Assembly (NCBI GenBank): GCA_025351005.1
Contig: JANXWS010000071.1
Location: 1 to 36,867 of the forward strand
DNA: 36,867 bases
Direction: 5' to 3'
Source of the DNA: Pseudomonadota bacterium
GTDB taxonomy: Bacteria > Pseudomonadota > Gammaproteobacteria > Steroidobacterales > Steroidobacteraceae
The notes beneath the pieces were generated by a model. It saw only the letters and a list, made by a program, of their open reading frames with translations, had not been told where the DNA came from and did not search any database. Made by a program: the position numbers and the translations under genes. The number at the start of each line of letters is the position of its first letter. Position 1 is the first letter of the stretch. Below, piece after piece: positions 1 through 36,867 of the stretch.

Positions 1-57
1 GTGAAGGCCGCACCTTCGATGAACCGAACGACAGGCGAGGCAGCGAGCCTGACATGA
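1..57 (+). CDS. possible 3' end of an upstream gene (partial)
   Basis: Frame 1 is open from the window edge to a TGA at 55-57, giving 18 residues. This stop overlaps the ATG of the next gene as ATGA, a common coupling arrangement. The frame of the DUF5996 gene is also open back to the edge, so the true end of the upstream gene cannot be fixed from this window. No function can be read from the fragment. Confidence 0.25.
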   Translation: MKAAPSMNRTTGEAASLT

Positions 58-998
58 GTGCCATCTGGCCCGAGCTTTCCTACCAGGCCGGACGTGAAAC
101 GCTGTCCACGCTGCGCTTGTGGACGCAGATAGTGGGGAAAATCCGTCTCGCGCAAACGCCGTGGCTGAATCACAGCTGGCACGTGCCGCTGTACGTGACC
201 GCCAAGGGGCTGACGACCTCTCCTATTGAGCACGGCGTCCGCATCTTCGAACTGCAATTCGACTTCAACAGGCACGTGCTCGACATCGATGTGAGCGACG
301 GAACCGGCGCCCGCATCGTGCTCGAGCCGCAATCCGTCGCCGACTTCTACGGCACGCTGATGGCAGCCCTCGCAGATCTCGGGCTGCCGGTCGCGATCAA
401 CGAGTTCCCCTGCGAGATCGCGGGCGCCACCGCGTTCGGCCGCGACCGGGCCCATTCCGCCTACGACGCCGCGTTCGCCCAGCGGCTCTGGCACGTCCTG
501 TTGCAGGCGGATCGCATGCTGAAGCGGTTTCGGACCGGATTCCTCGGCAAGTCCAGCCCCGTCCATTTCTTCTGGGGAAGCTTCGACCTGGCGGTGACGC
601 GGTTTTCCGGGCGGCCCGCTCCTCCGTTCACCGCACCGATCCCGGGCGTGGCGCCGCAGGTGATCCGCGAGGCGTATTCGCACGAGGTCAGCAGCGCTGG
701 ATTCTGGCCGGGCGGCAACGGCGTCGACTATGCGGCGTTCTATTCATACGCATACCCGCTGCCGGCAGGATTCCGGGCATATGCCGTGCGACCGGAAGGC
801 ACATTCTTCAGTGAAGCGCTTGGAGAGTTCCTGCTTCCCTACGACGGGATGCGCAAGGCCGCCGATCCGGACGCCGCGCTGCTCGCCTTTCTGCAGAGCA
901 CCTACGAGGCTGCGGCACGATCCGCGAAATGGGACCGGGCCGCCGAATGCGCATTGGGCCTGCCGGGCGTGCCGCGGCCAACGGCGACGTCACGCTAG
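54..998 (+). CDS. DUF5996 family protein
   Basis: 314 residues, matching the DUF5996 family from memory. The N-terminal signature is easy to see: WPEL at 5-8, then TLRLWTQIVGKIRLAQTPW at about 19-37, NHSWHVPLYVTAKGLTTSPI at 39-58, and a later HFFWGSFDLAVTRFSGR stretch near 170. Length is normal for the family, whose biochemical function is unknown. No signal peptide or membrane segment is seen, so it is probably cytoplasmic. ATG 54 is chosen because it places WPEL close to the N terminus as in relatives. The same frame stays open upstream, so a longer start outside the window cannot be excluded. There is only a weak Shine-Dalgarno-like GAGG about 15 nt upstream. A 7-bp stem-loop follows the stop. 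Confidence 0.85.
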   Translation: MSAIWPELSYQAGRETLSTLRLWTQIVGKIRLAQTPWLNHSWHVPLYVTAKGLTTSPIEHGVRIFELQFDFNRHVLDIDVSDGTGARIVLEPQSVADFYGTLMAALADLGLPVAINEFPCEIAGATAFGRDRAHSAYDAAFAQRLWHVLLQADRMLKRFRTGFLGKSSPVHFFWGSFDLAVTRFSGRPAPPFTAPIPGVAPQVIREAYSHEVSSAGFWPGGNGVDYAAFYSYAYPLPAGFRAYAVRPEGTFFSEALGEFLLPYDGMRKAADPDAALLAFLQSTYEAAARSAKWDRAAECALGLPGVPRPTATSR

Positions 999-1006
999 CG
1001 GCGCTC

Positions 1007-1025
1007 GCGGTGCGCCAGGCACCGC
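1007..1025 (+). terminator. stem-loop after the DUF5996 gene
   Basis: GCGGTGC (1007-1013), a 5-nt loop, then GCACCGC (1019-1025): a perfect 7-bp stem beginning 9 nt after the stop codon. There is no U-tract, so it is a terminator or 3'-end-stabilising hairpin by position only. Confidence 0.4.
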
Positions 1026-1260
1026 GCCGATAACCTGAACGCACCCTGAACGTCATGCGACGTCGATGACCGGTCGGCAATCGCGCATGAATGACTCGTA
1101 ATCTTCACCGGCGCCATTCGGCGTAGCGTCCGTCAACAGCGGTTCCAGACAGGCGTTGCACTGGGTAAGGCAGCGATTCCTGTCGCCGCCGGCCGATGTC
1201 CATCAAGTCCGGTGCTGCCGACGGATCAGGCGGCGCCCGGACGAAAAGGAGTGAAGGTCC

Positions 1261-2520
1261 ATGAGAACCGGGAACCTGCTTCGCCCGCTCGTCGCGGCGC
1301 TCTGCCTGATTGCGTTTTCCGCGACTTCCTACGCGCACTGGGACGTCGGCATATCGGTCGCCTTCGCGCCGCCGCCGCTGCCCGTGTACGTGCAGCCGCC
1401 GATTCCGGGCGAAGGCTACATCTGGACGCCCGGTTACTGGGCCTACGATAACGACGACGGCTATTACTGGGTGCCGGGCACCTGGGTCCTCGCGCCGCGC
1501 CTGGGTTTCCTGTGGACACCTGGATACTGGGGCGCGGACGGCGCCTACTTTGCCTTCCACCCTGGATACTGGGGCCCGACGGTCGGTTTCTACGGCGGCA
1601 TCGCCTACGGCTTCGGCTACTTCGGCGTCGGGTTTTCGGGCGGCTACTGGCGCGAGAACCGGTTCTGCTACAACCGCGCCGTCACGAACGTCACGAACGT
1701 CACCAACGTCTCGATTACGAACGTCTACAACAGCCCGGTCGCAAACAATCACCTCGCAGGCTCGCGCGTCAGCTTCAACGGCGGGGCTGACGGGACACGG
1801 CTGCGGCCGAGCGGCGCCGAGGAAGCGTCCGCGCGTGCGCCGCATCTCGGCGCGACCGATGAGCAGCGTCGGCATGAGTCGGCCGCGCGGTCGACGCCGT
1901 CCTTGCGGGCAGAGCTGAACCATGGAGTACCGCCGGTCGGTGCGACTCCGAGGCCGGGCGTGTTCGGCGGGGCCGGCCTGACGGCGGCGCGCGGCGCCTC
2001 GCAGGTTCGTCCGAACGTCCCGGCGAGCCACGCGCAGCCCGGCGCACAGTCAGTGGGGCCTGCAACTGTTGGTGCCCGTTCCGGCAGCCGCCAGCCCGGC
2101 CAGCTCGCGAATGGTTCGCGGACGGACAGGCCGTCCTGGGCGACTCGCGGCGCAACGCCGAATCCGTCATCCCGTGCCTCAAACCTGCCAGCCGCACAAC
2201 GTGGTCCGACGACGAGTGGACGCGACGCCCGCGCACCGGCATCGGGCTTCGCCGGCAACGCCGGGTATCCGTCGGCGCGGGCGTCGACGCCGCGTTCGGC
2301 TCCGCCGACCCGATCACCTGCGACCTCTCAATACGCCGCGCACCAGCAAGCGCGCCCGGCGACTGCGCAGCGCACGACGACGGCGCCGCGGGAATCCGGG
2401 CGCGGAGCACCGACCTACGCCGCCGCGCGTCCGACCGGGAATCCATCGGGCGCCGGAACGCATGGCGGCCCGCGCACCCCGCAACAACAGTCGGGTGATG
2501 CGCGTGCGAGCCGGCGCTGA
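1261..2520 (+). CDS. secreted YXWXPGXW-repeat protein
   Basis: 419 residues with a Sec signal peptide (hydrophobic segment about 9-20, likely cleavage after SYA at 25). The YXWXPGXW repeats are visible at 53-60 (YIWTPGYW), 68-75 (YYWVPGTW) and 83-90 (FLWTPGYW), with a degenerate FHPGYWG at 99-105. A Gly/Tyr/Phe-rich stretch (106-135) and a TNVTNVTNVSITNVYN repeat (about 142-157) follow. The remaining 250 residues are rich in Ala, Pro, Arg, Ser and Thr and look disordered, as in other members with long C-terminal tails. Proteins with this repeat are common exported proteins of proteobacteria with no established function. The start is supported by AAGGAG about 10 nt before the ATG. It stands alone between a promoterless-looking gap and a convergent gene. 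Confidence 0.88.
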   Translation: MRTGNLLRPLVAALCLIAFSATSYAHWDVGISVAFAPPPLPVYVQPPIPGEGYIWTPGYWAYDNDDGYYWVPGTWVLAPRLGFLWTPGYWGADGAYFAFHPGYWGPTVGFYGGIAYGFGYFGVGFSGGYWRENRFCYNRAVTNVTNVTNVSITNVYNSPVANNHLAGSRVSFNGGADGTRLRPSGAEEASARAPHLGATDEQRRHESAARSTPSLRAELNHGVPPVGATPRPGVFGGAGLTAARGASQVRPNVPASHAQPGAQSVGPATVGARSGSRQPGQLANGSRTDRPSWATRGATPNPSSRASNLPAAQRGPTTSGRDARAPASGFAGNAGYPSARASTPRSAPPTRSPATSQYAAHQQARPATAQRTTTAPRESGRGAPTYAAARPTGNPSGAGTHGGPRTPQQQSGDARASRR

Positions 2521-2749
2521 CACCATGACCGAGCATGCCCCGATGGTTGTGGCGGTACGCGCGATGCCCGGAGCGCGGCCGAGGCCGACCCGGCCGACAG
2601 CGGCGGATTGAGGCGCGTGGCATGACCTGCTGGATGTGACGGCCCGCGCAGCCTGACCTGCCGTCCCGGGGAGGGCGGCGACCCGCGGGACTGCCGTCAC
2701 TCAGGGCCGATCGTCGTGCCACTCCTTCGTTCGTGCGTGTGGCTCGACC

Positions 2750-2781
2750 CGCATGGGCCGGCACCGGGTCGCGCCCATGCG
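2750..2781 (-). terminator. stem-loop directly after the DUF1428 gene
   Basis: CGCATGGGC (2750-2758) and GCCCATGCG (2773-2781) form a perfect 9-bp stem with a 14-nt loop, one base beyond the DUF1428 stop. It lies between two convergent genes and could serve either strand. No U-tract is present. Confidence 0.45.
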
Positions 2782-2782
2782 A

Positions 2783-3145
2783 CTACAGCGTTACGAACCG
2801 GTTGAATCCGCCGAAGTACATCCGCCTGGAGTCGAACGGGACGTTCTTTGGATTCATGAAGGGCGTCACTCGCGGATCCCGCATCGCCTTGGCGTTCACC
2901 CGGTCGCGGTGCTTCCGGGACCTGTATACGATCCAGCCCAGGCACACGACTTCTCCGGCCTTGAGCTTGACGCTGCGCGGAAATGACGTGCGTTTGCCCC
3001 AGCTCACAGCGTCGGCAATGCATTCGTGATATTCGATCGCGCCATGCTCGCGCCACACCTTGCCGAAGCTCCGCGACATGCGACGGTAGGCGACGAGGTG
3101 CCGCTTCGGTACCGGGGTCACGATTCCGTCGATATAGGCGCTCAT
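2783..3145 (-). CDS. DUF1428 family protein (YbaA-like)
   Basis: 120 residues, full length for DUF1428, a small ferredoxin-like alpha/beta-barrel family of unknown biochemical role. The family pattern is continuous: YIDGIVTPVPKRHLVAYRRM at 4-23, KVWREHGAIEYHECIADAV at about 29-47, then TSFPRSVKLKAGEVV, WIVYRSRKHRDRVNAKAM, DPRV, and a C-terminal MNPKNVPFDSRRMYFGGF stretch. No signal peptide or membrane segment is seen, so it is probably cytoplasmic. The ATG at 3145 gives the normal family N terminus. The Shine-Dalgarno is weak (AAGAG). It is a single gene facing the YXWXPGXW gene. Confidence 0.92.
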   Translation of the reverse strand: MSAYIDGIVTPVPKRHLVAYRRMSRSFGKVWREHGAIEYHECIADAVSWGKRTSFPRSVKLKAGEVVCLGWIVYRSRKHRDRVNAKAMRDPRVTPFMNPKNVPFDSRRMYFGGFNRFVTL

Positions 3146-3779
3146 GGAGGACTCTTCCCGGTTGCGCGCCGTCTTGCCGGCGCGATTTCAGTGCGGAGAA
3201 TTATGCCCGCGGCCCCGGCCGGTCGCGAGGAGTCCTCCGGAATCCGCGCGACGGCGACGTGTTTGCCTCAGTCCGGTCGGACCGGTGATCTGTGCAGCTT
3301 CTGCGGCGCGACGGGAACGTGGTGGCGGCCATCGGCGCACGTGCATGCGCCCAGCCGGCGCATCGGTCGCAACGGATCCGAACTGCACGGCGCTCGGTCG
3401 GACGTCCCTAGCCGGGCGGCGCTCGCCCCGCGTCGCCAGCCCTGGCGGTGGCCGGCACGATCGTGACGCTTGCCCGGGCTGGATGATGCATTGCAGCGAA
3501 CCGGCCTTTATGAAGGATCCTCGGTCAGCGGCGCACGAGGCGAAAGGGCCCGCAGAGAGGGGTGCTCCGCATTCCAGGGCCGAGCTCGAAGAATTCGCGC
3601 GCGCATCTGGACGGGAGAGTAGCGCCACCGGCAATCGGAAAGAGCACCGCCCGCCGACCGCTGCACGCACCGGGCGCTGGTAGTGCCTGCGGTATCGCGA
3701 ATGCCACGAGTCCGGGAAGGCCGGGGGATGCGGCAAAGGTGCGCCGATGCCCGCGACTTCCGACGAAAGACACCGGCCA
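3146..3779. other. gene-free stretch
   Basis: Open frames here are arginine/serine/proline-rich and resemble no family I know. No RNA gene, repeat family or clear promoter was recognised. It separates the DUF1428 gene from the more AT-rich accessory block and may be decayed sequence. Confidence 0.5.
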
Positions 3780-3989
3780 TTACTCGGGGGAATAGCGGAA
3801 TACGCTTTCGAGTGGCTGGCCGAAGACGGCGGCGATGCGAAACGCCGCTTCCAGTGAAGGCGAATATTTCCCGAGCTCGATCGCGTTCACGGTCTGACGC
3901 GTGACGTTGATACGGTCGGCCAACGCCTGCTGCGTCATCTCTCCGTGCTCGAAGCGCAATCGCCGGATCTCGTTGCGGATCGTGGCCAT
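3780..3989 (-). CDS. small XRE-family HTH regulator
   Basis: 69 residues from ATG 3989 (a GTG at 4001 would add four). It is nearly all helix-turn-helix: IRNEIRRLR at 4-12, MTQQALADRINVTRQTVNAIE at 18-38 with the typical TQQ/LA/V-TRQTV pattern, then KYSPSLEAAFRIAAVF and a short ESVFRY tail. This compact form usually autoregulates a two-gene operon with a membrane protein. The start lies one base beyond the stop of the upstream membrane-protein gene, so the pair is almost certainly co-transcribed from the promoter at 4439-4467. The perfect 12-bp palindrome in that promoter is a reasonable binding site for it. Confidence 0.9.
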   Translation of the reverse strand: MATIRNEIRRLRFEHGEMTQQALADRINVTRQTVNAIELGKYSPSLEAAFRIAAVFGQPLESVFRYSPE

Positions 3990-3990
3990 G

Positions 3991-4404
3991 TCAGGCGCCA
4001 CACCGGTACTGGAGGATCTGGCACGTCGACCGCAGGATTTCGGCGGTCACGAGCAGTAAGAGCAGCGAATTGGTGCCGAAGACGATCGGTGGATCGAACG
4101 CGCCAAAGAAACACGCGACCGCGACGCCGGTCGCGAGTCCTGCGTAGGCGACGCGCGTCGCCCTGAGGTCGATCAGTTTCTCCCGCTCGTCGCGCGGCGC
4201 CTGGGCATCCCGGGGCGCCAGGATCGCGGCGACGACCGTCAGCGCAGTCTGTACGACCACGAGGGCGACGATCGTCTCGAGCAGTCCGCCGAATTCGAAC
4301 CCGCCCCTCGCCCGCCCCGCGTGCACGACGGACCAGAAATAGAATCCATAGATACCCGACGTCGACAGCAGAGAGATCCAGGCGCTTTTTTCACGGAAAG
4401 GCAT
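3991..4404 (-). CDS. four-TM membrane protein paired with the HTH regulator
   Basis: 137 residues from ATG 4404. Hydrophobic segments lie near 8-28, 42-62, 84-104 and 108-128. A conserved-looking APRDEREKLIDLRA loop sits between TM2 and TM3, resembling DUF2178-type proteins in which an Asp-Glu-Arg motif follows TM2. It probably resides in the inner membrane and its function is unknown. The reading frame runs further upstream, but ATG 4404 is preferred. GGAG lies 6 nt before it, and upstream codons would fall inside the promoter. It is followed after one base by the XRE regulator, a common pairing in bacteria. Confidence 0.8.
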   Translation of the reverse strand: MPFREKSAWISLLSTSGIYGFYFWSVVHAGRARGGFEFGGLLETIVALVVVQTALTVVAAILAPRDAQAPRDEREKLIDLRATRVAYAGLATGVAVACFFGAFDPPIVFGTNSLLLLLVTAEILRSTCQILQYRCGA

Positions 4405-4438
4405 TGAAGGCTCCATTGATGTCCATGAACATGGACAC

Positions 4439-4467
4439 AATGTATGTATAGCTATACTCATTGTCAA
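4439..4467 (-). promoter_or_regulatory. promoter of the membrane protein/HTH operon with operator-like palindrome
   Basis: On the minus strand, TTGACA (4467-4462), a 17-nt spacer and TACATT (4444-4439) make a sigma-70-type promoter. It would place the start of transcription about 28 nt before ATG 4404. The spacer contains the perfect 12-bp palindrome GTATAGCTATAC (4446-4457), a likely repressor site. A second dyad, ATTGTC (4460-4465) with GACAAT (4476-4481), overlaps the -35 box. Confidence 0.65.
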
Positions 4468-4527
4468 GTTTATTAGACAATACATACTGGCTAGGTAACA
4501 CTGCGGGCGCCACCGTTCGGAACCGAC

Positions 4528-4686
4528 GGTTCTGGTGCATCTGCGGTCGAAGTGGCTTATTACGACATGGGTGTGGAATTGTCATGCACGACTGTGGCGT
4601 TAGTTGGATAGGTCATCCATCTCTGAGCAGATAATTGGCTTGTCTATCCAACGGGATTGTCGCCCTGCCGCAGATGCACCAGAACC
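4528..4686. mobile_element. 159-bp element with perfect 19-bp terminal inverted repeats (MITE-like)
   Basis: The left end 4528-4546 reads GGTTCTGGTGCATCTGCGG and the right end 4668-4686 is its exact reverse complement. Inside is a second dyad, GTTGGATAG (4603-4611) with CTATCCAAC (4644-4652). No reading frame worth naming is inside. The ends resemble those of IS6-family elements (GGNTCTGTTGCAA type), which is a resemblance from memory only. The 8 bases on either side (GAACCGAC and AGGCAGCC) do not match, so no target duplication is visible. An old insertion or a non-mobile structured repeat is also possible. Confidence 0.5.
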
Positions 4687-4748
4687 AGGCAGCCTAGCGT
4701 GTTGCTAAGCCGTTGATAGATATGGTGGTACATAAGGTGGCGAACTAC

Positions 4749-4754
4749 TATAAT
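4749..4754 (+). promoter_or_regulatory. -10 box of the HTH/nucleotidyltransferase pair
   Basis: A perfect TATAAT lies 28 nt before the ATG at 4783. No good -35 hexamer is present at 16-18 nt. ACTATAA occurs twice, at 4747-4753 and 4761-4767, and could be part of an autoregulatory site. Confidence 0.45.
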
Positions 4755-4782
4755 TGATTCACTATAAACGCGAGCTCGCCCG

Positions 4783-5247
4783 ATGCCACCCGACTTCGAA
4801 ACAGTGCAGGCGTTGCGAAGTGACGTCGCGCTTCAGATTGCGCGCCACACGGAGCGGCTCGGCATCAGTCAGCTAGCTGCCGCAAGAGAGCTCGAGGTGC
4901 CGCAGCCTACCCTCAGCAAGATCGTAAACGGGCATACCTCCGATCTTTCGCTCGAACTGCTGCTGCGCGTTGCCGTACGTGCTGGATTGCGGATTACGCT
5001 CCAGACCGGACTTGTCCCGCAGGAAGCTGGGGCTTACGTTTCTGCCGGCCGGCCTTCCTCGGGGCGGGCGTTCCCGTCGAAAATCGCTGCCCGTACTCAT
5101 GCCTCGCTAAATGAATCCCTCCGGGACCTGACCCCAGCGCAGAGACTCGAGGCCTTTCTCGAGCACAATCAGCTGGCGAACGAACTCCGTGAGGCGGGTC
5201 GTGCTGCTCAAGCACCGCACTTGCCTCATACGTTGCTCAGGCGGTGA
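4783..5247 (+). CDS. XRE-family HTH protein, probable antitoxin-like partner
   Basis: 154 residues. An XRE helix-turn-helix lies at about 11-75, with LGISQLAAARELEVPQPTL and SKIVNGHTSDLSLELLLRV in the expected order for HTH domains of HigA-like proteins. The tail (about 112-140) is helical and charged, with an LTPAQRLEAFLEHNQLANEL pattern often seen in proteins encoded next to small nucleotidyltransferases. The stop overlaps the GTG start of the nucleotidyltransferase gene by four bases, so the two are translationally coupled. Regulator-first order fits an autoregulated antitoxin, but no toxicity can be read from sequence. The start is supported by the upstream TATAAT; the Shine-Dalgarno is weak. 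Confidence 0.82.
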   Translation: MPPDFETVQALRSDVALQIARHTERLGISQLAAARELEVPQPTLSKIVNGHTSDLSLELLLRVAVRAGLRITLQTGLVPQEAGAYVSAGRPSSGRAFPSKIAARTHASLNESLRDLTPAQRLEAFLEHNQLANELREAGRAAQAPHLPHTLLRR

Positions 5248-5801
5248 GAACGAGTAGAGGCGGGCAGTCCGCCCTCCTACTCCTCGATGTAGTCGAGATT
5301 CTGCGACGCGAGAAGGTCGACTACGCGGTCATCGGCGCTTTCGCTCTTACGGTACTCGGAGTGGTGCGTGCGACCGTCGATGTCGATGCTCTACTCTTCG
5401 TGCAACCCGGTCGCCTGGCGAAGCTTGAAAAGCCGTTCAAAAAGGCGGGCTTCGACACGGAGCTCCGCACCGCAGAGGCAAATGACCCGGTCGCGGGGAT
5501 GCTCGTCCTCGGTGATGATTTCGGCAATCACGTGGAGCTCTTGGGCGGTCTTCGCAACATGGATCCGGAAATCCTCTCCCGAAGTCTGGAGATCAAGTTC
5601 CGCGACGAGACGCTCCGAATCGTCGGGCGCGAGGATTTCATTGCGATGAAGTGCTTCGCAGGCAGCCCGCAGGACCGCTTCGACGCCCGGTCGGCGTACC
5701 AGGCGGCTCCAGGTCCCATTGACCTCGATTTGCTGCGCGCTGTGACTCGTCGCTTCGGGCGCGAGGCTGCGGACAGACTGGAAGAGGTCCTGGCCAGCTG
5801 A
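5244..5801 (+). CDS. small nucleotidyltransferase, candidate toxin
   Basis: 185 residues from a GTG start that overlaps the upstream stop as GTGA. The nucleotidyltransferase signature is visible: VIGAFALTVLG at 29-39 (a GA in place of the usual GG/GS), R42, T44 and the DVD triad at 46-48. A third acidic position is plausible at E98 in NHVELLGG. The C-terminal REDFIAMKCFAGSPQDRFD stretch (129-147) corresponds to the helical segment with conserved Lys and Asp seen in AbiEii-like and related stand-alone nucleotidyltransferases. Such enzymes paired with HTH proteins act as type IV or nucleotide-transfer toxins in several systems. Here that role is inferred from family and pairing. Glu replacing the usual third Asp is worth noting. 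A 6-bp hairpin follows the stop. Confidence 0.8.
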   Translation: MRTSRGGQSALLLLDVVEILRREKVDYAVIGAFALTVLGVVRATVDVDALLFVQPGRLAKLEKPFKKAGFDTELRTAEANDPVAGMLVLGDDFGNHVELLGGLRNMDPEILSRSLEIKFRDETLRIVGREDFIAMKCFAGSPQDRFDARSAYQAAPGPIDLDLLRAVTRRFGREAADRLEEVLAS

Positions 5802-6436
5802 CCGGCTGCCCACAGCCGAAACGGTCACGGTGCAGCCATTGGCGTTTAACCAGATAGCCAACCGAGACGGGGTTTCGCCAGGCTCTGGTGCATTAACGGC
5901 AAAAATCAAAATCGGAGATCTGAGGTCCGAAGAACTCTGACGTCGCATGCAAGTCCGCGCGGCGTGATCGCCACCGCCGCGTCCCCGCAGACATCGTCGA
6001 GTTGTAATAGGTGGTACATCACCTACCGACACCCGCTCCGTTGTCACTCACAACAGCTGGAATGGACGTCGCCATGATCGCCGTATACCTCCGTGGGCTC
6101 GACCGAGGGCACGCTTCGGTCGTGACTTGCACGGCTCCGTAGCGCTGTTAAATCAAGGGCTTGACCGGCCAGACGGCCAGCGGCGGCCGCCGCTCGTGCT
6201 TGCCGGGTGGGTTCGGGAGTGAACTTCGTCCCGGCTACACTCAGTAGAACCGGTATCGGCAAGGGTAGGCGAGCTCAAGCACTTCGCCCGCAACGGCTTG
6301 CGCTCGATGCCGCGACCGTGAGCCTCAACCGCCGCGTTTCGACACCATGCGGAGTTGCCCCTCCGAATGTGCTCGTAACTGGAACAAGTCTTGACAGAAG
6401 CGAATGTGCGCGGACCAACCGGATGGCAGCGACGCA
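5802..6436. other. gene-free stretch with a diverged copy of the element end
   Basis: At 5881-5899 the sequence matches the 19-bp terminal repeat of the 4528-4686 element at 15 of 19 positions. At 6008-6025, TAGGTG and CACCTA flank GTACAT as an 18-bp dyad, and it contains the same decamer GGTGGTACAT found at 4724. A TTGACA occurs at 6391 without a matching -10. Reading frames in both directions look like chance. The stretch probably marks the right edge of the accessory block. Confidence 0.5.
5803..5818 (+). terminator. stem-loop after the nucleotidyltransferase gene
   Basis: CGGCTG (5803-5808), loop CCCA, CAGCCG (5813-5818): a perfect 6-bp stem starting two bases after the stop. An AAACGG follows and there is no U-tract. 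Confidence 0.4.
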
Positions 6437-6807
6437 ATGGGATCGAAAGGCGCAAGCACGGCGATCACTGCGGCCATACTGAGCGCGGTGACCGCGGGCG
6501 TGGCGCTCGCGCGCGCGGACGAGCCACCGAACGCGCCGGGGCGGCGTATCGATTCAGTCGTAGTCACCGGTAGGCGCTTCGCCGTGCCGGACGAGATCGT
6601 GACGCGGCAGATCGAAACGGCCCTGCACGAAACCCGTACTTCTACGATGAACACGTCACGGTGGTCGTCAAGGACGGTATCGCGCACCTGCAGGGTATCG
6701 TCTTCGACGACTGGGACCTGGGGATTGCGATGCGCACGGCAAGGAAGATCCCGGGCGTGAGACGCGTGGTCAACGAGCTCGAAATCGCGAGCAATGGCTC
6801 CGACTGA
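6437..6807 (+). pseudogene. periplasmic BON-domain protein, broken by a one-base frameshift
   Basis: From ATG 6437 the frame gives a signal peptide (AAILSAVTAGVALARA) and a VVVTGRR segment, then about 20 residues ending LHE. At 6629-6635 (GAAACCC) the frame must shift by one base. The other frame then carries the expected BON-domain continuation: YFYDEHVTVVVKDGIAHLQG, then IVFDDWDLGIAMRTARKIPG, then VRRVVNELEI, with a stop at 6805-6807. One missing A or C in the run would restore a protein of about 124 residues. BON domains bind membranes or peptidoglycan-associated partners in the periplasm. Either the gene is a recent pseudogene or the base was lost in sequencing or assembly; the rest of the reading frame is undamaged, which favours a recent or artefactual event. 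ATG 6404 is an alternative in-frame start. Confidence 0.78.
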
Positions 6808-6832
6808 CGGTAGCCGATCGAGGGCTCGTCAG
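6804..6832 (+). terminator. stem-loop at the BON gene stop
   Basis: CTGACG (6804-6809) plus AGCC (6812-6815) pair with GGCT (6823-6826) plus CGTCAG (6827-6832), a 10-bp stem with a 2-nt bulge and a 7-nt loop. The stop codon lies inside the stem. There is no U-tract. Confidence 0.4.
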
Positions 6833-6978
6833 ACCTCCGGGACGCACGGTGCAGACACGAGTCGGCCGATCCGGAGACCGTGCCGGCTTGCCACTGGCTC
6901 GGGATGTCGCTCGGCCCGGCGCCAGATTCGGTAGACTTTCACTCTCCTCCCCGACCACTCGATACGAGCATCGATGCC

Positions 6979-7842
6979 ATGGGCCACGCCGACACTCCGT
7001 CTCGTACCTGGACTTTCTACAACGGCGACTGGCACGACGGTAATGTCGCGCTGTTCGGCCCGCGCACGCACGCCGTCTGGCTTGGCTCGTCGGTATTTGA
7101 CGGAGGCCGCGCCTTCGAAGGCGTAACGCCGGACGTCGACCGCCATTGCGCCCGCATCAACGACTCGGCGGCGAAGCTGGGACTCAAGGCCGTGGTGCCG
7201 CAGGAGACCTGGCTGGGCCTGATACAGGACGGCATCAAGCGCTTCGGCCCGCGGCCCGAGCTCTACATTCGGCCCATGTACTGGGCCGAAAGCGGCGGCC
7301 CGCTGTCCGTGCCTGCCGATCCCGAATCGACGCGCTGGTGCCTGACCATGTACGAGGCGCCGATGCCGGCGCTGGGCGGGACGTCGATCACGCTCTCTCC
7401 GTTCCGCAGGCCTTCGATCGACACCATGCCGGTCGACGCCAAGGCGGGTTGCCTGTACCCGAACAACGCCCGCGCGATGGTCGAGGCCGGCCGGCGCGGC
7501 TTCGACAACTGCCTGCTGTGCGACCTGCTCGGCAATGTCGCGGAGCTCGCCAACGCCAACGTCTTCATGGCCAGGGACGGGATCGTCTACACGCCGATCG
7601 CAAACGGCACGTTCCTCGACGGCATTACGCGGCAGCGGGTGATCCGCCTGCTGCGGCATGCCGCAGTCGAGGTCCGGGACGCGGTACTCGGCTACGACGA
7701 TTTCCTCGAGGCGGATGAGATCTGGAGTTGCGGCAATTACGCGAAGGTTTCGCCGATCACGCGCATCGGGACCCGCCTGCTGCCTCCCGGTCCGTTGTAT
7801 CGCAAGGCGCGCGAGCTGTACTGGGAGTTCGCACACAGCTGA
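6979..7842 (+). CDS. class IV PLP aminotransferase (branched-chain aminotransferase-like)
   Basis: 287 residues from ATG 6979, with fold-type IV signatures throughout. FYNGDW and GSSVFDGGRAFEG at about 13-48 are the entry motif. YIRPMYW at about 96-102 is typical of the small-domain side. The PLP-binding lysine is K155 in the DAKAG segment, followed by YPNNARAMVEA. The cofactor-binding Glu lies in NVAELANANVF, and GTFLDGITRQRVI matches the C-terminal phosphate-binding region. It probably transaminates branched-chain or related amino acids in the cytoplasm. D-amino acid transaminase or another class IV specificity cannot be excluded. The longer upstream frame is rejected because residues before M(6979) do not look like the family. 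The Shine-Dalgarno is weak. The next gene is an EamA-type exporter about 110 nt downstream. Confidence 0.88.
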   Translation: MGHADTPSRTWTFYNGDWHDGNVALFGPRTHAVWLGSSVFDGGRAFEGVTPDVDRHCARINDSAAKLGLKAVVPQETWLGLIQDGIKRFGPRPELYIRPMYWAESGGPLSVPADPESTRWCLTMYEAPMPALGGTSITLSPFRRPSIDTMPVDAKAGCLYPNNARAMVEAGRRGFDNCLLCDLLGNVAELANANVFMARDGIVYTPIANGTFLDGITRQRVIRLLRHAAVEVRDAVLGYDDFLEADEIWSCGNYAKVSPITRIGTRLLPPGPLYRKARELYWEFAHS

Positions 7843-7951
7843 CGGCCGCCCGCCGCACGACCTCGACGGCGACCCGCGATTCGCCCGCGCCTACTTCACA
7901 TTCGCACGCCGGCTCCGACCGGCGAGCGCGACACAGGAGCGTCTGACCCAC

Positions 7952-8956
7952 GTGAGCAATACAGGCAGCCCCCGGGAACGGCACCCCGGCCGGCGCATAC
8001 CGTCCGCGGAATGGTCGATCGCGCCCGCTGCCGGCCGGCCACAGGATCGGGAAGCTTCGGCCCCGACGCCTCGCCGTCGCCTCGATCTGCGGGCGGTGGT
8101 CCTGGTGCTGCTGCTGTGCGTGATCTGGGGCCTTCAGCAGGTCGTCATGAAAATCGTTTCCGGCGATGCGGCGCCGGTCATGCAGCTCGCGATCCGTTTC
8201 GCCGTGGCGGCGGTATTTTTCTCGATACTGGTGGGCATCCGGGAAGGCCGCTCCGCACTCGCAGACGGGACCCTTCCCAGCGGCATTCTCCTCGGCGTGC
8301 TCTTCTCGCTCGAATTCATCCTGATCAGCCAGGCGCTGAACCACACGACCGCGGCGCATACGACGGTGTTCCTGTACTCCGCGCCGATTTTTACCGCACT
8401 CGGGCTCCAGTTCCTCCCCGACGAGCGCCTGGCGGCCACGCAATGGGTCGGGATTGCAACGGCGATGCTGGGGCTTGCGGTCGCGTTTCTGGGCCCGGGC
8501 GACCGGCCCGTCGCCGAGCTCGTGAAGGGGGATTGTCTCGCTTTGCTTGGCGGCGCCATGTGGGGGTTGAGCAACGTCGCGCTACGGCGCGGTCGCATCG
8601 GGACCGCGGCGACGGCCAAGACCGTTCTTTACCAGGTCAGCACCGCCGCGGTCCTGTTGTCCCTGTTTGCGATCCTGGCAGGCGAGACACGCTTCGTCCC
8701 GACCGCTTCCGTGCTGCTGGCGATGACGTTTCAGACACTGATGATCTCCATCGTGAGCTACCTCATCTGGTTCTGGCTGCTGCGGAAATACATGACCTCG
8801 CGCTTGATGCTGCTGACGCTGCTGACGCCGCTGTTCGGAGTGATGTTCGCGGCGTCGATCCTGGGAGACCGGGTCGAGCTGCGATTCGCGCTGGGATCCC
8901 TGATGGTGCTGGCCGGCATCCTGATCACGAATCGCCAGCTCATCAGTCAACGCTGA
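7952..8956 (+). CDS. EamA/DMT-family transporter
   Basis: 334 residues from a GTG start at 7952. A basic, proline-rich cytoplasmic N terminus of about 45 residues is followed by ten hydrophobic segments arranged as two EamA repeats. The first contains VLVLLLCVIWGLQQVVMKIV and AIRFAVAAVFF. The second begins KGDCLALLGGAMWGLSNVAL and ends with LLTPLFGVMFAASILGD and LRFALGSLMVLAGILI. The repeated WG and the R-F/P-L-F positions are typical of drug/metabolite exporters of the inner membrane. Substrate cannot be predicted; the aminotransferase upstream hints at amino acids or their metabolites. The long frame opens far upstream inside the preceding gene. GTG 7952 is preferred because AGGAG lies 12 nt before it, although that spacing is long. 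Confidence 0.85.
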   Translation: MSNTGSPRERHPGRRIPSAEWSIAPAAGRPQDREASAPTPRRRLDLRAVVLVLLLCVIWGLQQVVMKIVSGDAAPVMQLAIRFAVAAVFFSILVGIREGRSALADGTLPSGILLGVLFSLEFILISQALNHTTAAHTTVFLYSAPIFTALGLQFLPDERLAATQWVGIATAMLGLAVAFLGPGDRPVAELVKGDCLALLGGAMWGLSNVALRRGRIGTAATAKTVLYQVSTAAVLLSLFAILAGETRFVPTASVLLAMTFQTLMISIVSYLIWFWLLRKYMTSRLMLLTLLTPLFGVMFAASILGDRVELRFALGSLMVLAGILITNRQLISQR

Positions 8957-9032
8957 CCGGTCGGCAGGCTCACCCCGACGGATAGCGCCGAACTCGTGCT
9001 GCCGACGTCCGGCAACCGCGCCCGCTCCGATC

Positions 9033-9070
9033 CGGGAGTCCCCGGTACTTCGACCAGAGCGAGACTCCCG
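9033..9070. terminator. inverted repeat between convergent genes
   Basis: CGGGAGTC (9033-9040) and GACTCCCG (9063-9070) form a perfect 8-bp stem with a 22-nt loop, between the convergent transporter and oxidoreductase genes. It could terminate both. There is no T-run on either side. Confidence 0.35.
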
Positions 9071-9099
9071 CGCGGCGCAGTTCGGCCATCCGAGTGGCG

Positions 9100-10077
9100 C
9101 TACGCCTCCGGCAGGACCACGACCTTGCCGAGCACCTTGCGTGCCTGGATCCTCTGCATCGCGTCGATGACGCCGGATAACGGTATCCGTTCGGTGATCG
9201 ACGGTTTGACCTTGCCCGCGCGGAACCATGCCACGAGCTGTTGCACGTTCAACGCGTGACCCTTCGGATCGCGACGCACGGACTCGCCCCAGAATACGCC
9301 GACCATCGTTCGCTCCATGAGGAGCGCGAGGTTGAGCGGCATGCTGGGGATCGTCCCGCTCGCGAAGCCGACCACCACGTGACGTCCGCGCCACCCCAGC
9401 GCACGAAATGCCAGCTCGGAATAGGCCCCGCCGACCGGATCGTAGACGACGTCGACGCCCTTCCGGCCGGTAATCGCGGCGCAGCGGTCGCGCAATTTCT
9501 CCGAGTCATATGCAATCGTGTGATCGGCACCAGCCTGGGCGCACAGCGCGAGCTTTTCGGGGCTCGACGCCGCGGCTATCACCGTCGCCCCGAGTGCCTT
9601 GCCGATCTCCACCGCGGCGATACCGACGCCGCCGGCGGCGCCGAGCACGAGCAGGGTCTCGCCCGGCTGCACGTGCGCGCAATCCTTCAAGCCCCGCAGC
9701 GACGTGCAGTAGGTCAGAAAGAATGCAGCAGCGTCCGCGTAGTCCATTCCCTCCGGTAGCGGCATGACCTGCGCAGCATCGGCGACTGCTTCCTCCGCAA
9801 ATCCGCCGAGCCCGAAAGCCACGACCTGGTCGCCGACCTTGAGGTGACGGACGTCGGCGCCGGCCTCGCTGACGACGCCCGCGAACTCCGCGCCCGGCGC
9901 GAACGGCAGTGGCGGCTTGATCTGGTACAGCCCCTGGACCATCAGGGCGTCCGGGTAGTTGAGCGCGGCCGCCTTGACGTCGATGCGGACCTGCGTGGGG
10001 CCGGGGGCCGGAACCGGGACGTCCTGCACAGAAAGGGAGTCGAGCGGACCGAAGGCGGCGCATAACAAGCTCTTCAT
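9100..10077 (-). CDS. NADPH:quinone oxidoreductase, zinc-independent MDR family
   Basis: 325 residues from ATG 10077, chosen because AGGAG lies 7 nt before it (the frame runs eight codons further). It is a medium-chain dehydrogenase/reductase without the structural-zinc cysteine cluster. GroES-like N-terminal part: IDVKAAALNYPD at about 32-43 and PGAEFAGVVSEAG at 61-73. Rossmann part: LGAAGGVGIAAVEIGKALGA at 145-164, the AAGGVG NADPH loop, and YDPVGG further on. The end is the usual IQARKVLGKVVV. It is probably a cytoplasmic reductase of quinones or alpha,beta-unsaturated carbonyls. It is alone on its strand, convergent with the transporter gene and upstream-adjacent to a small membrane-protein gene. 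Confidence 0.93.
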   Translation of the reverse strand: MKSLLCAAFGPLDSLSVQDVPVPAPGPTQVRIDVKAAALNYPDALMVQGLYQIKPPLPFAPGAEFAGVVSEAGADVRHLKVGDQVVAFGLGGFAEEAVADAAQVMPLPEGMDYADAAAFFLTYCTSLRGLKDCAHVQPGETLLVLGAAGGVGIAAVEIGKALGATVIAAASSPEKLALCAQAGADHTIAYDSEKLRDRCAAITGRKGVDVVYDPVGGAYSELAFRALGWRGRHVVVGFASGTIPSMPLNLALLMERTMVGVFWGESVRRDPKGHALNVQQLVAWFRAGKVKPSITERIPLSGVIDAMQRIQARKVLGKVVVLPEA

Positions 10078-10241
10078 CGACGATCTCCTGAACGGAACCA
10101 CGTATCAACGGGCGGCACCGTCAGCCGCCCCTGGAGACGCAGGCGGGGCACCCGGGCCTCGGCAGATTTAGCGGCCACGGGCGGCGCGCGCGGGTCCGGT
10201 CTGCCGGCGCCAACAAGCCAACCCGGCCCTGACGGTCTGCG

Positions 10242-10439
10242 TCACGAGTGTTGCCGTACCAGCACCGCGACGGCGAGCAGCACCAGCGTCAAAGCCTGCA
10301 GCCCGACGCGCAGCCACATCAGCGGCGTGCCAAGTTCGGTACGTGTCGGGTCGCCTCCAGACATGGTCATCAGGCCCAGAATCAGCGCCGCAACCGTGGC
10401 GAGGATCGCCAGAATGATCGCAATCAGAAGCAGGTCCAT
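10242..10439 (-). CDS. small two-TM membrane protein (HIG1/twin-TM type)
   Basis: 65 residues with two hydrophobic helices, about 3-25 and 43-62, joined by a short polar loop TMSGGDPTRTELGTP. The MWLRVGLQALTLVLLAVAV second helix, with R-V-x-x-Q near its start, matches HIG1-domain and twin-transmembrane proteins of proteobacteria, some of which associate with respiratory complexes. No direct evidence of that role is present here. The ATG is preceded by a G-rich stretch (CAGGGGGC) that can act as a ribosome-binding site. It is transcribed divergently from the GlxA-type regulator. Confidence 0.75.
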   Translation of the reverse strand: MDLLLIAIILAILATVAALILGLMTMSGGDPTRTELGTPLMWLRVGLQALTLVLLAVAVLVRQHS

Positions 10440-10756
10440 GATTTGTCGCCCCCTGTCGGCCAGCGCAGACTGTTATTTTCCGACGCCTAGAATGCCAGAC
10501 GGGCGGGGACAACGGGGTTGTCGCGTAGCGGCGAGACCCGGTCGCGGCCGACGGGCGAGCACGCGGTGGACAGCCAATGGACCCGGGTGCCGGGTGCGGC
10601 GCGGTCTCTGCAGTCGGTCGCGATCGGCAACGACAGCCCGACCCGTGCGGCGCCGCAAAAGCGCTGGTCGCCCGCTCCGAGTCGACGTCCGGATTGGTCG
10701 GATCGGCGACATGGAGGACGCCGCGGCGTACGTGTACAAGGATTCGCGAGGTCACC
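10440..10756. other. divergent intergenic region with a dyad
   Basis: It separates the minus-strand two-TM gene from the plus-strand regulator. GACAAC (10508-10513) and GTTGTC (10517-10522) with a 3-nt spacer form a 15-bp perfect dyad that could be an operator. No convincing -35/-10 pair or coding sequence was found. Confidence 0.45.
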
Positions 10757-11869
10757 GTGAACACCGATTCGCCCGTCACCATCGCGCTGCTCGCCTATGA
10801 CGCCGTCCAGGCACTGGACCTGACCGGGCCGCTCGACGCGTTCGCCTCGATGAACGAGCTGCGCGCGCGCTCGTACTCATGCGTCGTCGCGAGTCTCGAC
10901 GGGTCGCCGGTCGCCAGCTCGAGCGGGCTCCGGATCGTGCCGGACGCGGCCTTGGCCGATGTAGGCCCCGTCGACACGCTGATCGTTCCCGGCGGCGAGG
11001 GCCTGCGCCGCACGGGCGTCGGCGAGGCGGTGGCTGCAGCCGTGCGACGGCGCGCCGCGAGCACGCGGCGGATCGTGTCGATCTGCACTGGAATCTACGG
11101 GGTGGCGCCGTCCGGTCTCCTCGACGGCCGGCGCGCGACGACGCACTGGCGGTTCGCGGCCGACGTCGCCGCCCGCTTTCCGGCCGTCCGCCTCGAGCCG
11201 GACGCCCTGTTCATCAAGGACGGGCCGTTCCATACGTCCGCCGGCATCACCGCGGCCATCGATCTCGCGCTCGCGCTGATCGAGGAAGACTATGGCGCGG
11301 GAGCGGCGCTACGGGTGGCCCGCGACCTCGTCGTCTACCTGAAACGCTCGGGCGGGCAAGCGCAGTACTCCGAGCCGCTGCGGTTCCAGTCCCGCGCGGC
11401 CGACCGCTTCACCGGGCTCGCGGCGTGGATAACCGCGCACCTCGCGGACGACCTGCGCATCGACGCCCTCGCCGCGGTCGTCGGGCTCAGCCCGCGCCAG
11501 TTCTCGCGGCGCTTCGCGCAGGCCTTCGGGCAAGCCCCGGCACAGCTGGTCGAGACGCTGCGTCTCGACACCGCGCGGGAACGGCTGACCGCGACCCGGG
11601 CCACCGTCAGCGTGATCGCACGGTCGGTCGGCTTCGCGAGCGACGATGCCTTCCGTCGCGCCTTCGACCGGCGCTTCGGCCTCCCGCCCTCCGACTACCG
11701 CGCCCGCTTCCGGCCCACCGCGGACTACCTGCGAGGATCCGACCATGACGCCGACGAAAGCCCTGCTCTGGGTCGTGCCGTTGTCGCTGTTGCTGACGGG
11801 GTCCGCGGGCGAGACCGGCGGCCCGCACTACCGGCACGACGGCGCGCTGATCATGCCCGACGGCTATAG
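10757..11869 (+). CDS. GlxA-type regulator: DJ-1/PfpI domain plus AraC HTH
   Basis: 370 residues from GTG 10757 (a GAGG lies a few bases upstream). Residues 5-190 form a DJ-1/PfpI-like domain with LDLTGPLDAFASMNELRA at 20-37, LIVPGG at 75-80 and the nucleophile-elbow C110 in SICTG. Residues about 216-320 carry two AraC helix-turn-helix units, IDALAAVVGLSPRQFSRRF and VSVIARSVGFASDDAFRRAF. It is a cytoplasmic transcriptional activator. The DJ-1 domain probably senses a ligand. Relatives normally end soon after the YRARFRP segment at about 314-320. This frame has no stop there and runs 125 nt into the cytochrome P460 gene in another frame, adding about 45 unrelated residues. A lost stop or an indel near the end is possible. 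Confidence 0.88.
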   Translation: MNTDSPVTIALLAYDAVQALDLTGPLDAFASMNELRARSYSCVVASLDGSPVASSSGLRIVPDAALADVGPVDTLIVPGGEGLRRTGVGEAVAAAVRRRAASTRRIVSICTGIYGVAPSGLLDGRRATTHWRFAADVAARFPAVRLEPDALFIKDGPFHTSAGITAAIDLALALIEEDYGAGAALRVARDLVVYLKRSGGQAQYSEPLRFQSRAADRFTGLAAWITAHLADDLRIDALAAVVGLSPRQFSRRFAQAFGQAPAQLVETLRLDTARERLTATRATVSVIARSVGFASDDAFRRAFDRRFGLPPSDYRARFRPTADYLRGSDHDADESPALGRAVVAVADGVRGRDRRPALPARRRADHARRL

Positions 11870-12308
11870 GGACTGGATCTTCCTGAGCTCCGGCCTCGAC
11901 ATGAGCTATTCGAAGGCGGCCGAGATGGCCGGGCACTCGATGTTCGACAACGTGTTCGTCGACCGTGCGGCCTGGCAAGGCTTCAAAGCCACCGGCCACT
12001 GGCCGGACCGGACGATGCTGGTGATGGAGGTTCGCGGTGCGAATTCCAGGGGCTCGATCAACGAGCACGGCCAGTATCAGAGCGACGAGCGCATGGGCGT
12101 CGAGATCCACGTCCACGACGAGGCCCGCTTCAAGGGCGGCTGGGCCTTCTTCCTGTCGGACGGCAGTTCGCCGGCGCAACAGGTGCCCTACGAGGCGGAG
12201 TGCTACGCGTGCCACCTTAAGCACGGCGCCGTCGACACGACCTTCGTCCAGTTCTATCCGACGGCAAAAACAATCGCTATCAGATCGGGCACGTTCCGAG
12301 CCGACTAG
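11745..12308 (+). CDS. cytochrome P460 family protein, c-type haem
   Basis: 187 residues. The N terminus has a hydrophobic signal (ALLWVVPLSLLLTGSAG). The P460-family core includes MPDGYRDWIFLSSGLDMSYS at 38-57, then FDNVFVDRAAWQGFKATGHW and MGVEIHVHDEARFKGGWAFF. The haem site is C153-Y-A-C156-H157, followed by GAVDTTFVQFYPT as in the family. It is a periplasmic haem protein; relatives oxidise hydroxylamine or bind NO. The exact activity of this short group is not established. GAGG lies 8 nt before the ATG, supporting this start despite the 125-nt overlap with the regulator frame. The regulator probably controls or co-transcribes it. Confidence 0.88.
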   Translation: MTPTKALLWVVPLSLLLTGSAGETGGPHYRHDGALIMPDGYRDWIFLSSGLDMSYSKAAEMAGHSMFDNVFVDRAAWQGFKATGHWPDRTMLVMEVRGANSRGSINEHGQYQSDERMGVEIHVHDEARFKGGWAFFLSDGSSPAQQVPYEAECYACHLKHGAVDTTFVQFYPTAKTIAIRSGTFRAD

Positions 12309-12343
12309 CCCCGCGCCGCCAGCCCGGGTGCGCAGCGCCGGCG

Positions 12344-12361
12344 CCGGCGGGAACCCGCCGG
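12344..12361 (+). terminator. stem-loop after the cytochrome P460 gene
   Basis: CCGGCGG (12344-12350), tetraloop GAAC, CCGCCGG (12355-12361): a perfect 7-bp GC stem 35 nt after the stop. There is no U-tract. Confidence 0.4.
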
Positions 12362-12426
12362 TCCGGCAGTGCTTTCAGATCCGTGCAGCAGCCGTTCCGG
12401 CACGCTTCCTCTAGAATGTGTCGCGC

Positions 12427-12936
12427 ATGATGGACTGCTACTGGCATGAGGTCGACTCACCGGTCGGCCGACTGTTCCTGACCGGCGACGGCCAGGCCCT
12501 GACGCGCCTGCACTTCCAGTCGCCGGGCCGGCCGATGCGCCCGGAGCGTGGCTGGCGACGCGCCGAAGCGCCGTTCACGGCGGTCTGCCGGCAGCTCACG
12601 GAGTACTTTGCCGGTACGCGGCGCGAGTTCTCGGTGACCCTGGCGCTCGCGGGCACGGACTTCCAATTGACGGTGTGGCGGGCGCTGCAAGCGATCCCGT
12701 ACGGCGAGACCGTAAGCTACGGCGAACTCGCGAAGCGCATCGGCCAACCGACGGCGCCGCGCGCCGTCGGCCTCGCCAACGGCTCGAATCCCATTCCGAT
12801 CATCGTGCCCTGTCACCGCGTGATCGGCGCGGACGGCTCGCTGACCGGATTCGGCGGCGGCATTCCCACCAAGCGGAAGCTGCTCGTGCTGGAAGGAGCG
12901 CCCTGCGTCGCCGACCTGTTCGAGCCGCTGCGCTGA
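12427..12936 (+). CDS. ogt: methylated-DNA-[protein]-cysteine S-methyltransferase
   Basis: 169 residues from ATG 12427 (a GTG at 12418 and an ATG at 12430 are equally possible in frame). It repairs O6-alkylguanine by a suicidal alkyl transfer to its active-site cysteine. The C-terminal half is diagnostic: DFQLTVWRALQAIPYGETVS, YGELAKRIG, AVGLANGSNPIPIIVPCHRV with acceptor C129 in the PCHRV motif, then IGADGSLTGFGGG and KRKLLVLEG. The N-terminal part is the usual RNase H-like Ogt/Ada-C domain. It lacks the extra Ada N-terminal regulator domain, so it is the stand-alone form. It is cytoplasmic and DNA-bound. No clear Shine-Dalgarno is visible. Confidence 0.95.
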   Translation: MMDCYWHEVDSPVGRLFLTGDGQALTRLHFQSPGRPMRPERGWRRAEAPFTAVCRQLTEYFAGTRREFSVTLALAGTDFQLTVWRALQAIPYGETVSYGELAKRIGQPTAPRAVGLANGSNPIPIIVPCHRVIGADGSLTGFGGGIPTKRKLLVLEGAPCVADLFEPLR

Positions 12937-13103
12937 TCGGCCGCAGGCGGCGCCGGCCTGTGCAGGCACGGCGAAGGTGGCCCCGGCCAGCACGATCAGG
13001 GACCAGACGTTCCAAAGTAGCGGCGGGCGGCCAGATCCGCGTTTGGGCGACCGCGAGCGGCTGGTAGAGTACGCGGGCGGCTGGAGCAGTTCCGGGGAAT
13101 CCC

Positions 13104-13844
13104 ATGCACCGAATCACGGACTCATCGCGCGGCCTGAAGTCACGGGGTCAGGCGTCGCGGCATCGCCGCGGCCGGACGGCTGCGATGGCATTCATCGCCG
13201 GTCTGGCCTTCGCGGTCGCGCTAACGGGGTGCGACGGCTCGATGGGTGGCGACGAGTCGCACACGATCAACGGCAGCGTTCACGTGGCCGCCGGCAAACC
13301 GCCCGGCTCGGTCGGGACGGTGAACGGCAGCATCCACGTCGACGACAACGCGGCGGTCACCGTTGCCGCCACGGTCAACGGCTCAATTCATCTCGGCGCG
13401 CACGCCACGGCCGACTCGGTCAAGACCGTCAACGGCGGCATCACGCTCGATGCGGGAGCGCACGTCGCCCACGCCGTCGAGTCCGTCAACGGCAGGATCA
13501 CGCTGCGCGAGGGGGCCGAGGTGTCGGGCGCGGTTGCGAACGTCGATGGTGAGATCGCGCTGACCGCCGCCCACGTGGGCGGTGGCATCCGGACCATCAA
13601 CGGCAGCATCAGCATCAACGGGGACTCGCACGTCGAAGGCGGCATCCTGGTCCGGAAGCCGTCCAGCAGCTGGATCCACGTCGGCAACGACGGGCCGCGG
13701 ATCGTGGTCGGCCCCGGCTCCGTGGTTCAAGGCGATCTTCGCTTCGAACGCACCGTGCGCCTCTACGTCAGCGATCGGGCAACGATCGGGACGGTGACTG
13801 GGGCCACCGCGGTACCGTTCAGCGGCGACACGCCGCCCGGTTAG
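13104..13844 (+). CDS. lipoprotein with repeated TVNGSI turns (beta-solenoid-like)
   Basis: 246 residues. A long basic N terminus precedes a hydrophobic segment and the lipobox LTGC, with C43 as the lipidated residue. M28 (13185) is an alternative start, but GGGGA lies 6 nt before ATG 13104. From residue 53 a unit of roughly 18-20 residues repeats about six times, each centred on a T-I/V-N-G-S/G-I motif: TINGSVHV, TVNGSIHV, TVNGSIHL, TVNGGITL, SVNGRITL, NVDGEIAL, TINGSISI. This is the pattern of right-handed beta-solenoids such as bactofilin-like or polymer-forming proteins. It is probably anchored in the periplasm or outer membrane. I recognise no enzymatic motif. It faces the GH1 gene with a 30-nt gap. 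Confidence 0.85.
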   Translation: MHRITDSSRGLKSRGQASRHRRGRTAAMAFIAGLAFAVALTGCDGSMGGDESHTINGSVHVAAGKPPGSVGTVNGSIHVDDNAAVTVAATVNGSIHLGAHATADSVKTVNGGITLDAGAHVAHAVESVNGRITLREGAEVSGAVANVDGEIALTAAHVGGGIRTINGSISINGDSHVEGGILVRKPSSSWIHVGNDGPRIVVGPGSVVQGDLRFERTVRLYVSDRATIGTVTGATAVPFSGDTPPG

Positions 13845-13874
13845 CGGCCGTCGGCTGCGCGCAGGCGTTCCCTG

Positions 13875-15242
13875 TCAGTCGTCGCGGGACCCCTCGACGT
13901 CCGTGAGGCCGTGGCGCTGGATGACGCGCCGGTAGTAGTGCGCGCTGTCCTTCAGCGTGCGCTGCTGCGTCGCAAAGTCGACGTGCACTATCCCGAAACG
14001 CTGCGAGTAGCCCTGCGCCCACTCGAGATTGTCGAGCAGCGACCAGACGAAGTAGCCGCGGACGTCGACACCGGCGTCAATGGCGGCTTTCACCGCATCG
14101 AGGTGGCGGCGCAGATAGTCGATCCGCAGCGGGTCCGCGACCCGGCCCCCGCTCGCCACGGGTGGATCGTAGAAGGCCGAGCCGTTCTCGGTGATGAACA
14201 GCGGCGGGTTGCCGTAGTCGTCGGCCACGCGCCGCAGCAGTGACGTGAGTGCCGCCGGGAACACCTCCCAGCCCGTGGTCGTGTACGTCGAGTCCTGCTG
14301 CCGGACGCTCGAAGCTGCCAGCGGCCACTGGCCGGCGTCGTGTCGCGTCACGCCGCGCGTGTAGTAATTGACCCCGAGGAAGTCGATTGGTTGCGCGATG
14401 CTGCGGAGGTCCGCGGCGGGCCAATCGCGCCAGGCGTCGCCGAAGACCTCGCGCATCTCGGCCGGGTAGTGGCCGCGAAAGACCGGGTCGAGGTAGTGAC
14501 GATTCATGTAGGCATCGGCCCGCTTCGCCGCCAGCTGATCCTCGGCCGACTCCGAGGCGGGTACCTTGGGCTCGAGGTTCACCACGAGGCCGATCTCGTG
14601 GCGACCGACGGAGCGGTAGGCGGCGACCGCCGCGCCGTGTGCTCGCAGCAGGTTGTGCGACGCGATCGGCGCCTCGAAGGGGCTCTGGTGGCCTGGAGCG
14701 TGGACCCCGAACAGGTAGCCGGCGTCCGCGATTACCCATGGCTCGTTCAGCGTCACCCACCGGCGCACGCGTCCGTCGAGCAGCTTGTAGGTGAAGTGAG
14801 CGTAGTCCGCGAACCATCCGGCGATGTCCGGGTTGAGCCAGCCGCCCCGGTCATCGAGCGCCGCCGGAAGGTCCCAGTGGTACAGGGTCACCATCGGCTC
14901 GATGCCGCGCGCGAGCAGCCCGTCGACGAGCCGGTCGTAGAAGCCGGCGCCCGCCGGGTTGACGGCGCCCCGCCCCTCGGCGAACAGCCGGCTCCAGCTG
15001 ATGCTGAAGCGATAGGCCGTCAGGCCGAGCGCGGCCATCAGGTCGAGGTCCTCCTGCCAGCGCCGGTAATGGTCGCAGGCCAGATCTCCCGTATCGCCGT
15101 CGCGCATCCGGCCCGGCGTGTGCGCGAAGCGGTGCCAGATGCTCGGCCCGGCCCCGTCCGCGAGCGGCGAGCCCTCGATCTGGTAGGCCGCGGTGGCGGC
15201 ACCCCACAGGAAGCCCGGCGGAAACCGCCTGTCGTTCGTCAT
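13875..15242 (-). CDS. GH1 beta-glucosidase
   Basis: 455 residues from ATG 15242, full length for GH1. FPPGFLWGAATAAYQIEG at 7-24 is the family entry signature. The acid/base E167 lies in TLNEP and the nucleophile E352 in ITENG. FLGVNYYTRG and YFVWSLLDNLEWAQGYSQRF are also typical. There is no signal peptide, so it is cytoplasmic. It hydrolyses beta-linked glucose from short oligosaccharides; linkage preference cannot be read. The ATG overlaps the stop of the GH94 gene as ATGA, making it the last gene of the seven-gene operon. It would finish glucose disaccharides or trisaccharides left by the phosphorylase. The open frame upstream of ATG 15242 is only GC-rich read-through of the GH94 gene. 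Confidence 0.95.
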   Translation of the reverse strand: MTNDRRFPPGFLWGAATAAYQIEGSPLADGAGPSIWHRFAHTPGRMRDGDTGDLACDHYRRWQEDLDLMAALGLTAYRFSISWSRLFAEGRGAVNPAGAGFYDRLVDGLLARGIEPMVTLYHWDLPAALDDRGGWLNPDIAGWFADYAHFTYKLLDGRVRRWVTLNEPWVIADAGYLFGVHAPGHQSPFEAPIASHNLLRAHGAAVAAYRSVGRHEIGLVVNLEPKVPASESAEDQLAAKRADAYMNRHYLDPVFRGHYPAEMREVFGDAWRDWPAADLRSIAQPIDFLGVNYYTRGVTRHDAGQWPLAASSVRQQDSTYTTTGWEVFPAALTSLLRRVADDYGNPPLFITENGSAFYDPPVASGGRVADPLRIDYLRRHLDAVKAAIDAGVDVRGYFVWSLLDNLEWAQGYSQRFGIVHVDFATQQRTLKDSAHYYRRVIQRHGLTDVEGSRDD

Positions 15243-18200
15243 CCGCGGGTTCCGTCGGGCGTGCGCCGGGGTCCGAGCGTCACGGTCACGAGGTGCCTGC
15301 GGCCGTCGTTCGCCAGTGGGATCCTGAGACCGTCGCCGGTGATCGCGACCGGCTGTCCGTCGACGCTCGCCGCGACGACCCGCTCGGCGGACCGGGAAGG
15401 GTTGTCGACGTTGAGCGCGTATTGCGTGCCGTCCGGCCGGCGATGGCTGATCTGGAATCCCGGCCAGTCGTCCGGGATGCGCGGCGAGAGTGTCAGCCAT
15501 GCGCCATCCACGATGCCAAAGCCGAGCACCGACTCGAGTGCGACCCTGAGCATCCAGCCGGCCGACCCCGTATACCAGGTCCAGCCGCCACGGCCGACGT
15601 GCGGCGCGGTCCCGTAGACGTCGGCCGCGACCACGTACGGCTCGACCTTGTATCGATCGACGCCCGCCGCGTCGGCCGCGTGGCTCACCGGACTGAGCAT
15701 CGACAGCAGGCGCGCCGCGAGTTGCCGGCGCCCCGCCTCGGCGAGCGCGCGCACGACCCAGAGCGCGGCATGTGTGTACTGGCCGCCGTTCTCGCGGACG
15801 CCGGCGACGTATCCCTTGATGTAGCCAGGGTCCTCACGCGTGTGCTCGAACGGTGGCGCCAGCAACCGTATCAGGCGATCGTGCTCGCTGACGAGATGGC
15901 GCTCGAGCGAGTCGAGCGCGGTGGTGGCGCGCGCACCAGTGGCGACGCCCGAGATCACCGCCCACGCCTGCGCCAGCGCGTCGATCCGGCACTCGTCGCT
16001 GTGCCGCGACCCGAGCGGCTGGCCGTTGTCGTAGTAGCCGCGCCGGTACCACGCGCCGTCCCAGCCCGCGTCGTTGAGCGCGACCTCCAGGTCCTCGCGG
16101 AAGGCCCCGAAACGCGCCACGCTCTCTGCATCGTCGCGTCGACGGCTCAGCGGCAGGAAGTCCCCGAGTGCCGCGTACAGGAAGAAGCCCATCCAGACGC
16201 TTTCGCCGCGTCCCGCACGACCGACGCGGTTCATGCCATCGTTCCAGTCGCCGCAGCCGAACAGCGGTAGGCCGCGCTCACCCTTGGTCATGGCCCGGCG
16301 CAGGGCCCGGACGCAATGCTCGTAGAGCGTGACCTTGCCATCGCTGATGCCCGGCCGGATGAGGCGTTCATCCTCGTCCGTCGCGAGCGTCGGTCCCGTC
16401 ACGAACGGAACCGGCGCGTCGAGCACCGCAACGTCGCCGGTCACGCGGACGTAGTACGCGGTCAGGTACGGCAGCCACACCAGGTCATCGGCAAACTTGG
16501 TGCGGATGCCCTCGCTGCGGGGCGGGTGCCACCAGTGCAGCACGTCACCCTCGGCGAACTGGTGGGCCGCGCTACGCACGAGCTGCTCGCGAAGAAGCTG
16601 CGGCTCGGTCTGGACGAGCGCCGCCGCGTCCTGCAGCTGGTCCCTGAATCCATAGGCACCGCCCGACTGGTAGAAGGCGCTCCGCGCCCAGAGGCGGCAG
16701 GCGATCGTCTGGTAGCCGAGCCAGCCGTTGACCATGACGTCGACGTGCGGGGCCGGCGACCGGATCTGGGTCGCCGTAAGCGTCCTGCCCCAGTACTCGC
16801 GCACCTCCGAAAGCGCCGCATCGACCGCACCAGGCTGCCGGTAGGACGTCAGCAGCCGGTCGAGGTCGGCGACCGAGTCCGCTTCGCCGAGCAGCGCCGA
16901 GATCCGGATCTCGCCGCCGGCCGGCACGACGAGCAGGACCCGCAGCGCCGCGCACGGATCGTCGGCGTCGCCCCGGCCGAGCGGGCCGCCGGCGGCGACC
17001 GCGCGCGGCGCGTCGGCGAAGCCGGGCGTGCCGAGGAAGTGCCGCCGGTCAATGGTCGCATCGAACGGCGAACCGTTGGTGCCTGAAAACGCCGCGAACG
17101 CGATCGTGCCGACCAATGCGCCCGCAACCGAATGCTGCGCAAGGACCGCCTCGCGGTCCGCATCCGCGCGCGCCCGCAGCAGCTCCCGGCTCTCGGCGGC
17201 GCTCGCACCGAGCACCCAGCGCTGGTAGGCATAGAGCGACAGGGACCGTGGCGCGGCGCCGGGGTTCCGGATCCTGACGACGGCGATGCGGAGCGCATCC
17301 CGCCGCGGCACGAACACCGTTACTTCATGCGCGAGTCCATCGGAGCTGTGCTCCCACACCGAATACCCGAAGCCGTGCCGAACCTGGTAGCTCGCAGCGA
17401 GCGGCGCCGGGCCGGGCAGCGCCGACCAGAACGTGCCGCTCGCCTCGTCCCGGACGTAGAACGCCTCGTCGTGCGGGTCGACGATCGGATCGTTGCGCCA
17501 CGGAGTGATCCGGTGCAGGCGGCTGTTGCCGGCAAACGTGCAGAGGGATCCCTTCTCGCTCGCGATCAGCCCGAAGCGCTCGTTGGCGATCACGTTCGTC
17601 CATGGCATCGGCGGCAGGGCCAGCACGCCCCGGTCGTCGCGGCGGACTCGGATAAGGTACTCACGGCCCTCGTCGACGAACTCCCCGAAACCGTTGCCGT
17701 CTCGTGCCGGCACCGCGGCCGGGCCGGAAGGCGCGAGCGACGGAGCGGCGACGCGCCGGTGTGGTCGTCCTGAGCCCCGGCTGGCGGCCGTCCAGGCCGG
17801 GATCAGCGGGGCGATGGCGGCGTCGCTCGCCGCGGTCGCGGAGCCGGGCACTGCGGGACGCGCGATCGGGACCGGCACGACCGCGCCGCCGGTCGCATCG
17901 AGCAACGCCGCAAGGCCGCCTTCGTTTTCGGCAGCGATCAGCGAGAACAGGAGTTCCGCCGATTGACCGGCGTCGAGTCGCACGGTCGCCCGAAGCGCGA
18001 GCACCGGGTCGAGCACGTTGCCGAGTGTCCCGCTGAGCGCCGCCGTCAGCGCAGCCGGGTCGCGCACGCTCCGGCCGCGCCCCACGAACCGCGCCCGGTC
18101 GGTCTCCCAGCCATCGACCGGCGCGCCGGCGAGGGCAAGACCGACGGCGGGATGGCGTTCCGAATCCGCCCGCGGTCGCCGCGTCGCGACCAGGATGCCG

Positions 18201-18703
18201 CGGCCCGCGATCCGGGCGGTCTGAACGAAGAGCTTGCTGAACGCGGGATGGCCGTCGTGGGCCGCGGGCTCGTTCAGCACAATCTCGACGTAGGCCGTGA
18301 CCTCGAGCGTGCAGGCGGTCGCTGCCCGGTTGGTCAGGGAAAGCGTGCGCCGCTCGACCGCCGCGTCGCGCAGTACCTCGAGGCGGACGGTCGTCTCAAT
18401 GGCATTGCGCTGGCACGCGATCATCGCGCCGGTGGCGCCAGCCGTCACGACCCGGGCCGGCCCGTCCGCGAGCCCCGCACCGCACGCGGTCCATCGGGCG
18501 CCGGTCGCCCGATCGCGAACGTAGATCGTGAATCCGTATTCGTCCTCGCACGGATCGTCCTGCCAGCTCGAGAGCAGGTGGTTGCCGTACATCGAGAAGC
18601 CGGTTCCCGTCGGCGTCAGCACCGTGCTGTAGGTTCCGTTGCTGATGAGCAGCAGCGGCGCGTCCGGCAGCAGATCGGCGGCGTGTTGTTCGGGAGTGCG
18701 CAT
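15239..18703 (-). CDS. GH94 phosphorylase, cyclic-glucan-synthase-like; probable 1,2-beta-oligoglucan phosphorylase
   Basis: 1154 residues with no signal peptide, so cytoplasmic. Two related N-terminal modules are seen. The first (about 15-330) has NGTYSTVLTPTGTGFS, SSWQDDPCEDEYGFTIYVRD and ATGARWTACG. The second (about 355-650) has PWTNVIANERFGLIASEKG, TPWRNDPIVDPHDEAFYVRD and ASGTFWSALPG. The C-terminal (alpha/alpha)6 part carries QSGGAYGFRDQLQDAAAL, HWWHPP, and GCGDWNDGMNRVG with D819 and D822; the DWND motif includes the GH94 general acid. Then come ENGGQYTHAALWVVRALAEAG and GRGGWTWYTGSAGWM. This arrangement is that of the phosphorylase half of cyclic beta-1,2-glucan synthases and of stand-alone 1,2-beta-oligoglucan phosphorylases (EC 2.4.1.333, roughly 1100 residues), which release glucose 1-phosphate from sophoro-oligosaccharides. 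Another beta-linkage is possible. It starts 9 nt after the upstream stop. Confidence 0.88.
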   Translation of the reverse strand: MRTPEQHAADLLPDAPLLLISNGTYSTVLTPTGTGFSMYGNHLLSSWQDDPCEDEYGFTIYVRDRATGARWTACGAGLADGPARVVTAGATGAMIACQRNAIETTVRLEVLRDAAVERRTLSLTNRAATACTLEVTAYVEIVLNEPAAHDGHPAFSKLFVQTARIAGRGILVATRRPRADSERHPAVGLALAGAPVDGWETDRARFVGRGRSVRDPAALTAALSGTLGNVLDPVLALRATVRLDAGQSAELLFSLIAAENEGGLAALLDATGGAVVPVPIARPAVPGSATAASDAAIAPLIPAWTAASRGSGRPHRRVAAPSLAPSGPAAVPARDGNGFGEFVDEGREYLIRVRRDDRGVLALPPMPWTNVIANERFGLIASEKGSLCTFAGNSRLHRITPWRNDPIVDPHDEAFYVRDEASGTFWSALPGPAPLAASYQVRHGFGYSVWEHSSDGLAHEVTVFVPRRDALRIAVVRIRNPGAAPRSLSLYAYQRWVLGASAAESRELLRARADADREAVLAQHSVAGALVGTIAFAAFSGTNGSPFDATIDRRHFLGTPGFADAPRAVAAGGPLGRGDADDPCAALRVLLVVPAGGEIRISALLGEADSVADLDRLLTSYRQPGAVDAALSEVREYWGRTLTATQIRSPAPHVDVMVNGWLGYQTIACRLWARSAFYQSGGAYGFRDQLQDAAALVQTEPQLLREQLVRSAAHQFAEGDVLHWWHPPRSEGIRTKFADDLVWLPYLTAYYVRVTGDVAVLDAPVPFVTGPTLATDEDERLIRPGISDGKVTLYEHCVRALRRAMTKGERGLPLFGCGDWNDGMNRVGRAGRGESVWMGFFLYAALGDFLPLSRRRDDAESVARFGAFREDLEVALNDAGWDGAWYRRGYYDNGQPLGSRHSDECRIDALAQAWAVISGVATGARATTALDSLERHLVSEHDRLIRLLAPPFEHTREDPGYIKGYVAGVRENGGQYTHAALWVVRALAEAGRRQLAARLLSMLSPVSHAADAAGVDRYKVEPYVVAADVYGTAPHVGRGGWTWYTGSAGWMLRVALESVLGFGIVDGAWLTLSPRIPDDWPGFQISHRRPDGTQYALNVDNPSRSAERVVAASVDGQPVAITGDGLRIPLANDGRRHLVTVTLGPRRTPDGTRG

Positions 18704-18712
18704 CGGTGCCCG

Positions 18713-21700
18713 TCAGTAGCCGTCGACGTGGACGCGCGCGGGTGCCGAGCGGAGCCGAATCGCGCCGCCGTCGAAGCTCTCCGGCCGGCCGTTGACGAGC
18801 GCGGCCCCGTGCTGCGGCAGTCCCGGCAGGCGCAAGATGAAGCCGCCCGGCGGACTGCCCGCGCCCGCCTCGAGCTCGAGGTCGATCGCGCCGGCGGCAT
18901 GCTGCACGTGGTAGGCGACGGTGCCGTACCGGCTCCGGATTCCCCGGACCGCGACGCCGCGCCCGTCGAGCCAGCGGAGCGGCACACCGGCCGCGAGCAC
19001 GATGGTCCCGTCCGCCTCGCCGTCGTAGGCGAACAGGTCGAGCGCCGAGCGGATGAAGTCGGAAGCAACCCAGCCGTGCGGCAGGTCTCCGATGAAGCGT
19101 GCCACCCGCGGCTCGCGGCCGGTCACCTCCGGCCACTGGTTCCAGGCGGGCGGACGCCGGCCGGCCATCAGGTACTCGAGTGCCTCGAGTGCCCGCTCGC
19201 GCCAGCCCAGGCGCACGAAGGTGCCCACCGTGCGCCACTCGTACGGCGTGTAGGCGTCCCACTGGCGCGTGCCGTCGCGCCGCGCCACGAAATCACACCA
19301 GTAGCGCTCGAAGGTACTCTGGAGCAGCCCCGGCGGCAGGTCGATGGGGCCGGGGCCCGGCGCGACCGCGATGGTCGTTGCGGTGGCGTCGAAGTCGCCA
19401 AGGTCGGCAGCACCCGGGACGAAATCGAGGCTCCTCGTGCGCGTGACCTGCGCGATGGAGGCGGCGATGTCCCGGGCGAACTCGGCGCGCGCCCGCTCGT
19501 AGCGGGCGGCGTCCAGCGACTCGCCGAGCGCGCGCGCGAGGAAGACCGCGTCCGAGTAGCCACGCAATCCCCAGAAGTCGTCCCAGTACGAATGCATGGG
19601 CTTCGCGGAGTAGCCTTCGTGGCTGATCGACGGCGGCAGCAAGCCGAAGTACGGGCCCGCGACCGCGCCGTCGGCGGGCGACCCGCGGGTCGAGCGGCGC
19701 AGGCCGTCGAGGTACTCGGCGGCAAGCCGTATCCGCGGCCAGAGGGATGCCACCAGCTTGCGGTCGCCGCTCAGCCGGTAAACCTCGGCGGCGAGATAGA
19801 TGAACTCACCCGCGCTGTCGTTCTCCGGCACCGGATCGGCGCCGCGGTCGTCGACGCAGCACGGCACCTTGCCGTTGTCGAACAGGACGTTCGAATACCA
19901 GCGCAGGTAGTCCTTCGGGGCGCGCGTCTCGCCGAGGCGAAGGAGCGCCGCCGCGATCATCGCGCCGTCCCGGATCCATGAGCGCGCGTACGATCGCGTC
20001 CCGGGCCGCAGCACCGGGCCCTTGCGCGACACGAGCAGATGCGCCTCGGCGGTACGGACGGCGTTGGCGACCTCGGTTGCTTCGGCGGCATCCGGCGCCG
20101 AGATCCCGAAGTGATCGAGGCGCTCCCGCCATTCCCGGCGCACCGTGCCGAGGGCGACATCGAGCCGCTCCGGACCACGCTTCGTCGCGGCGCGGTCGGC
20201 GGCACTCCACGGCACCACGAGGCCGACCGTCGCAGCGGCTCCCGCCTGAAGGTCCAGATCAAACGCCATGACGCCGCTAGCGAGGCCGGAGTCGTCCCGT
20301 AGCTCGATCGGGCGTCCCGGTGCTGCGCCCCAGCCGCGGGCCGCGAGCTCCGCCGGCACCGCGCCGCTTTCGAAGGTGAATGCGCCGACGCGATCTGGCG
20401 CGAGCAGCGGCACGACCGCGGTGCCGCCGCCGGTGCGGAAGGACGCGCAATCCCATGCCAGACGAGCGATCGGCGACACGCCGCCGGGCGTGTTCAGGAA
20501 CTGCGCCGGCGGATTGACCTGGAAGGGACGCAGCGCGAGCAGCAGCGTCAGGTGCCTGCGCGCCGCGGCCAGGTTGCGAACAGTGTAGCGCCCGTACAGG
20601 CGGCCCTCCGGCACGCCCGCGGCGAACGCGGTGACGTCGAGCATCCAGGCGGCCGTCCGCCACCTGACCGACGGAATTGGAAGATAGCCGTCCGCGAGAC
20701 TCTGTTCCGCGGTCACGTCCGCCCAGCCGACGAGCCGGCCGTCCTCGACGATGAACGGCTCGACGCTCGGACCGCCCACGTCAGTCTCGAGCGCGCCGTC
20801 CTCAGACAGCAGCCCCGAGTGACTGCCGGCATCGGTACCGACGATCGTCCAGTAGGCCTGCTCGGTGAAGCCGCGCGGGTAGTGGCTGCGGGGATGCTCT
20901 CGGGCGATGGCCGTGACCAGACGGTTGCGGTCGGAACCGAACTCCGGATCCTCGAGGTCGATCCGGTGCAACGAGACCGCCGCCGGCAGCGCGTCGATGA
21001 CCGCCAGTCGCAGGTAGCGCGCCTCCGACTCCGGCAGCCAGAGCCAGTCGACCGCCGTGGCGCCGCCGGTCACGCGGCGCACGACGTGCCACGCGACGCC
21101 GTCGGTCGAGAGACTCAACTCGTAGCGGGATGGACGTCTATCCCTCCCCCACTCGACCCGGACTCCCCCGAATTCCCGCACCAGCTGCCAATCGACGACG
21201 AGCTCGCAAGCGGCCTGTGCGTCGGGCACGCAGCGCCAGTCGCTCATCGGGCTGCCGTCGGGAACGCGTACCAGCTGTCCGCCGGCCCGTCCGACCGGTC
21301 CTGGCCAGACCGGTGGCGGTGGCGGCAGCAGCACCAGCCGGATCGCGCCGATCTCTAGCGCGCCTGCGCCGCCTCGTTTGGCCGTAACCGCGAACTGCAG
21401 CCGTTCGACGTGCCGCAGTTCGTGATCCGCGGCAGGTCCCCAGGCGAACTCGATCTGGCGCCGCCGGATCCTGAGGACGCGGCCGGCGGCGGGGATTTCC
21501 AGCGCCGGCTGCCGGAACCACCAGACGTTCTCGCCGCTGGCGTCGAGCAGCTTGACCTCGAGGTCGTTGCCGGCGAGGTCGCCCTGCAGGACCATCTGGA
21601 GCTCGAAATTCTGCGGCAGATCGAGCGGCAGCACGCGCTCGGCCACCGCGAAGCCGGAGCGGTGATTGAAGTCGAAGCTGAGGCGCAGCGCGCCGCCGCG

Positions 21701-21859
21701 GGCGACGGATGCGACTTGCGCCGACACGTCGTCGGAGGCGACGGCATGCCAGGCGCTCGGCTCCGACATGTCGTCGAGCACGCGGGCCGGTTCGGCCGCG
21801 ACGACGAGCGGAGCGCCGGTGAGCAGCAACCAGGACACCAGTCGGCCGGGCTTGTGCAC
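18713..21859 (-). CDS. secreted discoidin plus six-hairpin (alpha/alpha) protein, unassigned glycosidase candidate
   Basis: 1048 residues from a GTG start, with a signal peptide (VSWLLLTGAPLVVAAEPA, likely cleavage near 22). Residues 25-175 look like a beta-sandwich binding module. Residues about 190-310 resemble a discoidin (F5/8 type C) domain, with VRVEWGRDRRPSRYELSLS, DGVAWHVVR and ARYLRLAV. Residues 330-590 form another beta-rich region. Residues 600-960 are an (alpha/alpha)6 barrel like six-hairpin glycosidases: R626-S-W-I-R-D-G-A633 recalls the WIRDA motif of GH15-type enzymes, PENDSAGEF with E679 and E685 follows, then HSYWDDFWGLRG at 756-767 and YTPYEWR. Carboxylates D631, E679, E685, D760 and D761 are catalytic candidates. 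I cannot place it in a numbered GH family. It sits 15 nt after the permease gene and 9 nt before the GH94 gene, so it belongs to the same operon and probably acts in the periplasm. Confidence 0.82.
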   Translation of the reverse strand: MHKPGRLVSWLLLTGAPLVVAAEPARVLDDMSEPSAWHAVASDDVSAQVASVARGGALRLSFDFNHRSGFAVAERVLPLDLPQNFELQMVLQGDLAGNDLEVKLLDASGENVWWFRQPALEIPAAGRVLRIRRRQIEFAWGPAADHELRHVERLQFAVTAKRGGAGALEIGAIRLVLLPPPPPVWPGPVGRAGGQLVRVPDGSPMSDWRCVPDAQAACELVVDWQLVREFGGVRVEWGRDRRPSRYELSLSTDGVAWHVVRRVTGGATAVDWLWLPESEARYLRLAVIDALPAAVSLHRIDLEDPEFGSDRNRLVTAIAREHPRSHYPRGFTEQAYWTIVGTDAGSHSGLLSEDGALETDVGGPSVEPFIVEDGRLVGWADVTAEQSLADGYLPIPSVRWRTAAWMLDVTAFAAGVPEGRLYGRYTVRNLAAARRHLTLLLALRPFQVNPPAQFLNTPGGVSPIARLAWDCASFRTGGGTAVVPLLAPDRVGAFTFESGAVPAELAARGWGAAPGRPIELRDDSGLASGVMAFDLDLQAGAAATVGLVVPWSAADRAATKRGPERLDVALGTVRREWRERLDHFGISAPDAAEATEVANAVRTAEAHLLVSRKGPVLRPGTRSYARSWIRDGAMIAAALLRLGETRAPKDYLRWYSNVLFDNGKVPCCVDDRGADPVPENDSAGEFIYLAAEVYRLSGDRKLVASLWPRIRLAAEYLDGLRRSTRGSPADGAVAGPYFGLLPPSISHEGYSAKPMHSYWDDFWGLRGYSDAVFLARALGESLDAARYERARAEFARDIAASIAQVTRTRSLDFVPGAADLGDFDATATTIAVAPGPGPIDLPPGLLQSTFERYWCDFVARRDGTRQWDAYTPYEWRTVGTFVRLGWRERALEALEYLMAGRRPPAWNQWPEVTGREPRVARFIGDLPHGWVASDFIRSALDLFAYDGEADGTIVLAAGVPLRWLDGRGVAVRGIRSRYGTVAYHVQHAAGAIDLELEAGAGSPPGGFILRLPGLPQHGAALVNGRPESFDGGAIRLRSAPARVHVDGY

Positions 21860-21874
21860 GGTGCGTACCGCCCG

Positions 21875-22696
21875 TCAGCCCTTGACGGCGCCGGCCATCA
21901 GGCCCTGCAGGTAGTAGCGCTGCAGCGCCAGGAACAGCACCAGCACCGGAATCACCGTCACCACCGACCCAGCCATCATCAGCTCGCTGTCCGGGACGTG
22001 CTCGCGCGACAGTGAAGCGAGCGCGACCGGCAGCGTGTAGCGGTCGCCGTCGTTGAGGATGACCAGCGGCCAGAGAAAGTCGTTCCAGGCGCCCAGAAAT
22101 GTGAATACCGCCAGCGTGACGAGTATCGGCGTCAGCAGCGGCAGCACGATCCGCCAGTAGATCGAGAACTCGCCGGCGCCGTCGATGCGGGCGGCATCGA
22201 GCAGCTCGTCCGGCAGCGCCAGCGCCGCCTGGCGGACGAGAAAAATGCTGAAGATTCCGGCGAGGTAGGGGACGAGCACGCCGCCCAGCGTGTTGACGAG
22301 CCCGATGGTCTTCAGCATCAGAAAGAGCGGCAGCATCGCCACCTGGGCCGGGATCACCAGCGCCGCCACCAGCACCTGGTGAATGCGCCGCCTGCCCGGA
22401 AATTCGAGCTTGGCGAACGCGTACCCGGCCGCGACGTTGAAGACGAGCGCAAGGCCGGTCGCGGCCACGGCGACTATCAGGCTGTTGAGGAAATGCAGGC
22501 CGACGCCCGCGCGTGCGAACAGGATGCGGTAGTTCTCGAGCGTCGGATGGTCGGGCCAGAGCGGTGGCGGATAGCTGCTGGACGTGCCGGCCGGCATCAG
22601 CGACGCCGACACCATCCAGAGCAGCGGCAACAGCGTCAGGCCGGCGGCGACGACGAGCGCGCCGTGGACGAGGACCGTGGCGCGGGTGAGCCTCAC
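21875..22696 (-). CDS. ABC sugar permease, MalG type
   Basis: 273 residues from GTG 22696, which overlaps the stop of the other permease gene as GTGA. Six hydrophobic segments are visible, beginning VLVHGALVVAAGLTLLPLLW. NYRILFARAGVGLHFLNSLI is typical of MalG-like proteins. The EAA loop is PDELLDAARIDGAGEFSIYW, followed by RIVLPLLTPILVTLAVFTF, which contacts the ATPase. GAWNDFLWPLVIL and the YYLQGLMAGAVKG end are standard for carbohydrate uptake class 1 (CUT1) importers. It lies in the inner membrane and forms the importer with the MalF-type subunit, the solute-binding lipoprotein and, presumably, the ATPase encoded at 32861. The longer upstream frame is rejected because it would run inside the preceding gene. 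Confidence 0.93.
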   Translation of the reverse strand: MRLTRATVLVHGALVVAAGLTLLPLLWMVSASLMPAGTSSSYPPPLWPDHPTLENYRILFARAGVGLHFLNSLIVAVAATGLALVFNVAAGYAFAKLEFPGRRRIHQVLVAALVIPAQVAMLPLFLMLKTIGLVNTLGGVLVPYLAGIFSIFLVRQAALALPDELLDAARIDGAGEFSIYWRIVLPLLTPILVTLAVFTFLGAWNDFLWPLVILNDGDRYTLPVALASLSREHVPDSELMMAGSVVTVIPVLVLFLALQRYYLQGLMAGAVKG

Positions 22697-23568
22697 GTCT
22701 CTGCACCGCGGCCGAAGCGAAGCTGCAGGGCGGTGACCGCGAACATCATCAGGAACAGGATGAAGGCAACGGCCGACGCCATGCCGAGGTTCCACCACCT
22801 GAAGCCTTCCTCGTAAAGCAGGTAAAGCACGCTCACCGTGCTCTGTGCCGGCCCTCCCTGGGTCATGACGTACGGTTCCGCGAACAGCTGGAAGTAGCCC
22901 GCGACGGTCAGGATGCTGACGAACAGGAGCGTCGGGCCCAGCATCGGCAGCGTGACGTGCCGGAACTGCTGCCAGGCGCTCGCGCCGTCGAGCCCGGCTG
23001 CCTCATAGAGGTCCTCCGGGATGTTCTGCAGCGCCGCCAGGACGATCACCATGTTGTAGCCGAAGTTCTTCCAGACCGAGAACAGGATGATCGACGGCAT
23101 CGCGAAGTGCGGATTGCCGAGCCAGTCGACCGGCCCGATCCCGAGCCTTCCGAGTCCGAAGTTGATGAGGCCGTAGCGGGTGTGCAGCAGGTAGCGCCAG
23201 ATGATCGCGACCGCGACGAGCGTGGTCACGACCGGCGCGAACAGCGCGGTCCGGAAGAAGCCGCGGAAGCGCACGAGGCGCGAGTTCACGAGCAGCGCGG
23301 CGCCGATCGACGCCGCAACCGAGAGCGGCACGCCGACCGCGGTGAAATAGAGCGTATTGCCGAGCGCCTTCCAGAACAGCGGCCTCGACAGCAGCTCGAC
23401 GTAGTTGCGCAGTCCCACGAAGCGCAGGTTGCGCAGGTCCGCGAGCGCGTAGATGTCGAAGTCGGTGACGCTGAGCGCGAGCGCGGCGCAGACCGGCAGC
23501 AGGAAGAAGACCGCGAGGATGCAGAGCGCGGGGGCGGCGAACAGGAGGCCGGCCTGACCGCGTGTCAC
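22693..23568 (-). CDS. ABC sugar permease, MalF type
   Basis: 291 residues from GTG 23568, overlapping the stop of the binding-protein gene as GTGA. The N terminus GQAGLLFAAPALCILAVFFL begins the first of six TM helices. The large periplasmic loop includes FVGLRNYVELLSRPLFWKAL. The EAA loop reads PEDLYEAAGLDGASAWQQFR then HVTLPMLGPTLLFVSILT. The end has YVMTQGGPAQSTVSVLYLLY, GFRWWNLGMASAVAFILFL and a short tail. These features define a CUT1 sugar importer subunit. The long frame upstream of GTG 23568 runs antiparallel to nothing useful and is just read-through of the binding-protein gene. It is probably part of a beta-glucan oligosaccharide importer, on the evidence of its neighbours. Confidence 0.93.
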   Translation of the reverse strand: MTRGQAGLLFAAPALCILAVFFLLPVCAALALSVTDFDIYALADLRNLRFVGLRNYVELLSRPLFWKALGNTLYFTAVGVPLSVAASIGAALLVNSRLVRFRGFFRTALFAPVVTTLVAVAIIWRYLLHTRYGLINFGLGRLGIGPVDWLGNPHFAMPSIILFSVWKNFGYNMVIVLAALQNIPEDLYEAAGLDGASAWQQFRHVTLPMLGPTLLFVSILTVAGYFQLFAEPYVMTQGGPAQSTVSVLYLLYEEGFRWWNLGMASAVAFILFLMMFAVTALQLRFGRGAET

Positions 23569-24836
23569 AGCGTCGCTCCTTCGGCGGTGAGCTGGCGGCG
23601 CTTGGCGAGCATCCGGTCCGCCGTCGCATTGAGCTCGCGCGCGCCGTCGTGGACCGACAGCTGGGCGCGGACGACGCGCTCGGCGACCAGGCGCATTTCC
23701 TGGACGATCCGCTCCCATTCGGGGACCTGCGGCACCGGTCGTGCGCGTTCGAGCTGGTCCCGGAAGGCGCGCGCATAGGGGTCGCCGGCGATCGCGGCGG
23801 ATTCCCAGGCGGACCGCCGCGGCGGCAGGTCGCCGGTCAGCGCATGGAAACGCTCCTGCACCGACGGCCGCGAAAGGTACTCGACCAGCTGCCAGGCCGC
23901 GTCCTGGTGGCGGGAATGACCGAACACGGCGAGGCTCGCGCCGCCGGCGATCGAGGCGCCCGGGCCATCGGGCCCGGGGAGCGGCGCGGTCATCCAGCGG
24001 CCAGCCAGTTCCGGCGGCAGCCGCCGCTGGAACTCGCCGATATTCCACGGCCCGCTGATGTAGAAGGCAAAGTAGCCCCGGCCGAACTCCGTCCAGACGT
24101 TTGAGATCTGCGAGCTGCTGACCCCGGGCGCATACCCCTTGCGGAACATCCCGACGTAGAAGTCGAGCGTTCGCTCGAAAGCCGCGCTGGCGAAGTTGGC
24201 CCGCACGCCGCCGTCGACGAGCAGCGGCTCCGGTTGCTGCAGGGCAAGCGCCAGCAACGGCTCGAACTCGTCGAGTGGCAGCAGGATCGCGTAATGCTCG
24301 CCGCTGCCATGCGCGACGACCGCCGCGAGCACCCGCTGCCACTCGGACCACGACCGCGGCGGGTCCGGGAAGCCGGCGTCACGGACGAGGTCCGTGCGAT
24401 AGAACAGCAGCCGTGTATCGACGTACCACGGAACGCCGAAGGTGGAGCCGCCGATGACGTTGGTCGCCCAGATGCCAGGGAAGTAGTCGGCGCTCGCGAT
24501 GCCCGTCGAGGCGGCGATCCGTGCATCCAGCGGTGCGAGCGCCTTGAGCGCGACCAGCTCCGGAATCCACGTGTTACCGAGCTCGCACACGTCCGGCGTC
24601 GAGTCCCCCGCCACCGCCGTCAGGAGCTTCTCGTGCGCCGCGGTCCACGGCAGCTGCTCGACTTTGACCTTGATGCCCGGATGGGTGCGCTCGAACTCGG
24701 GCAGGAGCTCGGTCACGACCTCGCTCTCGCGGCCCATCGCCCAGAAGCGGAGCACGGTCTGCGTCTCGCCGCGGGCACAGGCGGCGATTGCGACCGGCAG
24801 CGCACAGAGGAGCAGGACCAGGGCCGGGCGCCGCAT
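23565..24836 (-). CDS. ABC solute-binding lipoprotein for oligosaccharides
   Basis: 423 residues. Lipobox AIAAC with C20 as the lipidated cysteine. The family-1 extracellular solute-binding signature follows: VLRFWAMGRESEVVTELLPE, FERTHPGIKVKVEQLPW, AAHEKLLTAVAGDSTPDVCE and LGNTWIPELVAL. Then come FGVPWYVDTRLLFYRTDLVR, NIGEF and a GGASLAVFGHSRHQDAAWQL segment near the C-terminal hinge. It sits on the periplasmic face and delivers sugar to the two permeases. The start ATG overlaps the upstream GH144 stop as TGATG. Ligand is not readable, but a homologous gene order (binding protein, permeases, synthase-like GH94) is known for sophoro-oligosaccharide uptake in Listeria. That comparison is from memory. 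Confidence 0.93.
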   Translation of the reverse strand: MRRPALVLLLCALPVAIAACARGETQTVLRFWAMGRESEVVTELLPEFERTHPGIKVKVEQLPWTAAHEKLLTAVAGDSTPDVCELGNTWIPELVALKALAPLDARIAASTGIASADYFPGIWATNVIGGSTFGVPWYVDTRLLFYRTDLVRDAGFPDPPRSWSEWQRVLAAVVAHGSGEHYAILLPLDEFEPLLALALQQPEPLLVDGGVRANFASAAFERTLDFYVGMFRKGYAPGVSSSQISNVWTEFGRGYFAFYISGPWNIGEFQRRLPPELAGRWMTAPLPGPDGPGASIAGGASLAVFGHSRHQDAAWQLVEYLSRPSVQERFHALTGDLPPRRSAWESAAIAGDPYARAFRDQLERARPVPQVPEWERIVQEMRLVAERVVRAQLSVHDGARELNATADRMLAKRRQLTAEGATL

Positions 24837-26356
24837 CAGGGTGTGGTTCCCAGCCAGCCGCCGGTAAAGCCCGCCCGCAGCAGGCCGCTTCGAACGTACG
24901 CATTGCCGCGCATCAGGCGCCAGATGAGATCAGTGCGGTAGTTCTCGACCATCGCGAGGATCGGGCCCTGGTCGATCCCGAGGTAGTCGGTATCGAACCA
25001 GCCCATGCCTGGCACGACGTAGCCGGCGGCGACCGGCAGGCTGAACGTGAAGCTCGGGTTGAACGCGTCGATGAAGCCGTATGTCGAATACAGGTAGTTG
25101 CCGTAGCGGGTCGTCATGTCCGAAAGCGCCGGCAGCACGATCTCGGGTGCGAAGGCAATCGACGAGATCGCGCCGGTCGGGGCGATCGTACCGTCGTCAT
25201 AGGTCGCGAGGCCGCCCATCCCGCGGCCAGCGTAGCCGTAGAACGTCCGCGTCTGGCCGTTGTAGGTCGCGGTCCACGCGCCAGGCCCGTCGGACGCGGT
25301 CACACCGAACGTCAGCAGGCCATAGTCCCGCCAGCCGAGCGGGTTGGCGACCGCGTAGGACTGCTGCGCATAGGTGGCGCTGCGGCTGTTCTGGAAGTAG
25401 TCGCTCCCCTTCGCGCGCATGTACGGGTCCTGGATGCCGCGGAAATCGACCCAGACGTGCGAGTACTGGTGTCCGAACAGCGGCGGGAACGTGAGGTACG
25501 TCTGGCCGAATTGCGTCCGCCATTGCGCGTCGTAGCTGGCGCTCCAGTTCTGCCATGCACCGCTCGGCAACGGCGAGGACGGCGACCCGAGGCCGAGCAC
25601 ATAGACGATCATCGCCTCGTTGTAGCCGCGCCAGCGCAGCGGGTGGAAGCCGCTCTCCGGCGTCCAGGCGAGCGACACGAGGCCGGTCGCGTCCGCCGCC
25701 CACGCCCAGTCGACCCGCCGGTACAGGTCGTCGGCGAGACTGCGAATCTCGGCCTCCGCCGGGTCGGTGCCGGTGAAGTAGCTGCCGGCCAGCAGCACGC
25801 CCGCCATCAGCAGGGCCGTGTCGATGGTCGACAGTTCGGTAGTCTGGTAGCGCGTGCCGCTCACCATGTCGAGGAAGTGGTAGAAAAAACCGTGATAGCC
25901 GCTCATGCCGCTCGCGGCCGGGCCCTGCGGCGCATCGTGCAGGAACCGGAGCGTCGTCAGCGCCCGCGCGGCCGCGTCCTGGCGGGTGACGTAGCCGCGC
26001 TCCACGCCGACCGGATACGCGGTCAGCGCGAAGCCGATCGCGGCGATGCTCGAGAACGACGGCGTCGGGTACCGGTCGGGAACGAGTCCGTTGACCGGAT
26101 TCGCCGTCATCCAGAAGTACCTGAAGGTTCGCCGCTCGACGTCATCGAAGAGTGCCGCCGCCTGGCTCGGCGAAATCGGCGCGGAGGCCGGATTGGACGG
26201 CGGCGAAACAGTCGTACCGCCGGCGCAGCCGCTGATCAGGGTCGCAAGCAGCGCGAGCGCGATCGGCGCCCGGCGCGACGATTGCCCTGAGGCGAAAACG
26301 CGTCGCGGCCCGCGGCCAGCCCGGAACGGCGGCCAGGGCGCGATGCTAGGCCGCAC
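24836..26356 (-). CDS. GH144-type lipoprotein, probable endo-beta-1,2-glucanase
   Basis: 506 residues from a GTG start, with a lipobox LISGC (C44) after a long basic N terminus. The (alpha/alpha)6 glycoamylase-like domain fills 65-495: VERRTFRYFWMTANPVNGLV then PDRYP, SSIAAIGFALTAYPVGVERG, DAAARALTTLRFL, GMSGYHGFFYHFLDMVSG, ELSTIDTALLMAGVL, HPLRWRGYNEAMIVYVLGLG, FGHQYSHVWVDFRGIQD, and GWFDTDYLGIDQGPILAMVE. This is the pattern of the family that contains GH144 endo-beta-1,2-glucanases. As a lipoprotein it would act in the periplasm or at the outer membrane, releasing sophoro-oligosaccharides for the receptor and importer. Other members of the wider domain family have unknown substrates, so the reaction is inferred. 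It is the first gene of the tightly packed operon. Confidence 0.85.
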   Translation of the reverse strand: MRPSIAPWPPFRAGRGPRRVFASGQSSRRAPIALALLATLISGCAGGTTVSPPSNPASAPISPSQAAALFDDVERRTFRYFWMTANPVNGLVPDRYPTPSFSSIAAIGFALTAYPVGVERGYVTRQDAAARALTTLRFLHDAPQGPAASGMSGYHGFFYHFLDMVSGTRYQTTELSTIDTALLMAGVLLAGSYFTGTDPAEAEIRSLADDLYRRVDWAWAADATGLVSLAWTPESGFHPLRWRGYNEAMIVYVLGLGSPSSPLPSGAWQNWSASYDAQWRTQFGQTYLTFPPLFGHQYSHVWVDFRGIQDPYMRAKGSDYFQNSRSATYAQQSYAVANPLGWRDYGLLTFGVTASDGPGAWTATYNGQTRTFYGYAGRGMGGLATYDDGTIAPTGAISSIAFAPEIVLPALSDMTTRYGNYLYSTYGFIDAFNPSFTFSLPVAAGYVVPGMGWFDTDYLGIDQGPILAMVENYRTDLIWRLMRGNAYVRSGLLRAGFTGGWLGTTP

Positions 26357-26486
26357 GGCCGGGCGTCCTGCGCCGGCGCCGAAGGGTGATGCCGGTGGTC
26401 AGATTACGAATGGCCGTCTCCCCGGTAGCTGATGCGAATGCTGCGGCCATCGGTCCAAATGCCGCATCCTGCCGAACCCGCGATTG

Positions 26487-26506
26487 GCGCGACGAGACCG
26501 TCGCGC
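26487..26506 (-). terminator. stem-loop between the halogenase-like and GH144 genes
   Basis: GCGCGACG (26487-26494), tetraloop AGAC, CGTCGCGC (26499-26506): a perfect 8-bp stem 5 nt after the halogenase stop. There is no U-tract. It may separate the upper genes from the seven-gene operon or protect a 3' end. Confidence 0.42.
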
Positions 26507-26511
26507 GGCCG

Positions 26512-28023
26512 CTACGGCGGCGCCGTGAAATGCCTCGCGATGACCTGCTCGTGCATTGGCATCGCGTCAACGCAGGTCCTGATGACGGTCCGGACGCTCG
26601 TCGCGAGCTCGAGCAGTTCCTTCTCTGGAATCAGGTCCACCGCCGGATGATAGCCACGCGGCACGAAATGCTGCCCGATCATCACCTGCACCCAGCTCGT
26701 GACGACGAACATCTCGTCGGCATCGCGGAAGAACCGCCCGCTGTCCATGAAGAGGCGGATATTGTCCGCGAGCTGCGGCGGTATCTGCATGTTGGCGCAG
26801 TGCTGCCAGAACGGCGTATCGCGGCGTTCGGTCGCGAAGTAATGCAGTATCAGGAAGTCGCGGATGCGCTCGAACTCGAAGGCCGCCTGCCGGTTGTAGC
26901 GGTCGATGATGACCGGACTGAAGTTACGGTCCGGCATCAGGTTGATCAGCCGGCCAATGCCGGACTGGATCAGGTAGATGCTGGTCGACTCGAGCGGCTC
27001 CATGAATCCGCTCGCGAGCCCGATCGCCACGCAGTTTCGGTTCCAGAACTTGCGGCGCATGCCGGTCGTGAACTTCAGGATGCGCGGCTCCGCGAGCGGC
27101 TTGCCGTCGAGGTTGCCGAGCAGCGTCCGCGCCACTTCGTCGTCGCTGATGAAGGCGCTCGAGTAGACGTAGCCGTTGCCGGTGCGGTGCTGGAGCGGAA
27201 TCCGCCACTGCCAGCCGGCGGTGCGCGCGGTCGAGCGCGTATACGGCGTCGGCGGGCCGACCTTCTCGCACGGCACGGCCATGGCCCGGTCACAGGGCAG
27301 CCAGTGCGTCCAGTCCTCGTAGCCCGTGTGCAGGGCCTGCTCGATCAGCAGGCCGCGAAAGCCGGAGCAGTCGATGAACAGGTCGCCGTGAATCCGCTCG
27401 CCGCTCTTCAGGACGATCGACTCGATGAAGCCGTCCTCGGCGCGGAGCGCGACGTCGACGACCTCCCCTTCCGTGCGCTTGACGCCGCGGGCCTCCGCAT
27501 AGGCCCGCAGGAACAGGGCATAGCGGCCGGCGTCGAAGTGATAGGCGTGGGCGATGTGCGCAATCGGCGAGTTTGGCGGCACGTCGCTCGCCGAGAACAT
27601 GAACTTGCCGAGCGGGGCCGCGGCGGTGTGAATCGAATAGGCGCCGATGTCCTCGGCCTTGCCGGCGAGGTGCAGCTTGATCCAGTACTGGTGGAACGGC
27701 AGGAAGCCATAGTCGTGGCCGATGCTGCCGAAGCCGTGGATATACCGGTCGCCGATCCGGCCCCAGTCGACGAACTGGATGCCGAGCTTGAAGGTGCCGC
27801 GCACCGCCTTGACGAACTCCGCTTCGTCTATGCCCAACGCCTGGTTGAAGGTGCCGAGGTGCGGGACGGTCGCCTCGCCGACCCCGACGGTGCCGATGTC
27901 GTCGGATTCGACGAGGCGGATCTCGCAGGCGCCGCCGAGCGTCTTGGCGAGCGCCGCGGCCGACATCCACCCGGCGGTGCCGCCGCCGACGACGATGATG
28001 CTTCTGAGTCGGGAGTCCGTCAC
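26512..28023 (-). CDS. tryptophan halogenase family flavoprotein
   Basis: 503 residues from a GTG start. FAD-binding GGGTAGW lies at 13-19 and VGVGEATVPHL at 47-56. K79 in the RGTFKLGIQF segment and E345 in MEPLESTS occupy the places of the two catalytic residues (Lys and Glu) of flavin-dependent tryptophan halogenases such as PrnA. The W271-Q-W-R-I-P276 stretch corresponds to the WxWxIP motif of the family. It is cytoplasmic and needs a flavin reductase, none of which is encoded here. It lies between a TonB-dependent receptor gene and a glycan-degradation operon, an arrangement often seen in Xanthomonadales and Caulobacterales, where the real substrate of these homologues is mostly unknown. 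It may halogenate a small aromatic, or have another oxidative role linked to the receptor. Confidence 0.92.
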   Translation of the reverse strand: MTDSRLRSIIVVGGGTAGWMSAAALAKTLGGACEIRLVESDDIGTVGVGEATVPHLGTFNQALGIDEAEFVKAVRGTFKLGIQFVDWGRIGDRYIHGFGSIGHDYGFLPFHQYWIKLHLAGKAEDIGAYSIHTAAAPLGKFMFSASDVPPNSPIAHIAHAYHFDAGRYALFLRAYAEARGVKRTEGEVVDVALRAEDGFIESIVLKSGERIHGDLFIDCSGFRGLLIEQALHTGYEDWTHWLPCDRAMAVPCEKVGPPTPYTRSTARTAGWQWRIPLQHRTGNGYVYSSAFISDDEVARTLLGNLDGKPLAEPRILKFTTGMRRKFWNRNCVAIGLASGFMEPLESTSIYLIQSGIGRLINLMPDRNFSPVIIDRYNRQAAFEFERIRDFLILHYFATERRDTPFWQHCANMQIPPQLADNIRLFMDSGRFFRDADEMFVVTSWVQVMIGQHFVPRGYHPAVDLIPEKELLELATSVRTVIRTCVDAMPMHEQVIARHFTAPP

Positions 28024-28034
28024 GGGGTGTCACC

Positions 28035-28074
28035 GCTGCCATCCGGCACGCCCGAAGCGTGACCGGACGGCAGC
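28035..28074 (-). terminator. strong stem-loop between receptor and halogenase genes
   Basis: GCTGCC (28035-28040) pairs with GGCAGC (28069-28074), TCCGG (28042-28046) with CCGGA (28063-28067), and CACGC (28047-28051) with GCGTG (28057-28061), around loop CCGAA. That gives 16 paired positions with one mismatch (28041/28068) and one bulged A (28062). It lies 49 nt after the receptor stop and 11 nt before the halogenase GTG, so it could attenuate the downstream gene or stabilise the receptor mRNA. Confidence 0.6.
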
Positions 28075-28080
28075 GTGATC

Positions 28081-28094
28081 GTCAACCGGTTGCC
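28081..28094 (-). promoter_or_regulatory. weak LacI-type operator candidate upstream of the halogenase gene
   Basis: GTCAACCGGTTGCC agrees with the LacI-family consensus TGNAANCGNTTNCA at 11 of 14 positions, counting N positions as matches. It has the central AACCGGTT, and lies 58 nt before the halogenase start. The outer bases disagree, so this is a weak candidate compared with the two sites at lacI. Confidence 0.25.
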
Positions 28095-28123
28095 GTTACC
28101 TTGCTAGCTCGTCCACTCCGCAA

Positions 28124-31100
28124 TCAGAACTTCGCCCCGATCGTCACGCGCAGCTCGCGCGGCGTTCCATTGATGTTGCCGTTGGGATTGTAGGTGCCAC
28201 TGTTGGCGATTCCGTTCGCGGCGTTGGTGTTCATGTAGTCGACGAGACTTGGTCGGTTGAAGACATTCAGCACGTCGAATCGGACGTAGACCTTGGAAAA
28301 GTCCTGGATCGCGAAGTTCTTTGTGACCTCCAGGTCCAGCGTCTTGATTCCGAGCCCGGACGCCGTGAATGCTTCCGCCGTGCATTGGCCCCCGGTCGGG
28401 AACGCAGGGCCTGCGCTATTGAAGCAGGTGATGGTGTTTTGGGGTATCGGGCTGGCAATCGTCACCTTGCCGGCCAGCATGATGCCCCACGGTGCCGAGA
28501 AGGTCCCCGTGGCGACGAAGCGGTGCTTCGCCGCGGCATTTGACGTGACGTAAGGGTATTGCGAGACCGCGACCTCGTCGAACGAGTAATGCTCGTTGAT
28601 GTCCCGGTTCTGTGTCGCACTCGTATACGTATAGGCAAAGGTCGCGCCCCAGCGGGACTCCTGCGTGAACGGCTTGTCGGCCGACAGCAGCAGCTGAGTG
28701 CTCTTCGTCTCGATGTCGTTGTGGCCGATGATCAGGTTGCCGGCAAGGCCCGGCGGCGGGTAGAGCCACGGCTGTGCGGGGCCGCCCCAGGGCACCGATC
28801 CCCAGAACGAGCCGTCCGGGCGTCGATTGCCGAGCGTAAACGCGAAACCGTCCTTGCTCACGATCCGGGACACAGCGGCGCTCGTATTCCAGTCGGCGAT
28901 GCGATTGCGAATGCCGACACTGAACTGGTCCGAGTACGGAACCTTCAGATTGTTGTTCAGCAGGTCCACCTCGCCCGCCGCGCCGTTCAGCAGCGCCTGC
29001 AGACCGCCTACACCGTTCAGGTACGCCGGGTTCCACGCGACGCAGGACGGCGGGTTCGGATTGCAGGCATGCCCCGGGATGTTGAAGGAGACCCTGGGCT
29101 CGGACAGCGCTATCTTCGTCTGCTCGAGCTGCAGGTAATCGTAGAGGTCGCGGTCGTAGGAGCGGCCGACGCCGCCGAATACGACGTGCCGCTGGTCGGC
29201 CGCGAGGTCGTACGAGAACCCGAGGCGAGGCTGGAACTCGCCCTTGTAGGCGGAGCGGTTGTGGCCGTTGCTTATGTAGTCGTTGATGTTGAGCTTCGTC
29301 GCCGGGTCGGTGCTCAAGCCGAGGCTCTGCCCATAGGTCAGCCCGGGGGGGACGTTCGGGTAGGCTGCGCTCGGCGTGATGACGGTATTGAGCTCATTGA
29401 GGACGAACTGCGGCGTGACGAAATTCAGGTAGCCCGGGTTCCACTCGATGTCATAGCGGGCACCGAGATTGAGCGTCAGCTTGTCGTTCGTCGCCCAGTC
29501 ATCCTGAAAGTAGACACCAAACTGGCGGTCGCTCGACCGGGCAATCGGATTGGTCCCGGCCGTTACCGCTGCGAACACCGCCTGGTAAGGCAGCACGGAA
29601 GTACCAGTCGCCGTAACGTCGTAGAAAAAGATCGGGTTGTAATTCGGCGCAGCGTCCGCCGCCTCGAGCTTGACCCACTTCATCTTGACGCCGGTCTTGA
29701 TCGTGTGGTCCCCCATTCCCCACTGCACGTGCGCGAACGTCAGGTCATCGGCAATGGCGTAGCCCTTCTGCCCCTTGTTCTGGGTGGCGCGCGGGTCGAC
29801 GCCGTTGGTCACGAGGATCGTCGCGTTGCCCTGCGTCTGATTGGTGTAGGTCGCACCGTTTATCGAGCCGTTCTTGCCGGCGGGGGTGAAGTAGGCGTCC
29901 TCGTACGTCAGCAGCACTTCGTTGAAGTAGGCCCTCCCGTCGTGCTGCCAGCGAAGTCCCACGCGGTTGTCGGTATTGGTGGTTTCGATCGCAGCCGACG
30001 CAGCCGTTCCGGGGCCGGCCTGGTCGCCTAGTCCCGTCTCGTGGCGAATCTTCGCGTCGAGCACGAACTTGTCGACGTCGTTCGGCTCCCAGTCGAGCTT
30101 TCCGAAGTAGAGATTCTCCGTGAACGGCAGCGTCGCCGGGCCGAGTTGCGCCAGCGCGGCGGGCGGCAGCTGCGCGATGATGGCGGGAGTCGCGTTGGTC
30201 GCGGTGACCGTGACGGGTGTCGTGTATTTCTTGCCTTCGTAGGTCACGAAGAAGTGCATGACGTCCGGGATGATCGGACCGCCGAACGCGATTCCGTACT
30301 CCTTGTCTTTCGACGGCGTCTTCATGTTCGCGGCGAGCTCGCCGGGCGTCTCGGCCCGCCAGCTGTCGTGCGTGTAGGTGCCGAACACCTCGCCATCGAA
30401 CTTGTTCGTGCCGGAGCGGGTCTCGGCCGTGACCGCGGCGCTCGAGATCTGGTCGTACTCGGCCTTGTAGTTCGACGTGATGACCTTGTACTCGCCGATC
30501 GCGAGCTGCGGGAAGGGATTGCCCGGGGTATTGTCCGTCTGGCCGCTCAGGCCGCTGCGGACGTAGCCTTTCTGGCCGACGCCGTCAATGTACACGTTGA
30601 CCGAGTTGTTATTCTGCGCACCGCCCCGGATCGACGTCTTGCCTTTCTGGTCGACGTTGAATACGACGCCTGGCACGGTGTCGGCGAATTCGAGGAAGTT
30701 GCGCGTGAGCTGAGGCACCGTCTGTATCTGGTCGAGGGAAACAGTTGTACCGACCTCCGAGGTCTTGACCTCGGTCAGCTTCGTCGAACGAACCGTGATG
30801 TCGGCAAGCGTCGTCTCCGGCGCAACCGGCGGCGCGCCGCCGACGAGGTCGAGGGTCGCGGTCGAAGCGACGCTCAGCGTGACGATTCGCTCGTTGCCCG
30901 CACCGTTCGCCACCCGGTAGGTTCCGGGCGTCAGTCCGACGAGGACGTACGTGCCGTCGGAACCGGCAGTCGTGCGACGAACCGCACCGTTCTCGACGTT
31001 CTTCGCGGTGACTTCGCTGTTCGCGCCCGCCTTGCCGCGCAGGGTCGCGTCGGCCGACTGCGCCCACGCGGACGTCGGCAGTCCCACGGACGACGCGAGC

Positions 31101-31156
31101 GTCGTCGCGATTACCGAAGCGAGGATATTGCTGCCGCGATACAGTCTCTTCGTCAT
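28124..31156 (-). CDS. TonB-dependent receptor with carboxypeptidase-regulatory-like N-terminal domain
   Basis: 1010 residues. Signal peptide with likely cleavage after SAWA at about 32. Residues 36-110 form a transthyretin-like regulatory domain (ADATLRGKAG, then GSDGTYVLVGLTPGTYRV). An AP-E/TTLADITVRST stretch near 115-128 may hold the TonB box. The plug follows, with IRGGAQNNNSVNVYIDGVGQ and GEYKVITSNYKAEY. The rest is a 22-strand-type outer-membrane barrel rich in aromatic and Asn/Gly residues, ending VTIGAKF with the terminal Phe typical of outer-membrane proteins. It takes up large ligands with energy from TonB-ExbBD, which are not in this window. By context the ligand is a glucan or oligosaccharide. 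It precedes the halogenase-like gene by 100 nt. Confidence 0.93.
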   Translation of the reverse strand: MTKRLYRGSNILASVIATTLASSVGLPTSAWAQSADATLRGKAGANSEVTAKNVENGAVRRTTAGSDGTYVLVGLTPGTYRVANGAGNERIVTLSVASTATLDLVGGAPPVAPETTLADITVRSTKLTEVKTSEVGTTVSLDQIQTVPQLTRNFLEFADTVPGVVFNVDQKGKTSIRGGAQNNNSVNVYIDGVGQKGYVRSGLSGQTDNTPGNPFPQLAIGEYKVITSNYKAEYDQISSAAVTAETRSGTNKFDGEVFGTYTHDSWRAETPGELAANMKTPSKDKEYGIAFGGPIIPDVMHFFVTYEGKKYTTPVTVTATNATPAIIAQLPPAALAQLGPATLPFTENLYFGKLDWEPNDVDKFVLDAKIRHETGLGDQAGPGTAASAAIETTNTDNRVGLRWQHDGRAYFNEVLLTYEDAYFTPAGKNGSINGATYTNQTQGNATILVTNGVDPRATQNKGQKGYAIADDLTFAHVQWGMGDHTIKTGVKMKWVKLEAADAAPNYNPIFFYDVTATGTSVLPYQAVFAAVTAGTNPIARSSDRQFGVYFQDDWATNDKLTLNLGARYDIEWNPGYLNFVTPQFVLNELNTVITPSAAYPNVPPGLTYGQSLGLSTDPATKLNINDYISNGHNRSAYKGEFQPRLGFSYDLAADQRHVVFGGVGRSYDRDLYDYLQLEQTKIALSEPRVSFNIPGHACNPNPPSCVAWNPAYLNGVGGLQALLNGAAGEVDLLNNNLKVPYSDQFSVGIRNRIADWNTSAAVSRIVSKDGFAFTLGNRRPDGSFWGSVPWGGPAQPWLYPPPGLAGNLIIGHNDIETKSTQLLLSADKPFTQESRWGATFAYTYTSATQNRDINEHYSFDEVAVSQYPYVTSNAAAKHRFVATGTFSAPWGIMLAGKVTIASPIPQNTITCFNSAGPAFPTGGQCTAEAFTASGLGIKTLDLEVTKNFAIQDFSKVYVRFDVLNVFNRPSLVDYMNTNAANGIANSGTYNPNGNINGTPRELRVTIGAKF

Positions 31157-31214
31157 GGTGCACCCCGAAAGTGAGATCGATCGCGCCGACGCCCCATGCG
31201 GCCGGCGCTCCCTG

Positions 31215-31252
31215 TAGTTAGATGATCAAGCCGACTGTTCCAATTCTGTTCC
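31215..31252 (-). promoter_or_regulatory. possible receptor promoter with CTGTTCC direct repeats
   Basis: On the minus strand, TTGGAA (31243-31238), a 17-nt spacer and TAACTA (31220-31215) could be a weak promoter about 55-60 nt before the receptor ATG. CTGTTCC occurs twice on the plus strand at 31235-31241 and 31246-31252, spaced by 11 nt, one helical turn. This suggests a regulator site over the -35 region. No LacI-type box is present here. Confidence 0.35.
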
Positions 31253-31277
31253 GTCTACTGCCGCTCGCGGCGCCGGG

Positions 31278-32333
31278 CTAGTTTCCCGCGGCGTCGGAGC
31301 CGCTCACCGTCAATTCGTCGACCGCTCGCAACTGCGCGCTGGCCCCGCACGACGCCCGGATCACGAGCGTCGTTGCGACCGTCTGGGTCGACGTTGGCGT
31401 CGCGGCCGGCGCGCCGACCGCAGCCGCTATACCATCGAGCGCGCGGGCACCGAGTTCGGCCATCGGCACGCGCACGGTCGTCAGTGGCGGCGAGACGAAT
31501 CTGGCGAGCGGAATGTCGTCAAATCCGGCCAACGCCACGTCGCCTGGCACCGCCACGCGCGCCTCGTTCAACGCATGCAGGCAGCCAAGCGCCGTCATGT
31601 CGTTCGCGGCGAACACCGCTTCCGGACGCTCGTCGAGCGTGAGAAGCCGTTGCGCCGCCCGGTAGCCGGACTCTTCGCTGAAGTCGCCCGGCAGCACGAA
31701 TTCCTTGAGGTCGGGCCCGAACTCGGCAATCGCCTCGCAATAGCCGGCGAGTCGCTCCGTGGCATCGAAGTTGTTCTGCGGTCCGGCGATGAAGGCGATG
31801 CGGCGATGGCCGACCTGCGCCAGATGGCGGACCATGGCCCGCGCGCCGCCGCGGTTGTCCAGGCAGAAAGACGAATGGCTGTTGCCACGCACCGGCGAGT
31901 TCATGAGCACCGCCGGCGTGTCGTCGGCGAAATGGTCGGCGAGGAATGCCGAGTCCGCGTACGGCGACATGATCAGCAGGCCATCGACGCGACCCTTGAG
32001 CGCGCGGATCGCGAGCACGGCCTCCGCCGCGGAGCCGTGCACGCCGGACAGCAGCAGATGCAGTCCGCGCCGACGAGCCGCTTGGTCGATGCCACGAATG
32101 ATTTCAGAGAAGTATTCGCCGTAGAGATCGGGCAGCAGCACGCCGATGGTGTTCGTGAGTCCGGTGCTCAGGCTGCGCGCGGCGCTGTCGGGTACGTAGC
32201 GCATGCGCTCGACGACGCGGAGGATTCTCGTTCGCGTCGCGTGCGTGACGTTGCCGTGCCCGTTGATGACGCGGGACACGGTCGCTGTCGACACGCGCGC
32301 CTCGCGCGCAACGTCTTTCAATGTTGCTGCCAA
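31278..32333 (-). CDS. LacI-family transcriptional regulator
   Basis: 351 residues from a TTG start at 32333. An internal in-frame TTG codes for the fifth residue; a G-rich run precedes 32333. The LacI helix-turn-helix is at 4-25 (TLKDVAREARVSTATVSRVI) and the hinge helix PDSAARSLSTGLTNTIGVLL follows. Residues 62-330 form the periplasmic-binding-protein-like sensor, with DLYGEYFSEIIRGIDQAARR, GRVDGLLIMSP, GHRRIAFIAGP, VFAANDMTALG and ALAGFDDIPLARFVSPPLTT. It is a cytoplasmic repressor probably released by an oligosaccharide or sugar phosphate. It is co-oriented with the receptor gene 121 nt downstream. Two LacI-type operators lie 13 and 34 nt before its start codon, so it should repress itself and, through read-through, possibly the receptor. 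Confidence 0.95.
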   Translation of the reverse strand: MAATLKDVAREARVSTATVSRVINGHGNVTHATRTRILRVVERMRYVPDSAARSLSTGLTNTIGVLLPDLYGEYFSEIIRGIDQAARRRGLHLLLSGVHGSAAEAVLAIRALKGRVDGLLIMSPYADSAFLADHFADDTPAVLMNSPVRGNSHSSFCLDNRGGARAMVRHLAQVGHRRIAFIAGPQNNFDATERLAGYCEAIAEFGPDLKEFVLPGDFSEESGYRAAQRLLTLDERPEAVFAANDMTALGCLHALNEARVAVPGDVALAGFDDIPLARFVSPPLTTVRVPMAELGARALDGIAAAVGAPAATPTSTQTVATTLVIRASCGASAQLRAVDELTVSGSDAAGN

Positions 32334-32860
32334 CCCGCCCCCCGCTGAAACCGATTACACTGTGGGTGTAAGCGGTTACCTTTCCGTTGCGCGCAGCGTA
32401 CTACCGAGGGCGGGCGGTTTGTCAAGAAGTGTCGTAGGTGCCCGCTGCAGGCAGACCGCCAGGTCGCATTGTGCGTCGCAGCACCCCATCGTGTCTTCGA
32501 TCGCAGCGGCGACGCCGGCCGGCACAGATGACGTCGGGCGGATTGAACGCTCGCCGCCTCGGCCCTGCAGAACGCCCCGACACCGACGGCACCCGACAAA
32601 TTCCGCGCCGCGCACTACGCCGCCTTGCCGGGGCGGCCACCATCATTGACACTCCACGTCCCGTGACCACGTCCCAAACAGCCCGCCCGCAGCTCCACTC
32701 GCGCGCGGTGCCCGGGCAGTTACTCCATCCGCGCACCCTCCCGTGTCGAGCAGGAAGCCGTCGAGACACGCGCCGCCGACCGGTTCGTCTCCGTTGCGAA
32801 CGCGCAACGGCGCCGTCCGGCGCTTCGATGGCCATTGGCGGCCGAAGCCGTTGACGGTAG
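32334..32860. other. divergent intergenic region between lacI and the ABC ATPase gene
   Basis: It contains the two LacI operators near its left end. The remaining roughly 480 bases have no supported gene; reading frames are arginine/proline/serine-rich. No clear -35/-10 pair for the plus-strand genes was found, although a promoter for the ATPase gene is expected here. Confidence 0.55.
32346..32380 (-). promoter_or_regulatory. tandem LacI operators overlapping the lacI promoter
   Basis: On the plus strand TGAAACCGATTACA (32346-32359) fits the LacI-family consensus TGNAANCGNTTNCA at every position, and TGTAAGCGGTTACC (32367-32380) at all but the last. Their centres are 21 bp apart, two helical turns, favouring cooperative binding. 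On the minus strand TGTAAT (32359-32354) is a good -10 box inside the first operator. It would give a leader of only about 14 nt before the TTG start. Confidence 0.75.
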
Positions 32861-33975
<1,115 letters not shown>

Positions 33976-33976
<1 letters not shown>

Positions 33977-34806
33977 TGTCGCCAAAGCCGGTTCCCGGCG
34001 GCGGGGCAAGTGCACTCGGTGCCGTCGCAGACCCTCGGCGCCTGCGTGAATCCATGGAGCTCGCGCGCTTCCTTCTGGTCTGCGGTGTCTCGATCCTGTT
34101 GGCAGGTTGCGTCGCACGCGGCCCGTGGTCATTGCAGGAAGGCCAGCACCCGCAGTCCTTCCAGCGCGAGGTGACCGTCAGGACGGACGGCCGGTTGCTT
34201 CTGTACCTGCCGGCCGGATTCAGTGGTCGTGGCGCGACCCGGTATCCGCTGCTGATATTTCTGCATGGCTCCGGCGAAGCCGGCCGCGACCTCGACAAGG
34301 TCAAGGCCTGGGGTCCGCCAAGGCTCGTCGGATCGCGCGCGGATTTCCCGTTCATCGTCGCGTCGCCGCAATCTGCACGCAATCATTTCGGGGGCTTTGA
34401 TCCGGTCATGCTGAACGCCATGCTGGATGAACTGCTGGCGCGGCTGCCGATCGATCCAGATCGCATCTATCTCACGGGCCTCAGCATGGGCGGCATCTGG
34501 AGCTACGGCTGGGCAAGCCTCAATCCCGAGCGCTTCGCCGCTATCGCTCCAGTCTGCGGCGCGTGGGACCCCGTCGACGCGTGCCGGCTGCGGGACATCC
34601 CGGTGCGGGCCTTTCACGGCGGGAAAGACGACGTCGTGCCGGTCGACGCCGACCGGGCGATGATCGACGCGATCAACGCTTGTGGCGGCGATGCGCAGCT
34701 CAAGGTCTACCCGGACGTTGGCCACGACTCCTGGAATCCGGCCTACGCGGAGCCCGAACTCTTCAGCTGGCTCCTGCAGCAGCATCGCCAACGTCGCGCC
34801 CATTGA
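33976..34806 (+). CDS. serine-esterase-like alpha/beta-hydrolase lipoprotein
   Basis: 276 residues from ATG 33976, coupled to the ATPase gene by TGATG. A second start at M27 (34054) gives a cleaner lipoprotein signal: ELARFLLVCGVSILLAGC, with C45 as the lipidated cysteine in this numbering. The hydrolase core has YPLLIFLHGSGEAGRDLDKV at 90-109, the nucleophile S170 in GLSMGG, an acid D218 or D219 in FHGGKDDVVP, and H250 in VGHDSW. This catalytic triad order is that of the polyhydroxybutyrate depolymerase/feruloyl-esterase-like (CE1-related) and dienelactone-hydrolase-like groups. It probably removes acyl substituents from a glycan in the periplasm or at the outer membrane. The substrate is unknown. 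It lies between the ATPase and GH39 genes. Confidence 0.82.
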
Positions 34807-34812
34807 CCGCAT

Positions 34813-34832
34813 CCAGCAGCGGCCGCTGCTGG
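34813..34832 (+). terminator. 20-bp perfect palindrome between esterase and GH39 genes
   Basis: CCAGCAGCGGCCGCTGCTGG (34813-34832) is fully self-complementary and folds as an 8-bp stem with a GGCC tetraloop. It lies 6 nt after the esterase stop and 22 nt before the GH39 GTG. There is no U-tract. It may be an attenuating or mRNA-stabilising hairpin, or a dyad operator. Confidence 0.5.
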
Positions 34833-34854
34833 TAGCCATCGTCGAAGGTGGAGC

Positions 34855-36465
34855 GTGAGTCGTCCGACGCGCGGCCTGCCGACGCGCGCAGCGGCTTGGG
34901 CACGAAGCATGTTCGGACGCCCGCGGATGTGTTTTGATGCCTGCGTCGTGGGTCCCCTGGTGGGCGCCGTGGGCCGATTCCTGCCGCCGCTGGCCGCACT
35001 GCTGTCGCTCTGCTTCGCGATCACTCCGGCGTGGGCGCAGGCCGAAGAGCTGATCACGATCGACCCCGCCGCCCGGGCGACGCCGTTTCCGCATTTCTGG
35101 GAGCGGATATTCGGATCGGGGCGCGCGGCGCTCGCGCTCCGGGAAAGCTACCGCCAGGACCTGCGCGCGGTCTCGGACGTTACCGCGGCCGCGTACGTCC
35201 GCTTTCACGGCATTTTCCATGACGAACTCGGTGTGTACGACGAGGATCGCCACGGCCGGCCGGTCTACAACTTTTCTTACGTCGATCAGATCTACGACGG
35301 ACTGCTGGCGAGCGGCGTCCGGCCGTTCGTCGAGATCAGTTTCATGCCCGGCAAGCTCGCGCAACACCCGCTGTACCAGTCATTCTGGTATCGGCCAATC
35401 GTCTCGCCGCCGAAGGATTACGCGCGTTGGGATGCCCTGATTGCTGCGCTGGTGCGGCATCTGATCGACCGGTACGGAGCCGAGGAGGTAGGCCGCTGGT
35501 ACTTCGAGGTCTGGAACGAACCGAATCTCGGGTTTTGGGGCGGAAGTCCACGGCAGGCGACTTACTGGGATCTTTACGATCACACGGCGCGAGCGCTCAA
35601 GGCGGTCGACCCGCGCCTGCGGGTCGGTGGTCCCGCGACGGCGCAGGCGGCCTGGGTGTCCGCATTTATCCGCCACTGCGTCGAGCGTCGCGTGCCGGTC
35701 GACTTCGTGTCCACCCACGTCTATGCGAACGATACGCCTGAGGACGTATTTGGCACGCACCAGCCGATCGCGCGCGAGCGGATGGTCTGTCTTGCGGTCC
35801 GTCGGGTTCACGACGAAGTCGCCGATTCCGCACTGCCGACGCTGCCGCTCATCTGGAGCGAATTCAACGCGAGCTTCCGGAATGAACCGGCCGTGACGGA
35901 CTCTAGCTACATGGGGCCGTGGCTCGCGCAGACCATCAGTGATTGCGACGGCCTCGTGGAGGACATGTCCTACTGGACGTTCTCCGACGTCTTCGAAGAG
36001 GGTGGGGTCGTCAAGACACCGTTCCACGGTGGCTTCGGCCTGCTTGCGGCGGGAGGCATCCCGAAGCCCGCTTTCAATGCCTTCGCGCTGCTGCACACGC
36101 TGGGCGAGACACGGCTCGCGCTCGCCTCCCCGGGTGCCCTACTGACCCGGCGTGCGGACGGCTCGCTCGCGCTTGCCCTCTGGAACTACGCCGCTCCCGG
36201 CGCCGGCGGCGCCCCGCGGACCGTGCGGCTCGCGCTCGCCGGTCCTGCCTGGCACTCAGCGCAGGTGATCGCGATCGACCCGGATCACGGCGACGTTCAC
36301 GATGCCTATCGCCGGATGGGCTCACCGCAGTACCCGACCCGGGAGCAGCTCGCGCAGTTAAAACTCGCGGCCGCCTTGCCCGCGATGACGGAGCATTCGC
36401 TGGCTGCCGGCGAGATGACCCTGACGCTACCGGCGCACGGCCTCGCACTCGTCACGATTCATTGA
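34855..36465 (+). CDS. GH39-family secreted glycosidase
   Basis: 536 residues from GTG 34855, with AAGG and GGAG a few bases upstream. A long N terminus and hydrophobic segment lead to the cleavage site PAWAQA at about 63. The GH39 TIM barrel follows, with FPHFWERIFGSGRAALALRE, YVRFHGIFHDELGVY and ISFMP. The acid/base is E222 in the WNEPN motif and the nucleophile is E336 in WSEFNAS; STHVYAND lies between them. A C-terminal beta-sandwich (about 430-536) is typical. It is periplasmic or secreted. Family members are mostly beta-xylosidases and alpha-iduronidases, with others acting on bacterial exopolysaccharide or plant glycans. Its substrate is unknown. It may process the same polymer as the neighbouring locus or a decorated version of it. 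Confidence 0.9.
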   Translation: MSRPTRGLPTRAAAWARSMFGRPRMCFDACVVGPLVGAVGRFLPPLAALLSLCFAITPAWAQAEELITIDPAARATPFPHFWERIFGSGRAALALRESYRQDLRAVSDVTAAAYVRFHGIFHDELGVYDEDRHGRPVYNFSYVDQIYDGLLASGVRPFVEISFMPGKLAQHPLYQSFWYRPIVSPPKDYARWDALIAALVRHLIDRYGAEEVGRWYFEVWNEPNLGFWGGSPRQATYWDLYDHTARALKAVDPRLRVGGPATAQAAWVSAFIRHCVERRVPVDFVSTHVYANDTPEDVFGTHQPIARERMVCLAVRRVHDEVADSALPTLPLIWSEFNASFRNEPAVTDSSYMGPWLAQTISDCDGLVEDMSYWTFSDVFEEGGVVKTPFHGGFGLLAAGGIPKPAFNAFALLHTLGETRLALASPGALLTRRADGSLALALWNYAAPGAGGAPRTVRLALAGPAWHSAQVIAIDPDHGDVHDAYRRMGSPQYPTREQLAQLKLAAALPAMTEHSLAAGEMTLTLPAHGLALVTIH

Positions 36466-36795
36466 TCGATCGCCGGCGCCCCGGTCGCCAGGCCTACCGA
36501 CTCGGATCAGACCGTTGCCGTCGACTTCCGCTCAGCGCGGCCGCGACGGCTGCCGTTGGTGACCCCGTCCCGCCTGTTGCGCTCGATGATCCTGCAGTGC
36601 AGCATTGTCCAGGGGACGCGGGCCGGCACGCGCCGCCGATTCCAACGCGGCTAGCGACTCCGGCGCAGCCGCCGCGGGCCACGAACCACCGCGGCGCGCC
36701 CACCGGACTTCGGCGGCCGGCCCCAGCACAGCGGTCAGGACGATTGGGTCACAATGCGCGAGGTTCCTTCGTTGGGGCGGGTTCCAGGAGACTCG
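36466..36795. other. gene-free stretch before the last gene
   Basis: Small open frames in both directions are Ala/Arg-rich and unrelated to any family I know. No strong hairpin, RNA gene or clear promoter was found; the start of the next gene has its own ribosome-binding site. Confidence 0.5.
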
Positions 36796-36867
36796 GTGCG
36801 ATCGCGACTCGTCAGCCGCCGAGACGTCCTGGTCGGAGGCCTCGCGGCAGCACTGCCGTTCGGCGTG
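36796..36867 (+). CDS. partial gene with a twin-arginine signal peptide
   Basis: 24 codons to the window edge, from GTG 36796 with AGGAG (36786-36790) 5 nt before it. The N terminus reads RSRLVSRRDVLVGGLAAALP. The SRRDVLV stretch fits the twin-arginine pattern, followed by a short hydrophobic, Ala/Gly-rich segment. It should therefore be exported folded to the periplasm. The enzyme family cannot be told from this fragment. Neighbouring glycosidase genes suggest another glycan-active or redox protein. Confidence 0.72.
   Translation, partial: MRSRLVSRRDVLVGGLAAALPFGV

Follow-up and report, generated by a model that had tools for sequence, protein, structure and literature searches.

What does a 1048-amino-acid protein that stays below the cut-off of every catalytic Pfam and NCBIfam family contribute to a beta-1,2-glucan operon? 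The question is raised by a locus in the window, by which we mean the whole analysed stretch of 36,867 nucleotides.

Gene and genomic context

The gene occupies positions 18713–21859 of the window on the minus strand (21859..18713) and has a GTG start. Its open frame is supported by a family alignment of 81 rows, and the plus strand of the same interval is interrupted by stops. The gene is present in a single copy in its genome. A sequence-only reading had claimed a frame of this length between permeases and a phosphorylase, with the motifs RSWIRDGA at residues 626–633, PENDSAGEF from residue 678 and HSYWDDFW at 756–763. All of these were located as claimed; a permease gene lies 15 nt before its start and a GH94 gene 9 nt beyond its end.

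The family sample comprises the best 80 of 525 stretches encoding relatives in one scan, and the 80 studied relatives are 44–61% identical to the 1048-aa protein. Pfam scans covered 47 members, and scans of the barrel alone covered 38.

Upstream on the same strand lie genes for a LacI-type regulator (31278..32333; PF00356, PF13377), a TonB-dependent receptor (28124..31156; PF25183, PF00593), a GH144 beta-1,2-glucanase homologue (24836..26356; PF10091), an ABC sugar-binding protein (23565..24836) and two ABC permeases with NCBIfam matches, one of UgpA type (22693..23565, start approximate) and one of UgpE type (21875..22798). Downstream are the GH94 protein (15239..18703; PF06165, PF17167) and a GH1 beta-glucosidase (13875..15248, start approximate; PF00232, with TIGR03356 above cut-off), both on the minus strand. 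A UgpC/MalK-type ABC ATPase is encoded on the plus strand (32861..33976; NF008653 above cut-off). The closest solved chain to the GH144 homologue is XCC2207 (8xul, E 4e-177); for the sugar-binding protein it is 3uor (E 2.3e-152), followed by Lin1841 (5ysb, E 1e-68).

The proposed link to beta-1,2-glucan is borne out by these characterized neighbours (XcSGL, Lin1841-like) and by conservation of the context. Homologues of the window GH144 and of the window sugar-binding protein were found in 76 and 77, respectively, of the 80 relative loci (the best 80 of 525). In Xanthomonas hortorum the GH144 of the locus is a near-identical orthologue of the characterized XcSGL (XCC2207). An SOGP-type GH94 gene directly follows the gene in one relative (L094), and GH186 adjoins it in two others (L090 and L091).

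Domain organization

The 1048-aa protein consists of a signal peptide, a beta-sandwich, a discoidin module, a supersandwich, an (alpha/alpha)6 barrel and a beta cap. The AlphaFold2 model (mean pLDDT 88.2, pTM 0.89) contains the barrel that the sequence-only reading had described. The signal peptide it had named (residues ~1–23, 21791..21859, minus strand as for all segments below) was assigned by hydropathy with a cleavage site read by eye, and agrees with the family, where 76 of 79 members start with a hydrophobic 12-mer; among internal control windows, 16 of 243 are as hydrophobic (hydropathy only; L005 and L055 dropped). The N-terminal binding module claimed by the same reading is supported in part: residues 26–177 (21329..21784) form a beta-sandwich in the model, and carbohydrate-binding models match only some of the 47 members (CBM_AftD in 16, CBM_11 in 8 and CBM_4_9 in 5).

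The discoidin (F5/8 type C) module, also predicted earlier, spans residues ~185–303 (20951..21307). PF00754 is above its cut-off (30 vs 28.2 bits), a discoidin module is present in 47 of 47 aligned members, and the module is visible in the model. It resembles the CBM32/discoidin module of a glucanase/chitosanase (4zz5, which we take to be of Paenibacillus type; profile E 1.7e-14). The supersandwich (residues 337–550, 20210..20851) was delimited from models and fold matches, the linker helix with the barrel (residues 564–943, 19031..20170) from models and a profile match to GH15, and the C-terminal beta domain (residues 944–1046, 18722..19030) from the model.

Relationship to known glycoside hydrolase families

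An earlier suggestion that the protein may found a new glycoside hydrolase family agrees with the lack of any catalytic family at the Pfam or NCBIfam cut-off. It needs qualification at the profile level, where the barrel is distantly GH15-like. A family alignment compared with 30 GH15 proteins gave 97.1% in hhalign (E 7.6e-11, 334 columns) and 95.4% with 7 GH15 proteins; controls reached 0.1% (reversed), at most 0.8% (40 column shuffles) and at most 1.2% (20 local shuffles). Other families gave 1.3% (GH94, 6 proteins), 0.2% (GH65), 1.7% (GH133) and 1.0% (GH144), and a second GH15 subgroup of 3 proteins gave just 7.3%. Since the barrel is distantly GH15-like, a new family would stand beside GH15 and would not be a new kind of enzyme.

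The GH15-like TIGR01577 matches 44 of 47 members; its cut-off is 820.7 bits, and the 1048-aa protein scores 24. PF00723 has no match in the full protein at E <=1, and with the barrel alone it is matched by 15 of the 38 members, the lowest E-value being 3.7e-4. Among solved structures, the barrel profile weakly matched isomaltose glucohydrolase (E 0.016) and amylo-alpha-1,6-glucosidase (E 0.11) best, both alpha-1,6-acting. A single-sequence search of solved structures with the 1048-aa protein gave no match, and a search of a viral fold library gave nothing informative. The whole-length profile had 75 matches up to E 1, discoidin modules best. Alignment A2, with full-length and trimmed rows, found chiefly discoidin modules. 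A3 and A4 were used in its place, and A4 matched only one chain (E 0.43).

The supersandwich and (alpha/alpha)6 barrel are shared with GH15 enzymes such as isomaltose glucohydrolase (5z3a), glucodextranase (1ug9), dextran dextrinase (9ju0) and bacterial glucoamylase (1lf6). Unlike these, the 1048-aa protein has extra N-terminal modules and is encoded in a beta-1,2-glucan operon. The overall fold is also that of GH94, a family of cellobiose and chitobiose phosphorylases and of the C-terminal part of cyclic glucan synthase that shares the operon in some relatives. Of the families proposed earlier for comparison, hhalign selects GH15 over GH65, GH94 and GH144, whereas a fold search with the trimmed model is led by GH94 phosphorylases by E-value. 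Fold searching by itself did not tell GH94 and GH15 apart and was set aside as a discriminator.

Weak barrel matches (E <=0.1) were obtained for GDE_C (GH133, glycogen debranching) in 17 and for Bac_rhamnosid6H (PF17389, GH78) in 35 of the 47 members; a GH95 model was also weakly matched in the member scans. The window protein misses these cut-offs, with no GDE_C match at E <=1 and 11.1 vs 24.5 bits for PF17389. One relative passes PF17389, an alpha-L-rhamnosidase model.

Conserved carboxylates and putative active site

Three positions (coordinates on the minus strand) stand out in the family alignment. R630-D631 (19967..19972; 81/81 rows) aligns with the Arg-Asp of GH15, D631 pairing with the Asp of the W-L-R-D motif in isomaltose glucohydrolase and GH15. 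E748 (19616..19618; 80/80) lies in the alpha5-alpha6 loop and E911 (19127..19129; 80/80) in the alpha11-alpha12 loop, helices being numbered from the AlphaFold2 model; E911 aligns with a GH15 Glu. The E748 column is the sole acidic one at least 90% conserved in its loop, as judged from the family alignment and the model. The loop aligns with GH15 with gaps, hhalign paired a different residue with the GH15 acid, and the neighbouring residues 749–751 have pLDDT <50. Carboxylates at the GH15 positions are also kept in 7 more distant members.

The GH15 Asp contacts the glucose at subsite -1 through the O4 and O6 atoms of the sugar. According to an excerpt of PMC12446779, GH15 enzymes carry a Glu in each of the alpha5-alpha6 and alpha11-alpha12 loops and an Asp at subsite -1; E911 and D631 stand at these places, as E748 probably does. 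E748 (probable general acid) and E911 (probable general base) are the likelier catalytic pair, and D631 is more likely a sugar-binding residue of subsite -1 than a catalytic one. The residues first put forward for mutation were D631, E679 and D761. The first two are invariant (81/81 rows), but position 761 is not conserved: of 80 relatives, 33 carry Asp there and 47 carry Asn. Its neighbour D760 is invariant (80/80); it was dropped as general acid because the model places it inside helix 758–777. Loss of all conserved carboxylates in relatives, which would have spoken against the sequence-only reading, was not observed for E748, E911, D631 or E679.

Co-occurrence with ring-closing GH186 enzymes

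Among 369 genomes the gene was found at full length in 12, and GH186 was present in 11 of the 12 vs 47 of 357 genomes. The ring-closing GH186 signature, with columns placed by eye, occurs in 7 of these 11 vs 1 of 46 genomes that have GH186 but lack the gene (Fisher p 9e-6, uncorrected for kinship). The signature count excludes one copy from the weak-hit genome G199 (C17) and three small pieces, two of them from G068 (C71) and the third from G260 (C64). The association with ring makers does not hold for all carriers, because in a second set, where a commoner presence had been expected, GH186 occurs in just 5 of 20 and the ring signature in 2. No GH186 was found in the window's own genome (86% complete).

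Proposed function and alternatives

The 1048-aa protein probably acts like a GH15 alpha-glucosidase. It would be a secreted glycoside hydrolase, periplasmic or on the surface, with its (alpha/alpha)6 barrel behind the supersandwich. E748 would serve as general acid and E911 as general base, while R630 and D631 would grip the glucose at subsite -1; given these residues and the GH15-like barrel, an alpha-glucosidic bond would most likely be cleaved with inversion. The known alpha bond of these glucans is the single alpha-1,6 link by which the beta-1,2-glucan rings of Xanthomonas, Ralstonia and Cereibacter are closed. Like the sequence-only reading, we favour a site of action at a cyclised end or other unusual linkage of beta-1,2-glucan. 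That the target is the alpha-1,6 link of the cyclised glucans is the most speculative part of our explanation, and we rate it just short of an even chance.

The glucan would enter through the TonB-dependent receptor and GH144 would cleave its beta-1,2 bonds. The 1048-aa protein would sever the alpha-1,6 link, whether in the intact ring, which would thereby open, or in GH144 fragments that still contain the alpha-1,6 joint, while its N-terminal modules bind the glucan. The ABC importer may then take in beta-1,2-glucooligosaccharides, with GH94 and GH1 completing their breakdown inside the cell.

Known GH15 enzymes attack their substrates from the non-reducing end (PMC12446779, in the excerpt available), and a ring has none, which counts against ring opening. 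This and the GH15-like active site favour instead an exo alpha-glucosidase for other alpha-linked glucose, which might cap or branch from beta-1,2-glucan or belong to an ordinary alpha-glucoside consumed alongside it. We consider this unlikely; the alpha bond named for beta-1,2-glucans in the available part of PMC11842490 is the alpha-1,6 closure, and that part describes no alpha-glucosyl cap.

It is also quite unlikely that the protein is a hydrolase or phosphorylase of beta-1,2 bonds, or a transglucosylase, whose GH15 likeness is mere ancestry. The operon is centred on beta-1,2 bonds, GH94 structures lead the fold search, and a GH15 homologue can be a retaining transglucosylase. Against this, an invariant Glu occupies the GH15 base position, the Pfam scans of 47 members gave no match to a GH94 model, and hhalign values for GH94 and GH144 are low. 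A non-catalytic protein that uses its two N-terminal binding-type modules to hand glucan to GH144 or the importer is highly improbable, given the invariance of the GH15-place carboxylates across the 80 relatives and the 7 more distant members.

Implications

We tentatively suggest, with more doubt than confidence, that the protein founds a new glycoside hydrolase family beside GH15 and is the first known enzyme to cut the alpha-1,6 bond that closes cyclised beta-1,2-glucans. In degradation it would then be the counterpart of the GH186 synthase that closes the ring. In the open-access literature we found no paper on removal of this bond. If the proposal is wrong, there is still an uncharacterized GH15-like family missed by Pfam and NCBIfam, including the relative that passes the alpha-L-rhamnosidase model. 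The family is linked to a characterized beta-1,2-glucanase through its locus, and the analysis supplies a candidate enzyme with named residues. If the proposal is true, a gap in the pathway would be filled and a tool for analysing cyclised beta-1,2-glucans gained. In the accessible part of PMC11228985, cyclised beta-1,2-glucan is a factor of immune avoidance and infection in Xanthomonas campestris; bacteria could then consume the ring-shaped glucan by which a plant pathogen avoids immunity.

Gene and family

The 1048-residue protein is encoded on the minus strand by an open reading frame with a GTG start (21859..18713); a permease gene lies 15 nt upstream and a GH94 gene 9 nt downstream. The motifs RSWIRDGA, PENDSAGEF and HSYWDDFW are found in the frame at the positions that the sequence-only reading gave. 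The window's genome, 86% complete at 2.7 Mb in 90 contigs, has a single copy of the gene. A separate protein of that genome (1091-aa frame; G000:C83:164943-165476, L126 and L146) weakly matches the six-hairpin models PF17389 and PF22422.

A single scan of genome contigs yielded 525 stretches encoding relatives, of which the best 80 were retained; these are 44-61% identical to the window protein and come from Xanthomonas, Lysobacter, Luteimonas, Pseudoxanthomonas, Duganella, Pseudoduganella, Brevundimonas, Hyalangium and metagenome-assembled genomes (MAGs), among others. In the resulting 81-row alignment, R630, D631, D670, D675, E679 and D681 are unchanged in all rows. One row (L055) is truncated, and later columns were counted over 80 rows: E748, W759, D760, D822, D824, E874, R876, E911, D925, H928 and D934 are unchanged in all of these. 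Of the catalytic candidates proposed earlier, D631 and E679 are thus invariant, whereas the D761 column varies, with Asp in 33 of the 80 rows and Asn in 47. The truncated copy, from a Phenylobacterium MAG (L055:9926-12082), is cut short (718 aa) while similarity continues past that point, through a frameshift, a stop or an assembly error.

Relation to known families

The earlier impression that the protein fits no readily recognised numbered family agrees with the Pfam search, where PF00754 (discoidin) alone reaches its cut-off. In NCBIfam, TIGR01577 (GH15-like amylase) scores 24 bits against a cut-off of 820.7. Among 47 members the matched models include TIGR01577 (44 members), Bac_rhamnosid6H (35), GDE_C (17), GH95 (8) and GH15 (1), and the Pfam scan of these members gave zero matches to GH94 models. 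Since curated cut-offs are not reached, the family is not filed in GH15. One relative (L124, G012:C3:56925-57395) scores above the cut-off of Pfam's alpha-L-rhamnosidase barrel model (28 vs 24.5 bits), and family members may therefore be mislabelled.

Profile-profile alignments, built at depths that differed between families (1 to 30 sequences), favoured GH15: 97.1% (E 7.6e-11) with 30 sequences and 95.4% with seven, and 7.3% for a second GH15 subgroup of three. The GH15 alignment pairs SWIRDGA with CWLRDAS, and WNQWPEV...FIGDLPHGWVASDFIRSALDLF with LLAEE...LGNFPQALSHLALINSAANL. MGH1-like sequences gave 58.8% (6 sequences) or 0.2% (3), and the remaining families GH133 1.7% (1 sequence), GH94 1.3% (6), GH144 1.0% (9) and GH65 0.2% (5); controls reached 0.1% (reversed), at most 0.8% (40 column shuffles) and at most 1.2% (20 local shuffles). 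Against solved structures, the barrel profile ranked isomaltose glucohydrolase chains (E 0.016) and amylo-alpha-1,6-glucosidase (E 0.11) at the top, neither significant alone. The fold search was divided: the whole model had dextran dextrinase (GH15) as its top match, the trimmed one a GH94 cellobiose phosphorylase; glucodextranase, GH116, GH78 and others were also listed. The predicted fold alone does not decide between GH15 and GH94. The suggestion of a possible new family is supported in that the window protein reaches no catalytic cut-off in Pfam or NCBIfam; with a barrel distantly GH15-like by profile, such a family would lie beside GH15.

Predicted architecture and catalytic residues

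The AlphaFold2 model, computed from 47 sequences (mean pLDDT 88.2, pTM 0.89), contains a beta-sandwich (26-177), discoidin (~185-303), supersandwich (337-550), helices (564-943) and a C-terminal beta domain. Modelling residues 312-1048 on their own gave an agreeing result (pLDDT 88.8, pTM 0.92). We read helix 564-581 as a linker outside the barrel numbering, and the twelve predicted barrel helices as 592-610, 629-641, 646-656, 682-697, 700-724, 758-777, 781-808, 825-832, 843-861, 874-884, 887-899 and 929-943. With this numbering, E748 is the sole acidic column conserved in at least 90% of the 81-row alignment within loop 5-6 (725-757), and loop 11-12 (900-928) holds both E911 and D925.

In GH15 enzymes, the alpha5-alpha6 loop is described as carrying the acid and the alpha11-alpha12 loop the base, while an Asp at subsite -1, Asp56 in KfIG, contacts O4 and O6; a GH15 homologue may also be a retaining transglucosylase (PMC12446779). 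The candidates E748 (acid), E911 (base) and D631 (subsite -1 Asp) fit these places, E748 being the least certain. We take the Asp at position 76 of the 5z3a chain, aligned with D631, to be KfIG Asp56, assuming a 20-residue tag. All three residues are retained in seven more distant members from the class survey (barrel identity 41-48%). The window protein probably works like a GH15 enzyme, judging from alignments and models.

Gene context

Homologues of the window's proteins were counted by tblastn (E 1e-8) in the best 80 of 525 loci, excluding the window's own; several contigs end early, making all counts lower bounds. GH144 occurs in 76 loci, the TonB-dependent receptor in 66, GH94 in 14 and the tryptophan halogenase in 9; for permease B (79), permease A (78), the binding protein (77), UgpC (41) and LacI (64) homologues need not be orthologues. 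The tryptophan-halogenase-like gene (PF04820; 26512-28023, minus strand) is flanked by the genes for GH144 and the TonB-dependent receptor. Divergent from the operon (32861-36465, plus strand) are genes for a UgpC/MalK-type ATPase, an esterase-like protein and GH39, the last with a homologue in one of the 80 loci.

Among solved chains the window GH144 is nearest to 8xul (XCC2207; E 4e-177), which is called XcSGL and acts on beta-1,2-glucan (PMC12102758). In X. hortorum (L021) a GH144 near-identical to XCC2207 is encoded upstream of the gene, and the binding protein and two permeases stand in between; tblastn found no GH94 match in the 10 kb downstream. The next gene there, overlapping, is of the endonuclease/exonuclease/phosphatase family (L021:13090-14073, plus strand). 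The window binding protein is nearest to 3uor, followed by Lin1841, which binds beta-1,2-glucooligosaccharides according to PMC12369401; that paper also describes a GH1 enzyme that takes part in metabolising beta-1,2-glucan. At L094 a GH94 with SOGP domains immediately follows the gene; L095 and L096 have a neighbour resembling it, judged by size and weak GH94 likeness. Two GH186 (MdoG-type) genes, neither bearing the ring-closing signature, stand directly upstream on the same strand at L090:6965-13995, and one cluster (L091:3488-17352) combines GH94, the gene, permease, binding protein, ATPase and a divergent GH186 gene. The link to beta-1,2-glucan proposed earlier is thus supported at the level of the locus.

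The tags XCC2207, XCC2208, XCC2211 and XccSGL occur in PMC12102758 and PMC1790865, XCC2208 being named in the excerpted text of the latter only as a TBDR without canonical plug. The open-access full texts searched mention none of XCC2203, XCC2204, XCC2206, XAC2307 and XAC2310, and yielded neither a description of the window protein's family nor an enzyme for the alpha-1,6 bond of cyclised beta-1,2-glucan. We regard the family as a real, widespread family of predicted GH15-like enzymes, uncharacterised in that literature and bound to beta-1,2-glucan loci.

Co-occurrence with ring-closing GH186

A single alpha-1,6 bond is reported to close the beta-1,2-glucans of Ralstonia, Xanthomonas and Cereibacter, with DP 13, 16 and 18 (PMC11842490), and the ring-closing GH186 is marked by W or Y at 76, D343 and R477 (PMC11228985). 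Among 369 genomes of the window's class, 12 carry the gene at full length and two more have weak partial matches. GH186 is present in 58 genomes and PF10091 in 43, each in 11 of the 12 carriers, PF10091 several times as long cyclic-glucan-synthase-like frames. The ring mark was found in 7 of 11 GH186 genomes with the gene versus 1 of 46 without it (Fisher p 9e-6, kinship ignored; of the seven, three carry the same family label and a further two share a second one), and also in the single weak-match genome that has GH186. Of 20 other carriers, chosen as a second set, only five have GH186, two with the mark; the tie between the gene and ring makers is therefore not general.

Cutting of the alpha-1,6 closure is our best single guess for the predicted activity, a tentative one that we hold slightly more apt to fail than to succeed. 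The distribution of the gene is in keeping with scavengers, a subset of them ring makers as well.
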